64,000 bases of DNA, taken from NCBI RefSeq assembly GCF_001617365.1, contig NZ_LVJR01000027.1:62001-126000 (forward strand). Direction: 5' to 3'. The notes below the pieces were generated by a model that saw nothing but the letters and a program-made list of their open reading frames with translations, was not told the origin of the DNA and searched no databases. Made by a program: the position numbers and the translations under genes. Numbering within the stretch: position 1 is the stretch's first letter; each line of letters opens with the position of its first letter. Origin of the DNA: Rhodanobacter sp. FW104-R8. GTDB taxonomy: Bacteria > Pseudomonadota > Gammaproteobacteria > Xanthomonadales > Rhodanobacteraceae. Shown piece after piece: positions 1-64,000 of the stretch.

Positions 1-264
1 ACCGTGGAGCCGCCGGCGCCCCCTGCAAGCAGCCAGCCCACGGATCACCAAGAAACCCAGGCCGGCCCGGCCAAGCCGGTGGCCGATACGCCGGAAAACC
101 GCGGCAAGCTGTGCGCGTCGCTGAAAACCAACCTCGCCGCGCTGCAGGGCGGTGGACCCGTGGTGATGCAGCAGGACGGCAAATCCGTGGCCCTGGACGC
201 CGACCAGCGCAAGCAGCAGACCGCCTCGACCCAGGCGCAGTACGACCAGTACTGCAGGAACTGA
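1..264 (+). CDS. DUF4124-type protein, C-terminal part
   Basis: The frame is open from the first base of the window, so the start lies upstream and about 87 C-terminal residues are visible. The segment is Pro/Ala-rich and then has an [14 protein letters not shown] helix and a final QYDQYCRN, with a lone Cys near each end. This matches the tail of small secreted DUF4124 proteins (an N-terminal YxWxD domain then a coiled segment) common beside proS in xanthomonads, but the diagnostic N-terminal domain is outside the window. It stops 112 bases before proS on the same strand. No function is known. Confidence that it is coding is good; family assignment is moderate. Confidence 0.6.
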
Positions 265-376
265 TCGCGCATGCCCCGCACCATGGCGCCGGCGGCAGCC
301 GGCCACTGCCGGCGATGTCCGTCCGGCGACGGCGGGCCGCTACAATAAGCGTCTTCATCACGCCGGAACCGCTCGC

Positions 377-2074
377 ATGCGCCTCAGCCAATTCCACCTG
401 GCCACCGTCAAGGAAGTCCCCGCCGACGCCGAAATCGCCAGCCACCGGCTGATGCTGCGTGCCGGCATGATCCGCAAGCTCGCCTCCGGCCTGTACACCT
501 GGAGCCCGCTGGGCCTGCGCGTGCTGCGCAAGGTGGAAAACATTGTGCGCGAGGAAATGGACCGCGCCGGCGCGATCGAAATGCTGATGCCTTCGGTGCA
601 GCCGAAGGAATTGTGGGAAGAAACCGGTCGCTGGGAAAAATTCGGTGGCCAATTGCTGAAAATCAAGGACCGCAAGGGCCAGGAATTCTGCTATGGCCCG
701 ACCCACGAGGAAGTGGTTACCGACTTTGCCCGCAACGAGCTGAAAAGCTACAAGCAGCTGCCGGTCAACTTCTACCAGATCCAGACCAAGTTCCGCGACG
801 AGATTCGCCCGCGTTTCGGTGTGATGCGCGCGCGCGAATTCCTGATGAAGGATGCGTATTCATTCCACCTGAGCCAGGATTCGCTGGCCGAAACCTACGC
901 GGCGATGTACCAGGCTTATGTGCGCATTTTCACCCGCCTGGGATTGACCTTCCGCGCGGTGCAGGCCGACACCGGCGCGATCGGCGGCAATGCCAGCCAC
1001 GAATTCCAGGTGCTGGCCGATTCCGGCGAGGACGCCATCGCGTTTTCCGACGGCTCCGACTACGCCGCGAATCTCGAAAAGGCCGAGGCGCTGGCGCCGG
1101 CCACGGAACGCCCCGCTCCGGCCGCCGCCCTGCAGCGGGTCGACACGCCCACCCAGAAGACCATCGGCGACATCGCCGGCTTCCTCAAGGTCAGCCCGCG
1201 GCAATGCGTGAAGACCCTGCTGGTGCGCGGCCGCGACGGCCTGGTGGCGCTGTGCCTGCGCGGCGACCACGAGGTCAACGAGGTGAAAGCCGGCAAGCTG
1301 GCCGAACTGCCGGGCGAGTCGGTGCTAGCCAGCGAGGAGGAGATCCTCGCCGCCACCGGCACCCGCCCCGGCTTCATCGGCCCGGTCGGCCTGTCGGCGT
1401 CGATCCCGGTGATCGTCGACCGCGACGCCGCCGCGCTCGCCGACTTCGTCTGCGGCGGCAATGCCGACCGCACGCACTGCACCGGCGCCAACTGGGAACG
1501 CGATGCCCGCATCACCCGCGTCGCCGACCTGCGCAACGTGGTCGAGGGCGACCTCTCGCCCGACGGCAAGGGCACGCTGCATATCGCCCGCGGCATCGAG
1601 GTCGGCCACGTGTTCCAGCTGGGCACCAAGTACGCCGAGGCGCTAGGCGCCACCGTGGTGGACGAAACCGGCACGCCGCAGGTGATGACCATGGGCTGCT
1701 ACGGCATCGGCGTCAGCCGCATCGTCGCCGCCGCGATCGAGCAGCGCCACGACGAGGCCGGCATCCTCTGGCCGGAAGCGATGGCGCCCTGGCGCGTAGC
1801 GGTCTGCGTGATCAACCCGAAGAATTCGCCCGCCGTCGGCGCGGCCGGCGAAGCGCTCTACCAGGCGCTGCTCCAGCGCGGCGTCGAGGCCGTGCTGGAC
1901 GACCGCGGCCTGCGCGCGGGCAGCATGTTCGCCGACATGGAACTGATCGGCATACCGCATCGCGTGGTGGTCAGCGAGCGCGGGCTGGCCGCCGGCACGC
2001 TGGAATATCGCGCCCGCGAGGAAAGCGAAAACCGACCGCTCAGCCAGGACGAGCTGTTCGCCCTGCTCGGCTGA
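377..2074 (+). CDS. proS: Prolyl-tRNA synthetase
   Basis: Class II aminoacyl-tRNA synthetase that activates proline and charges tRNA-Pro in the cytoplasm. At 565 residues it has the usual length of the bacterial type with an editing insertion. Motif 1 lies near residues 69-85 ([12 protein letters not shown]), motif 2 near 138 ([10 protein letters not shown]), the INS editing domain at about 225-410 removes Ala-tRNA-Pro, motif 3 is near 438 (GCYGIGVSR), and the rest is the anticodon-binding domain. The ATG start follows a GGAA stretch and fits the conserved [14 protein letters not shown]-terminus. An intrinsic terminator follows 24 bases after the stop, so it is probably transcribed alone or with the gene upstream. 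Confidence 0.97.
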
Positions 2075-2097
2075 ACCGGCGCCACGGGCGATTAACG

Positions 2098-2126
2098 AAA
2101 ACGGCCGCCCAGTGCGGCCGTTTTCA
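2098..2126 (+). terminator. Intrinsic terminator after proS
   Basis: An 11-bp perfect stem (AAAACGGCCGC with GCGGCCGTTTT) around a 5-base loop ends in a T run. It lies just after the proS stop codon. Confidence 0.85.
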
Positions 2127-2192
2127 TATTCGGCACGGCGTGGCCCGCCGCCGACCGATTCAAAAGCCCGTCACATTATTAATCACCCTTAA

Positions 2193-2210
2193 TGTGAAAC
2201 GTATTTCACA
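2193..2210. promoter_or_regulatory. Perfect inverted repeat upstream of the H-NS gene
   Basis: TGTGAAA-CGTA-TTTCACA is a perfect 7-4-7 palindrome in an unusually AT-rich stretch about 130 bases before the H-NS start. It looks like a Crp/Clp-type site, but the TGTGA and TCACA halves are 8 rather than 6 bases apart, so a different dimeric regulator is possible. The regulator is not known. Confidence 0.45.
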
Positions 2211-2272
2211 CGGTGCGTTCCGCTTTACAAATATTCTGCAAATCAGCGAGAATCGCCGGCACTGCAAGTTTT

Positions 2273-2300
2273 TTGCTCGTCCGGCACCGGCCTGCATAAT
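2273..2300 (+). promoter_or_regulatory. Candidate sigma-70 promoter of the H-NS gene
   Basis: TTGCTC (-35-like) and CATAAT preceded by TG (extended -10) are separated by 16 bases. The predicted start is about 30 bases before the ATG. The surrounding 170 bases are much more AT-rich than the rest of the window, which also suits self-binding by H-NS. Confidence 0.4.
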
Positions 2301-2338
2301 GGCCGCATTTAATTGCCGATACTTACCCGGAGTCCATC

Positions 2339-2662
2339 ATGGCCGTCGATATCAAGAACCTCAATCACAACCAGCTCAACGAGCTCATCAGCAAGGCCCA
2401 GATCCGCCAGAATGAATTGCGCAAGGAAAAAGTCGCCAAGCTGCGCGAGAAAGTGCACGCCCTGATCAAGGCCGAGGGTTATGCCTTCGAGGATATCTTC
2501 GGCAGCGCGCGCGCCAAGGCCAAGCGCAGCACCGGGACGGTCGCGCCGAAGTACCGCAATCCGGCCAATCCCGCGCAGACCTGGTCCGGCCGCGGCAAGC
2601 GTCCGCACTGGTTCAATGACGCGCTGAAGGCCGGCAAGAAGGAAAAGGACCTGGCGGTCTGA
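2339..2662 (+). CDS. H-NS family nucleoid-associated protein
   Basis: A 107-residue DNA-binding protein that oligomerises and silences AT-rich genes. Residues 8-45 form a charged coiled-coil with many Lys/Arg/Glu, followed by a linker with basic SARAKAKRS. The C-terminal DNA-binding signature is at 81-92, TWSGRGKRPHWF, close to the TWTGRGRxPxW motif of H-NS. The start has a GGAG ribosome site six bases upstream. It resembles the short xrv-type H-NS proteins of xanthomonads more than enteric H-NS, and I infer the same global role. The gene stands alone between terminators with an AT-rich promoter region of its own. Confidence 0.9.
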   Translation: MAVDIKNLNHNQLNELISKAQIRQNELRKEKVAKLREKVHALIKAEGYAFEDIFGSARAKAKRSTGTVAPKYRNPANPAQTWSGRGKRPHWFNDALKAGKKEKDLAV

Positions 2663-2688
2663 TCGTCGCCTTTTCCGCTGATTCAATG

Positions 2689-2716
2689 AAAACGCCGGCC
2701 TCGTGCCGGCGTTTTT
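2689..2716 (+). terminator. Intrinsic terminator after the H-NS gene
   Basis: The 11-bp stem AAAACGCCGGC / GCCGGCGTTTT with a 5-base loop ends in six T. The reverse strand also ends in a short T run, so it may serve the convergent exporter gene as well. The 148 bases between it and that gene hold only a partial GCAGGGGAGGGG repeat fragment near 2776-2790. Confidence 0.85.
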
Positions 2717-2864
2717 TGTTGGTTACAAGGCAACGCCGCATTCGCCAGAGCGGGCGGGCACGATTCCTTCCGCTGCCTTGCAGGGGAGGGGCAACCGTGC
2801 CGAGCCGGCTCGTCGTCTCGATGGACAAGGCGACAGGAAGAATATGTCTCCGGCTGCTTTTGCT

Positions 2865-4145
2865 TTACAGGGAGCGGCGCGGCGAAACCAGCAGATCGCC
2901 GAACATCAGCCCCGCCACCAGCGACACCAGCAGGGTGATCAGCAGCAGGCCGGTGTCCATGCTCAGCGTGGTATCCCGTTCGAGCAGGAACGACACGCTG
3001 CGGAAGCCGACACTGCCCGGCACCAGCAGCAGGATGCCCGGTTCGCGGACCACCGCGCCCGGCCGGTGCACGAAGCGCGCGAAGACATTCGCCAGCGCGG
3101 CCAGCAGCAGCCCGCCGAGGAAGACGCCCACCGGCGCGGCGGGCAGCGAGCCGGCGATCGCACCGCCCCAGCGCGTGGCGAGGTAGCCCACCGCCACCGC
3201 CACGATCACCACCGGCCAGTCGCGGCGGGCCGCACGGAACAGGATCGCGAACGCGATCGCGGCGACCAGCAGGGCCGGGTAGTCGGTCCAGGCGGGCAAC
3301 GCCGGCAGCGCGAAGTCGCGTGCGGTGATGCCCACCGCCGCGCACAGCTGGGTCGCGGCAATCGTGCCGAAGGTGAGCTTGAGCAGGGTCGACATCGCGC
3401 CGGCCATGCGAGCCATGCCGGACACCAGGTGCTGGCTGGAAATCTCGCGCACCGCGGTGGTCAGCGACATGCCCGGCACCAGGATGATCAGGCTGGCCAG
3501 CACTACCGACCTGATCGCCAGCGGCACCACGAACGCGCTCACCATGATCGCCACCGTGGTGGCCACCAGCGCGCTGATCGCGTCGCTGGCCGCGGCCAGC
3601 TGCGGCCGGCTGGCCGCCAGTAGGGTGATGCCGCCGATGATCATGCCGATCACGCCGGCGACCAGCAGGTCCACCCAGGAGCTGTGCAGGAACAAGGCCG
3701 CGATGCTGGCCGCGGACAGGCCGTAGCTGGCGATCGCGCCGATCTTCTCGCGCCGCGTGTCGGGCCGGCCCAGTTCGCGCAGAAGGTGGAAACCCTCGCG
3801 CAGGCCCAGTTCGCCGGCGATCGTGCGGTCGGCGATGTCGTCGGCCTGGCACAGCCGCTCCAGGTTCACCTCGCCCGGCGCCAGCCGCATCACCTGGGTG
3901 GTCTGCGCCACGCCCTCCTCGCCCTGGGCCAGGTCGGCGAAGGAGATGATGATCGCGGTAGGGCTGGACCACACGTCGGCGGACAGCCCCAGCCGCTGCG
4001 CCACGCCGGCGATCGCCATCTCCAGGCGCGGCGCGGAGGTGCCGTACTGGTGCAGCCTTCGCGCCAGTTCCAGCACGAAGGCGATGCGCGTGGTCAGCGC
4101 CGTGGTGGCGAACTGCTGCCGGCCGATGGCGTCGCCGGCGCTCAT
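2865..4145 (-). CDS. Threonine/serine exporter, ThrE family
   Basis: An inner-membrane protein of 426 residues with the two-part ThrE layout: an N-terminal soluble ThrE domain (about 15-130, LELARRLHQYGTSAPRLE and SSPTAIIISF), then about ten membrane segments covering the two ThrE transmembrane repeats. The family exports threonine and serine using the proton gradient in Corynebacterium; the substrate here is inferred. The ATG was chosen because it overlaps the nfeD stop as ATGA, a sign of translational coupling. An upstream in-frame extension exists but reads through nfeD and looks non-coding. Last gene of the minus-strand qmcA-nfeD group. Confidence 0.85.
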   Translation of the reverse strand: MSAGDAIGRQQFATTALTTRIAFVLELARRLHQYGTSAPRLEMAIAGVAQRLGLSADVWSSPTAIIISFADLAQGEEGVAQTTQVMRLAPGEVNLERLCQADDIADRTIAGELGLREGFHLLRELGRPDTRREKIGAIASYGLSAASIAALFLHSSWVDLLVAGVIGMIIGGITLLAASRPQLAAASDAISALVATTVAIMVSAFVVPLAIRSVVLASLIILVPGMSLTTAVREISSQHLVSGMARMAGAMSTLLKLTFGTIAATQLCAAVGITARDFALPALPAWTDYPALLVAAIAFAILFRAARRDWPVVIVAVAVGYLATRWGGAIAGSLPAAPVGVFLGGLLLAALANVFARFVHRPGAVVREPGILLLVPGSVGFRSVSFLLERDTTLSMDTGLLLITLLVSLVAGLMFGDLLVSPRRSL

Positions 4146-4591
4146 GCCGCGGCGCGCACCTGCAGCGTGGTGCCAGCGACGGCGACCACCTCCACCGTGG
4201 CGCCCCGCGGCAGGTCCGGCCCGCTGACCAGCCATTGGCCATCACCCACGCGGGCCTTGCCGCGGCCGTTGACGATCGGCTCGACCAGCTCGTAGCGCTG
4301 CCCGATCATCTGCTCGGCGCGCCGGTTCAGGCGCTCGTCGCCGGACGCGCGCCGCTCCAGCCGTGGCCGCAGCCAGCGCGCGTAACCCACGCAGGAAGCG
4401 AACGCGAGCAGGCCGAACAACAGCGCCTGCGCCAGCACGCCCAGCGCGGGATCGACCCACAGCACCACGCCCATCGCGGCGGCCGCCAGGCCGATCCACA
4501 GCAGGAAATAGCCGGGCAGCAGCAACTCCCCGGCGATCAGCAGCAAGGCCAGGATCCACCACAGGTAATGCATTGCAATCGACTCGAACAT
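4142..4591 (-). CDS. NfeD-family membrane protein
   Basis: A short-form NfeD protein of 149 residues. It has two to three membrane helices in the first 75 residues (LWWILALLLIAGELLLPGYF and GVLAQALLFGLLAFASCVGY) and a C-terminal OB-fold of the NfeD type (about 95-147, GRGKARVGDGQWLVSG). NfeD proteins pair with SPFH/stomatin proteins such as QmcA, and the matching gene lies just upstream on the same strand, separated only by a DUF559 gene in a repeat element. Its exact function is unsettled; roles in membrane microdomains and quality control are proposed for the family. The stop overlaps the start of the downstream exporter gene. Confidence 0.85.
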   Translation of the reverse strand: MFESIAMHYLWWILALLLIAGELLLPGYFLLWIGLAAAAMGVVLWVDPALGVLAQALLFGLLAFASCVGYARWLRPRLERRASGDERLNRRAEQMIGQRYELVEPIVNGRGKARVGDGQWLVSGPDLPRGATVEVVAVAGTTLQVRAAA

Positions 4592-4632
4592 GACGGATTT
4601 CCGTGAAAGATGACGACAGGCAGGCGGACGAC

Positions 4633-4673
4633 TCCCCTCTCCGATTCATGGGAGAGGGGCTGGGGGAGAGGGC
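4633..4673. repeat. Palindromic repeat, downstream arm of the DUF559 element
   Basis: A hairpin CCCCTCTCC...GGGAGAGGGG followed by CTGGGGGAGAGGG. The inverted counterpart lies near 5042-5081. The last residues and stop codon of the DUF559 gene are encoded inside this arm. Confidence 0.7.
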
Positions 4674-5002
4674 GCTTCGACGATCAGACGAATCTGCTCC
4701 AGCACACTCTCCGTGCGATTCAATACATCGTGGTTCCAGAAACGCAGCACGAGCAGTCCTTGCGCTGCCAGCCACTGATCACGTTGGCGATCATAGGCGA
4801 CTTGCTCGCAATGTTGGCCGCCATCGACTTGGACGACCAAGTGCCGTTCAACGCAAATGAAATCGACGATGTACGGCCCCATGGGTTTCTGCCGTTTGAA
4901 TTTCAGGCCCAGGAAGCGATGGGCACGCAGGTGGTACCACGGGCGCTGCTCCGCGGGTGTCTGGCCACTGCGCATGGCCTTGGCGTTTGCGAGGTTGTCC
5001 AT
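4646..5002 (-). CDS. DUF559 endonuclease-like protein (Vsr/PD-(D/E)XK fold)
   Basis: A 118-residue single-domain protein. It shows the DUF559 pattern: LRAHRFLGLKFKRQKPMGPYIVDFICVE is split as GLKFKRQKPMGPYIVDF (first acidic strand), then LVVQVDGGQH, then LRFWNHDVL near the C-terminus, with a helix after it. DUF559 is related to Vsr mismatch nucleases, so a DNA endonuclease is the likely ancestry. The usual Glu before the VDG motif is Gln here (VVQVDG), so activity may be lost or altered. The protein ends in EAPSPPAPLP, encoded by the palindromic repeat. The gene splits the normally adjacent qmcA-nfeD pair, which suggests insertion. Fold assignment is firm; function is not. Confidence 0.8.
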   Translation of the reverse strand: MDNLANAKAMRSGQTPAEQRPWYHLRAHRFLGLKFKRQKPMGPYIVDFICVERHLVVQVDGGQHCEQVAYDRQRDQWLAAQGLLVLRFWNHDVLNRTESVLEQIRLIVEAPSPPAPLP

Positions 5003-5041
5003 GCCCTCTCTCCCACCGATGCCCTCTCCGTCGACATCGTA

Positions 5042-5081
5042 CCCTCTCCCCCGCCCCTCTCCCGCAAGCGGGAGAAGGGCG
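5042..5081. repeat. Palindromic repeat, upstream arm of the DUF559 element
   Basis: CCCTCTCCCCCGCCCCTCTC followed by CCGCAAGCGGGAGAAGGG, the inverted counterpart of the arm near 4633. Together they bracket the DUF559 gene, as the two palindromes of the shorter repeat elements in this window bracket a 40-base spacer. Confidence 0.7.
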
Positions 5082-5088
5082 CACGACA

Positions 5089-6030
5089 TCAGCGCGGCGA
5101 TGGCATCTTGATGGCGGCTTGCTGCTGGCCGAGCGATTCCTTCGCCAGCTCGCCGATGCCGGCCAGTGCGCCGATCACGCCGGTGGCCTCGATCGGCAGC
5201 AGCAGCATCTTCTGGTTCGGCGAGGCGGCCATCGCCTTCAGCGCCTCGACGTAGTTGTTGGCGACGAAGTAGTTCAGCGCGTTGACGTTGCCGTTGGCGA
5301 TCGACTCGGACACCATCGTGGTCGCCTTCGCCTCGGCCTCGGCCGAACGTTCGCGGGCTTCGGCGGCGCGGAACGCGGCTTCCTTCTCGCCTTCGGCGGC
5401 GAGGATCACCGACTGCTTCTCGCCCTCGGCCTTGAGGATCGCCGCCTGGCGGAAGCCCTCGGCGTCGAGGATGTTGGCGCGCTTCTCGCGCTCGGCCTTC
5501 ATCTGCCGCGCCATCGCATCGACCAGGTCGCGCGGCGGCGAGATGTCCTTGATCTCGATGCGGTTGACCTTGACGCCCCACGGATGCGTGGCCTCGTCCA
5601 CCACTCGCAGCAGCTTGGCGTTGATCGCGTCGCGCTGGCTCAGGCTCTCGTCCAGGTCCAGCGAGCCGAGCACGGTACGGATGTTGGTCATGATCAGCGC
5701 CAGCGTGGCCTGCTCGAGCTGGGCCACCTCATAGGCCGCCTTGGCCGCGTCCAGCACCTGGTAGAACACCACGCCGTCCACGCGCACCACCGCATTGTCC
5801 TTGGTGATGACGTCCTGCGAGGGCACGTCCAGCACCTGCTCCATCATGTTCATCTTGCGTCCGACCGCCTGGTAGATCGGGACCAGGAAATGCAGGCCCG
5901 GGGTAAGCGTGCGGGTGTACTTGCCGAACGTCTCCACCGTCCACTCGAAGCCCTGCGGCACGATGCGCACCAGCTTGACCACGCCGATGACCACGACGGC
6001 CACGACGACCAACGCAAGCAGCTGTCCCAT
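5089..6030 (-). CDS. qmcA: SPFH/Band 7 (stomatin-like) protein, QmcA family
   Basis: A membrane-anchored 313-residue scaffold protein. One N-terminal helix (about 3-22) is followed by an SPFH/PHB domain to about residue 180 (IVPQGFEWTVETFGKY, DISPPRDLVDAM). A long Ala/Glu coiled-coil comes next (about 183-240, repeats of AEGEKQ and AEGEKEAA), then a hydrophobic tail. This is the paraslipin/QmcA layout; such proteins form large rings in the inner membrane with NfeD partners. The start four codons downstream of the first ATG was chosen because GAGG lies six bases before it. It is the first gene of the minus-strand group with nfeD and the exporter gene. Confidence 0.85.
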   Translation of the reverse strand: MGQLLALVVVAVVVIGVVKLVRIVPQGFEWTVETFGKYTRTLTPGLHFLVPIYQAVGRKMNMMEQVLDVPSQDVITKDNAVVRVDGVVFYQVLDAAKAAYEVAQLEQATLALIMTNIRTVLGSLDLDESLSQRDAINAKLLRVVDEATHPWGVKVNRIEIKDISPPRDLVDAMARQMKAEREKRANILDAEGFRQAAILKAEGEKQSVILAAEGEKEAAFRAAEARERSAEAEAKATTMVSESIANGNVNALNYFVANNYVEALKAMAASPNQKMLLLPIEATGVIGALAGIGELAKESLGQQQAAIKMPSPR

Positions 6031-6091
6031 TGCCCACCTCATTCCATGTGAAGAAGGCTTGAGTATAGGCGAGGCCGCGCCGCTCCGGCCG

Positions 6092-7477
6092 TTATCGCGC
6101 CGCCGTTTGCGGCAGGCGCAGGCTCACCCGCAGGCCGCCGCCCTCGCGGTTGGCCAGCAGCACGCGGCCGCCGTGCGCCTCGGTGATCTCGCGCGCCAGC
6201 GCCAGGCCCAGGCCGGTACCGGAGCGCTTGGTCGAATAGAACGGCAGCAACGCCTGCGCCAGCACCGTCTCGCTCATGCCGGGGCCGCGATCGGCCACCT
6301 CGATGCGCAGCTCGTTGCCGACATCCTGGATCGACAGCGTGACCTCGTCGTCCGGGCCGCCCGATTCGTGCGCGTTCTTGATCAGGTTGATCAACACCTG
6401 CTCGATCTGCGCCGCGTCGAAATGTCCCGGCCGCTGCGGCGCCGGCGCCGCCAGGCGGTACCGGCAATGCAGCGCCAGCCCGTCGAGGAACGGTTTCCAC
6501 TCGATGTCCACCGGCTGCGGCGTGGGCAGCTTGGCGAAGCTGGCGTAGCCGGCGATGAAGCGGTGCAGGTGCAGCGCGCGCTCGCCGATGGTGGCGAACA
6601 CGCCGGGCAGCCGATCCACCTGCCCGCGGCGGGCCAGCTCGGCGCCGGAATGCGCCAGCGAGGTGATCGGCGCCAGCGAGTTGTTGAGCTCGTGGCTGAT
6701 CACCCGGATCACCCGCTTCCAGGTCGCCACCTCCTGCCGCGACAGCTCGCGCGTCATGCGCCGGAACAGGTGCAGCCGATGCGGCCGGCCCTGCAGGCGG
6801 AACGCGCGCTGCGACAGGTGGAAGGTTTCCTCGCTGCCGTCCATCTCCACGCTGAGCAGCGCATCCTCGCCGCTCTCCACCGCCTTGCGCAGCGCCTCGG
6901 GCGCTTCGGCCAGCAGCTCGGCAAAGTCCAGCCCGACCAGGCTGCGCCCTTCGTTGAACAAATGCCGCGAGGCGATGTTCGCGTAGGCCACCCGGCCGAT
7001 CGCGTCGGTCAGCACCAGCGCCACCGGGGTGTTCTGCACCACCGTGTCGAGCAGCAGCTCGCGCTGCACCAGGTGCTGGCGCTGCTCGCGCAAGGTCTGG
7101 CCCAGCGCGTTGTGCATGCGGATCAGCTCGCCCAGCTCGTCGCGCCGGTCGACCGCAATCGAGAAGCTGAAATCGCCATCGCGATAGCTGGCCACCGCGC
7201 CCTCCAGCGCGCGCAGCAGCCGGCTCACCGGCGCCATCACCCGTCCGGCCAGCCAGAACGCCAGCGGCAACAGCACGACCACGCTGGCCAGCAGGCCGCC
7301 GTAGATGCCCAGCTGCATCGGCGCGCGTATCGACAGCGCCAGGTCCTTGCGCAGCCACAGCAGCAACTGCGGCAGCGGCCACTGGGTGACGCCGGCATAG
7401 ACCAGCGCGCCGGCCACGCCGGCCACGGCCAGCAGGAGGGTCAGGCGCCCCTGCAGCGAATTCAGGCGACGCCACAT
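6092..7477 (-). CDS. NtrY-like sensor histidine kinase
   Basis: A 461-residue inner-membrane kinase. There are two membrane helices (about 12-32 and 58-78) around a short periplasmic loop, then HAMP (79-130), a PAS domain (140-235), and the kinase core. His262 lies in the H-box VISHELNNSLAP; N-box NLIKNAHES and G-boxes ADRGPGM and GTGLGLALA follow. HELNNSLAP and the layout are typical of NtrY-like kinases that pair with NtrC-family regulators, and the cognate regulator gene is immediately upstream. The small periplasmic loop suggests that it senses membrane state or a transporter rather than a bulky ligand. A GAGGAG site lies eight bases before the start. Confidence 0.92.
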   Translation of the reverse strand: MWRRLNSLQGRLTLLLAVAGVAGALVYAGVTQWPLPQLLLWLRKDLALSIRAPMQLGIYGGLLASVVVLLPLAFWLAGRVMAPVSRLLRALEGAVASYRDGDFSFSIAVDRRDELGELIRMHNALGQTLREQRQHLVQRELLLDTVVQNTPVALVLTDAIGRVAYANIASRHLFNEGRSLVGLDFAELLAEAPEALRKAVESGEDALLSVEMDGSEETFHLSQRAFRLQGRPHRLHLFRRMTRELSRQEVATWKRVIRVISHELNNSLAPITSLAHSGAELARRGQVDRLPGVFATIGERALHLHRFIAGYASFAKLPTPQPVDIEWKPFLDGLALHCRYRLAAPAPQRPGHFDAAQIEQVLINLIKNAHESGGPDDEVTLSIQDVGNELRIEVADRGPGMSETVLAQALLPFYSTKRSGTGLGLALAREITEAHGGRVLLANREGGGLRVSLRLPQTAAR

Positions 7478-7671
7478 CGGTCGTTCTCCTCGACGGGGGA
7501 GGGCCGGCTCAGCAACACCCGGCGCCGACCGGAGCCATCGCGCGGCCCGGCGGCGGGCCGCCCGGCCGGGCCGAAACAGGCATGATCCGGCGATAGCGCA
7601 CGATGCCTCTCCTGCTGGACGCGGGCAGCCATCTTTCTACGCCTTGCGGTCGGGGGCAAGCATCGCGGCCA

Positions 7672-9018
<1,347 letters not shown>

Positions 9019-9163
9019 CTTTCTTCTGCACATGCGGTCATGGATGCCGCTCTGACCTGAAAGGTTGCCATGACTTGCGGACTATTCAAACCCGGAAGCA
9101 CCGGCGCCTCGCATGATTGCCGATTTCCGTGGGAGCGGCTGACGATTCGACCAGCCTGACGAC

Positions 9164-11002
9164 TTACCCCGCCACCGGGTGCGCCGGTGCCCTGCCCGCC
9201 TTCACCGCGGCGATCCATGCGTCGGTGCGCGCTTCCAGCACGTCCAGCGGCAGCGCGCCGCCGTCGAGGATCTCGTCATGGAACGCACGGATATCGAACC
9301 GGCTGCCCAGCTCCCGCTTCGCGCGCGTGCGCAGTTCGAGAATTTTCAGCTCGCCCATTTTGTAGGCCAGCGCCTGGCCCGGCCAGGTGACGTAGCGATC
9401 GGTCTCGGCCTGCACGTCCGGTTCGTCCTCGCTGGAATGCGCGTGGAAGAAATCCACCATCTGCTGGCGCGTCCAGTGTTTGTAATGCACCCCGGTGTCG
9501 AGCACCAGACGATCGGCGCGCAACAACTCGTCGGACAGGCGGCCGTAGTCGGACAGCGGGTCCTGGTAGAAGCCGATGTCCTTGCCCAACTGCTCCGAAT
9601 ACAGCGCCCAGCCCTCGATATAGGCGGTGTAGCCGGCCTGCTGGCGGAACGGCGGCAGCGCCGGCAGGGTCTGCGCAATCGAGATCTGCAGGTGATGCCC
9701 CGGCACGCCTTCGTGATAGGCGGTCGACTCGATCGACAGCACGCTGCGATTCGCGAAATCGCCGGTGTTGACGAAAATCTGCCCCGGCCGCGAGCCGTCC
9801 GGCGTGCCCTGGTGGTATTCGGCCGTCGGCGCTTCCTTCTCGCGGAACGCCTCCACCGGCACCACCACCACCTTGGTCTTCGGCAGCAGGCCGAACAGCT
9901 TGGGCAGCTCCGGCTGCATCTGCGCCAGATAGCCGCGGTAGCGTTTGAGGATGTCCTCGCGCGAGGTCGCGTGCGTCTTCGGGTTGGTCTTCAGCGAGGC
10001 ACGGAAGCTGGCCAGGTCGGCGAAGCCCTGCGACTTGGCGATCTTCGTCATCTCGCCCTCGATACGCTTGACCTCGGCCAGGCCAAGTTCGTGGATCTTC
10101 TCCGGCGACTCCTTGGTGGTGGTCATCTGCTCCACGTCGTAGCGATAGATCGCGTCGCCGTTCGGCAAATCCCAGATACCCGGCTGGCTGCGCCCGTGCG
10201 GCGCGTAATCCTTGGCCACGAATTCGCCCAGCTTGCGATAGGCCGGACGCACGTCCTGGTCGATCGCCGCAAGGATCGCGTCATGCAGGCGCTTCTGGTC
10301 GGCCGCCGACACCGATGCCGGGAAATGCTTCAGCGGTTCGGCGAACACGCTGTCCATGCCGGCCGGCTTCTCGATGCTGGCGATCTGCGTGACGACTTTC
10401 TCCAGCAGGTATCTCGGCGGCATCATCTTGTCGCGCATGCCCTGCCGCGCCACATCGATCACCTGATCGAAGCCTTTCGGCACCGCCTTCAGGCGCGCGA
10501 GATAATCCTCGTATTCCTTCGTGTTGTTGAACGGGATCGAGCTGACGAAACCTGCCAGCTCCAGGTGGATACCGCTCATCTGCTCCAGCGGCATCTCGTG
10601 CAGCTTCAGGTCGTAGGCTTTCAGCCTGTCCTTCAGGCGGCGCACCATCAGCTGCTGGTTGAGCCTGTCGGTATCGGAGAACCCGCTCGTATCGATCGCC
10701 TCGAAGCGCTTCAGGAAATCCGCGGTCGCCTTGTTCTCGGCCGCCGCATGCGCCAGCGAGAGGTCGCTCCAGCGGTCGTTGTAACGCAGGTCGCCGAGGA
10801 TCGTCGCGAACTCCGGACTGTTCTGCAGCATGTGCTGCCACTGCTCGGCCAACAGCGCGTTGAGCGCCTTCACCCGGGTCGCCACGCCCGCCTGCGCAAC
10901 CTGCGCCGCCGGTGCGGCCTGGGCAGGTGAGGCCACGGTTGATGAAATCACGGTCACCGAGCCCAACAGGCTCGCACAGACAAGCAGCGGCAAGGTCTTC
11001 AT
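9164..11002 (-). CDS. DUF885 metallopeptidase, exported
   Basis: A 612-residue protein with a signal peptide (MKTLPLLVCASLLGS then an ASPAQA cleavage site), so periplasmic. The DUF885 signature HEGVPGHH is near residue 428 and gives a zinc-binding HExxxGHH-like motif; a distal Glu is expected further on. DUF885 proteins are poorly characterised zinc peptidases related to the M3/M32 group. The ATG has GGAG about ten bases upstream. It lies between the permease array and the two-component genes, all on one strand. The context suggests it degrades a peptide handled or sensed by the exporter, but that is inference. Confidence 0.85.
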   Translation of the reverse strand: MKTLPLLVCASLLGSVTVISSTVASPAQAAPAAQVAQAGVATRVKALNALLAEQWQHMLQNSPEFATILGDLRYNDRWSDLSLAHAAAENKATADFLKRFEAIDTSGFSDTDRLNQQLMVRRLKDRLKAYDLKLHEMPLEQMSGIHLELAGFVSSIPFNNTKEYEDYLARLKAVPKGFDQVIDVARQGMRDKMMPPRYLLEKVVTQIASIEKPAGMDSVFAEPLKHFPASVSAADQKRLHDAILAAIDQDVRPAYRKLGEFVAKDYAPHGRSQPGIWDLPNGDAIYRYDVEQMTTTKESPEKIHELGLAEVKRIEGEMTKIAKSQGFADLASFRASLKTNPKTHATSREDILKRYRGYLAQMQPELPKLFGLLPKTKVVVVPVEAFREKEAPTAEYHQGTPDGSRPGQIFVNTGDFANRSVLSIESTAYHEGVPGHHLQISIAQTLPALPPFRQQAGYTAYIEGWALYSEQLGKDIGFYQDPLSDYGRLSDELLRADRLVLDTGVHYKHWTRQQMVDFFHAHSSEDEPDVQAETDRYVTWPGQALAYKMGELKILELRTRAKRELGSRFDIRAFHDEILDGGALPLDVLEARTDAWIAAVKAGRAPAHPVAG

Positions 11003-11091
11003 CAGGCTAGTTCTCCGGGGTGTACATGGGCTCACGAACATGCATTGTGACTGGCATGAAACTCGATTTCAGGTACTGGACAGCACAATTC

Positions 11092-12306
11092 TCACGCCGA
11101 CCGCGTCGCCACTACCGGCGGTACTGCTGCCGCGCGCAGCGCCGGGCCGAGCACCGCGAGCTGGCCCAGCGCCCACAGCGCCAGCGCGCCGATCGGCAGG
11201 TAGTACAACGGCAGGCGCGGCAATTCGTAATGCGTCATCAGCACCAGGTTCAGCGCGTAGGCCAGCACCATGCCCAGCGCGATGCCGAAGCTGACGATCA
11301 GGAAGTTTTCGGTCTGGAAGTAATGCAGGATGTCGGCGCGAGTGGCGCCGATCGCGCGACGGATGCCGATCTGCCGACGGCGCTGCTGCACCCAGAAACT
11401 GGCGAGGCCGACGATGCCGAGCGCGGTGACGCCGAGCAACGCCACGATCACGCCCACCAACACGCCGGCCATCGCGCGGTCGGTCTGAAAGTACGTGCTG
11501 CGCAGATCGCCCAGGGTCTGGCTGTTCTCGTGGTCGAGCACCACGTCCGGGGCGATCTTCGCGACCACCGCCTTCGCGTCGTGCAGCACGCGCGGCAGGT
11601 CCTTCGGATCGGCACGCAACAGGTACGTGCCGGAAAGGAACCTGCCTGGCTGCGCCGGTGCAAACACCGACCACTCCGCTGCACTCGCGCCACGACTCGC
11701 AGGACGGGCTCGCGCCAGATGCTCGACCACGCCGATCACGCGGAAGTGGAGCTTGTCGCACCAGAACTCCTTGCCCAGCGGGTCGGCGCCAGGCCATAGG
11801 TGTTCGGCCAACGAGCGGGTAATCAGCACGCGCGCATCCGTCGGGAAGTCGCCTTGCAGCGCCTGGTAATCGTCGGCCCGCGGCCATTGCCCGGCCACCA
11901 GCTGCAGGCCAAGCGCCTGCGTGCTGCCGGGGCCGCCGTTGTATATGTCCACCACGGCGCCATAGTGCTGGCCGGCCGCATCCGTGGTGATGCCCACTGT
12001 ACCGGCCTGCTGGCCGAACGGCACCGTGTTGATCACGCTGACCGATTGCATGCCATGGATCGCACGCAGGCCGGCAAGCATGCGTGCGTTGACATCGATA
12101 TCCGCGCTGCTGTCGTAACCGGTGAGGTAAATCACGGCCAGCGAGGATTCGTTCACGCCGCTGTGGATCTTCATCATGCCGAGCCGGTTGGCGATCAAGA
12201 AACAGGCGTTGCACAGCACCGCGCAAGCCAGCGCGATCTCCAGCGCAATCAGCAAGGTGGCGAGGCGATGTTTGCGCAACGCGGAAAGGATGGGGCGTAT
12301 CTGCAT
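11092..12306 (-). CDS. FtsX-type ABC permease, B subunit of pair 4
   Basis: A 404-residue MacB-like permease without its own ATPase domain. One membrane helix near 17-38 is followed by a periplasmic MacB-type core (about 45-275), then the FtsX domain with three helices near 279-305, 335-355 and 370-392. The conserved cytoplasmic loop QQRRRQIGIRRAIGATRADI contacts the ATPase. Start chosen from GAGG nine bases upstream and from paralogues beginning with an ILxALRxxK pattern. It lies 11 bases after its A partner and closes the array. Closest in sequence to the B subunit of pair 3 (both carry an LEIAL-AVLCNA/AIVCNA helix). Confidence 0.88.
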   Translation of the reverse strand: MQIRPILSALRKHRLATLLIALEIALACAVLCNACFLIANRLGMMKIHSGVNESSLAVIYLTGYDSSADIDVNARMLAGLRAIHGMQSVSVINTVPFGQQAGTVGITTDAAGQHYGAVVDIYNGGPGSTQALGLQLVAGQWPRADDYQALQGDFPTDARVLITRSLAEHLWPGADPLGKEFWCDKLHFRVIGVVEHLARARPASRGASAAEWSVFAPAQPGRFLSGTYLLRADPKDLPRVLHDAKAVVAKIAPDVVLDHENSQTLGDLRSTYFQTDRAMAGVLVGVIVALLGVTALGIVGLASFWVQQRRRQIGIRRAIGATRADILHYFQTENFLIVSFGIALGMVLAYALNLVLMTHYELPRLPLYYLPIGALALWALGQLAVLGPALRAAAVPPVVATRSA

Positions 12307-12317
12307 GACCGGCATCC

Positions 12318-13643
12318 TCACAACGTCTTCAGTTGCAGCGCAGGCGCGATGCGGCTCGCGCGCAGGGCGGGCAGCGCGCCGGCAAGCAGGCTCACCGCGA
12401 TCGCCAGCGCGAAGGTGATCAGGAACATCGGGGCGTCCAGATGCACCAGGTCCGCGTACGCCGCGGGTTGTCTCCGCACCAGCCACAGGCCAGCCAGCGT
12501 CAGCAGCCAACCACCGATGCCGCCTAGCAAGCCGATCAGCCCCGCCTCGACCAGACATTGCGCGAACACCGTCGCACGGCTGGCGCCGAGCGCGCGGCGC
12601 ACGCCGATCTCGCCACCCCGGCGCAGGAACTTCGCCAGCAGCAGACCCACCGTGTTGAACAGGCAGATCGCAAGGAAGGCGAATGCCAGCCAGGTCTGCA
12701 GGCGCACGTCGCCGGGTACCACGCCGTTGAAGTCCAGCCACTGCATCAGGCTGCGCAAGCGCGTGTTGTCGGCATGGATGAAGCGCCCCAGCGCCTTCTG
12801 CTGCGCGGCATAACCGGCCAGGAAATCACGGTAGCCGGCCACCTTCGCCGCACTGCCCAGTTCCACCCACAGACCGATCCAGACGCACGGCGCGTTTACC
12901 AGATGGCCGGGCTTGTCGGGGATGTGCCAGCAGTTGAACTGATGAAAGTTGCCGTCGTTGATTTCGAGGCCGCTGGTGAACGGCACGAACACGTCCTCCG
13001 GCTTGGCGTAATAGTCCGCGGTGTTGCCGTGCGAGAAACGGCCACCGGCCACCGTGTAGAACTGCGGCGATGGCCGCCACGGTTTCAGCACGCCGACGAT
13101 GCGCACATCGGTGTCCTTGAGGCGCAGTGTGCGGCCCACGCTGTTGGCACCGCCGAACAACTTGTCGTTGAGGTTGGCCGAGATCACCGCCACGCGCGCG
13201 TGCTTCGCGTCGTCGTCCGCGCTCCAGCCGTTGCCGTACCGAAACGGGACCTCGAACATCGGGAAGAAATCCGCCGTAGTCGATAGCATCATCTCCATCA
13301 GAGGTGGCAGATCCACGCCAGGTGCATGCACTTTCAACTGGCTGTCCACGATCAGCGCCTGCCGGTCTGCGCGATGCGCACCCCACAGATCCATCGCTGA
13401 CTGGTAGTCCAGCATGTCCTGCGGTTCGGTGTGGCTGTAGCTAGTGTCTGGGACAGCATCCACTTGCGCGTAGAACAACTTGCCGCTCTTGTCCGGCAGT
13501 GGATCGCCGGAAAGCAGATGCATCACCGTCAGCGTGGTCATGCTGGCGCCGATGCCGACGGCGATGGCGATCACCATCAGCACGGTGAGTATCTTGTTGC
13601 GCTTCAGGCTGCGCAGCGCGAGGTCGAGGAAGTAGGCGAACAT
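12318..13643 (-). CDS. FtsX-type ABC permease, A subunit of pair 4
   Basis: A 441-residue permease of the A type, which begins MFAYFLDLALRSLKRNK. Helix 1 is at 18-40, a long periplasmic core carries [20 protein letters not shown] and [15 protein letters not shown], and three helices near 318-338, 366-388 and 404-426 complete the FtsX domain around the [11 protein letters not shown] loop. It ends ALQLKTL, as the other A subunits do (xLQLKxx). It precedes its B partner by 11 bases and is separated from pair 3 by a GGGATTC-family inverted repeat. A dimer with the B subunit served by the single ATPase of the operon is inferred. Confidence 0.88.
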   Translation of the reverse strand: MFAYFLDLALRSLKRNKILTVLMVIAIAVGIGASMTTLTVMHLLSGDPLPDKSGKLFYAQVDAVPDTSYSHTEPQDMLDYQSAMDLWGAHRADRQALIVDSQLKVHAPGVDLPPLMEMMLSTTADFFPMFEVPFRYGNGWSADDDAKHARVAVISANLNDKLFGGANSVGRTLRLKDTDVRIVGVLKPWRPSPQFYTVAGGRFSHGNTADYYAKPEDVFVPFTSGLEINDGNFHQFNCWHIPDKPGHLVNAPCVWIGLWVELGSAAKVAGYRDFLAGYAAQQKALGRFIHADNTRLRSLMQWLDFNGVVPGDVRLQTWLAFAFLAICLFNTVGLLLAKFLRRGGEIGVRRALGASRATVFAQCLVEAGLIGLLGGIGGWLLTLAGLWLVRRQPAAYADLVHLDAPMFLITFALAIAVSLLAGALPALRASRIAPALQLKTL

Positions 13644-13659
13644 GTCTGCTCCTTCGGAG

Positions 13660-13738
13660 CGGGATTGGGGATTCGAAGTTCGGGGGAGGAGTCGGCGTCA
13701 CGCTGCATTTCCGAATCCCCAATCCCCAACCCCGGCTT
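13660..13738. repeat. GGGATTC-family inverted repeat between pairs 3 and 4
   Basis: GGGATTGGGGATTCGAAGTT faces CCGAATCCCCAATCCCC about 50 bases later. It occupies the whole gap between two permease genes of the operon. Confidence 0.7.
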
Positions 13739-13740
13739 CA

Positions 13741-14979
13741 TCACACCGACCTTGTCGCCACCACTGGCGGCACCGCCGCCGCGCGCAGCGCCGGGCCGAG
13801 CACGGCGACTTGGCCGATCAGCCACAGCGCCACCGCACCCACCGGGAAATAGATGCCCGGCAGCCGCGGCAGCTCGTAGTGGGCCATCAGGAAAAGGTTG
13901 ATGCCGTAGGCCAGCACCATGCCCAGCGCAATGCCGATCGTGGCAAGCAGAAAGTTCTCTGTCTGGAAGTAATGCAGGATGTTGGCGCGAGTGGCGCCAA
14001 GCGCACGGCGAACACCGATCGTGCGGCGCCGCTGCGCCACCCAGAAGCTGGCCAGGCCCACGATGCCCAGCGCGGTGACGGTCAGCAGCGCCACGATCAC
14101 GCCGACCAGCATGCCGGCCATCGCGCGGTCGTCCTGGAAGAACTTCCGGCGTACTTCGTCGAAACTGCGCTGGGTGGTCACCACGCGCTGCGGGTCGGCC
14201 TTCTTCAGGGCGGCCAGCGCAGCGGCCATGGCGCTCGCGCGATCTTCCGGCCGGGTGCGGATCAGGTAGCTCTGGTCCTTGTTCGTGCCCATGCGTATCG
14301 GCACCACCATGGTGTATTGCGCCTTGGCCACGTCGTACGCATTCGGCCGCACCAAACTGTCCAGCACGCCGACCACGCGCAGGCCAACCACCGGCGTGAG
14401 GTAGATGGCGCGACCCAGCGGGTTCTGTCCCGGCCACAGCCGCTCGGCCAGGGTCCGGGTGATCAGCGTCACGTGCGGCAGGCTCTTGCTGTCGCCCGTG
14501 CCGAGCGCCTTCAACGCCGTCTCCACATCGACGAAGTCATCCGGCTGCAGGTCGCGCCCGGACACCAGCCGCGTGCCCAGCGTCGGCACCAGGTTCTCGC
14601 CGAAATAGGTGGTGGCGAAGAGCGTGCGCTCGGGCTGCGCCGGGTCGAGCCGGATGTTGCCGTTCGACGACGAGTGGCCGAACGGCACCTGGTTGGAGGA
14701 AGCCACCGAAAGCACGCCGGGCACCTGCCTGAGCACCGCCACATCCTCCGCGAGGCGGGCATACGGATTGGACAGAGTCGTCACATCGGCCACCTGGATC
14801 TGCAGCAGCTCGTGCTCGGCCACGCCGCTGGGTATGTCCATGCGCTGCAGGCGCTGGCCGATCAGGAATACCGCGTTGCAGACGATGGCGCAGGTCAGCG
14901 CGATCTCCAGGATCAGCAGCCAGGACGTGAGCTTGTGCCGGCGCAGCGTGGAAAGGATCGGAAGAATGTCCATGCTCAC
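13741..14979 (-). CDS. FtsX-type ABC permease, B subunit of pair 3
   Basis: A 412-residue B-type permease, starting MSMDILPILSTLRRHKL. One N-terminal helix (LLILEIALTCAIVCNAVFLI), a periplasmic MacB-like core of about 230 residues with RTLAERLWPGQNPLGRAIY, and a three-helix FtsX domain with [20 protein letters not shown]. Its C-terminus PVVATRSV is nearly that of the pair 4 B subunit. It starts one base after the stop of its A partner, so the two are translationally coupled. Substrate unknown. By family, MacB-like permeases without ATPase domains move peptides or lipophilic compounds, or act as mechanotransmitters driving an adaptor. Confidence 0.88.
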   Translation of the reverse strand: MSMDILPILSTLRRHKLTSWLLILEIALTCAIVCNAVFLIGQRLQRMDIPSGVAEHELLQIQVADVTTLSNPYARLAEDVAVLRQVPGVLSVASSNQVPFGHSSSNGNIRLDPAQPERTLFATTYFGENLVPTLGTRLVSGRDLQPDDFVDVETALKALGTGDSKSLPHVTLITRTLAERLWPGQNPLGRAIYLTPVVGLRVVGVLDSLVRPNAYDVAKAQYTMVVPIRMGTNKDQSYLIRTRPEDRASAMAAALAALKKADPQRVVTTQRSFDEVRRKFFQDDRAMAGMLVGVIVALLTVTALGIVGLASFWVAQRRRTIGVRRALGATRANILHYFQTENFLLATIGIALGMVLAYGINLFLMAHYELPRLPGIYFPVGAVALWLIGQVAVLGPALRAAAVPPVVATRSV

Positions 14980-14980
14980 C

Positions 14981-16288
14981 TCAGTTGCTCTTCAGTTGCA
15001 GGGCGGGCGCGATTTGGCAGGCGCGCCAGGCCGGCAGCAGGCCGGCCAGCAGCGTGGCGCATACCGCCAGGACGAAGGTGGCGAGCAGCATGCTCGGATC
15101 CAGGTGTGCCAGCGCGGCGTAATCCGAAGGCCGCTGTCGCACCAGCCACAGCCCGAACATCGCCAGCAGCAGGCCGCCGATGCCGCCGACCAGGCCGATC
15201 ACGCCGGATTCGATCAGCAACTGCGCGAACAACGCGCGCCGCGACGCGCCCAGCGCACGGCGCACGCCCAGCTCGGCCGAGCGGCGCATGAACTTGGCCA
15301 GCATCAGACCCACCGTGTTGACCAGGCATACCAGCAGGAAGCCGAACGCCAACCCGGTTTGCAGGCGCACGTCATTGGGCACCACCCTCTGGTAGTCGAG
15401 CCACTGCACCACGTTGCGCAGGCGCACGTTGGGAGCGCGCTGGAACCGGCCCAGCGCTTTCTGCTCCTGCGAGTAGTGCACGAGAAACTCCTCGTACGCG
15501 GCTGCTTTCACGGGGCTGTCCAGTTGCACCCAGAACTGCAGCCACACGCAGGTATCCGAAGGCAGGATGTTGCCGACGCCACCGCCACCGTTGCCCCAGC
15601 AATCGCTGGAGCCGTTGCGATCCAGCCGCAACTCCAACATGGTCTGCAGCGGCAGGAACACCTGCTCGCCATAGGCGTAGGAGCCCGTGTTCAGATCATA
15701 GAAATGCGGGTTCGGCTGCCAGCTGTCCAGCACGCCCACGATGCGGAAGGACGTGCCGGCCATGCGCAGTGTGCGGCCCACGCTGTCGGCTCCGCCGAAC
15801 AGCTTGTCGTTGAGCGACTTCGCGATCACCACCTCGCGCGCCTTGGCCTCGCCGTCCGCCGCGGTCCAGCCGTGGCCGTACAGGAACGGTGCGTCGAACA
15901 TCGCGAAGAAATCCGCGCTGGTGTAGCGCGCCTCGACGTAGAACGGATCGAGCGAGGATCGTTCCGGCTGGAGCGGCACCGAGCCGCCGCTCATCAGCGC
16001 CTGGTGGTCGGCGCGACCGGCACGCAGCAGGTTCAGGCCGTCGATCAGGGTGACCTGATCCGGCGGCTCCTTGTTCGGTTGCATGCCCTTGATGTCCTGC
16101 GGATCGACCTGCGGGTAGTACAGCTGCGCGCTCTTGCCGGGCAGCGGGTCGCCGGACAGCACGTGCAGTACCGTGAGCGTGGTCATGCTGGCGCCGATGC
16201 CCAGCGCGATCGCCAGCACCATCAGCGCGGTGAGCGCCTTGTTGCGCTTGAGGCTGCGCAGGGCCAGGTCGAGGTAGTAGGTGAACAT
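14981..16288 (-). CDS. FtsX-type ABC permease, A subunit of pair 3
   Basis: A 435-residue A-type permease that begins MFTYYLDLALRSLKRNKAL. The core region has FFAMFDAPFLYGHGWTAADGE and NDKLFGGADSVGRTL; the FtsX domain carries [16 protein letters not shown] and ends ALQLKSN. The frame stays open upstream through the GGGATTC repeat, which would add about 31 residues (IPNPESRIPSP), but the start at MFTYYL matches all paralogues and follows an AAGGAGA site, so the extension is rejected. The gene is one base from its B partner. It groups with the pair 4 A subunit (GIGASMTTLTV) rather than with pairs 1 and 2. Confidence 0.88.
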   Translation of the reverse strand: MFTYYLDLALRSLKRNKALTALMVLAIALGIGASMTTLTVLHVLSGDPLPGKSAQLYYPQVDPQDIKGMQPNKEPPDQVTLIDGLNLLRAGRADHQALMSGGSVPLQPERSSLDPFYVEARYTSADFFAMFDAPFLYGHGWTAADGEAKAREVVIAKSLNDKLFGGADSVGRTLRMAGTSFRIVGVLDSWQPNPHFYDLNTGSYAYGEQVFLPLQTMLELRLDRNGSSDCWGNGGGGVGNILPSDTCVWLQFWVQLDSPVKAAAYEEFLVHYSQEQKALGRFQRAPNVRLRNVVQWLDYQRVVPNDVRLQTGLAFGFLLVCLVNTVGLMLAKFMRRSAELGVRRALGASRRALFAQLLIESGVIGLVGGIGGLLLAMFGLWLVRQRPSDYAALAHLDPSMLLATFVLAVCATLLAGLLPAWRACQIAPALQLKSN

Positions 16289-16301
16289 CAAGGTCTCCTT
16301 T

Positions 16302-16403
16302 GGAGACGGGATTCGGGATTCGGGATTCGGAATTTGGAAGAGCGGCGACACGGCAAGTCTTGGCTTTGCCGAATCCCCCATCCCGAATCCCGATTCCCGG
16401 CTT
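16302..16403. repeat. GGGATTC-family inverted repeat between pairs 2 and 3
   Basis: Tandem GGGATTC units facing away from the A gene (positions 16308-16330) and the inverted GAATCCC-type units at 16370-16399. It fills the gap between two permease genes. Confidence 0.75.
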
Positions 16404-16406
16404 TCA

Positions 16407-17660
16407 TCACGCCGCCCGCGTCGCCACCACCGGCGGCACGTTCGACGCGCGCCGCGCCGGCACGAACACCGCGGCCTGCCCGATCGCCAGCATCGCCAGC
16501 ACGCCGGTCAGCACGTACAGCACCGGGAGGCGCGTCATCTCGTAATGCATCATCAGCCACGCGTTGAGGCCCACCGCCAGCAGCACGCCGAGCACGACAC
16601 CCATCCCGGCGATCAGCAGGTTCTCGATCTGGAAGTAGTGCAGGATGTCGATCCGGCGCGCGCCCAGGGCGCGCCGCACGCCGATCTGCCGATGGCGCTG
16701 GCCGACCCAGAAGCTGGTGAGGCCGACGATGCCGGCGGCGGTGACGCAGAGCAGGATCAGGCAGACCACGCCCATCAGGATCGCCATGCCGACGTCGGCC
16801 CGGTAGGCGCTGGCGCGGATATCGGCGAACGACTTGACGCTGTCGTCGTCGAGCACGCGCATCGGGTTCACCGCATACAGCGTCGCCGGCACGGCGCGCA
16901 TCGCGGCATCGCGCCGGCCCGGCTTGGCCCGCACCACATAGCGCGCGAAGTTCGCGTCCAGCCGGGTCGGCACCAGGGTCGAGTGCCACGCGAAGCCGTT
17001 GCCCCAGCTGCCGGTGCTTGGCGTCTGCAGGCGCGCGACCACGCCGATGACGGTGCTCGGCGCGCTGCTGCCATCGGCATAGACCACCTTGCCCACCGCG
17101 CCGCGTTGCGGGAACAGCTTGTCGGCCAGTGCCTGGGTCACGATCACGATCGGACGGTCACGCTGGTCGCGTGCTCCCTGGTGCTGCACGTCGCCGGCCG
17201 TGAAGGCGCGGCCGGCCACCAGGCGCAGGCCCAGCGTGGCCAGGGCATGCTCGTCGGTGAAGTAGTACGCCGTGCGCGTGATGCCTTTCTCGAACTTCTG
17301 GTTGGGCTTGAGCGACAGCGCGCCGGTCCACGAGGAATTGAGCAGGGGCACCGAGTTGCTCGGCGCCACCGAGGCCACGTCGGGCAGGTTGCGCAGTGCC
17401 GCCAGGTCCTCCTGCTGCATCACGTCGAGCTTTTCCACGCCGGACGGGTCGTCGCCGCTGGGTGCGCCCACCCATTGCTGGGACACCAGGAACAGGTCGT
17501 TCTCGTCGAGGCCGGTGGGCCGGTTCACCCGTTCGACGCGCTGGCCGATGATGAATACCGCGTTGCAGACGATCGCCAGGGTCAGCGCGATCTGCAGCGA
17601 GATCAGCACGACGCCGGCCTTGTGTTTGCGCAGCGCCGCGAGAATGGGTGGGAGTGTCAT
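16407..17660 (-). CDS. FtsX-type ABC permease, B subunit of pair 2
   Basis: A 417-residue B-type permease starting MTLPPILAALRKHKAG. Helix 1 is [20 protein letters not shown]. The periplasmic core is followed by a three-helix FtsX domain with the loop [20 protein letters not shown], and the C-terminus is VVATRAA. The [14 protein letters not shown] helix links it to the pair 1 B subunit. Unlike the other pairs, this B gene is separated from its A gene by 169 bases that contain a GTAGGAGC-type inverted repeat. Its translation may therefore be uncoupled from A. Role as in the other pairs. Confidence 0.88.
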   Translation of the reverse strand: MTLPPILAALRKHKAGVVLISLQIALTLAIVCNAVFIIGQRVERVNRPTGLDENDLFLVSQQWVGAPSGDDPSGVEKLDVMQQEDLAALRNLPDVASVAPSNSVPLLNSSWTGALSLKPNQKFEKGITRTAYYFTDEHALATLGLRLVAGRAFTAGDVQHQGARDQRDRPIVIVTQALADKLFPQRGAVGKVVYADGSSAPSTVIGVVARLQTPSTGSWGNGFAWHSTLVPTRLDANFARYVVRAKPGRRDAAMRAVPATLYAVNPMRVLDDDSVKSFADIRASAYRADVGMAILMGVVCLILLCVTAAGIVGLTSFWVGQRHRQIGVRRALGARRIDILHYFQIENLLIAGMGVVLGVLLAVGLNAWLMMHYEMTRLPVLYVLTGVLAMLAIGQAAVFVPARRASNVPPVVATRAA

Positions 17661-17703
17661 GGTTGTCGTTCCTTGCGCGAGACAGACGGGCCGCCGCCGA
17701 TAC

Positions 17704-17805
17704 CGTAGGAGCCCGCTTGCGGGCGATGCTCCTGCTTGTGCAAACCCCGGATCCTGAATTCTGAAACCCGGCTCAAAAGCATCGCCCGCGAGCGGGCTCC
17801 TACGG
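17704..17805. repeat. GTAGGAGC-type inverted repeat inside permease pair 2
   Basis: CGTAGGAGCCCGCTTGCGGG at the left and CCCGCGAGCGGGCTCCTACG at the right, each a hairpin on its own and inverted to one another around a 47-base spacer. It resembles the REP-type palindromes of pseudomonads and xanthomonads. Confidence 0.8.
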
Positions 17806-17829
17806 CTGGGCGGAGTCGTGGGGCAGTCA

Positions 17830-19146
17830 TCAGTTCGATTTCAGTTGCCACGCGGGCTGCACGCGCGAGGCACGGAAGGTGGGATACAGCCCGGCCAGCG
17901 CGGTGGCGACGACGGCTACCAGCAGGGTGAGCACGAGCAGCGAGAAGTCGACCCGCGCCAGCGCGGCGATGTCCTTGGGCAAGACCCAGCCCACGCTGGC
18001 CACGCCGACGCCGGTCAGCAGCAGGCCTAGCACGCCGCCGCTCAGGCCGATCATGCCGGCCTCGACGAGGAACTGCGCATAGATCGCCCGGCGCGGCGCG
18101 CCCAGCGCGCGGCGCACGCCGATCTCGCCGCTGCGACGCAGGAACTTCGCCAGCAGCAGGCCGGCCGTGTTGACCAGGCAGGCCAGCAGCAGGCCCAGCG
18201 CCACCAGCAGCGACACCTTGGTGTCGCTGGGCACCACGTGCTGGTTGTCCAGCCATGCCGGCAGGTCGCGCAGGCGGTTGTTCGGCGCCCAGCCGAAGCG
18301 GCCGGATTGCTGCTGGTCGCGCGCGTAGCCGTCGAGGTACTGCCGGTAGGCCGTCACCGCGGCCGCATCGTCCAGTTGGGCCATGTAGGCGATCCACACG
18401 CAGGCGGAATGCTGCAGGCCGACGAAGCCCGACTCGGTGGGAACGGCGTTGCAATTGGTGTTGCCGTCGTTCGGCATGCCGACGGCGATGGCGCGCTGGA
18501 ACGGCACGAACACATCCTCGACGCCGGTGGAGAATCCACCGCTGTTGACCACGTCGAAGAAACGCGGCTGCGGATTCCAGTCGTTCAGCACGCCGACCAC
18601 GCGGTAGTCCTTGCCCTCGATGTTGACGGTCCTGCCCACGCTGTTGTCGCCGCCGAACAGCTTCTGGTTGAGCTTGCTGCTGATCACCGCCACCGCGGCG
18701 CGCTGCGCATCGTCGTCGGCGCTCCAGCCGCTGCCGTACAGGAACGGCACGTCGAGCATCGGGAAGAACTCGCCGTACACCGCGTGGCCGCTGACGTTGA
18801 TCGGATGCTTGCCCGCATCCGCCGGCACGATCGACGGGGAGATCTGGTACATCGCCGACTGCAGCCTGGCGCGGTGATCGCGCATCAGGGTGACCGCGTC
18901 GGTGTAGTCCATCGCGTTCGGCGGCTCGCCGTCGCTGCTGCGCCCGTTCGGCCCCCAGTTGTCGATCTGCGGCACGAACAGCTTCGACGACTTCCACGGG
19001 ATCGGATCGCCCGACACCGCGCGGAACACCGACCAGGTGGTCATCGACGCGGCCACGCCGAAGCCGATCGTCAGCACCATCAGCGCGGTCAGGCCGGGAC
19101 TTCGCTTGAGGCTGCGCAGGGCCAGTTCGAGGTAGTAGCTGAACAT
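17830..19146 (-). CDS. FtsX-type ABC permease, A subunit of pair 2
   Basis: A 438-residue A-type permease, starting MFSYYLELALRSLKRSPG. N-terminal helix at about 18-40, periplasmic core with FFPMLDVPFLYGSGWSADDD and NQKLFGGDNSVGRTV, three-helix FtsX domain with [16 protein letters not shown]-terminus [28 protein letters not shown] ties it to the pair 1 A subunit. A 12-residue in-frame extension exists upstream, but the MFSYYL start matches its paralogues. Repeat elements lie on both sides, so this gene could have been copied or exchanged as a unit. Confidence 0.88.
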   Translation of the reverse strand: MFSYYLELALRSLKRSPGLTALMVLTIGFGVAASMTTWSVFRAVSGDPIPWKSSKLFVPQIDNWGPNGRSSDGEPPNAMDYTDAVTLMRDHRARLQSAMYQISPSIVPADAGKHPINVSGHAVYGEFFPMLDVPFLYGSGWSADDDAQRAAVAVISSKLNQKLFGGDNSVGRTVNIEGKDYRVVGVLNDWNPQPRFFDVVNSGGFSTGVEDVFVPFQRAIAVGMPNDGNTNCNAVPTESGFVGLQHSACVWIAYMAQLDDAAAVTAYRQYLDGYARDQQQSGRFGWAPNNRLRDLPAWLDNQHVVPSDTKVSLLVALGLLLACLVNTAGLLLAKFLRRSGEIGVRRALGAPRRAIYAQFLVEAGMIGLSGGVLGLLLTGVGVASVGWVLPKDIAALARVDFSLLVLTLLVAVVATALAGLYPTFRASRVQPAWQLKSN

Positions 19147-19167
19147 TCCAAATGCTCCAGGTTTTGT

Positions 19168-19274
19168 CTCCTCCCCCTGCAAAGCAGGGGGAGGTCGGGA
19201 GGGGGTAAAGCTTTTGACGTCAAGATCAAAAGCACCCCTCCCCAGCCCTCCCCTGCTTTGCAGGGGAGGGAGAA
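19168..19274. repeat. GGGGAGGG-type composite inverted repeat between pairs 1 and 2
   Basis: The left hairpin CCTCCCCCTGC/GCAGGGGGAGG and right hairpin CCCTCCCCTGC/GCAGGGGAGGG are inverted to one another, with a central AAGCTTTTGA...CAAAAGC stretch. Other copies lie near 22701, 41043 and 43420. Confidence 0.85.
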
Positions 19275-19281
19275 AAGAACG

Positions 19282-20523
19282 TCACACCGACCGCGTCGCC
19301 TCCACCGGCGACACGCGCGAGGCACGCAGCGCCGGCGCCAGCACCGCGCCCTGGCCGAGCAGCAGCAGCACGGCCACGCCGATGCCCACGTAGGCCATCG
19401 ACATGTGGCTCATCTCGAAACGGGTCACCGTCCACAGGTTGAAGGCGATCGCCAGCACGGTGCCCAGCACCACGCCCACCGCACTGATCAGGAAGTTCTC
19501 GGTGAGGAAGTAGGCGAGGATGTCGCGCTGCCGGGCGCCCAGCGCGCGGCGCACGCCGATCTGCTTGCGGCGCTGGCCGACCCAGAAGCTGGTGAGGCCC
19601 ACGATGCCGGCCGCGGTGATCGCCAGCAGCACCACGCTGATGATGCCCATCAGGATCGCCATGCCGCGGTCGCGGTCGTACACCTTGTGACGGATGGTGG
19701 CGTAGTCCTGGATGCCGTCCTTCGGGTCGATGATGCGCAGGCGGCTTTGCGCGTACAGGGCCTTGGGCGCCTCGCGCATCGCGTCGGCAAGCTGACCGGG
19801 CCTGGCGCGCACGATGTAGTAGATGCCGCGCGAATCATCCGCCCGCATCGGCCAGATCAGCGCCTGCCCGGCATAGCTGTTGCTCCATTGATCCACGCCT
19901 TGCCGGTGCAGCGGATCGACGATGCCGACGATGGTGCTCGGCGTGGCGCCCATCGCGTAGAAGCTCTTGCCCAGCGCGTTGCCATCGGGGAACAAACGGT
20001 CGGCCAGCGCCTTGCTCACGATCGCCGTCGGCGGGGTGATTGCCTGCTGGGTGCCCATCACCATCACCTCATCGGGGCGGAAATTGCGCCCCGCGACGAG
20101 CTTCAGGCCCAGCGTGCCGATGAAATGTTCGTCGCCGGTGTACACCGCCGCATCGGTGGTCGGCCTGGTCTGCTCGGGCGTCATGGTGACGAAGTTGTCC
20201 CAGCCGCCGCCCCTCAGCGGATAACCGCTGGCAGGCGTGGCGTCGGACACGGCAGGCAGCTGCCGCAGCGCGAGCAGGTCGGCGCGCACCTGCGCATCGA
20301 CCTGCGCCGTCGATTGGCCGACGTCGGCCCACATATTGGCGATGACGAACACGTTGGCCTCGTCCACGCCGCTGGCAGCGGACAGGTTGGCCAGTCGCTG
20401 GTGGATGATGAACAACGCGTTGCACACGATGGCCAAGGTCAACGCGATTTGCAGCGCGATCAGCAGGGTGCCGGCCTTGTACCGGCGCAGCGCGGTGAGG
20501 ATGGGCCTGATCTGGATATTCAT
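19282..20523 (-). CDS. FtsX-type ABC permease, B subunit of pair 1
   Basis: A 413-residue B-type permease starting [18 protein letters not shown]. It has the SSLQ-type first helix ([20 protein letters not shown]), a periplasmic core, and an FtsX domain with [20 protein letters not shown]. The C-terminus VEATRSV differs by one residue from the VVATRS pattern of its paralogues. It begins 10 bases after the stop of its A partner. This is the first B gene transcribed in the array. Repeat elements follow it, so downstream pairs are separated from pair 1 on the message. Confidence 0.88.
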
Positions 20524-20533
20524 GGCGCTCTCC

Positions 20534-21844
20534 TCAGCTCGACTTCAACTGCCAGGCGGGCTGCACGTGTGCCGCGCGCCACGCCGGGTAGAACGCCGCC
20601 AGCACGGTGGCGATGATCGCAACGACAAAAGTCAGGCCCACCAGCGAGAAATCGAGCTGCGCCAGCTTGGCGATCTCCGGCTGGAACAGGATGCCCACGC
20701 CGGACACGCCCAGCGCAGTGAGCAGCAGGCCCAGCAGGCCGCCCGCGAGACCCACCGTGCCGGCCTCGACCAGGTATTGCTTGTAGATCTCGCCCCGCGT
20801 TGCGCCCAGGGCGCGGCGCACGCCGATCTCGCCGGCGCGGCGCATGAATTTCGCCAGCAGCAGGCCGATGGTGTTGACCAGGCAGATCAGGAAAAAGCCC
20901 AGCGCCACCGCCAGCGAGATGCGGCTTTCCGGCGGCACCACGTGCTCGTAATCGAGCCACTGCATCACGTCGCGCAGGCGCACGTTGGCTGCCCAGTTGA
21001 AGCGGCCCGCGCGCTGCTGGTCAGCGGCGTAGTTGGCGAGGAAGCTGCTGTAGCTGGCGACTTCGGCGGGGCTGCCCAGTTCCACCCATGGCGTGACCCA
21101 GACGCAGTTGCTTTGCAGATAGCCTTGCCAGCTCGTGTAGGCGAGCGAACCGCGGCAACTGTTGCGACCGCCCGTGCGCATCTGCAGATCCAGCGCACGG
21201 TTGAACACCATGTAGATATCCGGCTCGTCGGCAAAGCCGCTGGTACTGAACAGGTCGTAGAAACGTGGACGCGGGTTCCAGTGGCTGGCGACGCCCACAA
21301 CGCGGTAATCATGACCGCCAAGGCTGAGCGCACGCCCCACGCTGTTGGCGCCACCGAACAGCTTCTGGTTGAGCTCGCTGCTGATGACCACATCGCTGGC
21401 TCGCGCATCATCGTCCCGCGTACTCCAGCCGCTGCCGTAGCGGAACGGCACCTCGAACATGGTGAAGAAATCGGCGGTGACGGCGTAGCCGTTGGCATTC
21501 AAGGGGAGATCGCGATTGCCGCCCGGCATCACCGACAGCTGCACCGGATACAACAGCGTCTGGTGCTTCGCCGCGTGCGCACGCATCAGTGCCATCGCGT
21601 CGGTGTAAGCCAGCGCTTCCGCCGGCTCGCCCTTCAGGTTCTGCTGCGGCCCCCAGCTGTCGACCTGCGGCGTGAACAGCTGGGCGGACTTGCCCGGAAT
21701 GGGATTGCCCGACACGGCGCGGAACACCGAGTACGTGATCATCGACGCGGCCACGCCAAAGCCGATCGCCATCACCATCAGCGCGGTGAGAGCCGGATTG
21801 CGGCGCAAGCTGAGCAGACCAAGTTGGAAGTAGTAGGCGAGCAT
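20534..21844 (-). CDS. FtsX-type ABC permease, A subunit of pair 1
   Basis: A 436-residue A-type permease, starting [19 protein letters not shown]. It has the shared core motifs [20 protein letters not shown] and [15 protein letters not shown], an FtsX domain with [15 protein letters not shown], and ends AWQLKSS. It is the first permease gene after the ATPase gene and is separated from it by a GGGATTC-type repeat. The N-terminal MLAYY and LSLRR differ slightly from the MFxYY and RSLKR of the other three A subunits, so it is the most divergent A copy at this end. Confidence 0.88.
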
Positions 21845-21850
21845 CTCAAG

Positions 21851-21941
21851 TTCCGGGATTCGGGAGGACGGGATAGGAGATCAGGGAAAGCGGCGGGTCC
21901 GCGGGCCGCGGCTCTTGCGAGTCCCCAATCCCGAATCCCTG
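21851..21941. repeat. GGGATTC-family inverted repeat between ATPase and permease genes
   Basis: CCGGGATTCGGGA near 21853 faces CCCAATCCCGAATCCCT near 21924. Both arms are degenerate compared with the copy near 16302. Confidence 0.6.
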
Positions 21942-21945
21942 CCGC

Positions 21946-22668
<723 letters not shown>

Positions 22669-22700
22669 GGTTGTTCCTCGGTGGTGGTGATGGTCTTTGC

Positions 22701-22831
22701 TCCTCCCCCTGCATGTCCCAAAGGGACTTCCTTCGGTCGCAGGGGGAGGCTGGGAGGGGGTGATGCTTTTGACTTTGCAAGCAAGAGCTTTACCCCTCCC
22801 CAGCCCTCCCCTGCGCGCAGGGGAGGGAGAA
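22701..22831. repeat. GGGGAGGG-type composite inverted repeat with insertion
   Basis: The same element as at 19168, but the loop of its left hairpin is enlarged by about 25 bases that contain a small palindrome of their own (GTCCCAAAGGGAC). It fills the gap between the adaptor and ATPase genes. Confidence 0.8.
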
Positions 22832-22835
22832 ATCG

Positions 22836-24107
22836 TCAGTTGCTGATCGCGACAGTCGCCGCGCCCTTGAAGCTGTCGGTGCCGGAGATCACGATGCGGT
22901 CGCCTGCCTTCAGGCCGTCGAGGATTTCCACCTTGTCGATGCTGGAGGCGCCGACGCGGATCGGGGTTTTCTTGGCGAGGCCGTCGCGCACCAGGTAGGC
23001 GTAGCTTCCGCCGGATTCGTCGACGAACGAGCCGCGCTGCACGGTCAGCACGTCGTCGCGCTTGTCCAGCAGCACGCGCACCGACAGGCGCTGGTTCTGC
23101 CGCAGCTGCTTCGGCGTGTCGCCTTCGAAGCGCAGCCGCGCGGCGACCTGGCCGTTGACCACTTCCGGCGAGATCGCGCTGACCAGGCCCTTCCAGGTGT
23201 GGCCGTTGCCGCTGATCTCGCCGGCCATGCCGATGCCGAGGTCGCGCGCGAAGCTTTCCGGCACCTGCATCTCCACCTGCAGCGCGGACAGGTCGATCAC
23301 GCTGAGCAGCTGCGCGTCCTTGGCCACGGTGGCGCGTTCGGCGATGAACAGCTGGCCGACCTGGCCGTCGACCGGCGATTTCACGTTGAGGTCGTCGACC
23401 TGGCGCTGCAGGTCCTTCACCAGCAGCAGCTGGCGCTCGTGCGCGAGCTTCTTCGACTGGATGTCGAAGCTGAGGCTGGTGTTGTCCATGCCCAGGTCGG
23501 CCTTGGCGTGCTGCAGGGCGATCTTCGCCTTCTGCAGCTCGTCCCTGGCGCGGTCCACCGCCATGCTGGGTACGGCGCCCTTGTCGAATGCCTTCTGGTT
23601 GCGCTCGAGGTCGCGTTCGGCGGCGGTCGCGTCGATCTGTGCGTTGTCGTAGGCCTTCTGCAGTTCGCCGCGCTTCTTGCGCGCGTCGATCTGCGCGCGC
23701 TGGTATTCCACTTCCATCGCGTCGGCGTTGCTCTGCTCCTGCGCCAGCTTGTTGGTCAGCTCGGGACTGACGATGGTGGCCAGCACCTGGTCCTTCTTCA
23801 CCGTGTCGCCGGCGTGCACCTTCAGCGTCACCGCGCCGCCGGAAGTGGCGTACAGGGTGGGGCTGACCGCGGCGACCACCTTGCCTTCGGCGGCGATGTC
23901 GCGCACGAACGGACCACGCTCCACGGTGGCGAACGCCAGCCGCGAACTGCTGACCGATTCGGAAGCGGAAAACAGCCGGCCGGCACGCGGCGCCAGCCAC
24001 GCCAGCAGGGCCAGCACGAGCACGCCGGCGCCGACCAGGATCAGCCGGCGCCTGGGATTGGATTTCACCTCGACCAAGCGGTCTTGTGCGGACGTGTCGC
24101 GGATCAT
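22836..24107 (-). CDS. HlyD/MacA-type periplasmic adaptor
   Basis: A 423-residue membrane fusion protein. One N-terminal anchor helix (about 21-40, LILVGAGVLVLALLAWL) is followed by the first half of a lipoyl/biotinyl-like domain (LKVHAGDTVKKDQVLATI). A long alpha-hairpin spans about 110-230, then the second lipoyl half (VKSPVDGQVGQLFI) and beta-barrel domains with the C-terminal GLKAGDRIVISG. It should link the ABC permeases to a TolC-type outer-membrane channel; none is encoded in this window. The ATG start follows AGGAA and lies about 35 bases after the predicted sigma-54 start site. First gene of the locus. Confidence 0.92.
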   Translation of the reverse strand: MIRDTSAQDRLVEVKSNPRRRLILVGAGVLVLALLAWLAPRAGRLFSASESVSSSRLAFATVERGPFVRDIAAEGKVVAAVSPTLYATSGGAVTLKVHAGDTVKKDQVLATIVSPELTNKLAQEQSNADAMEVEYQRAQIDARKKRGELQKAYDNAQIDATAAERDLERNQKAFDKGAVPSMAVDRARDELQKAKIALQHAKADLGMDNTSLSFDIQSKKLAHERQLLLVKDLQRQVDDLNVKSPVDGQVGQLFIAERATVAKDAQLLSVIDLSALQVEMQVPESFARDLGIGMAGEISGNGHTWKGLVSAISPEVVNGQVAARLRFEGDTPKQLRQNQRLSVRVLLDKRDDVLTVQRGSFVDESGGSYAYLVRDGLAKKTPIRVGASSIDKVEILDGLKAGDRIVISGTDSFKGAATVAISN

Positions 24108-24152
24108 CGATGCCGTTCCTGACCGCGGACAGCGCGGTTGCACGGAGATGGC

Positions 24153-24168
24153 TGCAATCCGCGTGCCA
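24153..24168 (-). promoter_or_regulatory. Sigma-54 promoter of the exporter operon
   Basis: On the minus strand the sequence reads TGGCACGCGGATTGCA, an exact match to the -24/-12 consensus (TGGCAC, five bases, TTGC). The implied start of transcription is near 24142, about 35 bases before the adaptor ATG. An NtrC-family activator is encoded at the far end of the same locus. Confidence 0.85.
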
Positions 24169-24228
24169 CGCGGCAACGGCGTAAAAAAATTTGTATTTCA
24201 ATGATTTGCGTATAACGCGCCTTGTCGG

Positions 24229-24250
24229 TGCAGTGTCCGCGGACACCGCA
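24229..24250. promoter_or_regulatory. Candidate activator site for the NtrC-type regulator
   Basis: GTGTCCGCGGACAC is a perfect 14-bp palindrome at 24233-24246, extended by TGC and GCA arms to 22 bp with one mismatched pair. Its centre is about 97 bases upstream of the predicted sigma-54 start, a normal distance for an enhancer of this regulator class. Binding by the local regulator is inferred. Confidence 0.55.
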
Positions 24251-24306
24251 CGGACAACCGGACGAACGCGACCCGGCCGATCGCCGCGGCTACCCACGGA
24301 AACGCG

Positions 24307-24334
24307 AAAGGCCCCGGTTCGCACCGGGGCCTTT
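24307..24334 (-). terminator. Intrinsic terminator after the TonB-dependent receptor gene
   Basis: An 11-bp perfect stem AAAGGCCCCGG / CCGGGGCCTTT with a 6-base loop, 26 bases past the receptor stop. The T tail is short. Confidence 0.75.
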
Positions 24335-24360
24335 CTTGCACACGGACTGGCCTCGCCCGC

Positions 24361-26889
24361 CTAGAAGTCCTGCTTGAAGCGGATGCCGAACGTGCGCGGC
24401 TGGCTGAAGCCGGTGTAGACCTGTCCGTTCGGGTACTGCGCGACGACATTGTGGGCAGCGCACACCGTCACGCCGCACTCGGTGAATTTGTACAGCGCCC
24501 CCCGCTTGTCGAACGCGTTGTCGACATACGCGTTCAGCGACCAGCTGCCCTTCTGGATGCCGGCGGAAAAGTCGACCGAGTTGTACGCCGGCAGGTTGCC
24601 GAGCAGGCTCCGCTCGAGCAGGCGCAGGTCGGTCGTCCGTCGGCCCACATGCACGAACGCGGCCTGGACGAAGGCATCGTTCCCGCCCAGGCTGAAGGTG
24701 TAGCGCGCCACCAGGTTGGCCTTGAAGCGGGGCGTGATCGGCAGCTGCGTGCCCTTCGGGGCCAGCGGCCCGTTCACCACCGCGCCGGTGTTGGGGTTGA
24801 TCGTGCCGGCAGGGCAATAGGTGACCGTGTTGCCATTGGCGTCGGTGAATCCGCAATAGTTCGCGGTCAGCTTGGCGTTGTACCACGCGAGGCCGGTACT
24901 GAGATTCAGGTTGTAGGTGGCCTGCCAGTTCACCTGCGACTCCAGTCCGTCGATGCGGGCCGAGTTGGCGTTCTTGATCTGGGTGAGGCCGTTGGCGCCG
25001 AGGATGTTGAACTGGAAGTCGTTCCACTTCTCGCGGAACACCGCGCCGTTGAACGACACCCGGTTGTCGAACCAGGAGGTTTTCCAGCCCAGCTCCAGGT
25101 TGGTCAGGAAATCCGCCTGGTAGGGCGGCAGCTGGCCGGCACGGTTGACGCCGCCCGGGCGGAAGCCTTCGGAGCGGGTGGCGTAGATCATCTTGGTGGG
25201 CGAGATGTTCCAGGTGATGTTGACCTTGCCGAGCGAGCCGCTTTCCTTCACGTGCTTGTTGAAGACCAGGCACGGCGCATCGATGAACGGCTGCGGCGAG
25301 ATGCAGCCCGCCTCGCCGTAGCTCGAATTCGGCGAGAAGCCCTTGCTGAAGCCGTAGAAGCCGTACAGGTCATTGCTGGTGCGGAAATAGCGCTCGCCCA
25401 CCGTGGCGGTGAGTTCGTCGGGGATGATGTCGTAGGACAGCTCGCCGAACAGCGCCTTGTCGTAGTCGTAGCGCATCTGCCGGGTCAGCCAGATCGTGTT
25501 GGGCCAGCCGGCGACCGACAGCGACGTCGCCAGCTTGTTGATCTGGTAGTCCTGCATGATGTCGTGCTTCTGCTTCTGCCAGAACGCGCCGGCGACGAGC
25601 CGCAGACGGTCCTCCTTGGGCGAGACGATACGCAGCTCGTGGCTGCTGTTGGCGTAGTGGTCGCGGTCGCTGATGAACTCGGACGGATTGATCAGGGCGC
25701 CGCTGTTGTCGTGGATGTAGGCACCGTAGGAAAGCAGGGTGTCGTACCAGAACGAGTAGTCGTTGTAATCGGTCTGCTCTTCCTGGTCGCGCTTGAGGTG
25801 CGCATAGGCGTAGGTCAGGTCGAAGTTGCCGATCTTGCCCTGCACGGTCAGCGCGCCCTGCCACCAGCGGTCGTTGACGCGCTCGGGGTAGAAGTGGGTG
25901 ACCGCCAGGTCGCCGATGGCGGGATCGCCGGCAAAGGTGCCGTGCGAGATCGTCTGCTGCCCCATCAGGGTCGGGCTTATCGACCAGCTGTCGTTGAGGT
26001 CGACTTTCAGCGCGGCGCGGGCACCGTTGGTGTTGGCGTCATTGTAGTGCTTGCGGGCGTGCCCGAAGCATTCCAGCATCGGGCCCGGCTTGCAGTTGTC
26101 GGCGTTGCTGACGGTGATGCCGGACACCGGGAACGTACGCGAGCCGGCCTGGTTGTCGATGTAGCCGGCATCGTGTTCGCGCCAGCCGACGATGCGCACC
26201 GCCGCACTCTTGCTGATCGGGATGTTGAGCATGCCTTCGGCGGTGAAGCCGACGCCGCCGTGCGCCACCTTGTCGACGCCGATGGCGTAATTCGCCGCGA
26301 AACCACTGGTATCGGGCTTGTTGGTGATGATGCGCAGGGCGCCCGCCTCCGCGCTGGCGCCGTACAGCGTACCCTGCGGCCCGGCCAGCACCTCGATGCG
26401 GGCGATGTCGTACATGTGGATGTCGAGCGGGCCTTGGATCGTGGTGACCGGCTGGTCGTCCAGGTACACGCCCACGCTGGGCTGCGATCCGGAATGGTTG
26501 GTGTTGCCGCCGCTGGCCACGCCTCGCATGTAGATGCTGGCGAAGCCGGGGCCGGTGGCGATGCCGCCGCCGCCCTGCTGGAAGGTGACACTGGGCAGGT
26601 ACTTCACGTAGTCGTTGAAGTTCTGCACGTGCAGCGCCTCGAGCTGGTCGGTCTCCAGCACGTTGATGCTGATCGGCACCTTCTGCAGGTTCTCCACGCG
26701 CTTCTGCGCGGTCACGTTCACCACGCTCAGCGTCGTGGTCTTCGGTTTCGCCGAAGGCGCCTGGGCCTGCCCCGCGTCCTGCGCAAAAGCCGGCGCGGCC
26801 ATGGCCAGACAGATCGCCGCCGCAAGCGGCAGCCGGGTCAGGCCCGCCTGTCGCGTCCCCGTGATCTGTTTCGATCGTATCGCGTGCAT
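24361..26889 (-). CDS. TonB-dependent outer-membrane receptor
   Basis: An 842-residue receptor with a signal peptide (LPLAAAICLAMAAPAFA then QD). A plug domain follows (about 50-170), including the TonB-box region LSVVNVTAQKR, the VPISINVLE strand and the IARIEVLAGPQGTLYG motif. The rest is a 22-strand barrel ending in aromatic Phe (GIRFKQDF). A strong GGGGAG site precedes the ATG. No Fur box is visible upstream, and the receptor is followed on the same message, in gene order, by nothing else before a terminator. The neighbouring sulfotransferase-TPR gene and the divergent oxygenase genes suggest an organic substrate rather than a siderophore. Ligand unknown. Confidence 0.93.
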   Translation of the reverse strand: MHAIRSKQITGTRQAGLTRLPLAAAICLAMAAPAFAQDAGQAQAPSAKPKTTTLSVVNVTAQKRVENLQKVPISINVLETDQLEALHVQNFNDYVKYLPSVTFQQGGGGIATGPGFASIYMRGVASGGNTNHSGSQPSVGVYLDDQPVTTIQGPLDIHMYDIARIEVLAGPQGTLYGASAEAGALRIITNKPDTSGFAANYAIGVDKVAHGGVGFTAEGMLNIPISKSAAVRIVGWREHDAGYIDNQAGSRTFPVSGITVSNADNCKPGPMLECFGHARKHYNDANTNGARAALKVDLNDSWSISPTLMGQQTISHGTFAGDPAIGDLAVTHFYPERVNDRWWQGALTVQGKIGNFDLTYAYAHLKRDQEEQTDYNDYSFWYDTLLSYGAYIHDNSGALINPSEFISDRDHYANSSHELRIVSPKEDRLRLVAGAFWQKQKHDIMQDYQINKLATSLSVAGWPNTIWLTRQMRYDYDKALFGELSYDIIPDELTATVGERYFRTSNDLYGFYGFSKGFSPNSSYGEAGCISPQPFIDAPCLVFNKHVKESGSLGKVNITWNISPTKMIYATRSEGFRPGGVNRAGQLPPYQADFLTNLELGWKTSWFDNRVSFNGAVFREKWNDFQFNILGANGLTQIKNANSARIDGLESQVNWQATYNLNLSTGLAWYNAKLTANYCGFTDANGNTVTYCPAGTINPNTGAVVNGPLAPKGTQLPITPRFKANLVARYTFSLGGNDAFVQAAFVHVGRRTTDLRLLERSLLGNLPAYNSVDFSAGIQKGSWSLNAYVDNAFDKRGALYKFTECGVTVCAAHNVVAQYPNGQVYTGFSQPRTFGIRFKQDF

Positions 26890-26935
26890 ACACTCTCCCC
26901 TCGCATGTCCAGGACTAATCCATCGAATTCAGCCA

Positions 26936-29011
26936 TTACTCCAATGCCGGTACGTCGGGGTAGTTCTCCAGCACCGGCCCCAACGCCGATGCCAGAGGCC
27001 CCAACCATGGTGCGTAGTGGCGCCAGTGATCCACCCCTTCGCGGTAGATCGGCTGGCGCACCTGTTCCGAACTGGCCGTGCGCACCGGCCGCGGGTTCTG
27101 GAAGAACCGCAGGCACGACGCCTCGAACGGCAGGCCGCAATAGTCGAGCAGGCGGCGCACCTCCCCCTCGGTGTCCTCGACCATGCGCTCGTACACGACG
27201 CGGTGGATGCGCCCGGGCAGCACGGCGTCGAAGTGCGCCATCAGCGCCACGTAGTCGCGGTAGTAGCGCCCCACGTCCTCGAGGTCGTAGCTGAAGTTCT
27301 GCCCGCGCGCGAAATGCTGCTTGAAGGCCGAGAAGCAGCACGCCAGCGGATGCCTGCGCGCGTCGATGATCTTCGCGTTCGGCAGCATCAGGTGGATCAG
27401 GCCGATGTGCATGAAGTTGTTCGGCATCTTGTCGATGAACAACGGCGCCGAGGTCTTGCGCTGGATCCGGGTGTGCGCGAGGTAGCGCTCGCCCAGCGCG
27501 CGCAGGGCGTCGGCGTCGAGCGCCGCCAGCGCGCCGTGGTACGGCATCGCGCTGCCGGCGTCGCCCTGCAGGCGCAGCAGGCGCGTGATCGAGGTGACCT
27601 CGGGCAGCTCCATGGTGCCTTCGACCTGGCTGTGGCTGGACAGGATCTGCTCGATCAGGGTGGAGCCGGCCCGCGGCAGGCCGACCACGAAGATCGGGTC
27701 GGGCGCCGCGCTGCCGGCGCCGGCGCGCGCGGCGAAAAAGTCGCGCGTGTAGTGCTCGCGGATATAGCGCACCCGCGCGCTGGTGTCGTCGGCGCTGTAG
27801 TGCAGCTGCGTGCGGCGGATCGCATTGCCCTGCGCGTAATGCCGGAACGACGGCTCGTATTCGCCGGCGTCCTCCAGCGCCTTGCCCACGGCGAACTCCA
27901 GGTGCAGGCGATCGTCCTCAGTGAGATCCGTGCGCGCCAGCTGCCGGCGCATCGCGGCCAGTTCGTCGGCGCCGAAGCGGAAGGTCTTCAGGTTGGCCAG
28001 GCTCCACCAGACCTCGCCGAACGACGGTTCGAGCTCCAGGCTGCGGCGATACGCGGCGATGGCGCGCTCGGTGTGCCCGGCGGTCTTCAGCGCATGGCCG
28101 TAGCTCACCCATACCTTCGCGTTGCGCGGATAACGTTCCAGCAGGTCGGCATAGATGCGGATGGCCGGCTCGTAGTCGCCGATCCGGCACAGCACCACCG
28201 CCTTGAGGTTGCGGCAGCCCAGGTGCCCCGGATCAGCCGCCAGCAGGCGCTCGATCTGGACCAGCGCCTGCTCCGGCTGGTTGCTGCGATGCAGGACCAG
28301 CGCGTAGTTCTGGCGCGCCTCATGGAAGCTGGGGGCCAGCTCCAGGCAGCGCTCAAGCAGGTGCAGGGCATCCTCGTTGCGGCCCAGCCGGGCGGCGACC
28401 TCGGCGAACATGCGGATCGCCGCCACGTCGGTCGGCGCCTGTTTCAGGTGCTCGCGCAGCAGGGCCTCGGCCTCGGGAATGCGGTTCTCGACCAGGGCGA
28501 CGGCAGCCGCCAGCAGGCGCGGGTCGCGGGTGGAGTAACGCACGTGGCTGGCGTACGCCGCGTCCGCCTGCGCCTGTTCGCCGGCCGCCATGAGATGGTC
28601 GCCGAGCGCGCGCCAGGCTTGCGGCAGGTCGGGCTTCAAGGTCACCGCCCGACGCAGCGCGTCGATCGCCTCCTGCCCGCGCCCGCGGCGGCCCAGGGCC
28701 ACGCCCAGGTCGAGATGGGCCACGGCCCAGTTCGGCTGGGATCGCGCCAGCGGAATGAGGATGTCGAGCGCGCCCTGCACGTCCCCCTGCAGCGAGCGCG
28801 CCGCCGCCAGCAGCTGCAGCGCGACTGGGTGGCCCGGGGCGACCTGAAGGATTTCGTCGAGCTGCTCGACCGCCATGGCCGGATCGCGATCCAGCAGGCG
28901 GGCGGCATGGGCCAGCGCCTGTTCCAGCGTACCGGTGGCTGACGCCTCCGTCACGACCGCTCCCGCGGTGACAATGCGCTCCGCCCGTGCGGGTCGAGTC
29001 TCGGGCGGCAC
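26936..29011 (-). CDS. TPR-repeat sulfotransferase family protein
   Basis: A 691-residue two-domain protein. Residues about 25-340 hold eight or nine tetratricopeptide repeats (e.g. WAVAHLDLGVALGRRGRGQ, AKVWVSYGHALKTAGHTE). From about 435 comes a sulfotransferase domain with the 5'-phosphosulfate loop VVGLPRAGSTLIEQIL near 437 and a distal RHPLACCFS segment like the 3'-phosphate-binding region. No signal peptide or membrane helix is seen, so it is cytoplasmic. The start is GTG with a weak site, so the N-terminus is uncertain. It lies 46 bases upstream of the TonB receptor gene on the same strand, a recurring pairing of unknown purpose. Acceptor unknown. Confidence 0.87.
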   Translation of the reverse strand: MPPETRPARAERIVTAGAVVTEASATGTLEQALAHAARLLDRDPAMAVEQLDEILQVAPGHPVALQLLAAARSLQGDVQGALDILIPLARSQPNWAVAHLDLGVALGRRGRGQEAIDALRRAVTLKPDLPQAWRALGDHLMAAGEQAQADAAYASHVRYSTRDPRLLAAAVALVENRIPEAEALLREHLKQAPTDVAAIRMFAEVAARLGRNEDALHLLERCLELAPSFHEARQNYALVLHRSNQPEQALVQIERLLAADPGHLGCRNLKAVVLCRIGDYEPAIRIYADLLERYPRNAKVWVSYGHALKTAGHTERAIAAYRRSLELEPSFGEVWWSLANLKTFRFGADELAAMRRQLARTDLTEDDRLHLEFAVGKALEDAGEYEPSFRHYAQGNAIRRTQLHYSADDTSARVRYIREHYTRDFFAARAGAGSAAPDPIFVVGLPRAGSTLIEQILSSHSQVEGTMELPEVTSITRLLRLQGDAGSAMPYHGALAALDADALRALGERYLAHTRIQRKTSAPLFIDKMPNNFMHIGLIHLMLPNAKIIDARRHPLACCFSAFKQHFARGQNFSYDLEDVGRYYRDYVALMAHFDAVLPGRIHRVVYERMVEDTEGEVRRLLDYCGLPFEASCLRFFQNPRPVRTASSEQVRQPIYREGVDHWRHYAPWLGPLASALGPVLENYPDVPALE

Positions 29012-29285
29012 AGCCTAGGTACAGCACCTTGCATGGACGGCAGCAGCTCCCCAATGGATATCGCCGCAATCTACAACCGAATCCGGCCGGTAGATAGTAG
29101 TTGCCGGCAAATGTGCCATGCGCCGGCATCCCGTCCACGCAGGCCGGGGCCTGTTGCCCCCGGTCCGGCGGAGGCGCTAGGCTGGATCGCGAACACTAGC
29201 TGCGGGCGCGAGACGGTACGCGGACATGGATGCTCCGGAAGACGGCTGCTCGCCGTGCCCACCCATCCGGGGACTGAACCTGCTC
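29012..29285. promoter_or_regulatory. Divergent promoter region of the uptake/oxygenase cluster
   Basis: This is the gap between the divergently transcribed TPR-sulfotransferase and oxygenase genes. It must hold both promoters. I see an imperfect inverted repeat around GGCCGGTAG...TTGCCGGC near 29084-29108 but no recognised operator and no regulator gene nearby. Confidence 0.3.
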
Positions 29286-30356
29286 ATGCCTACCGACACC
29301 TTGGTCGAGGAACTCAACCGCGCGCGCGCCCTGCCCGCCCGCTACTACGCCGGCGACGCGATGCTGGCGATGGAACAGCGCGCGGTATTCGCGCGCAGCT
29401 GGCAGCTGGTGGCGCACCAGGAACAACTGGCAGAGCCGGGCGACCATGCCGTCGAGCAGATCGCCGGGGTGCCCATCCTGCTGGTGCGCGGACAGGACCG
29501 CGTGCTGCGCGCCTTCCCCAACGTCTGCCGCCACCGCGCCGGGCCGCTGGCGCTGTGCGACGGCAAGGGCGCGCGCGCCCTGCACTGCAAGTACCACGGC
29601 TGGACCTACACCCTCGAAGGCCAGCTGCGCAGCGCGCCGGAGATGCAGGACGCCTGCGATTTCAAGGTCGAGGAGATCCGCCTGCCGCCGCTGCGCGTGC
29701 ACGAATGGCAGGGCCTGGTGTTCGTGGCGCTCGACCCGGCTGTGCCGCCGTTCGACGAGGTCTACGGCGGCATCGCCGGCCGCATCGCGCCGATCGACCT
29801 GTCGGCGATGCGCTACCTGCGCCGCGACAACTACGACATCGACTGCAACTGGAAGGTCTACGTCGACAACTTCCTCGAGGGCTACCACCTGCCGCATGTG
29901 CACCCGGGCCTGTCCCGGGTGCTGGACTACCGCGCCTACGACACCGAGTTGTTCCCGTGGCATTCGCTGCAGTCCTCGCCGCTGCGCAACAGCAGCGAGC
30001 TCTACGGCGACGGCCAGGCGTTCTACTACTTCGTCTACCCCAACGTGATGCTCAACATCATGCCCGGGCGGCTGCAGACCAACCGCATCCTGCCGTTGGG
30101 GCCGGACCGCTGCCGCATCGTGTTCGACTACTACTACGCGCAGGACGCCGGCGCCCAGGCCCGCATCGCCGCCGACCAGGCGTTCAGCGACGAAGTGCAG
30201 CACGAGGACATCGCGATCTGCGAGGCGGTGCAGAAGGGACTGGCGTCCGGATACTACGTCCCCGGCCGGCTGTGCCCGAAGCGCGAAGGCGGCGTCTGGC
30301 ATTTCCAGAACCTGCTGCGCGCGGCCTACGCCGGACCCGCCGGGGAGTCCGCGTGA
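29286..30356 (+). CDS. Rieske non-heme iron oxygenase, alpha subunit
   Basis: A 356-residue ring-hydroxylase-type oxygenase. The Rieske [2Fe-2S] centre is formed by Cys81-x-His83 and Cys101-x2-His104 (CRHRAG and CKYHGW). The catalytic iron site is DNFLEGYHLPHVH near 194-206, with two His and a later Asp expected. The EGYHLPHVHPGL form is typical of the subgroup acting on quaternary amines (glycine betaine, carnitine, stachydrine) rather than on aromatics, though this is inference. No reductase gene is seen nearby. The start 20 codons downstream of an earlier ATG was chosen to fit the family; the ATG at 29226 is an alternative. First gene of the plus-strand operon. Confidence 0.85.
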   Translation: MPTDTLVEELNRARALPARYYAGDAMLAMEQRAVFARSWQLVAHQEQLAEPGDHAVEQIAGVPILLVRGQDRVLRAFPNVCRHRAGPLALCDGKGARALHCKYHGWTYTLEGQLRSAPEMQDACDFKVEEIRLPPLRVHEWQGLVFVALDPAVPPFDEVYGGIAGRIAPIDLSAMRYLRRDNYDIDCNWKVYVDNFLEGYHLPHVHPGLSRVLDYRAYDTELFPWHSLQSSPLRNSSELYGDGQAFYYFVYPNVMLNIMPGRLQTNRILPLGPDRCRIVFDYYYAQDAGAQARIAADQAFSDEVQHEDIAICEAVQKGLASGYYVPGRLCPKREGGVWHFQNLLRAAYAGPAGESA

Positions 30357-31732
30357 GCGTGGCCCGACCCGGCCGCTCCCTCTCCGAACCCAAACCCGCG
30401 GAAGCCGGCATGCACGACCGCAACAAGATCGGCTTCTGGACCTGCACCGCGCTGGTGGTGGGCAATGTCATCGGCATGGGCATCTTCGTGCTGCCGGCAT
30501 CGCTGGCGCCGTTCGGGTTCAATGCGCTGATCGGCTGGATCATCGTGCTGGCCGGCTGCCTGGTGCTGGCCCGCGTGTTCTCGCACCTGGCCCGCGCGCT
30601 GCCCGACGCCGAAGGTCCGTACGGCTACATCCGCCGCACCCTGGGCGAGCTGCCGGCGTACCTAGCGCTGTGGGCGTACTGGGTGTCGCTGTGGCTCACC
30701 AACGCGGCGCTCGCCACCGGCGTGGTCGGCTACATGACGGTGGTGTTCCCGCCGCTGGGTGCGATCCAGCCGGCGCTGTTCGCGCTGTGCCTGCTGTGGT
30801 CGGTGGTGGCGATCAACCTGTTCGGCGTGCGCACCGGCGGCGGGGTGCAAATCGTCACCACCGTCCTGAAGCTGCTGCCGATGCTGGCGATCGCCCTGCT
30901 CGGCGGCTGGGTCCTGCTCGACTCGCCGGCGAGCTACGTCGCGCACCCGCCGGCCACGCCGGTCACCCTGGGCGGCGTGATGGCGGCCTCGACCATCGCC
31001 CTGTTCGCGATGCTCGGCATCGAATCGGCCAGCGTGCCGGCGGCGCGGGTGGACGACCCGGCGCGCACGATCCCGCGCTCGACCATGACCGGCACCGTGC
31101 TCACCGCGATCATCTACATCATCGTCTCCACCGTGCCGCTGCTGCTGATCCGGCAGCAGGAACTGGCCGAGGCGAACGCGCCGTTCGCGCTGCTGATGGA
31201 CCGCTTCGCCGCCGCCGGCTCCGGGCGCTGGCTGGCGCTGTTCGTGGTGATCAGCGGGCTGGGCGCGCTCAACGGCTGGACCCTGCTGGCCGGCGAGCTG
31301 ACCCGCACGATGGCGCACAACGGCGTGCTGCCGGCTGTGCTGGCGCGCAATAACCGCCATGGCGCGCCGGCGGTGGCGCTGCTGGTGATCGGCGCGCTCG
31401 CCTCGGCGATGATCGGGATGAGCTACAGCAAGTCGCTGGTGTCGGCGTTCACCTTCCTCACCCGGGTGGTCACCGCCGCCAACCTGCCGCTCTACCTGTG
31501 CTGCGCGCTGGCGCTGGTCGTGCTGTGGCGGCGGCGCACCGCGACGTGCACTTCGGTGCGGGTGTTGCTGGTCGCCGTCACCTGCGTGCTGTTCGTGGTC
31601 TTCGCCTTCGTCGGCATCGGCCACGAGCCGTTCCTGTACGCGCTGGGACTGATCGCAGCGGGCCTGCCGCTGTATGCGTTCATGCGCCTGCGGCACAGGA
31701 GCGCGCCGCCCGTCGAGGTCATCCCGGAATGA
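30353..31732 (+). CDS. APC-family amino acid/amine permease
   Basis: An inner-membrane transporter with about 12 helices. The family signature is near the N-terminus (ALVVGNVIGMGIFVLPASLAPFG), and LFAMLGIESASVPAARVDDPARTIPRS matches the conserved loop of helix 6. The GTG start overlaps the upstream stop as GTGA and follows GGGGAG seven bases before it; an in-frame ATG at 30410 with GGAAG would remove 19 residues and is the main alternative. Between the oxygenase and flavoprotein genes it probably imports their substrate or a product through the inner membrane. It is closest in style to arginine/ornithine and putrescine type carriers. Substrate unknown. Confidence 0.85.
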   Translation: MSVARPGRSLSEPKPAEAGMHDRNKIGFWTCTALVVGNVIGMGIFVLPASLAPFGFNALIGWIIVLAGCLVLARVFSHLARALPDAEGPYGYIRRTLGELPAYLALWAYWVSLWLTNAALATGVVGYMTVVFPPLGAIQPALFALCLLWSVVAINLFGVRTGGGVQIVTTVLKLLPMLAIALLGGWVLLDSPASYVAHPPATPVTLGGVMAASTIALFAMLGIESASVPAARVDDPARTIPRSTMTGTVLTAIIYIIVSTVPLLLIRQQELAEANAPFALLMDRFAAAGSGRWLALFVVISGLGALNGWTLLAGELTRTMAHNGVLPAVLARNNRHGAPAVALLVIGALASAMIGMSYSKSLVSAFTFLTRVVTAANLPLYLCCALALVVLWRRRTATCTSVRVLLVAVTCVLFVVFAFVGIGHEPFLYALGLIAAGLPLYAFMRLRHRSAPPVEVIPE

Positions 31733-33828
31733 GAGATCCGCGCTACGACATCCTGTTCACCCCGATCAAGATCGGCCCGGTCACCGCGAAGAACCGCTTC
31801 TTCCAGGTGCCGCATTGCAACGGCATGGGCCATGCGATGCCGCTGGCGCACGCGGCTATGCGCGAGACCAAGGCCGAGGGCGGCTGGGCGGTGGTCTCCA
31901 CCGAGGAGTGCGAGATCCATCCCAGCGGCGACCTCACGCCCTACGTCGAGGCGCGGCTGTGGGACGACCGCGACATCCCCGCACTGGCGCTGATGTGCGA
32001 CAAGGTGCACGCGCACGGCGCGCTCGCCGCGCTGGAGCTGTCGCACAACGGTCCCACCGCGTCGAACCTGTATTCGCGCGAGGTGCTGCTGGCGCCGTCG
32101 CATCAGCCGTCCAAGTACGGCTACCCGTCGCAGGCGCGCGCGATGACCCTGCACGACATCCGCGAGTACCGGCGCTGGCATCGCGAGGCGGCGATCCGCG
32201 GCAAGCGCGCGGGCATGGACATCATCTACGTCTACGCGGCGCACGACCTGTCGCTCGCGATGCACTTCCTGCAGCGCCGGCGCAACCAGCGCAGCGACGA
32301 ATACGGTGGCTCGCTGGAGAACCGCGTGCGCCTGCTGCGCGAGGTGCTGCAGGACACGAAGGATGCCGTCGGCGACACCTGCGCCGTGGCGCTGCGCTTC
32401 GCCACCGAGGAACTGCTCGGGCCCGGCGGCGTGGAACTGGCCGAGGCGAAGGAGATCGTCGGCATGCTGGCCGAACTGCCTGACCTGTGGGACGTGAACC
32501 TCGCCGCCTGGTACAACGACTCGGTGCCCTCGCGCTTCGCCGCCGAGGGTGCGCAGGAGCCGTTCATCGACTTCGTCAAGCAGACCACCAGCAAGCCGGT
32601 GGTCGGCGTGGGCCGCTTCACCTCGCCGGACACCATGGTGTCGCAGCTCAAGCGCGGCGTGCTGGATATGATCGGCTGCGCGCGCCCGTCGATCGCCGAC
32701 CCGTTCCTGCCGAAGAAGATCGAGGAAGGCCGCGTCGACGACATCCGCGAATGCATCGGCTGCAACATCTGCGTCTCCGGCGACATGACCATCTCGCCGA
32801 TCCGCTGCACGCAGAACCCGACCATGGGCGAGGAGTGGCGCAAGGGCTGGCACCCGGAACGCATCGCGCCGGCGCGCACGGCCAGCCGCGTGCTGGTGGT
32901 CGGCGCCGGACCGGCCGGGCTGGAAGCCGCGCGCGCGCTGGGTCAGCGCGGCCACGAGGTGAGCCTGGCCGAGGCGCGCCGCGAACTCGGCGGCCGCGTT
33001 ACCCGCGAAGCGCGCCTGCCCGGCCTGGCCGAGTGGGCGCGCGTGCGCGACTGGCGCGTGGGCCAGATCAACAAGCTCGCCAACATAGCCGTCTATCTCG
33101 ATTCGGTACTCACCGCGCAGGACGTGCTCGACTTCGGCGCCGAACACGTGGTGCTGGCCACCGGCTGCCACTGGCGCCGCGACGGTTACGGGCGCAGCAA
33201 CGGTTTCGCCATTCCCGGCTTCGTCGACAACCCGCGCGTGTTCACGCCCGACGACCTGATGGACGGCCGCCTGCCGGAAGGACGTGTGGTGGTATTCGAC
33301 GACGACGGCTTCTACTACGGCAGCGTGGCCGCCGAGGTCCTGCGCCTGCGCGGTTGCGAGGTGACCCACCTGACTCCGGACGACAGCATCGCGCCGTGGG
33401 GCCAGCACACGCTCGACTACCGGCATATCCGCAAGCGGATGGCCAAGCTCGGCATCGAGGCGCTGGTGTCGCACGACATCGTCGGCTTCGACGGAGCCAC
33501 GCTCACCGTCGAGGACATCTGGACCCACCGGCGCCGCGAGCTGGCCTGCGACGCGGTGGTCACGGTGACCGCCCGCGTGCCCGACGACGCGCTGTACCAG
33601 GAACTGCTGCGGCGCGAGCCGGAGTGGTCCGCTGCCGGCGTGCGATCGTTGCGCTGCATCGGTGACGCCGAGGCGCCGGGGCTGATCGCGCATGCGGTCT
33701 ACGCCGGCCACCGCTACGCCCGCGAACTGGAGGAGCCGGCCACCGGCGAAGTCGCGTTCAAGCGGCACTTCCATACCGCGGACGCCGACGACCTGTTGCG
33801 CGTGGCGCCGGCACAGGAATCTCGCTGA
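31729..33828 (+). CDS. TMADH-like flavin/iron-sulfur oxidoreductase (N-demethylase type)
   Basis: A 699-residue three-domain flavoprotein of the trimethylamine dehydrogenase/2,4-dienoyl-CoA reductase group. Residues about 1-330 form an Old-Yellow-Enzyme TIM barrel with FMN; Cys342, Cys345, Cys348 and Cys360 (CIGCNIC...RC) match the [4Fe-4S] site. The C-terminal part has an ADP-binding domain beginning RVLVVGAGPAGLEAARAL near 386. The same architecture is found in demethylases of dimethylglycine and N-methylproline. Its start overlaps the permease stop as ATGA. With the Rieske oxygenase it could remove successive N-methyl groups from a betaine. Substrate is inferred from context only. Confidence 0.85.
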   Translation: MRDPRYDILFTPIKIGPVTAKNRFFQVPHCNGMGHAMPLAHAAMRETKAEGGWAVVSTEECEIHPSGDLTPYVEARLWDDRDIPALALMCDKVHAHGALAALELSHNGPTASNLYSREVLLAPSHQPSKYGYPSQARAMTLHDIREYRRWHREAAIRGKRAGMDIIYVYAAHDLSLAMHFLQRRRNQRSDEYGGSLENRVRLLREVLQDTKDAVGDTCAVALRFATEELLGPGGVELAEAKEIVGMLAELPDLWDVNLAAWYNDSVPSRFAAEGAQEPFIDFVKQTTSKPVVGVGRFTSPDTMVSQLKRGVLDMIGCARPSIADPFLPKKIEEGRVDDIRECIGCNICVSGDMTISPIRCTQNPTMGEEWRKGWHPERIAPARTASRVLVVGAGPAGLEAARALGQRGHEVSLAEARRELGGRVTREARLPGLAEWARVRDWRVGQINKLANIAVYLDSVLTAQDVLDFGAEHVVLATGCHWRRDGYGRSNGFAIPGFVDNPRVFTPDDLMDGRLPEGRVVVFDDDGFYYGSVAAEVLRLRGCEVTHLTPDDSIAPWGQHTLDYRHIRKRMAKLGIEALVSHDIVGFDGATLTVEDIWTHRRRELACDAVVTVTARVPDDALYQELLRREPEWSAAGVRSLRCIGDAEAPGLIAHAVYAGHRYARELEEPATGEVAFKRHFHTADADDLLRVAPAQESR

Positions 33829-33856
33829 AAACCGACGCGGCCATCGACAACCGCGG

Positions 33857-34426
33857 CTAGCGGAACTGCCGATCGCGCTGCCCGGTATGCACGTAGGCGA
33901 TTCGCCCGGCCAGCTGACGGCCCAGCGGCGACAGCCCGGCGGCCAGCTCGCCGCGCAGCACGTCGAGGCCCGCCAGCCGGCGTCGATGGAAGCGCAGCGG
34001 GTACGCATCGACCGCCTGCAGGTGCGGCGTGCGCGGCATCGCAGCCGCCGGCTCGCCGCCAGCCAGCAGGCGATCCCAGCCCAGGTAGTCGGTGTCCGGC
34101 AGCAGGTGCAGGCGCACACAGGGCTGGCCGGTGCGATCCAGGCCGTCGATCCATTCGTGCGGCCCGTCCACCGCAATCACGCTGACTGCCATCAGCCAGC
34201 GCACCCGCAGCAGCGGGGCCAGCTGCGGCGTTTCCGCCAGCAGGCCGCGCGGCAGCGCCGACAGCTCCGGCCCACGCGCCGCCAGCGGCATGTACAGCAC
34301 GCTGTCGAGCGCCGGCAGCGCCGCAACCAGCGACGCCGGCGCGATCCGCAGCCAGCGCCGGCAGGGGGCCGTGCCGGAAGCCTGCGGGCAGCATGCCCGC
34401 CGTTGTCGCCACCAGGGAGTGAACAT
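33857..34426 (-). CDS. Unknown protein downstream of hemP
   Basis: A 189-residue protein I do not recognise. It has no signal peptide or clear membrane helix, is rich in Leu, Ala and Arg, and has a central block RWLMAVSVIAVDGPHEW followed by CVRLHLLPDTDYLGWDRLL and HLQAVDAYPLRFHRR. Several His and Cys residues lie in the N-terminal (RACCPQ) and central parts. The start has GGAGG six bases upstream. It is 94 bases after hemP on the same strand, so it should be controlled by the same Fur box. A role in heme or iron use is inferred only from this. The downstream end is convergent with the flavoprotein gene. Confidence 0.65.
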   Translation of the reverse strand: MFTPWWRQRRACCPQASGTAPCRRWLRIAPASLVAALPALDSVLYMPLAARGPELSALPRGLLAETPQLAPLLRVRWLMAVSVIAVDGPHEWIDGLDRTGQPCVRLHLLPDTDYLGWDRLLAGGEPAAAMPRTPHLQAVDAYPLRFHRRRLAGLDVLRGELAAGLSPLGRQLAGRIAYVHTGQRDRQFR

Positions 34427-34520
34427 CGCCTGCCTCCAGCGACACGAGCCGGCGAAGCGCCCAGGCCCGGGAAAGACGCGCGGGCCACCGCCCACGGCGC
34501 CAGGGAAACCGACCGGCGGG

Positions 34521-34721
34521 CTACTTGGTCAGGATCAGCTTGTCGTTGCGGGTCAGGCGCAGGTGGTACTCGCTGCCCTGATGCTGGATCACCAGTTCGC
34601 GTTCACCCTCCAGCAACGCATGGCTGGAAACGCGTCTGGCCATCGCGGCGGCCGGCGGCGGCGCTGCCGGCCGCCGGATCGAGCGTGGCGACGGCGGTTG
34701 GCGCAGGGACAGGACAGGCAT
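34521..34721 (-). CDS. hemP: Hemin uptake protein HemP
   Basis: A 66-residue protein with a Pro/Arg-rich N-terminus and the HemP domain at about 30-66: RVSSHALLEGERELVIQH, then GSEYHLRLTRNDKLILTK, which closely fits the family pattern ending in KLILTK. HemP is a small cytoplasmic or membrane-linked activator of heme receptor expression and uptake. The ATG was chosen over a GTG 27 bases further up, because the Fur box ends five bases before that GTG and would leave no leader. No heme receptor gene is in the window. Confidence 0.88.
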   Translation of the reverse strand: MPVLSLRQPPSPRSIRRPAAPPPAAAMARRVSSHALLEGERELVIQHQGSEYHLRLTRNDKLILTK

Positions 34722-34752
34722 CGGAATATCCAGTGGAAGCGGTGACACCTTA

Positions 34753-34772
34753 GATGATAATGATTATCATTT
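34753..34772 (-). promoter_or_regulatory. Fur box upstream of hemP
   Basis: GATGATAATGATTATCATT is nearly the consensus 19-bp Fur site, with ATGATAAT and ATTATCAT arms. It is 32 bases from the chosen hemP start, so iron-replete Fur should block hemP and the gene after it. Confidence 0.92.
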
Positions 34773-34794
34773 AAGTGTCAACTGCCCTCCTCCC

Positions 34795-35769
34795 TCAGCC
34801 CGCCTCGACGACCTGCCGGATCCGCTGCGCCACCGCCGCATCCAGCCGTGGCAGCAGCTCCAGCGCATCCAGGTTCTGCGCCAGCTGCTCGCGTCTGCTG
34901 GCGCCGAGCATCACCGTGGAAACGTGCGGATTGAGCAGGCACCAGGCGATCGCCAGCTGCGCCAGGCTGGTGCCCAGCTCGGCGGCGCTCGGCTGCAGCG
35001 CGCGCACCTTGCCGAGGCGTTCGTCGCCGTGGCCCAGCACATCCTCGCGCAACCCCTCGAAGCCGGGCTGGGCCAGCCGCGAGTCGGCCGGCACGCCGTC
35101 GTTGTACTTGCCGCTCAGCAGGCCGGACGCCAGCGGCGACCAGATCGTGGTGCCCATGCCGTAGGCCTCGTACAGCGGCGCGTACTCCACCTCCACCCGC
35201 TCGCGGTGCAGCAGGTTGTACTGCGGCTGCTCCATCACCGGCGCATACAGGTGGTTTTCGCGGGCAATCCGGTGCGCCTCGTGGATCGCCTCGGCCGGCC
35301 ACTCGCTGGTGCCCCAATACAGCACCTTGCCCTGGCGCACCAGCGTATCCATCGCCGCCACGGTTTCCTCGATCGGCGTATCCGGATCGGGGCGATGGCA
35401 GAAGTACAGGTCCAGGTAATCCACGCGCAGGCGCTGCAGCGCCTGGTGGCAGGCTTCCATCACGTGCTTGCGCGACAGCCCGCGCTGGGTCGGCAGCGGC
35501 TTGTCATGCGCGCCGAAGAACACCTTGCTGGAGACGCAGTAGCTGTCGCGCGGAAAGCGCAGGTCGGCCAGCACGTCGCCCATCACCTGCTCGGCCACGC
35601 CGTTGTTGTAGGTTTCGGCGTTGTCGAAGAAGTTCACCCCGCGGTCGTGCGCCAGCGCCAGCAGCTCGCGCGCCTGGGCACGCCCCACCTGCCGGCCGAA
35701 GGTGATCCAGGCGCCGAACGACAGCGCGGAAAGTTGCAGGCCGGAGGTGCCGAGGCGGCGGTACAGCAT
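34795..35769 (-). CDS. Aldo/keto reductase, potassium-channel beta-subunit type
   Basis: A 324-residue NADPH-dependent oxidoreductase with the AKR TIM barrel. The catalytic set is Asp in FFDNAETY, Tyr of the same motif, Lys in CVSSKVFFG and His in YFCHRPD. Gly-rich nucleotide-binding and LGASRREQL near the C-terminus fit the AKR13/YghZ-like branch that resembles Kv-beta subunits. Substrates of this branch are various aldehydes. A GGAG site lies seven bases before the ATG; upstream extension is rejected because it reads into the divergent gene's promoter. It is divergent from the alcohol dehydrogenase with about 100 bases between starts. Substrate unknown. Confidence 0.9.
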   Translation of the reverse strand: MLYRRLGTSGLQLSALSFGAWITFGRQVGRAQARELLALAHDRGVNFFDNAETYNNGVAEQVMGDVLADLRFPRDSYCVSSKVFFGAHDKPLPTQRGLSRKHVMEACHQALQRLRVDYLDLYFCHRPDPDTPIEETVAAMDTLVRQGKVLYWGTSEWPAEAIHEAHRIARENHLYAPVMEQPQYNLLHRERVEVEYAPLYEAYGMGTTIWSPLASGLLSGKYNDGVPADSRLAQPGFEGLREDVLGHGDERLGKVRALQPSAAELGTSLAQLAIAWCLLNPHVSTVMLGASRREQLAQNLDALELLPRLDAAVAQRIRQVVEAG

Positions 35770-35867
35770 GGGGATGCTCCTGTGACGGGAAAGACCGCCA
35801 GCATGTCCAATCCACGCGCGCGATACAACGGCGTAATCTTGTGCTCCCCCCACCATCGGAGTTCGCC

Positions 35868-36875
35868 ATGTCATCGATCACGGGCTGGGCCGCCAGCGCG
35901 GCCGGTCAACCGCTGAAGCTGGCCACGTTCGACGTGGGCGAATTGGGTCCCGAGGAAGTCGAGGTGGCGGTGGACTATTGCGGCATCTGCCACTCCGACC
36001 TGTCGATGATCGGCAACGAATGGGGCGGCTCGCGCTATCCGTTCATCCCCGGGCACGAGGTGGTCGGCCGGGTCGCCGCGCTGGGCGCGCAGGCGAAGGG
36101 ATTGTCGGTCGGCCAGCGCGTGGGCATCGGCTGGACCGCGGGGAGCTGCATGCACTGCCGCCAGTGCCTGTCCGGCGACCAGCACCTGTGCGCGCAGTCG
36201 GTGGCGACCATCGGCGGCCACCACGGCGGCTTCGCCGACAAGGTGCGCGCGCACTGGGCGTGGGCGATTCCGCTGCCCGAAGGCATCGACCTGGCCAGCG
36301 CCGGCCCGCTGCTGTGCGGCGGCATCACCGTGCTGAAGCCGTTCCTCGCTTACGGCATCGAACCGACCGCGCGGGTCGGCGTGGTCGGCATCGGCGGGCT
36401 CGGCCATATGGCGGTGAAGTTCGCCGCGGCATGGGGCTGCGAGGTCACCGCGTTCACCTCCACCACGGCCAAGGCCGGCGAGGCGCGCGGCTTCGGCGCG
36501 CACCACGTGGTCGCCAGCCGCGACAGCGCCGCGATCAAGGCGATCGCCGGCTCGCTCGATCTATTGCTGGTCACCGTCAACGTGCCGATGGACTGGAACG
36601 GCCTGCTCAATACCCTCGCGCCGAAGGGCCGCATGCATGTGGTCGGCGCGGTGCTGGAACCGATCCCGGTGCCGGCGTTCAGCCTGATCGGCAAGCAGCG
36701 CGAAGTCTCTGGCTCGCCCACCGGCTCGCCGGTCGACATCGCCCGCATGCTCGATTTCGCCGCCCGCCACGACATCCGCCCGCAGGTGGAGATGTTTCCG
36801 ATGGGCAAGGTCAACGAGGCGCTCGCCCATCTGGAAGCGGGCAAGGCGCGTTATCGCATCGTGCTGCAGGCGTAG
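35868..36875 (+). CDS. Zinc-dependent NADP alcohol/aldehyde dehydrogenase, YahK/CAD type
   Basis: A 335-residue medium-chain dehydrogenase. Catalytic zinc ligands are Cys in YCGICHSDL, His and Glu in GHEVVG, and a later Cys; the structural zinc is bound by CMHCRQCLSGDQHLC. The Rossmann motif is GVVGIGGLGHMAVKFA. The branch (YahK, cinnamyl-alcohol dehydrogenase-like) reduces many aldehydes with NADPH. GGAG lies six bases before the ATG. It is divergent from the aldo/keto reductase gene, so the pair may share regulation in aldehyde detoxification; this is inferred. Confidence 0.92.
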   Translation: MSSITGWAASAAGQPLKLATFDVGELGPEEVEVAVDYCGICHSDLSMIGNEWGGSRYPFIPGHEVVGRVAALGAQAKGLSVGQRVGIGWTAGSCMHCRQCLSGDQHLCAQSVATIGGHHGGFADKVRAHWAWAIPLPEGIDLASAGPLLCGGITVLKPFLAYGIEPTARVGVVGIGGLGHMAVKFAAAWGCEVTAFTSTTAKAGEARGFGAHHVVASRDSAAIKAIAGSLDLLLVTVNVPMDWNGLLNTLAPKGRMHVVGAVLEPIPVPAFSLIGKQREVSGSPTGSPVDIARMLDFAARHDIRPQVEMFPMGKVNEALAHLEAGKARYRIVLQA

Positions 36876-37014
36876 CCGATCGAACCCATTCCCGCGGCGA
36901 ACGGCGCCCGCCGCTCGTCGGTGGCCACGCCCCCATACAGGAAAGCTCGTCCATCGCGGATTTTCCTTCGCGCCCACGACATTCATACTGGGCCACTTTC
37001 AACCGGAGAACGCG

Positions 37015-37998
37015 ATGAACACGGCACGCAAGGCCTTGGTACTGGGCGCCACCGGCGGCGCTGGCGGTGAGATCGCGGCGGCGCTGTTGCGCCGCGGCTG
37101 GCAGGTACGCGCCCTGGTCCGGGACGCTTCCCGACCGGGGTTGCCGGCGCAGATCGCATGGCACGCCGGCGACGTCATGAATGCCGCCGACGTGGCGCAG
37201 GCGGCGCATGGCGTCGACGTGATCGTCCACGCGGTCAATCCGCCGGGCTACCGCGACTGGCACAAGCTGATCCTGCCGATGCTCGAGCACACCCTCGCTG
37301 CCGCGCGCGCCACCGGCGCGCGCATCGTGCTGCCTGGCAACGTCTACAACTACGGGCCAGATGCACTGCCGCTGCTGCACGAGGATTCGCCGCAGCATCC
37401 GTTGACCCGCAAGGGTGCAATCCGGGTGGCAATGGAAGGCCGCCTGCAGCAGGCGACGGCCGACGGCGTGCGCACGCTGATCCTGCGCTGCGGCGATTTC
37501 TTCGGCCCCCACGCCCGCAACAACTGGTTTGCGGCGCTGGTGAAACCGGGGCGGCCGGTGCGTGCCATCAGTTATCCAGGCGACCCCGGGTTGCGCCATG
37601 CCTGGGCCTACCTGCCCGATGTCGGCGAGACCGTGGCGCGCCTGCTGGAACGGGAGGATGCACTGGCCGCGTTCGAGCGCTTCCATTTCGGCGGCCACTG
37701 GGTCGATGGCCAAGCCATGGCCGACGCGATCCGGCGTGCGACCGGCCACCCGGAGCTGCCGCTGCGCGCTTTCCCGTGGTGGCTGGTGACGCTGGCCGCA
37801 CCGTTTGTCGCACTGTTCCGCGAGCTGCGCGAGATGCGTTACCTGTGGCAACTGCCGCTGCAACTGGACAACCGCAGACTGGTGGCGCTGCTCGGAGCGG
37901 AACCCCATACGGACCTGGACCAGGCGATCGAGGCGACTCTGCGCGGGTTGGGCTGCCTGGACGGAGCCGCGGGCAGACCGACCCGCCCCGAACACTGA
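37015..37998 (+). CDS. NAD-dependent epimerase/SDR-family protein
   Basis: A 327-residue atypical/extended SDR. The dinucleotide motif is GATGGAGGEIAAALL (a GxxGxxG variant) at 11-17, followed by NVYNYGPD, where Tyr is the usual catalytic residue, and then by a Lys. The middle HAWAYLPDVGETVARLLE is typical of sugar-epimerase or NmrA-like proteins. Residues 250-300 contain hydrophobic WWLVTLAAPFVALF. The substrate cannot be told. GGAG lies six bases before the start. It is a single gene, convergent with pgpA 20 bases downstream. Confidence 0.88.
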   Translation: MNTARKALVLGATGGAGGEIAAALLRRGWQVRALVRDASRPGLPAQIAWHAGDVMNAADVAQAAHGVDVIVHAVNPPGYRDWHKLILPMLEHTLAAARATGARIVLPGNVYNYGPDALPLLHEDSPQHPLTRKGAIRVAMEGRLQQATADGVRTLILRCGDFFGPHARNNWFAALVKPGRPVRAISYPGDPGLRHAWAYLPDVGETVARLLEREDALAAFERFHFGGHWVDGQAMADAIRRATGHPELPLRAFPWWLVTLAAPFVALFRELREMRYLWQLPLQLDNRRLVALLGAEPHTDLDQAIEATLRGLGCLDGAAGRPTRPEH

Positions 37999-38018
37999 TA
38001 CGACCGTCAGTGCTGCAG

Positions 38019-38531
38019 TTACAGCCCCAGCGCCAGCACGACCGCGGCGAAGATGCCGGCGACCAAGTCGTCGATCATCACGCCGAGGCCACCCTTGAGA
38101 TGCCGGTCCAGCCAGCGGATCGGCCACGGCTTCCATACGTCGAACAGGCGGAACAGCACGAAGCCGGCCAGCACCATCCACCACGCGAATCCGCTGGCTG
38201 GCAGCAGCGCGGGAATCAGCAACGGCAACAGCGCGATCCACTGGCCGATGAATTCGTCCCACACGAGGCTGCGATGGTCGTCCACGCCCAGCGCACGGCC
38301 GGCCACGTTGCAGGCCCACACGCCGATCGCGAAGCCGGCCACGACCACCAGCAGGTAGAACGGCAGCGGCAGCTGGCGCAGCAGCAGCCACGGCAGCAGC
38401 GCGGCCAGCGAACCGAACGTGCCCTGCGCCACCGGCGCGAGGCCCGAACCGAATCCGCAGGCCAGCCAGCCGGCCGGCGTGGCCAGCAGGGCGCGCCGCT
38501 GTTCCGTGCCGAGGTTCTTTTTTGCGCTCAC
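38019..38531 (-). CDS. pgpA: Phosphatidylglycerophosphatase A
   Basis: A 170-residue inner-membrane phosphatase that removes the phosphate of phosphatidylglycerophosphate to give phosphatidylglycerol. It has four membrane helices and the PgpA motifs GTFGSLAALLP, VWDEFIGQWIAL and FRLFDVWKPWP, and GLGVMIDDLVAG near the end. The GTG start overlaps the thiL stop as GTGA and has GGGAG eight bases upstream; the thiL-pgpA overlap is common in gammaproteobacteria. Last gene of the minus-strand riboflavin/thiamine block. Confidence 0.92.
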   Translation of the reverse strand: MSAKKNLGTEQRRALLATPAGWLACGFGSGLAPVAQGTFGSLAALLPWLLLRQLPLPFYLLVVVAGFAIGVWACNVAGRALGVDDHRSLVWDEFIGQWIALLPLLIPALLPASGFAWWMVLAGFVLFRLFDVWKPWPIRWLDRHLKGGLGVMIDDLVAGIFAAVVLALGL

Positions 38532-39493
38532 GCGAAATGCTCCCAGCCCGGTCGATCCGTGGCCAGCCGCGAGCCATCGGCGGCACGCACGCGCACGCCC
38601 TCGCCTTCCACGATGCGGCCGATCTTCGTGGCGCCGCAGCCGAGCCGGGCCAGGCCGGCCTGCAGCTCGGCCACGCGGGCGGCCGGCACGGTGAAGCACA
38701 GTTCGTAGTCGTCGCCGCCGCTCAAGGCAAAGTGCAGCGCCGTAGTGTCGTCGTGCAGCTCCAGCAGCGCCGACGAGCGCGGCAGCAGCGCGGCCTCGAT
38801 CTCCGCCGCGACCCCGCTGGCGGTGCAGATATGGCCGAGGTCGGCGAGCAGGCCGTCGGAGACGTCGACGCAGGCCGTGGCCTGCCCGCGCAACGCGGTG
38901 CCGGCGGCGAGTCGCGGCGTCGGCCGGTTCAACCGCTCGATCAGGAAGCCGCGCAGCCCGGTGCGGTCGTCGTCGCGCGGCGGATGCTGCACGGCATGCA
39001 AGCCGGCGGCCGCATCGCCCAGCGTGCCGGTGACCAGCACCGCGTCGCCGGCCCGCGCGCCGGCGCGGGTGAGCGCGTGGCCTGGCGGCACGAAGCCGTG
39101 CACGGCCACGCTGATCGTCAACGGCCCGCGGGTGGTGTCGCCGCCGACCAGGGCCAGCCGGTGCGGCTGCGCCAGTTTCGCGAAACCCTCGGCAAAACCC
39201 TCGACGAAGGCCGCGTCCGCGCTAGGCATGGTCAGCGCCAGCAGCGCCCAGGCCGGGCTGGCGCCCATCGCGGCGAGGTCGGAAAGATTCACTGCCAGCG
39301 CCTTCCAGCCGATGTCGGCCGGCGTGGTGCCGCGCGGAAAGTGCACGCCCTCGACCAGGGTGTCGATCGCCACCGCCAGCTCCTGCCCGGCCGGTACCGC
39401 GAGCACCGCGGCGTCGTCGCCGATGCCGACGCGCACGTCGTCCCGCGCTTGCGCGGTATGCCGGCGGATCAGTTCGATCAGGTCGAATTCCAT
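38528..39493 (-). CDS. thiL: Thiamine-monophosphate kinase
   Basis: A 321-residue kinase of the PurM/ThiL fold that makes thiamine diphosphate from thiamine monophosphate using ATP. The N-terminal GIGDDAAVL motif holds the metal-binding Asp pair; LAVNLSDLAAMGASPAWAL and LVGGDTTRGPLTIS follow, and VDVSDGLLADLGHI is the glycine-rich strand; FALSGGDDYELCF is near 225. It follows the GNAT gene closely and is translationally coupled to pgpA. GGGGGG lies six bases before the ATG. Confidence 0.95.
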   Translation of the reverse strand: MEFDLIELIRRHTAQARDDVRVGIGDDAAVLAVPAGQELAVAIDTLVEGVHFPRGTTPADIGWKALAVNLSDLAAMGASPAWALLALTMPSADAAFVEGFAEGFAKLAQPHRLALVGGDTTRGPLTISVAVHGFVPPGHALTRAGARAGDAVLVTGTLGDAAAGLHAVQHPPRDDDRTGLRGFLIERLNRPTPRLAAGTALRGQATACVDVSDGLLADLGHICTASGVAAEIEAALLPRSSALLELHDDTTALHFALSGGDDYELCFTVPAARVAELQAGLARLGCGATKIGRIVEGEGVRVRAADGSRLATDRPGWEHFA

Positions 39494-39514
39494 CGGGAAC
39501 CCCCCAATGCAAGG

Positions 39515-40057
39515 TCAGCGGCTGAACACAAGGGTAGGGCTGTCGTGGTAGGTCGACGGCTGCCACAGGCGGAAGCCGGCTTTCTCCGCGACCCGGATCG
39601 ACGCCTGATTTTCCGGCGCGATGATGCATACCACGCGCCGTTCGGGAAACTGCCCCTCGGCCCAGGCCGCGATCGCCGCCACCGCCTCGCTCGCATAGCC
39701 CTTGCCGTGCGCCGGCGGCGCCAGCACCCAGCCGCACTCCAGCATGCCCCGCAGCGAGGGCTGCAGTTCGCGCGCGAAGTCGGCGAAACCGACGTCGCCG
39801 ACGTAGCGGCCGCTGGCCTTCTCCTCGATGGCCCAGTAGCCGTAGCCGAGCAGGCTCCACAGCCCGCGATACTGCAGCAGGCGCTTCCACACTTCCTCGG
39901 CGGTGAACGGGCGGCCACCGATGTGGCGGGTGACCTCGGGGTCCGACCAGATCGCGGTGCAGGTGGCGTGATCGCCGGCCTGGTGCGCGCGCAGGCGCAA
40001 CCGCGCGGTCTCGATTTCCGGCACTTGCCCGCCCGGCGACCCCGCGGCGCCGGGCAT
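39515..40057 (-). CDS. GNAT acetyltransferase, RimJ/RimL type
   Basis: A 180-residue GNAT enzyme. It begins with IETARLRLRAHQAGDH (typical RimJ/L lead), and its acetyl-CoA pocket is formed by CGWVLAPPAHGKGYASEAVAA near 108-128, with ENQASIRVAEKAGF as the last motif. Such proteins acetylate amino groups of ribosomal proteins, antibiotics or metabolites; the substrate is unknown. Its start overlaps the nusB stop as ATGA. It sits between nusB and thiL, which usually are neighbours, so it is an insertion into the block. Confidence 0.88.
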   Translation of the reverse strand: MPGAAGSPGGQVPEIETARLRLRAHQAGDHATCTAIWSDPEVTRHIGGRPFTAEEVWKRLLQYRGLWSLLGYGYWAIEEKASGRYVGDVGFADFARELQPSLRGMLECGWVLAPPAHGKGYASEAVAAIAAWAEGQFPERRVVCIIAPENQASIRVAEKAGFRLWQPSTYHDSPTLVFSR

Positions 40058-40503
40058 CAGCCGCGCTTCTCGACCGCGCGCAGTTCGCCGGCCAGCTTGT
40101 CCAGCACGCCGTTGACGTAGCTGTGGCCGTGGTCGGCGCCGAAGCGCTTGGTGACCTCGATCGCCTCGTTGATCACCACGCGATACGGCACGTCGGGACG
40201 GAACTTCAGCTCGTACGCGGCCAGCCGCAGCGCGGCGCGTTCGATCGGATCGACCTGCGCCACCTCGCGGTCGAGGTGCGGGCGCAGGCTGGCGTCCAGT
40301 GCATCGACGTTTTTCTCCACGCCGTGCAGCAGGTCCTCGAAGTAGTCGAGGTCGGCCACTTCCATGTCCTGCTCATGGCGGAACTGCTCGATCACCGCGT
40401 TCATGTGGCTGCCGGAAAGCTGCCATGCGTACAGCGCCTGCAGCGCGCGGCGGCGGGCACGCGAGCGCGCGGCCAGGTCGAGGCCTTGCGGGGCGTGATG
40501 CAT
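40057..40503 (-). CDS. nusB: Transcription antitermination factor NusB
   Basis: A 148-residue helical RNA-binding protein that with NusE binds boxA of rRNA leaders. It has the NusB layout: RSRARRRALQALYAW (basic N-terminal helix), DLDYFEDLLHGV, DPIERAALRLAAYEL and RVVINEAIEVTKRFG near the end. The ATG start overlaps the ribH stop as ATGA. Gene order ribH-nusB is conserved in gammaproteobacteria. Confidence 0.95.
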   Translation of the reverse strand: MHHAPQGLDLAARSRARRRALQALYAWQLSGSHMNAVIEQFRHEQDMEVADLDYFEDLLHGVEKNVDALDASLRPHLDREVAQVDPIERAALRLAAYELKFRPDVPYRVVINEAIEVTKRFGADHGHSYVNGVLDKLAGELRAVEKRG

Positions 40504-40964
40504 CACAGCTTCCCGTACAGGTTGACCATTTCCAGCGCGGCGATCGCGGCATCGGCGCCCTTGTTGCCGGCCTTGGTGCCGGCGCGCTCGATCGCCTGCT
40601 CGATGCTGTCGGTGGTCAGCACGCCGAACGCCACCGGCACGCCGGAGCCGTACGCGGCCTGGGCCAGGCCCTTGGCGCATTCGCCGGCGACGTAGTCGAA
40701 ATGCGGGGTGGCGCCGCGGATGACCGCGCCCAGCGCGATCACCGCCACGTACTTGCCGGAGTTCGCCAGCTTGTGCGCGGCCAGCGCGATCTCCCACGCG
40801 CCCGGCACGCGGACCAGTTCGATCGCGTCGTCCTTCACGCCGTGGCGCACCAGCGCATCGCGCGCGCCGGCCACCAGCGGCTCGACGACGAAGCCGTTGA
40901 AACGGCCGGCGACGATGGCAAAACGGCCTTTCGGGGTGGCGAAATCGCCTTCGATGGTCTTCAT
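40503..40964 (-). CDS. ribH: 6,7-dimethyl-8-ribityllumazine synthase
   Basis: A 153-residue enzyme that condenses the pyrimidine and butanone-phosphate precursors of riboflavin, normally in 60-subunit shells. Motifs are [13 protein letters not shown] (substrate loop), [30 protein letters not shown] and [17 protein letters not shown], all canonical. The start at MKTIEGDF matches the family; an upstream in-frame Met would add 15 residues. It follows the LD-carboxypeptidase gene across a composite GGGGAGGG repeat. Confidence 0.95.
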
Positions 40965-41042
40965 TGCGGATTTCCTCGGGTGGACGCGCGGCCCATGCAG
41001 AGCGGGCATTTTACGGGTTTGGCCGCCCTCATGCTCATTCGG

Positions 41043-41158
41043 CTCCCTCCCCTGCTCACAGGGGAGGGTTGGGGAGGGGTTGCTTTTGATCTTGCTCGCC
41101 AGTCCGCAGCTACCCCCTCACCTAAAACCAGCCGCCCCTGCCCTGCAGGGGGAGGAGC
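41043..41158. repeat. GGGGAGGG-type composite inverted repeat before ribH
   Basis: Left hairpin CTCCCTCCCCTG...CAGGGGAGGG and right CCCCTGCCCTGCAGGGGGAGG, with a partly degenerate spacer. It belongs to the family at 19168, and lies between the LD-carboxypeptidase and ribH genes. Confidence 0.8.
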
Positions 41159-41184
41159 GGAAGCGCGGAGGCGGGGACGGGACG

Positions 41185-42129
41185 TCAAGGCCGAGGCGGC
41201 AAATGCGGGTATCCGCTGAAACTCAACTGCGCCTTGCCGCCAGCGACTTTCAGCCGCGCCGGCGCGCCGAATGGCAGGGTGAACTTGTCCGGCTCGTGGC
41301 CGATCGGCAGGCCGCCAAGCACCGGCATGCCGCTGGCCCGGCGGATCTGCGCGAAGCTGTCGGCCAGGTCATAGCCGTTGTCGTAGCCGCTGGGGCGGCA
41401 TTGGCTGAAGTGGCCCAGCAGCAGCGCGCGCTGGCGCCCCAGCACGCCGGACAGGTGCAACTGGTACAGCATCCGCTCGATCCGGAACGGCGGCTCGCCG
41501 ACGTCCTCGACGAACAGGATGCCGCCGTCGATCCCGCGACCATCGATGCCGGGGAAATACGGCGTGCCGACCAGGCTGCACAGCACCGCCAGATTGCCGC
41601 CCCACAGCGGCCCCTCGGCGTCGAGTTCGGCGTCGGGCGCGGTGGCCCACTCGACCTGCGTCGAGGGGGAACGCACGGTGCCCCAGAAATGCCGCCAGGT
41701 GAATTCGCTGAGCGTCTCGGCGCCGAAGTCGGCGCCCAGCATCGGGCCGCTGAACGTGCACAGGCCGCTCTTCGCATGCAGCGCCAGCTGCAGGGCGGTG
41801 AAGTCGCTGTGGCCGACCAGCAAGGTGCTGCCGCCGCCCAGCCGTTCGCGCAAGGCGTCGTAATGCAGTTGCGCCAGCAGGCGCGTGGCGCCGTAGCCGC
41901 CACGGATCGCCAGCGCGATATCCGGCAGTTCGTCCTCCGTGGCCAGCGCATTGAGGTCGGCCGCCCGCTCCGTGTCGCTGCCGGCGTAGCGCTGCTCGCT
42001 GCGATCGAGCACCTCCAGGCCGCTCAACCGGCAACCGGCCTCGCGCAGCCGGGCCACGCCGCGCGCCATCGCGGCGCGATCGTGCGGGTAACCGGAGGGG
42101 GCGATCAGGCGGATACGGGTTGCGGGCAT
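41185..42129 (-). CDS. ldcA: LD-carboxypeptidase (muramoyltetrapeptide carboxypeptidase), S66
   Basis: A 314-residue serine peptidase that removes the terminal D-Ala from murein tetrapeptides during cell-wall recycling. The nucleophile Ser is in VGHSDFTALQLAL near 109; the fold has RLIAPSGYPHDR at the start, RGGYGATRLL and LWGGNLAVLCSLVGTPY, and GHEPDKFTLPFG at the end with the His of the relay. No signal peptide, so cytoplasmic. It lies among riboflavin genes although unrelated to them, a placement seen as an insertion. The RBS is weak. Confidence 0.88.
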   Translation of the reverse strand: MPATRIRLIAPSGYPHDRAAMARGVARLREAGCRLSGLEVLDRSEQRYAGSDTERAADLNALATEDELPDIALAIRGGYGATRLLAQLHYDALRERLGGGSTLLVGHSDFTALQLALHAKSGLCTFSGPMLGADFGAETLSEFTWRHFWGTVRSPSTQVEWATAPDAELDAEGPLWGGNLAVLCSLVGTPYFPGIDGRGIDGGILFVEDVGEPPFRIERMLYQLHLSGVLGRQRALLLGHFSQCRPSGYDNGYDLADSFAQIRRASGMPVLGGLPIGHEPDKFTLPFGAPARLKVAGGKAQLSFSGYPHLPPRP

Positions 42130-42217
42130 GGCTCTGGTCGGCGGAGGAAAGCTGGATTATGCGACAGTGGCGTGGCGCAACCATGGCCAGGAAGGGGGGC
42201 TCCGGAGCCAGCCCTGT

Positions 42218-42294
42218 CGTAGGGCGGGCACTGCCCGCCGGCTTTTGCATTTCCCACATGTCTCGTAGAGCGGCGGGCAGTGCCCGCCCTACGC
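42218..42294. repeat. GTAGGGCGGGC-type inverted repeat
   Basis: CGTAGGGCGGGCACTGCCCG and CGGGCAGTGCCCGCCCTACG face each other about 30 bases apart between the LD-carboxypeptidase and ribBA genes. Each arm is also a hairpin. Confidence 0.8.
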
Positions 42295-42306
42295 AGCGAG
42301 ATGGTT

Positions 42307-43398
42307 TCAGACGTATTCGACGACTTCGAGGCCGAAGCCGCCCAGGCCGACCATCTTGCGCGGGGTGCCGAGCACGCGCAGGCGGTGCACGCCGAGGTCG
42401 GCCAGGATCTGCGCGCCGAGGCCGAGCTGTCGCCATTCCTGCTGCTGCGCCTCTTCCGGCGCCTGCTTGCCGGGCTGGCGGTTGAGCCGGGCCAGCAGCG
42501 CCTCGGGCGTGTCCTCGCCGGACAGCACCAGCAGCACGCCGCGATCCTCGTCGGCTATGCGCCGCAGCGCCGCGGTCACGGTGAGGCCGAGGTCGTCGCG
42601 CTTGAGGTGCAGCACGTCGGACAGCGTATTGCGCACGTGCACGCGGGTCAGCACCGGCGCGCCGTCGTTGACCCTGCCGCGCACCAGCGCGTAGTGCAGG
42701 CCGTGGCGGATCGCGTCGCGGTAGGCCACCAGCCGGAACGGGCCGAACTCGGTGTCCACGTCCTCTTCATGCACGCGCTGCACGGTCTTCTCGGTTTCCA
42801 GCCGGTAGCGGATCAACTCGGCGATGGTGCCGATCTTCAGGCCGTGCTTCTGCGCGAAGATCTCCAGTTCCGGCCGGCGCGCCATCGAGCCGTCCTCGTG
42901 CAGGATCTCGATCAGCACCGCCGAGGGCTCCAGCCCGGCCAGCGCGGCCAGGTCGCAGCCGGCCTCGGTGTGCCCGGCACGGGTCAGCACGCCGCCCGGC
43001 TGCGCGGTGAGCGGGAAGATGTGGCCCGGCTGCGACAGGTCCTGCGGCTTCGCGTCGGATTTAACCGCCACCTGGATCGTGCGCGCGCGGTCGTGCGCCG
43101 AGATGCCGGTGGTGACGCCTTCGGCCGCCTCGATCGAGACGGTGAAGTTGGTGTGGTAGGCCGAAGTGTTGTCGCTGACCATCGGGCGCAGGCCGAGCTG
43201 GCGCGTGCGCTGCTCGGTGAGCGTGAGGCACAGCAGGCCGCGCGCCTCGCGCACCATGAAGTTGACATCCTCCGGCCGCACCATCTGCGCCGCCATGATC
43301 AGGTCGCCCTCGTTCTCGCGGTCCTCGTCGTCGAGGATCACCACCATGCGGCCGGCGCGGATGTCTTCGAGGATTTCGGGAATGGTGTTGAAAGCCAT
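42307..43398 (-). CDS. ribB: 3,4-dihydroxy-2-butanone 4-phosphate synthase with degenerate GCHII domain
   Basis: A 363-residue fusion. Residues 1-205 are RibB, which makes the four-carbon precursor of riboflavin from ribulose 5-phosphate: [10 protein letters not shown] near 26 and [15 protein letters not shown] near 140. The C-terminal half resembles GTP cyclohydrolase II, but the zinc Cys cluster normally in a GDVFGSxRCDCG motif is absent here ([14 protein letters not shown]), so this domain probably has no cyclohydrolase activity. A separate RibA should be elsewhere. The start at MAFNTIPEI fits the family. It follows ribE across a repeat element. Confidence 0.9.
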
Positions 43399-43419
43399 GG
43401 GAGTTCCTTGAGGGTTGTG

Positions 43420-43535
43420 CTCCCTCCCCTGCAAAGCAGGGGAGGGCTGGGGTGGGGTCCGCCTTTGATCTGATCTGTCAAATCAAAAGCGTTACCCCCT
43501 CCCAGCCTCCCCCTGCTTCGCAGGGGGAGGGGCAA
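43420..43535. repeat. GGGGAGGG-type composite inverted repeat between ribE and ribBA
   Basis: Left hairpin CCCTCCCCTGCAAAGCAGGGGAGGG split as CCCTCCCCTGC / GCAGGGGAGGG, and right CCTCCCCCTGC / GCAGGGGGAGG, with a TTTGATC-rich spacer. It fills the gap between the two genes. Confidence 0.85.
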
Positions 43536-43539
43536 AAGA

Positions 43540-44181
43540 TCAGGCGAAGCCGTGCTGTTTCAGGAACGCCTCGTCGATACGCGGCGCCTCGCCATGCGAC
43601 AGCAGCCGCTCGATGTAGCGCGCCACCACGTCCACCTCGATGTTCACCGCGTCGCCCGCGCGGCGCGCGTGGAACGCGGTGTGTTCGACCGTGTGCGGGA
43701 TCAGGTTGACGCCAAATCGTGACCCGGCGACCTCGTTGACGGTAAGGCTGGTGCCGTCGATGCAGACCGAGCCTTTCGCCGCGATGTAGCGCGAGATCGC
43801 CGCCGGCACCTCGAACGTCCAGCGTTGCGAGCGCCCGTCCGGGGTGATCGACACCACCTTGCCGAGGCCGTCGACGTGGCCGGAAACCAGATGGCCGCCC
43901 AGGCGGTCGGCCAGGCGCAGCGCCTTCTCCAGGTTCACCGGGTCGCCGGCCTTCAGCTGGCCCAGCGAGGTCAGCGACAGCGTCTCGTTGGAAACGTCGG
44001 CGCTGAAACCGCGCGGCTCCAGCGTGATCGCGGTGAGGCACACGCCGGAGACCGCGATCGAGTCGCCCAGCTGCACGTCGGCAAGGTCGAGGCCGGCGGT
44101 ATCGACATGCAGGCGCACGTCGCCGCCGCGCGGTTCGAGCCGCGCGACGCGGCCCACGGTCTGGATGATGCCGGTAAACAT
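43540..44181 (-). CDS. ribE: Riboflavin synthase, alpha chain
   Basis: A 213-residue trimeric enzyme that dismutates two lumazine molecules into riboflavin. It consists of two repeated barrels; each starts like MFTGIIQTVGRV and has a VCLT or LTVNEV strand, and the motifs VSNETLSLTSLG and GHLVSGHVDGLGKV lie between them. The N-terminal MFTGII and the GGAGG site seven bases upstream fix the start. It is the first gene after the FMN riboswitch, so it and the genes following should fall when FMN is high. Confidence 0.95.
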   Translation of the reverse strand: MFTGIIQTVGRVARLEPRGGDVRLHVDTAGLDLADVQLGDSIAVSGVCLTAITLEPRGFSADVSNETLSLTSLGQLKAGDPVNLEKALRLADRLGGHLVSGHVDGLGKVVSITPDGRSQRWTFEVPAAISRYIAAKGSVCIDGTSLTVNEVAGSRFGVNLIPHTVEHTAFHARRAGDAVNIEVDVVARYIERLLSHGEAPRIDEAFLKQHGFA

Positions 44182-44318
44182 CAGCGCACCTCCGGACGGA
44201 GGGTGATGGACCGTGCAAATACGATGGATTTCATGCATCGTTCCCGCATAAAGCTGAAGGCGAGTACGCCTCGAGGCATGAGGCCAGGCGTGCGGCAACG
44301 AAGCCACCCGCCCTGCCG

Positions 44319-44487
44319 TCTTCTCTTTATCCGGACTGTGAGGAAGCAGTTGCCCGCTTCCAACCGTCGGCTCCGGCATTCGACCGGATCTGCTGACCTC
44401 ACGGCGACCACCGTGAGCGCTCGCGGGCTCGTTGTCGGACGTGGGCCCTTCAACCTACCGCCGGTGGGGAATTTCACCCCGCCCTGA
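44319..44487 (-). ncRNA. FMN riboswitch (RFN element)
   Basis: On the minus strand all hallmark segments of the RFN element occur in order: GGGGTGAAATTCCCCACCGG, CGGTAGGTTGA, AGCCCGCGAGC, GGTCAGCAGATCCGGT, GCCGGAGCCGACGG and GTCCGGATAAAGAGA. The leader then continues about 140 bases to ribE and contains further self-complementary segments (GCCTCGAGGC near 44268-44277) that could be the expression platform. It lies downstream of ribD, so ribD is probably not under its control. Confidence 0.95.
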
Positions 44488-44579
44488 AGACGCTATGTAA
44501 TGTTTGCCGGCATGGCCGGCTGGCGAAGTCTAGCACCGCCACGGCACCGGCTCGCGTGCTGCCATGGCGAATGCAGCGT

Positions 44580-45698
44580 TCACGGCGCGCACCTGAACGA
44601 ATCAGGCGGGACGCAGTGCAGCCGCCAGTCCGCACCAAGCATGCGCTGATCGACCACCTGCAGCTGCCAGCGCCGCGCCATGTCACTGAGCGTGGGCAGC
44701 TGCAGCAGCGGGCGCGCGCTGTCGCCCAGCAGCAGCGGGGCGACGTAGAGCAGCAGTTCGTCGACCAGGCCGGCGGCGAACAAGGCGCCGCACAGGGTCG
44801 GACCGGCCTCGACATGCACTTCGTTGCAGCCGCGCCCGGCCAGCAGGGCCAGCGCGGCGCGCAGGTCGAGCGCGTCGCCTTGCGTGGCCAGCACCACCCG
44901 CTCGACCCGGGCAAAACGGTCATCGGTGCATGGTGCCGCCACACCATGCAGCAGCAGGGTCGGCGCCGAACCGTCCAGCACATGGCTGCCGGCCGGCGTG
45001 CGCAGCTGGCGGTCCAGCACGACGCGCAACGGCGGGGTGAACTCCTCGTCCTGCGGCAGCCGCACGGTGAACCGCGGGTCGTCGGCGAGCACGGTGCCGC
45101 AGCCGCTGAGGATCGCCGAGCTGCGCGCGCGCCAGCGCTGCACGTCGGCGCGCGCGGCCTCGCCGGTGATCCACTTCGACTCGCCGTTGGCGAGAGCGGT
45201 GCGGCCGTCCAGGCTCATCGCCAGCTTCACCCGCACGAACGGGCGGCCGCGCTCGATCCGGCTGAAGAAGCCGACGTTCAACTCACGCGCGGCCTCGCGC
45301 ATCAGGCCCGATTCGACCGTGATGCCGGCGGCGCGCAACTTGCCGATGCCGCGGCCGTCGACCTGCGGGAACGGGTCCTCTGCCGCGATGACCACCCGCC
45401 CGACGGCGGCGGCAATCAACGCATCGGCGCAGGGCGGCGTGCGCCCGTGGTGCGCGCACGGCTCAAGCGTCACGTAGGCGGTGGCACCACACGCCCGCTC
45501 GCCCGCCTCGCGCAGCGCGAACACCTCGGCATGCGGTTCGCCGGCACGCTGATGGAAACCGGTGCCGACGACCTCGTCGCCGCGCGCGATCACGCAACCC
45601 ACGCGCGGATTCGGCTGGGTGGTGTACAGGCCGCGCTCGGCCAGGCGCAGGGCGTGCGCCATGTGGGTGTGATCAACAGCCGAATAAGAGTCGGTCAC
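44580..45698 (-). CDS. ribD: Riboflavin deaminase/reductase
   Basis: A 372-residue bifunctional enzyme that deaminates the pyrimidine from GTP and then reduces its ribose. Residues 1-150 form a cytidine-deaminase-like domain with HAEVFAL and PCAHHGRTPPC as zinc ligands (His, Cys, Cys). From about 150 is the reductase domain with VRVKLAMSLDGRTAL and WITGEAARADVQRWR. The start is GTG; later ATGs exist, but the DHTHMAHAL lead fits the family. It lies upstream of the FMN riboswitch, an unusual order. The last stretch SFRCAP lies just before the riboswitch region. Confidence 0.93.
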   Translation of the reverse strand: MTDSYSAVDHTHMAHALRLAERGLYTTQPNPRVGCVIARGDEVVGTGFHQRAGEPHAEVFALREAGERACGATAYVTLEPCAHHGRTPPCADALIAAAVGRVVIAAEDPFPQVDGRGIGKLRAAGITVESGLMREAARELNVGFFSRIERGRPFVRVKLAMSLDGRTALANGESKWITGEAARADVQRWRARSSAILSGCGTVLADDPRFTVRLPQDEEFTPPLRVVLDRQLRTPAGSHVLDGSAPTLLLHGVAAPCTDDRFARVERVVLATQGDALDLRAALALLAGRGCNEVHVEAGPTLCGALFAAGLVDELLLYVAPLLLGDSARPLLQLPTLSDMARRWQLQVVDQRMLGADWRLHCVPPDSFRCAP

Positions 45699-45711
45699 GC
45701 TGCCGCACCTT

Positions 45712-45784
45712 TGTAGGAGCGCACCCTGTGCGCGAAAAACTTGCGTTGCGGCGACATCATTCGCGCACAGGGTGCGCTCCTACA
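45712..45784. repeat. GTAGGAGC-type inverted repeat between nrdR and ribD
   Basis: Two 24-base arms, beginning TGTAGGAGCGCACCCTGTGC and ending GCACAGGGTGCGCTCCTACA, are perfect inverted copies around a 25-base spacer. A second pair of the same sequence lies near 55459. Confidence 0.9.
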
Positions 45785-45793
45785 GGCACCGCG

Positions 45794-46306
45794 TCATTTG
45801 CCTTCGCGCTTGCCGCCGCCGAGCAAGGGCAACTGCAGATCGGCCAGCCCCGGCAGGTCGCGTTCCAGCTTCTCGATCTCCTCGCGGAACGCATGCACGT
45901 CTTCGAACTTGCGGTAGACCGAAGCGAAACGCACATAGGCGACCTGGTCGAGGTTCTTCAGCTCGCGCATCACCAGCTCGCCGAGCTGGCGCGACGGCAC
46001 CTCGCGCTCGCCGCTGCGGCGCAGGTCGTTGATGATCGCGCGTACCGCGGCGTCCACCGCGTCACTGGCCACCGGCCGCTTCTGCAGTGCACGCTCGAAG
46101 CTGACGCGCAGCTTGCGCTCGTCGAACGTCTCGCGCCGCTCGCCGCTCTTCACGATCGTCGGCAGCTTGAGTTCGGCGGTCTCGAACGTGTTGAAGCGCT
46201 CGCCGCACTGCTCGCATTCCCGCCGACGACGCACGCTGGCACCGTCCTCGGTAAGCCGCGAATCGATCACGCGGGTGTCTTCGTGCTGGCAGAAGGGGCA
46301 ATGCAT
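45794..46306 (-). CDS. nrdR: Transcriptional repressor NrdR
   Basis: A 170-residue repressor of ribonucleotide reductase genes that senses ATP and dATP. The zinc ribbon has Cys3, Cys6 and the later CEQCGERF pair; [20 protein letters not shown] is the typical N-terminus (VIDSR). An ATP-cone covers about 45-140 ([18 protein letters not shown]). Length is slightly above the usual 150-160 because of the C-terminal GGGKREGK. NrdR-glyA neighbourhood is normal. The target NrdR boxes are not in this window. Confidence 0.96.
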
Positions 46307-46311
46307 AAAGT

Positions 46312-46402
46312 CAGGAGTGAGAGTAGAGAAGTGAGCAACGAGAGGGAAGCATCAGCGTCGGCTTTCTCTCACTTCTCACTCCTCTCCGCTCACTTCTCGC
46401 CC
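46312..46402. repeat. GAGTGAG-type inverted repeat between glyA and nrdR
   Basis: Purine-rich GAGTGAGAGTAGAGAAGTGAG faces the pyrimidine-rich CTCACTTCTCACTCCTCTCC and CTCACTTCTC. Two relatives lie near 49533 and 57041. Confidence 0.75.
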
Positions 46403-47671
46403 TCAGCCGTAGACCGGGAATTTGTGGCACTGCGCCGTTACCGCCTCGCGCACGCGGGCGATCACCGCCTCGTCGCCCGGCGCGTCCAGCACGTCGCAGA
46501 TCCAGCTGGTCAGTTCGGTCACGTCCGCTTCCTTGTAGCCGCGGGTAGTGACGGCCGGGGTGCCGACGCGCAGGCCGGAGGTGACGAACGGCTTGCGTGG
46601 GTCGTTCGGCACGGCGTTCTTGTTGACCGTGATGTGTGCGTTGCCCAGCGCTTCCTCGGCGGCCTTGCCGGTAACGTCGCGGCCGATCAGGTCGACCAGC
46701 ATCAGGTGGTTCTCGGTGCCGCCGGAGACGATCTTGTAGCCGCGTGCGATGAAGGTCTTCGCCATTGCCTTGGCGTTCTTCACCACCTGGGCCTGATACT
46801 CCTTGAACGCCGGCTCCAGCGCCTCCTTGAACGCCACCGCCTTGGCTGCGATCACGTGCATCAGCGGGCCGCCCTGGATGCCGGGGAACACGATCGATTG
46901 CAGCTTCTTCTCGATCTCCTCGGCCGCCGGCCCCATACCGGCATGGCTCGCGACGATGATGCCGCCGCGCGGGCCGCGCAGGGTCTTGTGGGTGGTGGAG
47001 GTGACCACGTGCGCGTGCGGCAGCGGGCTCGGGTACACGCCGGCGGCGACCAGGCCGGCGACGTGGGCCATGTCCACGAAGAGGTAGGCGCCGACCTTGT
47101 CGGCGATGGCGCGGAAACGCGCCCAGTCCATCACCTGCGAATAGGCGGAGAAACCGGCCACGATCATCTTCGGCTGGTGCTCGACGGCAAGGCGCTCGAC
47201 CTCGTCGTAGTCGACCAGGCCGTTCTCGTCCACGCCGTACTGCACCGCGTCGAGGATCTTGCCGGAGAGGTTCACCTTGGCGCCGTGGGTGAGATGGCCG
47301 CCGTGGGCCAGGCTCATGCCGAGGATCTTGTCGCCCGGCTGCAGCAGTGCGAAATACACCGCCTGGTTAGCCTGCGAGCCGGAATGCGGCTGCACGTTGG
47401 CGTAGTCGCAGTCGAACAGTTGCTTGAGCCGCTCGATCGCCAGCCTCTCGGCGACGTCCACGTACTCGCAGCCGCCGTAGTAGCGCTTGCCCGGGTAGCC
47501 CTCGGCGTACTTGTTGGTGAGCTTGGAACCCTGTGCTTCCATCACCCGCGGGCTGGCGTAGTTCTCCGAGGCGATCAGCTCGACGTGGTCTTCCTGGCGC
47601 CGACCTTCGTCGGCGATGGCCTTGGCCAGTTCGTCGTCGTAACCGGCAATCGTGCAGTCCTTGGGGAACAT
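46403..47671 (-). CDS. glyA: Serine hydroxymethyltransferase
   Basis: A 422-residue PLP enzyme that interconverts serine and glycine while charging tetrahydrofolate with a one-carbon unit. The PLP Lys is in [12 protein letters not shown] near 232; [21 protein letters not shown] near 52 and [10 protein letters not shown] near 32 are typical. It ends with PVYG. The start MFPKDCTI fits the family, while 31 in-frame codons upstream look non-coding. It is divergent from ettA with about 190 bases between them. No riboswitch is seen before it. Confidence 0.96.
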
Positions 47672-47861
47672 TCTGGCCTCGGCAGGTGGTGGCGGGATTA
47701 GCCGGAAAGTGTAGCGCCGCCGGGCGTTTGCGGCCACCTGCCGGGCGGAACCGGACGGCAGCATCGGCGTGACGCCACAAGCCGCTATACTGCGCGGTTT
47801 GACGAATTCCCTTTCCGTACCGACCTAAGCAGGCGGTGCGGCGCACGCCTTCGGAGGTTGC

Positions 47862-49529
<1,668 letters not shown>

Positions 49530-49532
49530 GAG

Positions 49533-49613
49533 CAGGAGTGAGTAGAGAGGAGTGAACAGTGAGAGAAAGCCGTCTTCTCTCTTTTCTCACTCCTCTCCAC
49601 TCACTTCTCGCTC
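49533..49613. repeat. GAGTGAG-type inverted repeat between ettA and pyrF
   Basis: AGGAGTGAGTAGAGAGGAGTGA at the left is folded back by CTCACTCCTCTCCACTCACTTC at the right. It extends in frame upstream of pyrF and could be misread as part of that gene. Confidence 0.75.
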
Positions 49614-49632
49614 TTCATTCAGGAGACTTTCG

Positions 49633-50451
49633 ATGCACTTCATGCAATCCCTGCGACAGGCATGGGCCCGCAACGACTCGCTGGTCTGCGTGGGCCTCGA
49701 CCCGGAGCCGGCGAAGTTTCCCGTGCACCTGCGTGATGCGCCCGACGCGGTGTTCGAGTTCTGCCGAGCCATCGTCGACGCCACCGCCGACCTGGCCTGC
49801 GCGTTCAAGCCGCAGATCGCGCACTTCGCCGCGCTGCGCGGCGAAGACGCGCTGGAGCGGCTGATCGCGCACATCCACGCGAAGCACCCCGGCGTGCCGG
49901 TGATCCTCGACGCCAAGCGCGGCGACATCGGCAGTACCGCACAGCACTACGCCACCGAGGCGTTCGAACGCTACCGCGCCGACGCGGTCACCCTGAACCC
50001 GTACCTGGGCCGCGACTCGATCCAGCCATTCCTCGACCGTGCCGACAAGGGCGTGATCCTGCTCTGCCGCACCTCCAACCCCGGCGGCGCGGATTTCCAG
50101 GCGCTGGATTGCGGCGGCCTGCCGCTGTACCTGCGCGTGGCCGAAACCGTTGCCCGCGACTGGAACGCCAACGGCAACTGCGCCCTGGTCACCGGCGCCA
50201 CCTGGCCGGAAGAGCTGGGCAAGGTGCGCGCCGTGGTCGGCGACATGCCGCTGCTGGTGCCCGGCATCGGCGCCCAGGGCGGCGACGTGGAGGCGGTGCT
50301 GCGCCACGGCCGCACGGCTGCCGGCACGGGCCTGCTGATCAGTTCGTCTCGCGCGATCCTGTACGCCGGCCACGGCGAGGATTTCGCCGCGGCCGCGCGT
50401 GCCGCCGCCGGCGAACTGCGCGACGCCATCAACCGCTACCGCCGCGGCTGA
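49633..50451 (+). CDS. pyrF: Orotidine 5'-phosphate decarboxylase
   Basis: A 272-residue TIM-barrel enzyme that makes UMP from OMP. It belongs to the longer PyrF subfamily found in actinobacteria, mycobacteria and xanthomonads. The catalytic Lys/Asp network lies in [20 protein letters not shown] near 92; [14 protein letters not shown] at the start and [11 protein letters not shown] near 205 are typical. The start at MHFMQSL has an AGGAG site; reading further upstream would run through a repeat element. No neighbour of pyrimidine synthesis is seen. Confidence 0.94.
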
Positions 50452-50475
50452 GCGAATCGCGCGCCGGCACCGCGG

Positions 50476-50733
50476 TCAACCCGTCGCCGTCTTCGCCGCC
50501 TGCAGCGCCTTCGTCTTCAGGTCCAGCGTGTCCGCCGCGTCCAGCAGTGCGCGCGCAAAGCTGCGCACCTCGGCGGGACGCAAGGCATACCAGTTGCCGC
50601 TCTTGCTGGCTTCGTCCACCTTGCGGCCCGCACGGGACACGCAGTGCGGCCGGAAGATCACCATGCCGGTCAGCGATTCCGAGCTGATGTCCGCCGAGAC
50701 GATCTGCATGTGCGTTTCATCTTCTTTCTTCAC
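50476..50733 (-). CDS. Small conserved-looking hypothetical protein
   Basis: An 85-residue protein without signal peptide or membrane helix. Highlights are MQIVSADISSESLTGMVIFRPHCVSRAGRK and ALRPAEVRSFARALLDAADTLDL, the latter a likely amphipathic helix. The first half alternates strands and contains RPHC and a basic AGRK. I do not recognise a family. The GTG start has GGGAGAG five bases upstream; the ATG at 50709 is an alternative. It is convergent with pyrF and may be transcribed alone. Confidence 0.6.
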   Translation of the reverse strand: MKKEDETHMQIVSADISSESLTGMVIFRPHCVSRAGRKVDEASKSGNWYALRPAEVRSFARALLDAADTLDLKTKALQAAKTATG

Positions 50734-50933
50734 CGAACTCTCCCGGGCGGGAGTCCGCCCCGGTCCCACTCTACGCCATCGCAAATTCAGCCGATGTTCC
50801 CGCGTGTGTCACAGCACCTGCACGGCCGCTGGTTTCCGTCGCGGGCGTTGCTTGGGTCATGCATCGTGCCGCCTGGATGTCGATGCGACTTGGTCGCCGT
50901 CGGTCGCCCTCCGGACAAGGGCACGCCGCCGCA

Positions 50934-51308
50934 TCAACGCATGTGCACCCAGTACACGCGCATGCCGTGGGCGCGGTCTTCGGCACGATGCCCGTCGCGC
51001 CCATCCATCACGATGCCCCAGGCCGAACGCAACATCCCCGCCTGCACGCGGTCGATGCGCACCTGTTCGCCGCTGGGAATGATGAAGGCCGCCTCGACCA
51101 CCATCACCCCGTTGCGCTCGAACACCAGGCTTGCCAGCCGGCCAACGCCGGCACCCCAGCCGACGTGCAGCTCGCACGCCACCGGCGTGAATACGCCGCG
51201 GTTGTCCAGGCTCCACCCTTCCGTCTTGCTGAGCAGCGACTGCAGGCTGGGATCGGTCCAGTCGACGTTGTTGGCCTGGGCGCTCCACGGCGGCGGCTTC
51301 ACGTCCAT
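50934..51308 (-). CDS. Hypothetical protein
   Basis: A 124-residue protein of unknown function. It starts MDVKPPPWSAQANNVDW with GGAG five bases upstream and ends with WVHMR. The central part (GWSLDNRGVFTPVACELHVGW, VMVVEAAFIIPSG, GMLRSAWGIVMDGRDGHR) looks like a beta-rich single domain, which could fit a PilZ- or lipocalin-sized fold, but no family motif is clear. No export signal. It lies alone between small genes and def; the 200 bases before it show no feature. Confidence 0.55.
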   Translation of the reverse strand: MDVKPPPWSAQANNVDWTDPSLQSLLSKTEGWSLDNRGVFTPVACELHVGWGAGVGRLASLVFERNGVMVVEAAFIIPSGEQVRIDRVQAGMLRSAWGIVMDGRDGHRAEDRAHGMRVYWVHMR

Positions 51309-51515
51309 GGCGACTCCGCACCGCGCGCCGGCGGCCCGTGGCGGCGGTCCAGGCCGGCGCGGGCGCACGCCGTGCCCTGGCGGGTACCGCGCCCGGACCG
51401 GCCGGGAATGGCATGAAGGCGGAGTTCGCGTGGCGGCATGGACAAGGTATCGGCGGAACCGGCCGGCGCTTGAGCCGCCATTCCGCGCCCGGCGGGCAGC
51501 CGGGCCCGCGAACGT

Positions 51516-52052
51516 TCATTCGTCTGCCAGCTCCTGCCCCGGAAACAGCACGCCGGTGTAGCCGAACTTGCTGAAATCGGTGATGCGCGAGGGATACAGC
51601 CGGCCGATCAGGTGGTCGCACTCGTGCTGCACCACGCGGGCATGGAAGCCCTCGGCGGTGCGCTCGATGCGCGCGCCCCGCGGGTCGACGCCTTCGTAGC
51701 GGATCAGCGTGTAGCGGTTCACCGCGCCGCGCAGGCCGGGTACCGACAGGCAGCCTTCCCAGCCCTCCTCCATGTCCTGCGACAGCGGCGTGATCACCGG
51801 GTTGAGCAGGATCGTGCGCGGCACTTCGGGAGCATTGGGATAGCGCTCGGAATGCTCGAAGCCGAAGATCACCAGCTGCAGGTCGACACCGATCTGCGGT
51901 GCGGCCAGGCCGACCCCATCGGCGGCCTGCATAGTCTCGAACATGTCGGCGATCAGCGCGTCGAGTTCGGCGCTGCCGAGCATCGCGGCAGGCACCAGCG
52001 GCGCGATGCGCAGCAGGCGCGGGTCGCCCATCTTGAGGATTTCACGGATCAT
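51516..52052 (-). CDS. def: Peptide deformylase
   Basis: A 178-residue metalloenzyme that removes the formyl group of new proteins. The three family motifs are present: [10 protein letters not shown] near 46, EGCLSVPG near 103 with the metal-binding Cys, and HECDHLIG near 146 (HExxH with Cys in third position). The start [13 protein letters not shown] is canonical. It is longer by several residues at the C-terminus than E. coli Def and is not next to fmt, so it may be a second copy. It is followed, on the same strand, by two small unknown genes. Confidence 0.95.
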
Positions 52053-52187
52053 GCAGGCCTCACGCTCGAACGCCGTTACCTGATGACTTGTGGTCGACGC
52101 GGCCCATTGCAAGCGGTGCCGCCCCGCGCCTCAACTGCAACACGCCGGGCAGGGCCTCGTGCCGATTTGCCGAACCCGCGGGCGGGT

Positions 52188-52991
52188 TCAGCCGCCGAAC
52201 ACCTTCTTCAGCAGGTCGGTGGTGCGCGCGCCCGGGTTGTGGCGGATCGACTGCTCCTGCTCGCCGATGGTGGTGAACAACCCGTCCAGCGTCTTCGCCG
52301 TCACGTAGTCGTCCAGGTTCAGCGGACCGCCGCCCTTGGCCGACTTGCCGCCACCGAGCGCGCCCAGCGATCCCAGGGCGCCGCCGAGCGCCCCGCCGCC
52401 GCTGCCGGAGGTGAAGGCCTTGTACTTCTGGGTCACGCCGACGCTGTCGGTGGCCTTGGCCACGATCGGATGGATGCGCGCGGTCAGCGCGTCGCCGGCG
52501 ACGCGGCGGAAGAAGTCGGTGGCCGCGTGGTCGCCGCCGGTGAGGATGCCGCGCGCGTCGTCCAGGGTCATCTTGCGGATCGCGTCGCCGAAGATCTCGG
52601 CCACCTGCGGCACCGCCTTCTCCGCCGCCCGGTTCATGCTCAGCTCGAACGCGTCGACCTTGGCGCCCTGGCCCAGCTCGCGCGCCAGCTTGCCGGCCTG
52701 CTCCAGCTTGCCCGGCAGCGGGATGCGCACCTTGCCGTTGTTCCAGAAACCGCCGTCGCGGCCGAGGCTGTTGATCGCGTTGGTGGTGCCCTTGGCCAGC
52801 GCCTCCTTGAGGCCGGCAGCGATGTCGCTGGTGGGCAGGTTGCCGCCGAGCTGCGGCGAGCTGGAGGCATGCGTCGACTGCTTGACCTTGTTCAGCAGGT
52901 CCTTGAACTGGCCGGAGCCGACGGCCGCGACCGGCAGGGCGGCGGCAACGAGGACGAGGCCCAACAGGCCGTGGCGAACCGGGATGCGCAT
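52188..52991 (-). CDS. DUF4197 family exported protein
   Basis: A 267-residue protein with an N-terminal signal peptide (LLGLVLVAAALPVAA then VG). The DUF4197 region covers most of it: AAGLKEALAKGTTNAINSLG, then LEQAGKLARELGQG, MTLDDARGILTGGDHAATDFFRR, and a C-terminal DGLFTTIGEQEQSIRHNPGARTTDLLKKVFG. It has a Gly/Ser-rich linker near 200-225. The function is unknown. It is predicted to be periplasmic and helical. No lipobox Cys is present. It lies divergent from cstA. Confidence 0.87.
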   Translation of the reverse strand: MRIPVRHGLLGLVLVAAALPVAAVGSGQFKDLLNKVKQSTHASSSPQLGGNLPTSDIAAGLKEALAKGTTNAINSLGRDGGFWNNGKVRIPLPGKLEQAGKLARELGQGAKVDAFELSMNRAAEKAVPQVAEIFGDAIRKMTLDDARGILTGGDHAATDFFRRVAGDALTARIHPIVAKATDSVGVTQKYKAFTSGSGGGALGGALGSLGALGGGKSAKGGGPLNLDDYVTAKTLDGLFTTIGEQEQSIRHNPGARTTDLLKKVFGG

Positions 52992-53164
52992 GACGGATTC
53001 CAGGGTGGTCGGCGGGGCCGCCAGTGTAGCGCCGCCGCCTCGCCACGGCGTGACGGGGAACGGGAGGCTATTCGACCAAAGGCTAATACCGATCGGTCGT
53101 TTCCGGCATTGACCGCCGCCGCCGGCAGGGCGACCCTTGCAGCTATCGCCGAGGAGAGCCACTC

Positions 53165-55240
53165 ATGCAAGCTGCTGTCATACCCAAGCCCAGTCCGGCC
53201 AGCAAGATCCTGTGGGTCGCCATCGCCATCGTCGGCGCGTTCTGCCTGGGCGTGGTCGCCCTGCGCCGGGGCGAGCCGATCAATGCGATCTGGCTGGTCG
53301 CCGCGTCGATCGCGATCTTCGTGATCGGCTACCGCTTCTACGGCAAGTTCGTGGAGCACTCGGTGCTGCAGCTCGACCCCAGCCGCGCGCCGCCCTCGGT
53401 GCTGCGCAACGACGGGCTCGACTACGTGCCCACCGACAAGTGGGTGGTATTCGGCCACCATTTCGCCGCGATCGCCGGCGCCGGCCCGCTGGTCGGCCCG
53501 GTGCTGGCCGCGCAGATGGGCTACCTGCCCGGCACGCTGTGGATCCTGTTCGGCGTGGTATTCGCCGGCGCGGTGCAGGACTTCATGATCCTCGGACTCT
53601 CGCTGCGCCGCGATGCCCGTTCGCTGGGCCACATGCTGCGCGAGGAGCTGGGGCCGTTGCCCGGCATCGTGGCGATGATCGGCGTGCTGGTGCTGATGAT
53701 GATCGTGCTGGCGGTGCTGGCGCTGGTGGTGGTCAAGGCGCTCACCCACAGCCCGTGGGGCACCTTCACCGTGGCCGCCACGATCCCGATCGCGCTGCTG
53801 ATGGGCGCCTACCTGCGCTGGTTCCGCCCGGGCCGCATCCTCGAGGTGTCGATCATCGGCCTGGTGCTGCTGCTGGCCTCGATCTGGTTCGGCAAGATCG
53901 TGTACGACACGCCGGCGCTCGCCACGCTGTTCGACTTCGACGCCAAGGCGCTGGCCTGGCTGCTGATCGCCTACGGTTTCTGCGCCTCGGTGCTGCCGGT
54001 GTGGCTGCTGCTGGCGCCGCGCGACTACCTCTCCACCTTCCTCAAGATCGGCACCATCGCGCTGCTGGCGCTGGCGATCTTCCTGGCCGCGCCGACCTTG
54101 CAGCTGCCGGCGGTGACCAAGTTCATCGACGGCACCGGTCCGGTGTTCGCCGGCAACCTGTTCCCGTTCCTGTTCATCACCATCGCCTGCGGCGCGGTCT
54201 CCGGCTGGCACTCGATCATCGCCTCCGGCACCACGCCCAAGCTGCTCGCCAACGAGGGCCAGGCGCGCATGGTCGGCTACGGCGGCATGCTGATGGAGGC
54301 GTTCGTGGCGATCATGGCGCTGGTCGCCGCCGCCTCGCTGCACCCGGGCGTGTACTTCGCGATGAACTCGCCGGGGGCGATCGTCGGCACCACCGTGCAG
54401 GATGCCGCCACCGCGATCAGCCAGTGGGGCTTCGTGGTGACGCCGGACGAGCTGCTGCAGACGGCCAAGGACATCGGCGAAAGCAGCATCCTCGGCCGCG
54501 CCGGCGGCGCGCCGACGCTGGCGGTGGGCATGGCCCAGCTGCTGCACAACATCATCCCCGGCGGCGGCATGATGGCGTTCTGGTACCACTACGCGATCCT
54601 GTTCGAGGCGCTGTTCATCCTCACCACGGTGGACGCCGGCACCCGCGTGGGCCGTTTCATGATCCAGGAGATCGCCGGCCTGGTGTACAAGCCGCTGCAG
54701 GCCACCGAGTCGTGGACCGGCAACCTCTTGGCCACCGCGATCTGCGTGGCGCTGTGGGGCTACTTCCTGTACCAGGGCGCGGTCGACCCGCTGGGCGGCA
54801 TCAATACCCTGTGGCCGCTGTTCGGCATCGCCAACCAGATGCTGGCCGCGATCGCGCTGATGCTGGCCACCGTGGTGGTGGTGAAGCTCAAGCGCGAGCG
54901 CTACGTGTGGGTACCGGGCATCCCCGCGTTGTGGCTGATCGTCTGCACGCTCACCGCCGGCTATGAAAAGCTGGTCGGCCCGATCAGCTTCACCGCTGCC
55001 GCCAACAAGTACTCGGCGGCCATGCAGCAGGGCAAGCTGCTGGCCCCGGCCAAGACCCAGGCCGCGATGCAGCAGATCGTCACCAACAACTACGTCGACA
55101 TGGTGATGACCGGCCTGTTCATGCTGCTGGTCGTGGCGATGGTGCTGTTCTGCCTGAATGCCGTGGTCAAGGCCTGGAACATCAACCATCCGACCGCGCA
55201 CGAAGAGCCCTACGTAGCGCTGAGCAGCGTGGCCGGCTGA
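53165..55240 (+). CDS. cstA: Carbon starvation protein CstA, peptide/pyruvate transporter
   Basis: A 691-residue inner-membrane protein with about 16-18 helices. CstA was first tied to peptide uptake under carbon starvation, and CstA-like proteins are also pyruvate:H+ carriers; which applies is unknown here. Family motifs include the N-terminal GYRFYGKF, GHHFAAIAGAGPLVGPVLAAQMGYLPGTLWI (split by residues) and CGAVSGWHSIIASGTTPKLL near 345. It ends with VALSSVAG. The YbdD partner begins 11 bases later. GAGGAG lies nine bases upstream of the ATG. Confidence 0.94.
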   Translation: MQAAVIPKPSPASKILWVAIAIVGAFCLGVVALRRGEPINAIWLVAASIAIFVIGYRFYGKFVEHSVLQLDPSRAPPSVLRNDGLDYVPTDKWVVFGHHFAAIAGAGPLVGPVLAAQMGYLPGTLWILFGVVFAGAVQDFMILGLSLRRDARSLGHMLREELGPLPGIVAMIGVLVLMMIVLAVLALVVVKALTHSPWGTFTVAATIPIALLMGAYLRWFRPGRILEVSIIGLVLLLASIWFGKIVYDTPALATLFDFDAKALAWLLIAYGFCASVLPVWLLLAPRDYLSTFLKIGTIALLALAIFLAAPTLQLPAVTKFIDGTGPVFAGNLFPFLFITIACGAVSGWHSIIASGTTPKLLANEGQARMVGYGGMLMEAFVAIMALVAAASLHPGVYFAMNSPGAIVGTTVQDAATAISQWGFVVTPDELLQTAKDIGESSILGRAGGAPTLAVGMAQLLHNIIPGGGMMAFWYHYAILFEALFILTTVDAGTRVGRFMIQEIAGLVYKPLQATESWTGNLLATAICVALWGYFLYQGAVDPLGGINTLWPLFGIANQMLAAIALMLATVVVVKLKRERYVWVPGIPALWLIVCTLTAGYEKLVGPISFTAAANKYSAAMQQGKLLAPAKTQAAMQQIVTNNYVDMVMTGLFMLLVVAMVLFCLNAVVKAWNINHPTAHEEPYVALSSVAG

Positions 55241-55251
55241 GCGGGGACGCC

Positions 55252-55452
55252 ATGATGAACGCGACCACCTTCCGGTCCGTGCGCAAGTGGGCGGTGCAGA
55301 CCGCCCGCCTGTGCTGCGGGGTGCCCGACTACGACGTGTACGTGAAGCACCTGCGCGAGCATCACCCCGAGCGCCAGGTGCCCAGCTACAGGGAGTTCTT
55401 CCGCGAACGGCAGGAAGCCCGCTACAAGGGCACCGGCGGCCGCTGCTGCTGA
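55252..55452 (+). CDS. YbdD/YjiX family protein (DUF466)
   Basis: A 66-residue cytoplasmic protein that goes with CstA. It carries the family motif CCGVPDYDVYVKHL and Pro-rich REHHPERQVPSYREFF, and ends RCC. In E. coli the homologues (YbdD, YjiX) are needed for activity of CstA or BtsT. A second ATG directly follows the first. It has several Cys. The gene is 11 bases after cstA on the same strand. Confidence 0.92.
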   Translation: MMNATTFRSVRKWAVQTARLCCGVPDYDVYVKHLREHHPERQVPSYREFFRERQEARYKGTGGRCC

Positions 55453-55458
55453 GCGCGC

Positions 55459-55534
55459 GGTAGGAGCGCACCCTGTGCGCGATGCTTTTCGTCACATAAC
55501 GAAGAGCCATCGCGCACAGGGTGCGCTCCTACCG
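55459..55534. repeat. GTAGGAGC-type inverted repeat after ybdD
   Basis: CGGTAGGAGCGCACCCTGTG and its inverted copy CACAGGGTGCGCTCCTACCG around a 28-base spacer that contains TTTCGTCACATAACGAA. Same core as the pair near 45712. Confidence 0.9.
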
Positions 55535-55630
55535 CGACGCCGTGTCCCCCGCGTGCCGCCATGCCATTACGCACTGGTCGTTCATCGACCAGCGGCGACA
55601 ATAACGACATTGCCCGCACCGCCATCATCC

Positions 55631-56155
55631 ATGTCCGATATCGAAAGCACCACCGAGCCGGCCGCGGCAGCGTCGTTGCAGCACCATGCCGGCCTGCGCG
55701 TCATCGCGGTCTACGAGATCATCAAGACCGCATGCCTGGTGCTGGTGGCGATGGCGGCCTTCCATCTCGACCGCCAGCAGAACTTCGAACAGCTGGTGCA
55801 CTGGCTGGAGCATCTCTCGCTGGCCGACAGCAACGGCCTGCGCTGGAGGCTGGTCGGCCTGCTGCAGGATTTCGGGCCGAGCCGCTTCGTCGCGGTCGGC
55901 GCGGTCGCGCTGGGCTACGCGGTGCTGTTCGGCATCGAAGGCGTGGGCCTGTGGCTGGGCAAGTACTGGGCGGAATGGTTCACCGTGATCGCCACCGGCT
56001 CGCTGATCCCGCTGGAGCTGTACGAGACGCTGCACCGCTTCGGCTGGCTCAAGCTGGCCACCCTGGCCGGCAACGCGGCGATCGTGGTGTATCTGGTGCG
56101 CATCGCGCTGCAGACGCGAGCGACGCGGCGCGCGTCGAAACATCACACCTCGTGA
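55631..56155 (+). CDS. DUF2127 membrane protein
   Basis: A 174-residue inner-membrane protein with four helices, typical of DUF2127: HHAGLRVIAVYEIIKTACLV (helix 1), LGYAVLFGIEGVGLWLGKYWAEWFTVI (helices 2 and 3, split here), and PLELYETLHRFG before the last helix. The function is unknown. The ATG at 55631 matches the family; a longer in-frame reading starts in the repeat. It overlaps the convergent EamA gene by 13 bases, so the two may affect one another's transcripts. Confidence 0.85.
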   Translation: MSDIESTTEPAAAASLQHHAGLRVIAVYEIIKTACLVLVAMAAFHLDRQQNFEQLVHWLEHLSLADSNGLRWRLVGLLQDFGPSRFVAVGAVALGYAVLFGIEGVGLWLGKYWAEWFTVIATGSLIPLELYETLHRFGWLKLATLAGNAAIVVYLVRIALQTRATRRASKHHTS

Positions 56156-57036
56156 TGCGCCGCCTCGGCGGATAGCGCGGCGCGCCGCGGCATCAGTTCC
56201 ACCAGGTACATCGCGGCCAGGATCAGCCCGCCGCCGAGCAGCATGCGCCCGGTGAGCGCATCGACGCCGAGCAGCACCGCGAACGCGGCGGCGAACACCG
56301 GCTCGGTGGTCATCACGATCGCGGCGCGGGTGGCCGGCAGATGCGACTGCGCCCAGGTCTGCATCAGCATCGCGCCGGCGCCGGCGATCAGCGCCATGTA
56401 CAGCACGGCGAACCAGGCGCTGCGGTCGGGCGGCAGCACCGGACCGTGCGGCGCGGTGGCGAGCAGGCAGACCGCCGCGATCGCCACCATCTGCACCGCC
56501 GACAGGCCGAACGCCTCGCCATGCCGCGACCATTGGCCGAGCAGCACGATGTGCAGGGCGTACAGCGCGGCCGACGCCAGCGTGAGCCACACGCCCAGGT
56601 CGACCGACACGCCGTTCAGCGACAGCAGCGCCAGCCCCACGGTGGCCAGCGCCACCGCCAGCCACACCGCGCCGGCCATGCGCTGGCCCAACAGCAGCAT
56701 CGCCAGGATCGGCGTGAACACCACGTACATGCCGGTGGCGAACCCGCTCACGCTGGGCGCGATCAGCGACAGCCCCCAGGTCTGCAGCAACTGACCGGCG
56801 CCGTAGATCGCGCCGAGCAGCAGGCCGCGCAGCAGCTGCCCGCGGCCGAGCCGCAGCACCGCCCGCGGGAACAGCGCCAGCATCGCCAGTGCGGCGACCA
56901 CGAAGCGCACGGCCAGGAAATCCGCCACCGGCATGCGCGCGACCACGTCCTTGATCAGCACGAAGGTCGAACCCCACACGGCGGTCAGCGCCAGCAGGCC
57001 GAGGGTGGCGAGGGTGGTCGTGGCGCGTGCGCTCAT
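56143..57036 (-). CDS. EamA/DMT-family transporter
   Basis: A 297-residue inner-membrane carrier with ten helices in two EamA repeats (AVWGSTFVLIKDVVARMP and VLYMALIAGAGAMLMQTWAQ then VVMTTEPVFAAAFAVLLG). The first repeat shows the usual GSTF motif. Many DMT proteins export amino acids or small metabolites; the substrate is unknown. It overlaps DUF2127 by 13 bases at the 3' end. A GAGTGAG-type repeat lies right behind its start. Confidence 0.9.
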   Translation of the reverse strand: MSARATTTLATLGLLALTAVWGSTFVLIKDVVARMPVADFLAVRFVVAALAMLALFPRAVLRLGRGQLLRGLLLGAIYGAGQLLQTWGLSLIAPSVSGFATGMYVVFTPILAMLLLGQRMAGAVWLAVALATVGLALLSLNGVSVDLGVWLTLASAALYALHIVLLGQWSRHGEAFGLSAVQMVAIAAVCLLATAPHGPVLPPDRSAWFAVLYMALIAGAGAMLMQTWAQSHLPATRAAIVMTTEPVFAAAFAVLLGVDALTGRMLLGGGLILAAMYLVELMPRRAALSAEAAHHEV

Positions 57037-57040
57037 GGGG

Positions 57041-57142
57041 CAGGAAGTGAGTGAAGAGGAGTGAGGGGTGAGAGAAAAGCGATGACGCCGCGGGACGCTG
57101 TTGCCTTCTCCATTTTCTCACTTCTCTTCATTCACTCCTCGC
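57041..57142. repeat. GAGTGAG-type inverted repeat between GT and EamA genes
   Basis: AGGAAGTGAGTGAAGAGGAG and GTGAGGGGTGAGAG at the left face TTTTCTCACTTCTCTTCATT and CACTCCTCGCC at the right. The stop and last codons of the glycosyltransferase are encoded in the right arm. Confidence 0.75.
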
Positions 57143-58018
57143 CTTCCGCCGCAGCCACTGCCCGGGGATCTGCAGCAGGAAATGCCCCCAGATGCCCAGC
57201 CAGACCACGCCGGCCACCAGCGGATTGCGCGCGGCCGGATCGTGCTTGCGGAACCAGCGCCACATGCCGCGGTGCTTGTGGCGGCTGACGAACACCGGCC
57301 GGTGCCGGCTCGAACTGCCCTTGCCGTGCTGCACGCGGACGTCGCCGGCAAGCAGCACCTGGTAACCGAGGTTGCGCACGCGACGGCACAGGTCCAGATC
57401 CTCGCAGTGCAGGAAATAGTCCTCGTCGAAGCCGCCGAGGCGCTGGAACATCTCGCGCGGCAGCAGCATCGCCGCACCCGACACCGCCTCGGCCTCGACC
57501 ACTTCGGCCGGTATGTCCCGCGCCATGTTGACGTGCTCGCCGGGGCGGCCGAGCAGGCTGTTGAGCGCGCGCCGCAGCAGCGGATCGCGCCGCCACGAGG
57601 CAGGATCGGGGTGTCCGTCGGCATCGCACACCACCGCGCCGATCAGCCCGACCTTCGGCCGACCCTCCAGCACGGCCAGCAGCCGGTGCAGGTCATCCTC
57701 GCGCAACACGCAGTCGGGGTTGAGGATCAGCAACGCCCGGCCGTGCGCCTGCTTCGCGGCGAGGTTCACCGCCGGGCCGAACCCAAGGTTGCGGTAGTTG
57801 TAGATCGCCTTGAAGCGCGTGTCGTGCGCGTGGGCGCGTTCGATCGCCTCGGGCACGCCGTCGTGCGAATCGTTGTCGACCAGGATCAGCTCCAGCGACA
57901 GCGTGCTGGCCAGCACGCTGCGCACGCACTCGCGCAGGGTCGGGCCGCTGTCGGCGGAAACCACGATCACGCTGAGCGCCAGCGCAAATGGCGAACGATG
58001 TGGGGAAGCGGGGTTCAC
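57128..58018 (-). CDS. Glycosyltransferase family 2
   Basis: A 296-residue inverting glycosyltransferase with a GT-A fold. Motifs: SVIVVSADSG at the start, ELILVDNDSHDG, then LNPDC (metal-binding, in the place of DxD) near 100, and a later HCEDLDLCRRVRNLGY with the catalytic acidic pair. A C-terminal basic and aromatic segment (RGMWRWFRKHD, LGIWGHFLLQIPGQ) may attach it to the membrane. It resembles rhamnosyl-/galactosyl-type transferases. The start is GTG with a weak RBS. The acceptor is unknown. It ends in a repeat element. Confidence 0.88.
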   Translation of the reverse strand: MNPASPHRSPFALALSVIVVSADSGPTLRECVRSVLASTLSLELILVDNDSHDGVPEAIERAHAHDTRFKAIYNYRNLGFGPAVNLAAKQAHGRALLILNPDCVLREDDLHRLLAVLEGRPKVGLIGAVVCDADGHPDPASWRRDPLLRRALNSLLGRPGEHVNMARDIPAEVVEAEAVSGAAMLLPREMFQRLGGFDEDYFLHCEDLDLCRRVRNLGYQVLLAGDVRVQHGKGSSSRHRPVFVSRHKHRGMWRWFRKHDPAARNPLVAGVVWLGIWGHFLLQIPGQWLRRKARSE

Positions 58019-58100
58019 GACGCAAGTATGCGCGGAGATGCGCGACGGGAGAACCGTTCGCGGCGATGCGCACGAAGAAAATGCGGATCGTGCCGCGGCT

Positions 58101-58847
58101 TCACGCGCCGTCCACATCGTCTTCGCCGAGCACCGCCGACAAGGCCAGCGGCATGTCGCCTTCGCGACGTGCCAGCCACGGCTGCTCGCGGTGCCAGCCG
58201 ACGAGTTGCCAGCCGTGTAGCCAGTGTTGCCGCTCGCGCCGGCGATCCCACAACAGCACGCCGCGGTCGCGGCGCAGGCGCGCGGCGAACCAGCGGCCGC
58301 AGGGGCTGAAGGCGGCCTGCGGACCGACATCGTCGATGCGGTTTCCCGCCGCGAACCGATAGCATCCCGTGCGATAGACCACGTGGCCACCCAGCGGATC
58401 GGGCAGCTCGCCGGCTGCCGCCAGCCATTGCACCGGCTGCAGTTCGATGATTTCCGCGGGCGGGCCGATCGGCGCCATCGCCAGCTCGGGCCATTCGGCA
58501 GAGGGCGCCGCCGGCGGCGCGCGGCGCACGCCGCGATCGAGCCATGCCTCCAGCCCGGCCAGCAGGGTGTAGCCGGCCAGCGCACCCAGCAGGGCCGCAC
58601 CCAAGGCGAACGCGTCGCCGCCCCACGCCCGCTGCAGCGCGAACAGCACGCCGGGCAGCCCCCAGCGCATGCCGCGGCGGATCAGCGCGGCATGGCGGTC
58701 CGCCAGCCGGTGCTGCAGCAGCACGACACTCGCCGCCAGCGCCAGCAGCCATGGCAGTCCGAGCCACCACGGCAGCACGGCCAGCAGGACCAGCCAGGCC
58801 GCCCGCGACAGCACGGCACGCCATGGCGGCCCGCGGCGCCGGGCCAT
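58101..58847 (-). CDS. Hypothetical membrane protein
   Basis: A 248-residue protein of unknown function. Three or four membrane helices lie in the first 100 residues (LVLLAVLPWWLGLPWLLALAAS, GDAFALGAALLGALAGYTLL). The rest is soluble and has Trp-rich segments such as CGRWFAARLRRDRGVLLWDRRR and LVGWHREQPWLARREGDM, which suggests a beta-propeller-like or lipid-facing domain. No family recognised. It follows purL by 29 bases and precedes the GT2 gene on the same strand. Confidence 0.6.
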   Translation of the reverse strand: MARRRGPPWRAVLSRAAWLVLLAVLPWWLGLPWLLALAASVVLLQHRLADRHAALIRRGMRWGLPGVLFALQRAWGGDAFALGAALLGALAGYTLLAGLEAWLDRGVRRAPPAAPSAEWPELAMAPIGPPAEIIELQPVQWLAAAGELPDPLGGHVVYRTGCYRFAAGNRIDDVGPQAAFSPCGRWFAARLRRDRGVLLWDRRRERQHWLHGWQLVGWHREQPWLARREGDMPLALSAVLGEDDVDGA

Positions 58848-58876
58848 CGCTCAGCGCCCTGCGGGACAATGGGCGA

Positions 58877-61800
58877 TCAGCCGCACCACGCGCGGGCGTT
58901 GCGGAACATGCGCATCCACGGTGAATCCTCGCCCCACTGCTGCGGGTGCCAGCTCAGCTGCACGCTGCGGAACACCCGCTCGGGATGCGGCATCAGGATC
59001 GTCACGCGGCCGTCGGCGGCGGTGAAGCCGGCCAGGCCGCCGGGCGAGCCGTTGGGGTTGAGCGGGAAGTTCTCGGTCGGCTTGCCACGGTTGTCGACGA
59101 AGCGCACCGCGCCGTTCGACTTCGACGGGCTGCAGGCATGCGGGAAGCTGACCCGGCCCTCGCCATGCGCCACCGCCACCGGAATGCGCGAACCGGCCAT
59201 GCCCTTGAAGAAGAGGCTCGGCGAATCGAGCACTTCCAGCGTGGCCAGGCGCGACTCGTACTGCTCCGACGCGTTGCGCAGGAACTTCGGCCAGTGTTGC
59301 GCGCCGGGGATGATCTCCTTCAGCTGCGACATCATCTGGCAGCCGTTGCACACGCCCAGCGCGAACTTCGCCTCGTCGGCGAAGAACGCCGCGAACTGTT
59401 CGCGCAGCATGTCGTTGTACAGGATCGAGGTGGCCCAGCCGCGGCCCGCGCCCAGCACGTCGCCATAGGAGAAGCCGCCGCAGGCCGCGAAGCCGCGGAA
59501 GTCGGCCAGCTTCGCGCGCCCGCTGGCCAGATCGGACATGTGCACGTCGACCGCGTCGAAGCCGGCGCGAGTGAACGCGGCCGACATCTCGACCTGGCCG
59601 TTGACGCCCTGCTCGCGCAGCACCGCGATGCGCGGCCGCGCTCCCGTGCCGATGAACGGCGCGGCGACGTCCTGCGCCGGATCGAAGGTGAGCTTCGGGC
59701 TGATCCCCGGATCGGCGTCGTCCAGCCGCCATTCCAGTTCGGCGTCGGCGCTCTGCGGGTTGTCGCGCAGGCGCTGCATCGCGTGGCTGGTTTCGTTCCA
59801 CGCCCTGAACAGCACGCTCCAGTTCCACTTGAACAGGGTCTCGTCGCCGAGGAACAGCTTGATGCCCAGCTTCTCCTTGGGCCGGCCGATGCGGTGGCAG
59901 ATGCCGGCCAGGCCGTGCTTGACCACCAGCGCCTCGAACGCCTCGCGGTTCGCCTCGGCCACCTGGACCACCGCGCCGAGTTCCTCGTTGAACAGCGCGC
60001 GCAGGGCCGCTTCGGCCCAGCCGTCCAGATGGATCTCCAGGCCGCAGTGGCCGGCGAACGCCATCTCCAGCAGGGTGATCAGCACGCCGCCGTCGGAGCG
60101 GTCGTGGTAGGCCAGCAGCAGGCCGTTCGCATTCGCCTCCTGGATCAGCTCGAACAGCGCCTTCAGCCGCCGGGCGTCGTCCAGGTTCGGCGGCACGCCG
60201 CCCGAACGGCCGAACACCTGGGTCAGCGCGGAGCCGCCGAGGCGGCTGCGCCCGGCGCCCAGGTCGATCAGCCACAGCGCGGAGTCGCCGCGGTGGAGCC
60301 GCAGCTGCGGGGTGAGCGTGCGCCGCACGTCGTCGACGCGGGCGAAGCCGGTGATCGCCAGCGACACCGGCGCCACCGTGCGCTGCGCGGTGGCGCCGTC
60401 CTGCCACACGGTCTGCATCGACAGCGAGTCCTTGCCGACCGGGATCGAGATGTCCAGCGCGGGGCACAGCTCCATGCCGACCGCGTGCACCGCGTCGAAC
60501 AGCGCGGCATCCTCGCCGGGATGGTTGACCGCGGCCATCCAGTTCGCCGACAGGCGGACCTCGCCGAGGCTGGCGATCGGCGCGGCGGCCAGGTTGGTGA
60601 TCGCCTCGCCCACGGCCAGCCGCGCCGCGTCGGCGCTGGAGAGCAGCGCCACCGGCGCACGCTCGGCCATCGCCATCGCCTCGCCGGCGTAGCCGTCGAA
60701 GTCGACCATGGTCACTGCGCAATCGGCCACCGGTACCTGCCACGGGCCGACCATCGGGTCGCGGTGGTTGAGGCCGCCGACGGTGCGGTCGCCGATGGTG
60801 ATCAGGAAGCTCTTGCTGCCTACCGTCGGCAGCCGCAGCACGCGCAGCAGCGCCTCGTCCATGCCGATGCCGGTGAGGTCGGGCAGCAGGTCCACGCGCG
60901 GCTTGTGCCGGCTGGCGTCGCGATGCATCCGCGGCGGCTTGCCGAACAGCACGTCCATCGGCAGGTCGATCACGGTCAGCTCGCGGCGCGGGTCGGTCAC
61001 CAGCAGGCGGCGCTCGGCGGTAGCCTCGCCGACCACGGCGTGCGGGCAGCGTTCGCGCCGGCACATCGCCTCGAACGCCGGCAGGTCCGCCGGCGCGATC
61101 GCCAGCACATAGCGTTCCTGCGATTCGTTGCTCCACACCTGCATCGGCGACAGCGACGGGTCGTCGCAGGGGATCTTCGACAGGTCGATCACGCCACCGA
61201 CGCCGGCGTCGTTGAGCAGTTCGGGGATCGCGTTGGACAGGCCGCCGGCGCCGACGTCGTGGACGCTGACGATCGGGTTGGCGTCGCCGCAGCGCCAGCA
61301 GGCGTCGATCACTTCCTGGCAGCGCCGCTCCATCTCGGCGTTGTCGCGCTGCACCGAGGCGAAGTCCAGCTCCTCGCTCGACGCGCCGGACGCCACCGAC
61401 GAGGCCGCACCGCCGCCCAACCCGATCAGCATCGCCGGGCCGCCCAACACGATCACCTTGTTGCCCGGCTGCACCGCATGCTTCAGCACGTGGCCGGGGC
61501 GCAGGTTGGCCAGCCCGCCGGCCAGCATGATCGGCTTGTCGTAGCCGCGGCGCAGGCCGGCTTCGCCGGTCTCGTGCTCGTAGCTGCGGAAGTAGCCGCC
61601 CAGGCAGGGCCGGCCGAATTCGTTGTTGAACGCGGCGGCGCCGAGCGGGCCGTCGCGCATGATCTCGAACGCGCTGGCCATCCGCGGCGGCAGCGGGCGG
61701 TCCACTTCCCACGGCCGCGGCAGGCCGGGAATGCGCAGGTCGGAGACGGAGAAGCCGGTGAGCCCGGCCTTCGGCTTGCCGCCGCGGCCGGTCGCGCCCT

Positions 61801-62743
61801 CGTCGCGGATCTCGCCGCCGGCGCCGGTGGCGGCGCCGGGCCACGGCGCGATCGCGGTGGGGTGGTTGTGCGTCTCCACCTTGATCGCGTAATCGATGCG
61901 CTCCTCGTGGTCGCGCCACACGCCATCGGCCGGGTCGGCGAAGAAGCGCCGGCCGGTGCTGCCCTCGATCACCGCCGCGTTGTCCGAATAGGCGGACAGC
62001 GTATGCGCGGGCGCATGCTGGTGGGTGTGCTTGATCATGCCGAACAGGCTCTTGTCCTGTTCCACGCCGTCCACCGTCCAGCTGGCGTTGAACACCTTGT
62101 GCCGGCAATGCTCGGAGTTCGCCTGGGCGAACATGAACAGTTCGGCGTCGGTGGGGTCGCGGCCGAGCTCGGCATAGCGGTCGGCCAGATACTCGATCTC
62201 GTCGTCGGCCAGCGCCAGGCCCAGCCGCGCATTCGCCGCGGCCAGCGCGCCGCGCGGGTCGGCGCCGAGCGCCACGTGCACCAGCTCGCCGGGCGAGCCG
62301 GCCAGGAACAGGCCCTGCGCGTCCTCGATCCGCTGCAGCACCGACTGCGTCATCGCGTCGTGCAGCACCGCCATGATCGCCGCATGGTCCGGCGCGCCGG
62401 CCGGCGGCAGGCCGGCCACCAGCCAGGCCAGGCCGCGCTCGACCCGGCGCACGTCGAAGCCGGCGCCATGCAGGATGTCGGTGGCCTTGCTCGACCACGG
62501 CGAGATCGTGCCCAGCCGCGGCACCACCCACAGCGTGGCCGGCTCCGGCGCAATGACGTCCTTCGCCTCCAGCACGGCCAGCAGGCGCTGGCGCAGCGCT
62601 CCCTCGGGCGCCGTCTCGGCATCGATGAAGTAGACGAACCATGAAGCCTGCACGCGAACGCCCCGATGCAGGGCATCGAGGCGGGCATTGAGGCGTTCGA
62701 GACGGAACGGCGAGAGGGCGTTCTGCCCGTCGAGTACGATCAT
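58877..62743 (-). CDS. purL: Phosphoribosylformylglycinamidine synthase
   Basis: A 1288-residue single-chain enzyme that converts FGAR and glutamine to FGAM in purine synthesis. An N-terminal PurS-like domain (to about 140) is followed by a linker, then two PurM-like synthase halves (about 170-960) with [18 protein letters not shown] near 310, [16 protein letters not shown] near 490 and RVLPRLP-type segments later, and a glutaminase domain from about 1035 with the nucleophile Cys in LGVCNGCQM and the catalytic His/Glu in PHPERVFR near the end. Standard length for proteobacteria. It is a long gene in an otherwise small-gene minus-strand group. Confidence 0.97.
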
Positions 62744-62855
62744 GCGGGGAACGAAACCGTGCGAAGGAAACGCCTATTCTACCCTATGCTGCAATACGGC
62801 ATAGGCGCTCCCTGCGCGTGCCGCCCCGCCGGGTCGGGAGCGCGGCCGCGCGGCC

Positions 62856-63629
62856 TCAGCCGCCCTGCTTCAGCGCCTGCAAGAGCTGCTCGGGGGTCAC
62901 GTAGCCGCCCAGCACGCGGCCGTCCGGGCCGTAGATCGACGGGGTGCCGCTGACGCCCAGCTTCACGCCCAGCTCGAACTGGTCCTTGACCGGGTTGGTG
63001 CAGGTCGCCGGCGCGGGGGCATGGCCTTCCTTCGCGGCGGTGAACGCGGCCTTGCGGTCCTTGGCGCACCACACCGAGACCATCTCGGTATAGGTCGGTG
63101 TGGGCCGGCCGGCGGTGGTCACCACGCCTTCGCGCGGCCACGCCAGGTATTCCACCGCGATGCCTTCCTTGTTGAACGCGGCCACGTGCTCGTGCAGCGC
63201 GCGGCAGAAGCCGCAATTGACGTCGGTGAACACGGTCACCGTGTACTTCGGGTTCGGCGGCGCGAACACGATGCGTTCGGACGCCGGCACCTTGGCCAGC
63301 TCGGCCTTGCGGAAGCGTGCCCAGGCGCTGTCGCTGACGTTCTGCTTGCGGCCCAGGTCGATCACGTCGCCGTGCATCGCGTATTTGCCGTCGGTGCTGA
63401 CGTAGAGCAACTGGCCGGCGGCGATCACCTGGTAGAAGCCCGGCATCGGCGCCGGCTCGATCGAATCGACCTGCACGTTCGCCGCCAGGCTATGGATCGC
63501 CTGGCGCACCATCTGCTGCGCCGCCGGCGTCACCGCTTGGCTGACGACCGGCGCCGCATCGTTTTCGGCGGCACAGGCGGTCAGGGACAGCCCGCCGATG
63601 CACAGCGCCAGCAACAGTTTCTTCAGCAT
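62856..63629 (-). CDS. dsbC: DsbC/DsbG-type thiol:disulfide interchange protein
   Basis: A 257-residue exported isomerase with an N-terminal dimerisation domain (about 35-95) and a C-terminal thioredoxin fold with CGFC near 138-141. The cis-Pro is in GVSGTPSIYGP. The signal sequence LLLALCIGGLSLTAC has a complete lipobox (LTAC), so it may be a lipoprotein, whereas DsbC is usually soluble. It also has two extra Cys in the C-terminal half (WCAKDR, ATCTNP) as in other DsbC proteins. The start at MLKKLL fits the signal peptide. Confidence 0.9.
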   Translation of the reverse strand: MLKKLLLALCIGGLSLTACAAENDAAPVVSQAVTPAAQQMVRQAIHSLAANVQVDSIEPAPMPGFYQVIAAGQLLYVSTDGKYAMHGDVIDLGRKQNVSDSAWARFRKAELAKVPASERIVFAPPNPKYTVTVFTDVNCGFCRALHEHVAAFNKEGIAVEYLAWPREGVVTTAGRPTPTYTEMVSVWCAKDRKAAFTAAKEGHAPAPATCTNPVKDQFELGVKLGVSGTPSIYGPDGRVLGGYVTPEQLLQALKQGG

Positions 63630-63851
63630 CACCAACCTCGTTCGATCCATGGCCGGCGCGTTCGCCGGCGGCAGGCACGCATTCTCGCACAGGCGGCTGA
63701 ACGCCATTCGGTGCGCGTTGCCGCAGAAACCGATGATCGGCGCCCCGGTTCGATGGTAGATTTCCGCGACGCAGCGGCCTGAAACGGCCCGGCGAAACAA
63801 CCTGACCGCGCACGCCCCTCCCAACAGCCTGAATCGCCCGGCGGAATCCCC

Positions 63852-64000
63852 GTGATCATTTGCGCTCCCAACGTGCTGACCCCCGAAGAACTCGGCGTGA
63901 TACGCGGCGAACTCCAGGGCGCCTCGTTCGTCGACGGCGCCAGCACGGCCGGCTGGTCGGCGCGCGAGGTGAAGAAGAACCTGCAGGTCGCCATCAACAC
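63852..64000 (+). CDS. PKHD-type Fe(II)/2-oxoglutarate hydroxylase, N-terminal part
   Basis: The first 49 residues of a gene that continues beyond the window. VIICAPNVLTPEELGVIRGEL followed by DGASTAGWSAREVKKNLQV closely resembles the start of PiuC/PKHD hydroxylases (HIPNVLSPxQ... VDGxxTAGxQSxxVKxNxQL). The split here is for the first 20 residues. It begins with GTG. The RBS is weak. PiuC genes are often iron-regulated and near TonB receptors, but no Fur box is seen in the 220 bases upstream. The catalytic HxD...H lies outside the window. Confidence 0.75.
   Translation, partial: MIICAPNVLTPEELGVIRGELQGASFVDGASTAGWSAREVKKNLQVAIN

Follow-up and report, generated by a model that had tools for sequence, protein, structure and literature searches.

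A DUF559 nuclease gene and the palindromes that flank it probably constitute a minimal mobile element (we put the probability at roughly 70%), which would be REPIN/RAYT-like, with a Vsr/homing-type PD-(D/E)XK nuclease as its enzyme. Comparison of sequences documents the architecture of the element, a pan-bacterial association of gene and repeats, the specificity of subfamilies for repeats, gene-less derivatives, gain and loss at sites, and purifying selection.

The DUF559 element between qmcA and nfeD

The window (the whole 64-kb stretch of DNA that was analysed) carries between qmcA and nfeD an element of ~445 bp, whose single gene is DUF559 (Table 1). A sequence-only reading of this DNA had claimed that the gene splits the two host genes between inverted palindromes, and both the Pfam matches and the coordinates of the repeats confirm it. 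The PF04480 match spans residues 3-107 of the 118 of the protein. The ends form an inverted pair of about 32-40 bp, each made of a GC-rich hairpin and an inward G-rich tail, the tail resembling a second copy of the purine arm of the hairpin; along the gene direction, the element reads CCCTTCTCCCGCTTGCGGGAGAGGGGCGGGGGAGAGGG ... gene ... CCCTCTCCCCCAGCCCCTCTCCCATGAATCGGAGAGGGG. The last codons (..PSPPAPLP*) derive from the tail and the palindrome, and the TGA stop lies inside the hairpin loop, as the same reading had held when it ascribed the end of the gene to the palindrome. Its description of the gene as cargo of a repeat element stands with respect to the element, candidate enzyme being a better label than cargo for the gene. 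The motif GGGGAGGG is present in 14 copies in the window against 2.7 expected, a number reached by 0/100 shuffles. The exact string GAGAGGGG by itself showed no enrichment, the window having 3 copies where 2.1 are expected; the significance rests on the paired structure and on the comparative data.

Table 1. Positions of the element, its host genes and the short derivatives in the window
Feature	Positions	Strand	Remarks
DUF559 nuclease gene (PD-(D/E)XK, Vsr-like), 118 aa, the one gene in the element	4646..5002	-	Pfam PF04480, E=4.7e-39
Terminal inverted repeat, 5' end of the gene	5042..5081		Hairpin 5052-5081 and inward tail 5042-5051
Terminal inverted repeat, 3' end of the gene	4634..4673		Hairpin 4634-4659 and inward tail 4661-4672; encodes C-terminus and stop
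Whole element between qmcA and nfeD	4634..5081		Absent in 24/29 congeners
nfeD (PF01957), host gene downstream of the insertion	4142..4591	-	Pfam match
qmcA-type Band_7 gene (PF01145), host gene upstream of the insertion	5089..6042	-	Pfam match
Gene-less (MITE/REPIN-like) derivative	19170..19270		Left and right group-B element ends, 29-bp spacer
Gene-less derivative, same group-B type	22702..22827		Left hairpin loop enlarged
Gene-less derivative, same group-B type	43422..43530		Opposite orientation
Degenerate derivative	41045..41162		Intact hairpin and tail 41045-41078, other end decayed

DUF559 is a domain of unknown function, mostly annotated just as "putative endonuclease". The AlphaFold2 model of the window protein (pLDDT 90) has 3HRL, 3R3P and Vsr (1CW0/1VSR) among its best fold matches; with this predicted model 3HRL and 3R3P lead, Vsr coming further down. 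By sequence, the only solved relatives found are 3HRL, a DUF559 protein of the gonococcus (E=3e-40), and 3R3P, the I-Bth0305I catalytic domain (E=4e-4). Residues E18, D47, D60, H64 and D71 are invariant in the family, and in the acidic/His set E18, D47, E58, D60 and H64 each position is invariant or conserved at >90%, the window copy having Q58. E58 (E-x-D motif) is found in nearly all relatives, the four orthologues at qmcA-nfeD among them, and the window copy has Q58; a single base change may have weakened its nuclease activity. Together, the five qmcA-nfeD orthologues are under purifying selection, with dN/dS of 0.06-0.22. Decayed DUF559 copies exist as well, an in-frame stop being present in some of them (L229, L021, L028). 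YcjD, another DUF559 protein, has been classed with the PD-(D/E)XK enzymes as a relative of Vsr (PMC1189080), and the DUF559 protein VsrA of Caulobacter is required for the SOS response in a methyltransferase mutant and was proposed to be a mismatch-repair enzyme (PMC12907096). The Vsr/homing-type relatives, together with the link of VsrA to DNA damage, make the DUF559 protein a plausible DNA-cutting enzyme.

Repeats, sites and gene-less copies

For each gene, the 250 bp upstream were compared with the 250 bp downstream and the highest-scoring ungapped inverted match was taken, a score of at least 14 being positive. With one DUF559 locus per genome from 76 genomes and 26 families of the phylum, terminal repeats were found at 62% of the 76 loci vs 1.0% of 574 neighbouring ORFs of the same stretches, called with a simple ORF caller (p=1e-18); the positive loci cover 19 of the 26 families. 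In the same way, about 76% of 80 loci from GTDB contigs of many phyla were positive vs 2.1% of 190 neighbours (p=7e-30), after discounting L237, whose score of 96 comes from a run of N. These 80 loci had been found by a protein pattern drawn from a 6-sequence alignment, a broad 28-sequence alignment having no conserved stretch. By record name, positive loci belong to Pseudomonadota, Desulfobacterota, Gastranaerophilales (Cyanobacteriota), Nitrospira, Binatia, Dehalococcoidia, Bacteroidia, Planctomycetota, FCPU426 and a Euryarchaeota bin, many being metagenome bins in which single taxon assignments may be contamination. True Vsr genes had terminal repeats in 0/30 cases. Flanking palindromes are therefore no peculiarity of the window copy, the point at which the sequence-only reading had placed itself at risk.

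The median length is 466 bp (10-90%: 417-597) for the elements that have terminal repeats, and perfect repeats of 36-57 bp are seen at five loci (L273, L267, L282, L275, L280). The suggestion that DUF559 C-termini usually run into palindromes was borne out, the reading frame entering the 3' repeat in 70/104 loci with terminal repeats. About one third of the DUF559 loci present no strong paired repeat within 250 bp. Enterobacteriaceae are an example, both palindromes being downstream of the gene there. The Synechocystis and Deinococcus plasmid records and a gonococcal record have palindromes beside DUF559, but their tails point outward or the orientation is direct. In the Neisseria gonorrhoeae locus (L205, NZ_CP119140.1), two near-identical palindrome units flank the DUF559 gene in direct orientation, and this gene appears to encode the 3HRL protein of the PDB (entry name NGO0050). 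The DUF559 elements of the genus of L143 (G213) possess terminal repeats >100 bp, with an extra hairpin inserted between arm and tail, an arrangement that, we presume, recalls rhizobial RIME.

The unit motif GAGAGGGN{2,3}GGGGNGAGGG, scanned in 398 genomes, was present in 80/131 genomes with a clear DUF559 gene vs 17/267 without (OR 23, p=5e-32); this co-occurrence is correlational, though it holds when stratified by family (odds ratio 36, p=2e-13). Group-B DUF559 genes of the genus terminate in a unit of their own, GGGGGAGG-NN-GGGAGGGGGT. All 13 congeners that have a group-B gene carry this B-type unit, at a mean of 20 copies, compared with 6/23 congeners that lack the gene (p=1.3e-5); it was absent in 10/13 congeners carrying only other DUF559 groups. 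The genome of the window has 19 copies and relatives have up to 36, the reversed control pattern giving 0 everywhere. Judging from these counts, a particular DUF559 subfamily goes with a particular repeat type within the genus.

The presence of the element was then compared between species, empty sites being from different species and the genomes being drafts, mostly one per species. Among 29 congeners with a readable qmcA-nfeD site, five hold the element with orthologous DUF559 proteins (G000, G021, G008, G014, G001) and 24 are empty, with a stop-to-start gap of about 7-22 bp. DUF559 is thus no fixed part of this gene pair, whereas its constant presence there would, by the sequence-only reading's own standard, have refuted that reading. 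That reading had also expected empty sites with precise junctions: the empty sites exist, and the junction at qmcA-nfeD is not exact to the base because the flanking bases have diverged. The cleanest junction found is at ligA-epmA, where the genes are adjacent in the 27 congeners read and the DUF559 element is present in G008 and G014. Comparison of G008 with G001 places the element between GAAGAGC and GCTTCT, precise within 1-2 bases. The G001 sequence may represent either the target before insertion or the scar of an excision, an ambiguity that arises because the GAAGAGC-GCTTCT motif is missing from the other empty congeners. No palindrome was present at the empty qmcA-nfeD and ligA-epmA sites of the congeners compared, and no target-site duplication was evident by eye in the elements laid out with terminal repeats.

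At ligA-epmA of G008 (L044, G008:C44:49551-53862), the DUF559 gene has a complete REPIN-like doublet on either side, and the reading frame continues through the second of them into epmA, so that a fused EpmA is predicted. We rejected pilC-pilD as a precise empty site, as its filled alleles replace a region with other repeats in the empty ones and the junction is unclean.

The genome of the window also carries a group-B element (L035), of which the first end reads CCTCCCCCTGC..GCAGGGGGAGG-TT-GGGAGGGGGTTAGGCTTTT and the other, unlike end reads GACCCCACCCCA-AC-CCCTCCCC..GGGGAGGG. Three short elements of the window correspond to both of these ends minus the gene, and about 29-37 bp separate their tails; the sequence-only reading had described such elements with two facing hairpins, and they are present as described. 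By their ends, they are the kind of non-autonomous derivative to be expected from the group-B DUF559 element. At the 19.2- and 43.4-kb sites, relatives carry either this element, repeats of other types, solo palindromes (G021, G034, G027, G032) or nothing, and this varied content indicates frequent turnover. Depending on the congener, the convergent gap at 43.4 kb (L357-L386) holds the B type, a GGGAGAAGG-TGCCCCGAAGGGGC-GGATGAGGG type or others. It is as though intergenic gaps were interchangeable landing sites.

In E. coli, the DUF559 gene ycjD (NC_000913 1351407-1351760, L417; also L204) is located between sapF and fabI, with a pair of GGGTGAGGGG-type palindromes after the gene. Places of the GGGTGAGGGG type number 8-21 in the sampled strains with ycjD vs 2-12 in those without, a difference confounded by phylogroup. 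We presume that the repeat beside ycjD may be Box C and that rhizobial DUF559 repeats recall RIME. Box C is a listed known repeat (PMC2267715). The ycjD place was rejected as a strain-level empty site, as strains without the gene carry the eefRABCD operon there instead (PMC12817139).

Possible mechanism and alternatives

In the mechanism that we propose, terminal inverted repeats, each a hairpin and a G-rich tail, surround the single nuclease gene in an element of typically 415-600 bp. The DUF559 protein would recognise the hairpin-plus-tail end and would nick or cut DNA there, and host repair or replication would then copy or move the element. Gene-less derivatives that keep both of its ends are dispersed in the genome, like MITEs or REPINs near transposase genes. 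Host repair must be invoked because, to our knowledge, PD-(D/E)XK nucleases have no strand-transfer activity. We infer mobilisation by the DUF559 nuclease, i.e. a protein acting on the ends and thereby driving their spread, along with the insertion chemistry. Counter-evidence comes from the 6 congeners having B-type repeats without a group-B gene, from the 17 genomes having the motif without a clear DUF559 gene, from the one third or so of DUF559 loci with no strong paired repeat and from the mismatch-repair role proposed for Caulobacter VsrA (PMC12907096).

The same protein may work in a homing mode, in which it cuts solo GC-rich palindromes (often terminators) and repair of the break copies in an element sharing their arms. 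Such a process would yield an arm-insert-arm structure without target duplication, and it agrees with several observations: the nearest characterised relative is a homing endonuclease, both end hairpins are also direct repeats of one another, and the near-perfect terminal repeats are compatible with gene conversion. The solo palindromes at the orthologous 19.2- and 43.4-kb sites suit it too, but they are equally possible as deletion products, as in the case of solo LTRs, and the lack of a palindrome at empty qmcA-nfeD and ligA-epmA leaves those sites unexplained. We regard homing as possible, somewhat short of even odds. Considering the Vsr fold of the model, the strong purifying selection and the SOS response caused by Caulobacter VsrA in a methyltransferase mutant (PMC12907096), DUF559 could also be a repair- or restriction-type nuclease that stabilises or corrects palindromes as a Vsr-like host function, with no transposition. 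We find this improbable, since it explains neither the repeats bounding the gene itself, nor the retention of both ends in gene-less copies, nor the presence and absence at sites.

A coincidence of habitat, where terminator-like palindromes and horizontally acquired DUF559 genes share gaps with no functional link, might be expected from how common palindromes are in the gaps of these genomes and from the different repeat types that one gap holds in different species. It is very unlikely in view of the structure found at 62-76% of DUF559 genes vs 1-2% of neighbours and 0/30 Vsr genes, of the subfamily-specific pairing of gene and repeat type, and of the long, nearly identical terminal repeats. 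As for a RAYT/Y1 tyrosine transposase mobilising the palindromes with DUF559 genes as hitch-hikers, the plan and dispersal are indeed REPIN-like, and RAYT genes can have flanking TIRs, some of them sharing a GGGGWSAS motif (PMC3733652). Nevertheless, Y1_Tnp was not associated with the motif in the 398 genomes (OR 1.4, p=0.16; stratified p=0.39), no match to Y1_Tnp (PF01797) was found in the window's genome, and no GTAG tag accompanies the hairpins in the sequences read. On the Y1_Tnp tests, RAYT was rejected as the main cause; it is largely refuted and, in our judgement, extremely unlikely.

GC-rich palindromic repeats are common in bacterial non-coding DNA, and for many families we know of no mobiliser. 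The DUF559 nuclease is a first candidate mover for such a widespread class of bacterial repeats. We give an even chance to the broader proposal that DUF559 represents a new class of mobilising enzyme, with PD-(D/E)XK nucleases and host repair moving hairpin-ended DNA, which would explain pan-bacterial GC-rich intergenic palindromes, perhaps including Box C and RIME. In titles and abstracts of the openly licensed literature we found no link of DUF559 (COG2852) to repeats, and LTPTLSP had no match in that literature. The tie between DUF559 and repeats gives the domain a testable function, and gene-repeat co-evolution becomes measurable, as with REPINs and RAYTs. If the mobile-element reading is true, a nuclease outside the known transposase classes would sustain a mobile repeat family, and predicted protein tails such as ..PSPPAPLP or ..LTPTLSP.. 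would be read-through of repeats, LTPTLSP being found here only in spurious frames of repeat-bearing loci.

Comparison with known systems

E. coli Box C, Rhizobium RIME and Brucella Bru-RS are short repeats for which we know of no mobiliser. Compared by description, they resemble the repeats of DUF559 elements as GC-rich palindromic intergenic sequences, but no DUF559 link is made in the papers found. The very-short-patch-repair endonuclease Vsr shares the fold, YcjD-type proteins being described as its relatives (PMC1189080), whereas true Vsr genes had no flanking repeats (0/30). I-Bth0305I (PDB 3R3P), a Vsr-like EDxHD homing endonuclease, is the sole solved non-DUF559 sequence relative below E=0.01 (E=4e-4) and comes second by fold to the window DUF559 model (TM 0.62/0.73). 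That enzyme resides in a phage group I intron, whereas the DUF559 gene is intron-free, is bounded by hairpin terminal repeats of its own and has gene-less derivatives. Insertion sequences and MITEs likewise have terminal inverted repeats around one gene and short derivatives with the same ends; the DUF559 element differs from them in its total of about 450 bp, its hairpin ends, the lack of a recognised transposase and the lack of a visible target duplication.

The closest system in plan is REPIN/RAYT, in which REP palindromes accompany an IS200/IS605-like Y1 transposase (PMC3116915, PMC2817692) and a genome may hold several specific gene-repeat pairs (PMC3116915, PMC2817692, PMC3733652). The DUF559 enzyme differs in being an unrelated PD-(D/E)XK nuclease in a genome where no HUH/Y1 gene was found, and its units have a G-rich tail in place of a GTAG or CGTC tag. 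The two systems agree in the palindrome-bounded gene, in the short inverted doublets dispersed in many copies over intergenic gaps, in the asymmetric tag of the hairpin, which is the G-rich tail in DUF559 elements, in the several gene-repeat pairs, each specific, that one genome can contain, and in mostly vertical inheritance. The earlier likening to REP sequences with a RAYT transposase was apt, and it extends to the subfamily-specific pairing of gene and repeat and to the gene-less derivatives found here.

What the first reader, a model, noticed from the sequence alone, without database searches (positions are those of the whole stretch)
11092..24107. ABC exporter with four tandem permease pairs for one ATPase and one adaptor
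Eight FtsX-type permeases without ATPase domains are arranged strictly as A-B pairs (A begins MF/LxYY, B begins with an ILxALRxxK pattern) behind a single MacB-class ATPase gene and a single HlyD-type gene. The pairs fall into two subgroups: pairs 1 and 2 share GVAASM and [16 protein letters not shown], and pairs 3 and 4 share GIGASMTTLTV and LEIALTC/ACAV. This suggests one duplication, then another, with the periplasmic parts diverging. If all pairs use the same ATPase, the cell may assemble several exporters of different specificity from a common engine. I know of no characterised system with this stoichiometry.
Basis: partly seen in the sequence, partly recalled or inferred. Interest (0 to 1): 0.8.

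Follow-up and report, generated by a model that had tools for sequence, protein, structure and literature searches.

The report
Exporter array with exchangeable permease pairs
A soil bacterium (Rhodanobacter) carries one export motor and one adaptor gene followed by four different pairs of membrane-pump genes, and close relatives carry one to about ten pairs in different assortments, which suggests that these bacteria swap pump modules around a common engine to handle different chemicals.

Summary
In detail: on the minus strand, one MacA-like adaptor, one ABC ATPase and eight ATPase-less MacB/FtsX permeases in strict A-B order (24107-11092). It is not unique. The same operon (sigma-54 promoter, adaptor, ATPase, [TolC], (A-B)n, [peptidase], NtrC-type regulator, histidine kinase) occurs across Rhodanobacteraceae with n from 1 to about 10 and exactly one ATPase and one adaptor in all 41 complete loci; sister families and Pseudoalteromonas have n=1. 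The proposed split of pairs 1,2 against 3,4 is real (support 1.0 in both A and B trees). But these are old paralogue classes, not recent in-place copies: no array holds two similar units. The unexpected result is that A-B units vary between close strains like exchangeable cassettes. Where adaptor, ATPase and regulators are about 95% identical, 61% of units have no counterpart at 85%, and A and B almost always switch together. Purifying selection acts on every copy; the ATPase-contact helix is nearly invariant while the periplasmic domains diverge. Best reading: a common ATPase and adaptor drive a strain-variable repertoire of A-B heterodimeric exporters, probably for diverse peptide-like toxic compounds. 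ATPase sharing and substrates are inferred, not shown.

The parts
24233..24246 (.). Perfect palindrome GTGTCCGCGGACAC, candidate binding site (UAS) of the array's NtrC-type regulator
   Evidence: only perfect copy in the 3.72-Mb genome; a related site in 77 of 115 homologous loci, typically 79 bp upstream of the sigma-54 promoter
24153..24168 (-). Sigma-54 promoter TGGCACGCGGATTGCA
   Evidence: match about 60 nt upstream of the adaptor start in 115 of 117 loci; 0/114 upstream of the ATPase, 0/45 RR, 0/42 HK, 3/475 A, 6/427 B
22836..24107 (-). Periplasmic adaptor, MacA/HlyD type (423 aa)
   Evidence: RND_mfp 1.4e-36, DarC model 2.2e-24 but below cut-off; PDB MacA 3.6e-16
21946..22668 (-). ABC ATPase (240 aa), DarD/LolD/MacB class
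   Evidence: DarD model 1.7e-76, below cut-off; catalytic motifs intact; one close homologue per genome as a rule
20534..21844 (-). Permease A1 (class I)
   Evidence: MacB_PCD + FtsX; ADOP 8-401; AlphaFold pLDDT 81.6, top PDB match MacB 5gko
19282..20523 (-). Permease B1 (class I)
   Evidence: FtsX + MacB_PCD; ADOP 411-801; AlphaFold pLDDT 89.3, top match MacB 5gko TM 0.66
17830..19146 (-). Permease A2 (class I)
   Evidence: with B2 the only unit type present in all nine close genomes
16407..17660 (-). Permease B2 (class I)
14981..16288 (-). Permease A3 (class II)
13741..14979 (-). Permease B3 (class II)
12318..13643 (-). Permease A4 (class II)
11092..12315 (-). Permease B4 (class II)
9164..11041 (-). 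DUF885 protein with N-terminal hydrophobic segment and an HExxPGHH motif (probable periplasmic metallopeptidase), passenger of the array
   Evidence: PF05960 2.2e-173; same place in about half of the complete Rhodanobacter arrays
7672..9033 (-). NtrC-family response regulator (receiver, sigma-54 AAA+, Fis HTH)
   Evidence: Pfam; closes the array in every locus whose 3' end was reached
6092..7477 (-). Histidine kinase, two TM segments with a loop of roughly 25-35 residues, HAMP
   Evidence: conserved next to the regulator

Best explanation
The locus is a sigma-54-controlled MacAB-like (type VII) tripartite export operon whose permease is a heterodimer A-B. One ATPase homodimer and one adaptor oligomer (with a TolC from elsewhere in this genome) serve several alternative A-B heterodimers with different periplasmic domains, so the cell assembles several exporters of different specificity from a common engine. 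The A-B units form a strain-variable repertoire that is exchanged between related bacteria as whole cassettes. The likely role is clearing diverse toxic, probably peptide-like, compounds from the periplasm after induction through the linked kinase-regulator pair. Shown by sequence: gene order, single ATPase and adaptor, A-B co-inheritance, classes, promoter, selection, mosaic arrays. Inferred: physical ATPase sharing, heterodimer assembly, substrate class, inducer, recombination route.
For: One ATPase and one adaptor in 41/41 complete arrays with 1 to 9 intact pairs. In 200 genomes of the order, 129 of 130 genomes with A have the ATPase, and nearly all Rhodanobacteraceae have a single close ATPase while A copies reach 8 or more. 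A and B of a pair always fall in the same class (266/266) and their trees mirror each other (r 0.94; within-genome shuffles mean 0.04, max 0.12). Single-pair loci exist with class I alone (L188, L189) or class II alone (L070, L082, sister family), so either class appears sufficient with this engine. The coupling-helix core RRALGA is 98-100% conserved in A and, except for one position at 75%, 100% in B, while window-copy identity falls to 44% (A) and 29% (B) in the periplasmic domain. dN/dS 0.09-0.36 for all four units. Sigma-54 promoter and palindrome upstream of the adaptor. Fold and sequence match MacB/MacA. TolC gene within the operon of relatives. Cassette exchange: with a housekeeping control (ProRS against backbone r 0.91).
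Against: No biochemical data. Other LolD/MacB-like ATPases exist in the genome at 34-46% identity and could in principle serve some pairs. Substrate class rests on weak context (DUF885, a proline-iminopeptidase-like hydrolase in relatives, similarity to darobactin-exporter models below their cut-offs). All pairs are probably co-transcribed, so there is no sign of pair-specific regulation. Only a few units are more similar between lineages than every backbone gene (7 of 1428), so exchange within the genus is inferred mostly from missing counterparts in close strains. The crossover position is not resolved.
Confidence: 0.66

Rival explanations
1. Dosage or redundancy: the pairs are near-equivalent copies that raise the amount of one exporter.
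For: All pairs lie in one operon behind one promoter; copy number varies from 1 to about 10.
Against: Units in one array are never 80% identical or more in protein (0 of 63 arrays); no recent duplicates; each window unit keeps its own orthologues under purifying selection; periplasmic domains are the most diverged part.
Confidence: 0.08
2. The pairs assemble into one large mixed complex, so that A1-B1, A2-B2 and the rest are subunits of a single machine.
For: Co-expression; class I pairs usually lie upstream of class II pairs (57 of 63 arrays), which could mean a fixed role for each class.
Against: Loci with a single pair of either class exist; copy number and composition vary freely between close strains.
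Confidence: 0.08
3. The permeases act mainly as sensors or signal transmitters for the linked kinase (BceAB/BceS-like flux sensing) or in envelope maintenance, not as exporters.
For: The kinase has a short extracytoplasmic loop, as in intramembrane-sensing kinases (general knowledge); the fold family includes BceAB, FtsEX and LolCDE.
Against: A dedicated MacA-type adaptor in every complete locus and TolC in several argue for efflux; BceAB systems have no adaptor or TolC (general knowledge).
Confidence: 0.13
4. Array differences between strains come only from differential loss out of a large ancestral array, without exchange between strains (a rival to the cassette part only).
For: Old paralogue classes; broken units occur (G001, G014, G019); few clear cross-lineage identities.
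Against: Nine genomes with about 94% backbone identity hold 21 unit types while arrays hold 3-6 units and the largest array found has about 10. Some units are 96.5% identical between lineages whose ProRS is 86.9% identical and MFP, RR, HK 85-88%.
Confidence: 0.15

Closest known systems
MacAB-TolC (macrolide/toxin tripartite pump; Greene et al. 2018, PMC5985334)
   Same: MacB-fold 4-TM permease with periplasmic domain, MacA-like adaptor, TolC; mechanotransmission coupling expected
   Different: ATPase is a separate protein, permease is probably a heterodimer A-B, several alternative pairs per ATPase, sigma-54 two-component control
LolCDE
   Same: Separate ATPase with two non-identical FtsX-type permeases per complex
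   Different: One pair only, no adaptor/TolC, hands lipoproteins to LolA; permeases here score far below the LolC/LolE cut-offs
Darobactin exporter DarBCD (NCBIfam NF038007, NF038008, NF038010) and ADOP permeases (TIGR03434)
   Same: Best curated match of the ATPase (DarD) and one of the better ones of the adaptor (DarC); A aligns to the first half and B to the second half of the fused permease ADOP
   Different: All below the curated cut-offs; DarB and ADOP are single fused proteins; Dar belongs to a biosynthetic cluster; ADOP is described (general knowledge) as lacking linked ATPases
Pseudoalteromonas xiamenensis adaptor-ATPase-A-B-sigma54 RR-HK operon (NZ_CP099918)
   Same: Same gene order and regulators
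   Different: One pair only; its A is 35% identical to A1
Shared importer ATPases FhuC and MsmK (PMC10147376)
   Same: One ATPase is known to energise several permeases of different specificity
   Different: Importers with permeases at separate loci; no adaptor, no tandem exchangeable array, different permease fold

Membership tests
MacB-type (type VII) ABC permease | Four TM helices, periplasmic MacB core between TM1 and TM2, FtsX C-terminal domain | tested here: met
   Pfam, TM scan, AlphaFold models matching MacB 5gko at E about 1e-20
MacAB-TolC tripartite efflux pump | MacA-type adaptor linked to the transporter | tested here: met
   present once in each of 41 complete arrays
MacAB-TolC tripartite efflux pump | ATPase domain fused to the permease, homodimeric | tested here: not met
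   ATPase is a separate 240-aa protein; permeases have none
MacAB-TolC tripartite efflux pump | TolC-family outer-membrane partner | tested here: inconclusive
   none in the array, but a TolC gene lies between ATPase and A1 in relatives and about a dozen TolC-family genes occur elsewhere in this genome
MacAB-TolC tripartite efflux pump | Exports macrolides, toxins or peptides | not testable with these tools
   needs experiment
Darobactin exporter DarBCD | Scores above NCBIfam cut-offs for DarB, DarC, DarD | tested here: not met
   DarC 86 of 450 bits, DarD 256.5 of 375, DarB 22.6 of 700
LolCDE | LolD, LolC, LolE equivalog cut-offs | tested here: not met
   LolD 215 of 308 bits; LolC/E about 20-35 of 360-540
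ADOP | Single polypeptide with two permease halves, over cut-off | tested here: not met
   A and B are separate genes, 156-198 of 622 bits each
Sigma-54-dependent operon under an NtrC-family regulator | -24/-12 promoter plus upstream palindrome and linked regulator | tested here: met
   (by sequence only)

The most novel reading that the evidence does not exclude
A constant engine with a variable module repertoire: a vertically inherited ATPase, adaptor and two-component frame holds a hypervariable array of A-B permease cassettes that related bacteria exchange as whole units, each cassette giving a separate export specificity, comparable in logic to exchangeable specificity subunits in restriction systems or to bacteriocin-immunity repertoires.
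Probability: 0.55. Interest if true: 0.85.

Novelty: new variant of a known kind. Interest (0 to 1): 0.68.

Why it matters
Shared ATPases are known for importers, but I found no description of a type VII exporter in which one ATPase and one adaptor stand before up to about ten alternative heterodimeric permeases that vary between strains as cassettes. If the engine is shared, these arrays are a natural library of permease specificities, and swapping one A-B unit would show directly which part of a MacB-type transporter determines its substrate, an open question. The variability also points to an ecological arms race over toxic natural products in soil.

Tried and rejected
Recent tandem duplication: rejected, no near-identical copies in any array. 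Hidden extra ATPase in homologous loci: none. Membership in Dar, Lol or ADOP families: all below cut-offs. Wider regulon of the palindrome: only one perfect site in the genome; the single one-mismatch site (C113) was taken as chance after a brief look at its context. Sigma-54 sites upstream of orphan A-B pairs: one hit among the orphan genes examined. Sigma-54 sites in the sister family: the strict pattern misses several, not pursued with a looser one. Exact crossovers at unit ends: fourfold-site identity is only modestly raised at the 5' end of A (0.73) and the 3' part of B (0.76) against about 0.6-0.7 inside and 0.90 in the backbone, so protein constraint explains most of the conserved ends and recombination there is only suggested. 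Literature searches for permease arrays with one ATPase, ADOP, or Rhodanobacter/Xanthomonas MacB arrays gave no matching description in the held library. Plasmid search: only four distant relatives. Orphan pairs without ATPase were found in several genomes that also carry the main array; I did not survey whether this always holds.
Full report
Observation. The window lies in a 3.7-Mb genome of the genus Rhodanobacter (genomes of the same genus have contigs that match named Rhodanobacter records in length). On the minus strand, 24107-11092, stand one adaptor, one ATPase and eight permeases in strict A-B order. A proteins share 47-55% identity, B proteins 40-51%, A and B 24-32%; A1-A2, A3-A4, B1-B2, B3-B4 are the closest pairs. 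All eight have the FtsX domain and lack an ATPase domain. A matches the first half and B the second half of the fused ADOP permease model. Solved-structure and fold searches give MacB as closest and MacA for the adaptor.

Surroundings. Downstream are a DUF885 protein with a metallopeptidase-like motif, an NtrC-type response regulator and a histidine kinase. Upstream of the adaptor is a canonical sigma-54 promoter, found at about 60 nt in 115 of 117 homologous loci and almost never before the other genes, with a 14-bp perfect palindrome that is unique in this genome and has a counterpart in 77 of 115 loci, typically 79 bp upstream of the promoter. The array is therefore very probably one regulated operon.

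Relatives. I fetched 39 array regions from the genus and 80 named loci, nearly all Rhodanobacteraceae, and annotated them with profiles of the window's own genes. The order adaptor-ATPase-[TolC]-(A-B)n-[peptidase]-regulator-kinase is conserved in Rhodanobacter, Luteibacter and Pinirhizobacter where the whole locus was read; Dyella, Frateuria and Fulvimonas loci, cut 10 kb after the adaptor, show the same order as far as they go. In 41 complete loci n runs from 1 to 9 intact pairs, with one ATPase and one adaptor each time; one array cut at the adaptor end has 10 or more. Within a pair the genes are spaced by a median of 10 nt, between pairs by 88 nt. A sister family has single-pair loci in the genera sampled except one genus with 3-5 pairs; Pseudoalteromonas has the one-pair operon with the same regulators. 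Across 200 genomes of the order, 129 of the 130 genomes with A also have the ATPase orthologue, and Rhodanobacteraceae nearly always have one close copy whatever the number of pairs (overlap counted by hand from the two tables).

Trees. In trees of 278 A and 272 B the split of pairs 1,2 from pairs 3,4 has support 1.0 and a long branch (A 0.39, B 0.61). All 266 complete pairs have A and B in the same class, and the two trees mirror each other (r 0.94 against 0.04 after shuffling partners within genomes). Class I usually lies upstream of class II (57 of 63 arrays). Rooted with Pseudoalteromonas, the sister-family pairs fall in class II; class I was found only in Rhodanobacteraceae. Loci with only a class I pair (L188, L189) or only a class II pair (L070, L082) exist: natural evidence that either class is enough for this ATPase and adaptor. 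Each window unit has orthologues in 33-54 of 62 other arrays closer than any unit of its own array, and no array holds near-identical units.

Cassette behaviour. Within the orthologue groups, permease distances hardly follow the distances of adaptor, ATPase, regulator and kinase (r -0.06 to 0.44), while A and B follow each other (r 0.80-0.97). At DNA level the 5' frame (adaptor, ATPase) and 3' frame (regulator, kinase) agree (r 0.82) and the frame agrees with the neighbouring housekeeping gene ProRS (r 0.91). In 16 close genome pairs (frame 95.1% identical) 61% of 159 units have no counterpart at 85% or more, 38% do, and A and B disagree in only two cases. Sliding identity of G007 against G010 goes from 96% in adaptor and ATPase to 55-80% in most of unit 1, 95% in unit 2 and 55-80% in most of unit 3. 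Nine genomes with a frame about 94% identical hold 21 unit types in arrays of 3-6; only the window's pair 2 type is in all nine. A few units are far more alike than the genomes around them (96.5% between G004 and G007, whose ProRS is 86.9% and MFP, RR, HK 85-88% identical). Loss alone from a common ancestor would need an array about twice as long as any seen. Exchange of whole A-B units is the better explanation; the crossover route is not resolved.

Mechanism. The coupling helix that meets the ATPase in this fold family (general knowledge of MacB/LolCDE) is the most conserved stretch of A and, with the C-tail, of B; the periplasmic domain is the least conserved (window copies 44% in A, 29% in B). 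All four units are under purifying selection (dN/dS 0.09-0.36). The most economical reading is one ATPase dimer and one adaptor serving alternative A-B heterodimers. Direct proof of shared ATPase use is missing. The substrate class is a guess from context: DUF885 here, and in relatives a proline-iminopeptidase-like hydrolase or an MBL-fold gene between or after pairs, plus similarity to darobactin-exporter models below cut-off.

Comparison. It works like a split, heterodimeric MacAB-TolC pump; it does not pass the curated cut-offs for Dar, Lol or ADOP and lacks the fused ATPase of MacB. Shared ATPases are known for importers such as FhuC and MsmK (PMC10147376); the MacB review lists homodimer, heterodimer and fused forms (PMC5985334), and the passages I read describe no array of alternative permeases.

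Noticed in passing
L011 8628 to about 11230 (G000 C16): Orphan A-B pair in the same genome, next to kinase/response-regulator genes, with no ATPase or adaptor found in the 20-kb stretch fetched. Similar orphan pairs in L193 (two pairs), L194, L195, L196, and L192 with TolC.
   Followed up: partly
window spacers 22669-22835, 21845-21945, 19183-19281, 17661-17829, 16289-16406, 13644-13740: Spacers around the units carry GC-rich repeats of interspersed type (GGGGAGGG palindromes, GGATTCGGGATT, GTAGGAGCC), possibly helpful for recombination.
   Followed up: partly
window 24361-29011: TonB-dependent receptor and TPR-sulfotransferase upstream of the adaptor, kept next to it in about 20 loci only.
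   Followed up: partly
window 22836-24107: The adaptor has a higher dN/dS (0.28-0.38) than the ATPase (0.11-0.16) and most permease comparisons.
   Followed up: no
G027 array (L139/L140): An MBL-fold hydrolase gene sits between pair 1 and pair 2; other arrays carry a proline-iminopeptidase-like hydrolase, a CPBP protein or an ankyrin protein between or after pairs.
   Followed up: partly
L083: Contig labelled Candidatus Eremiobacteraeota carries a typical Rhodanobacteraceae array (adaptor 73% identical), probably a mis-binned contig.
   Followed up: no
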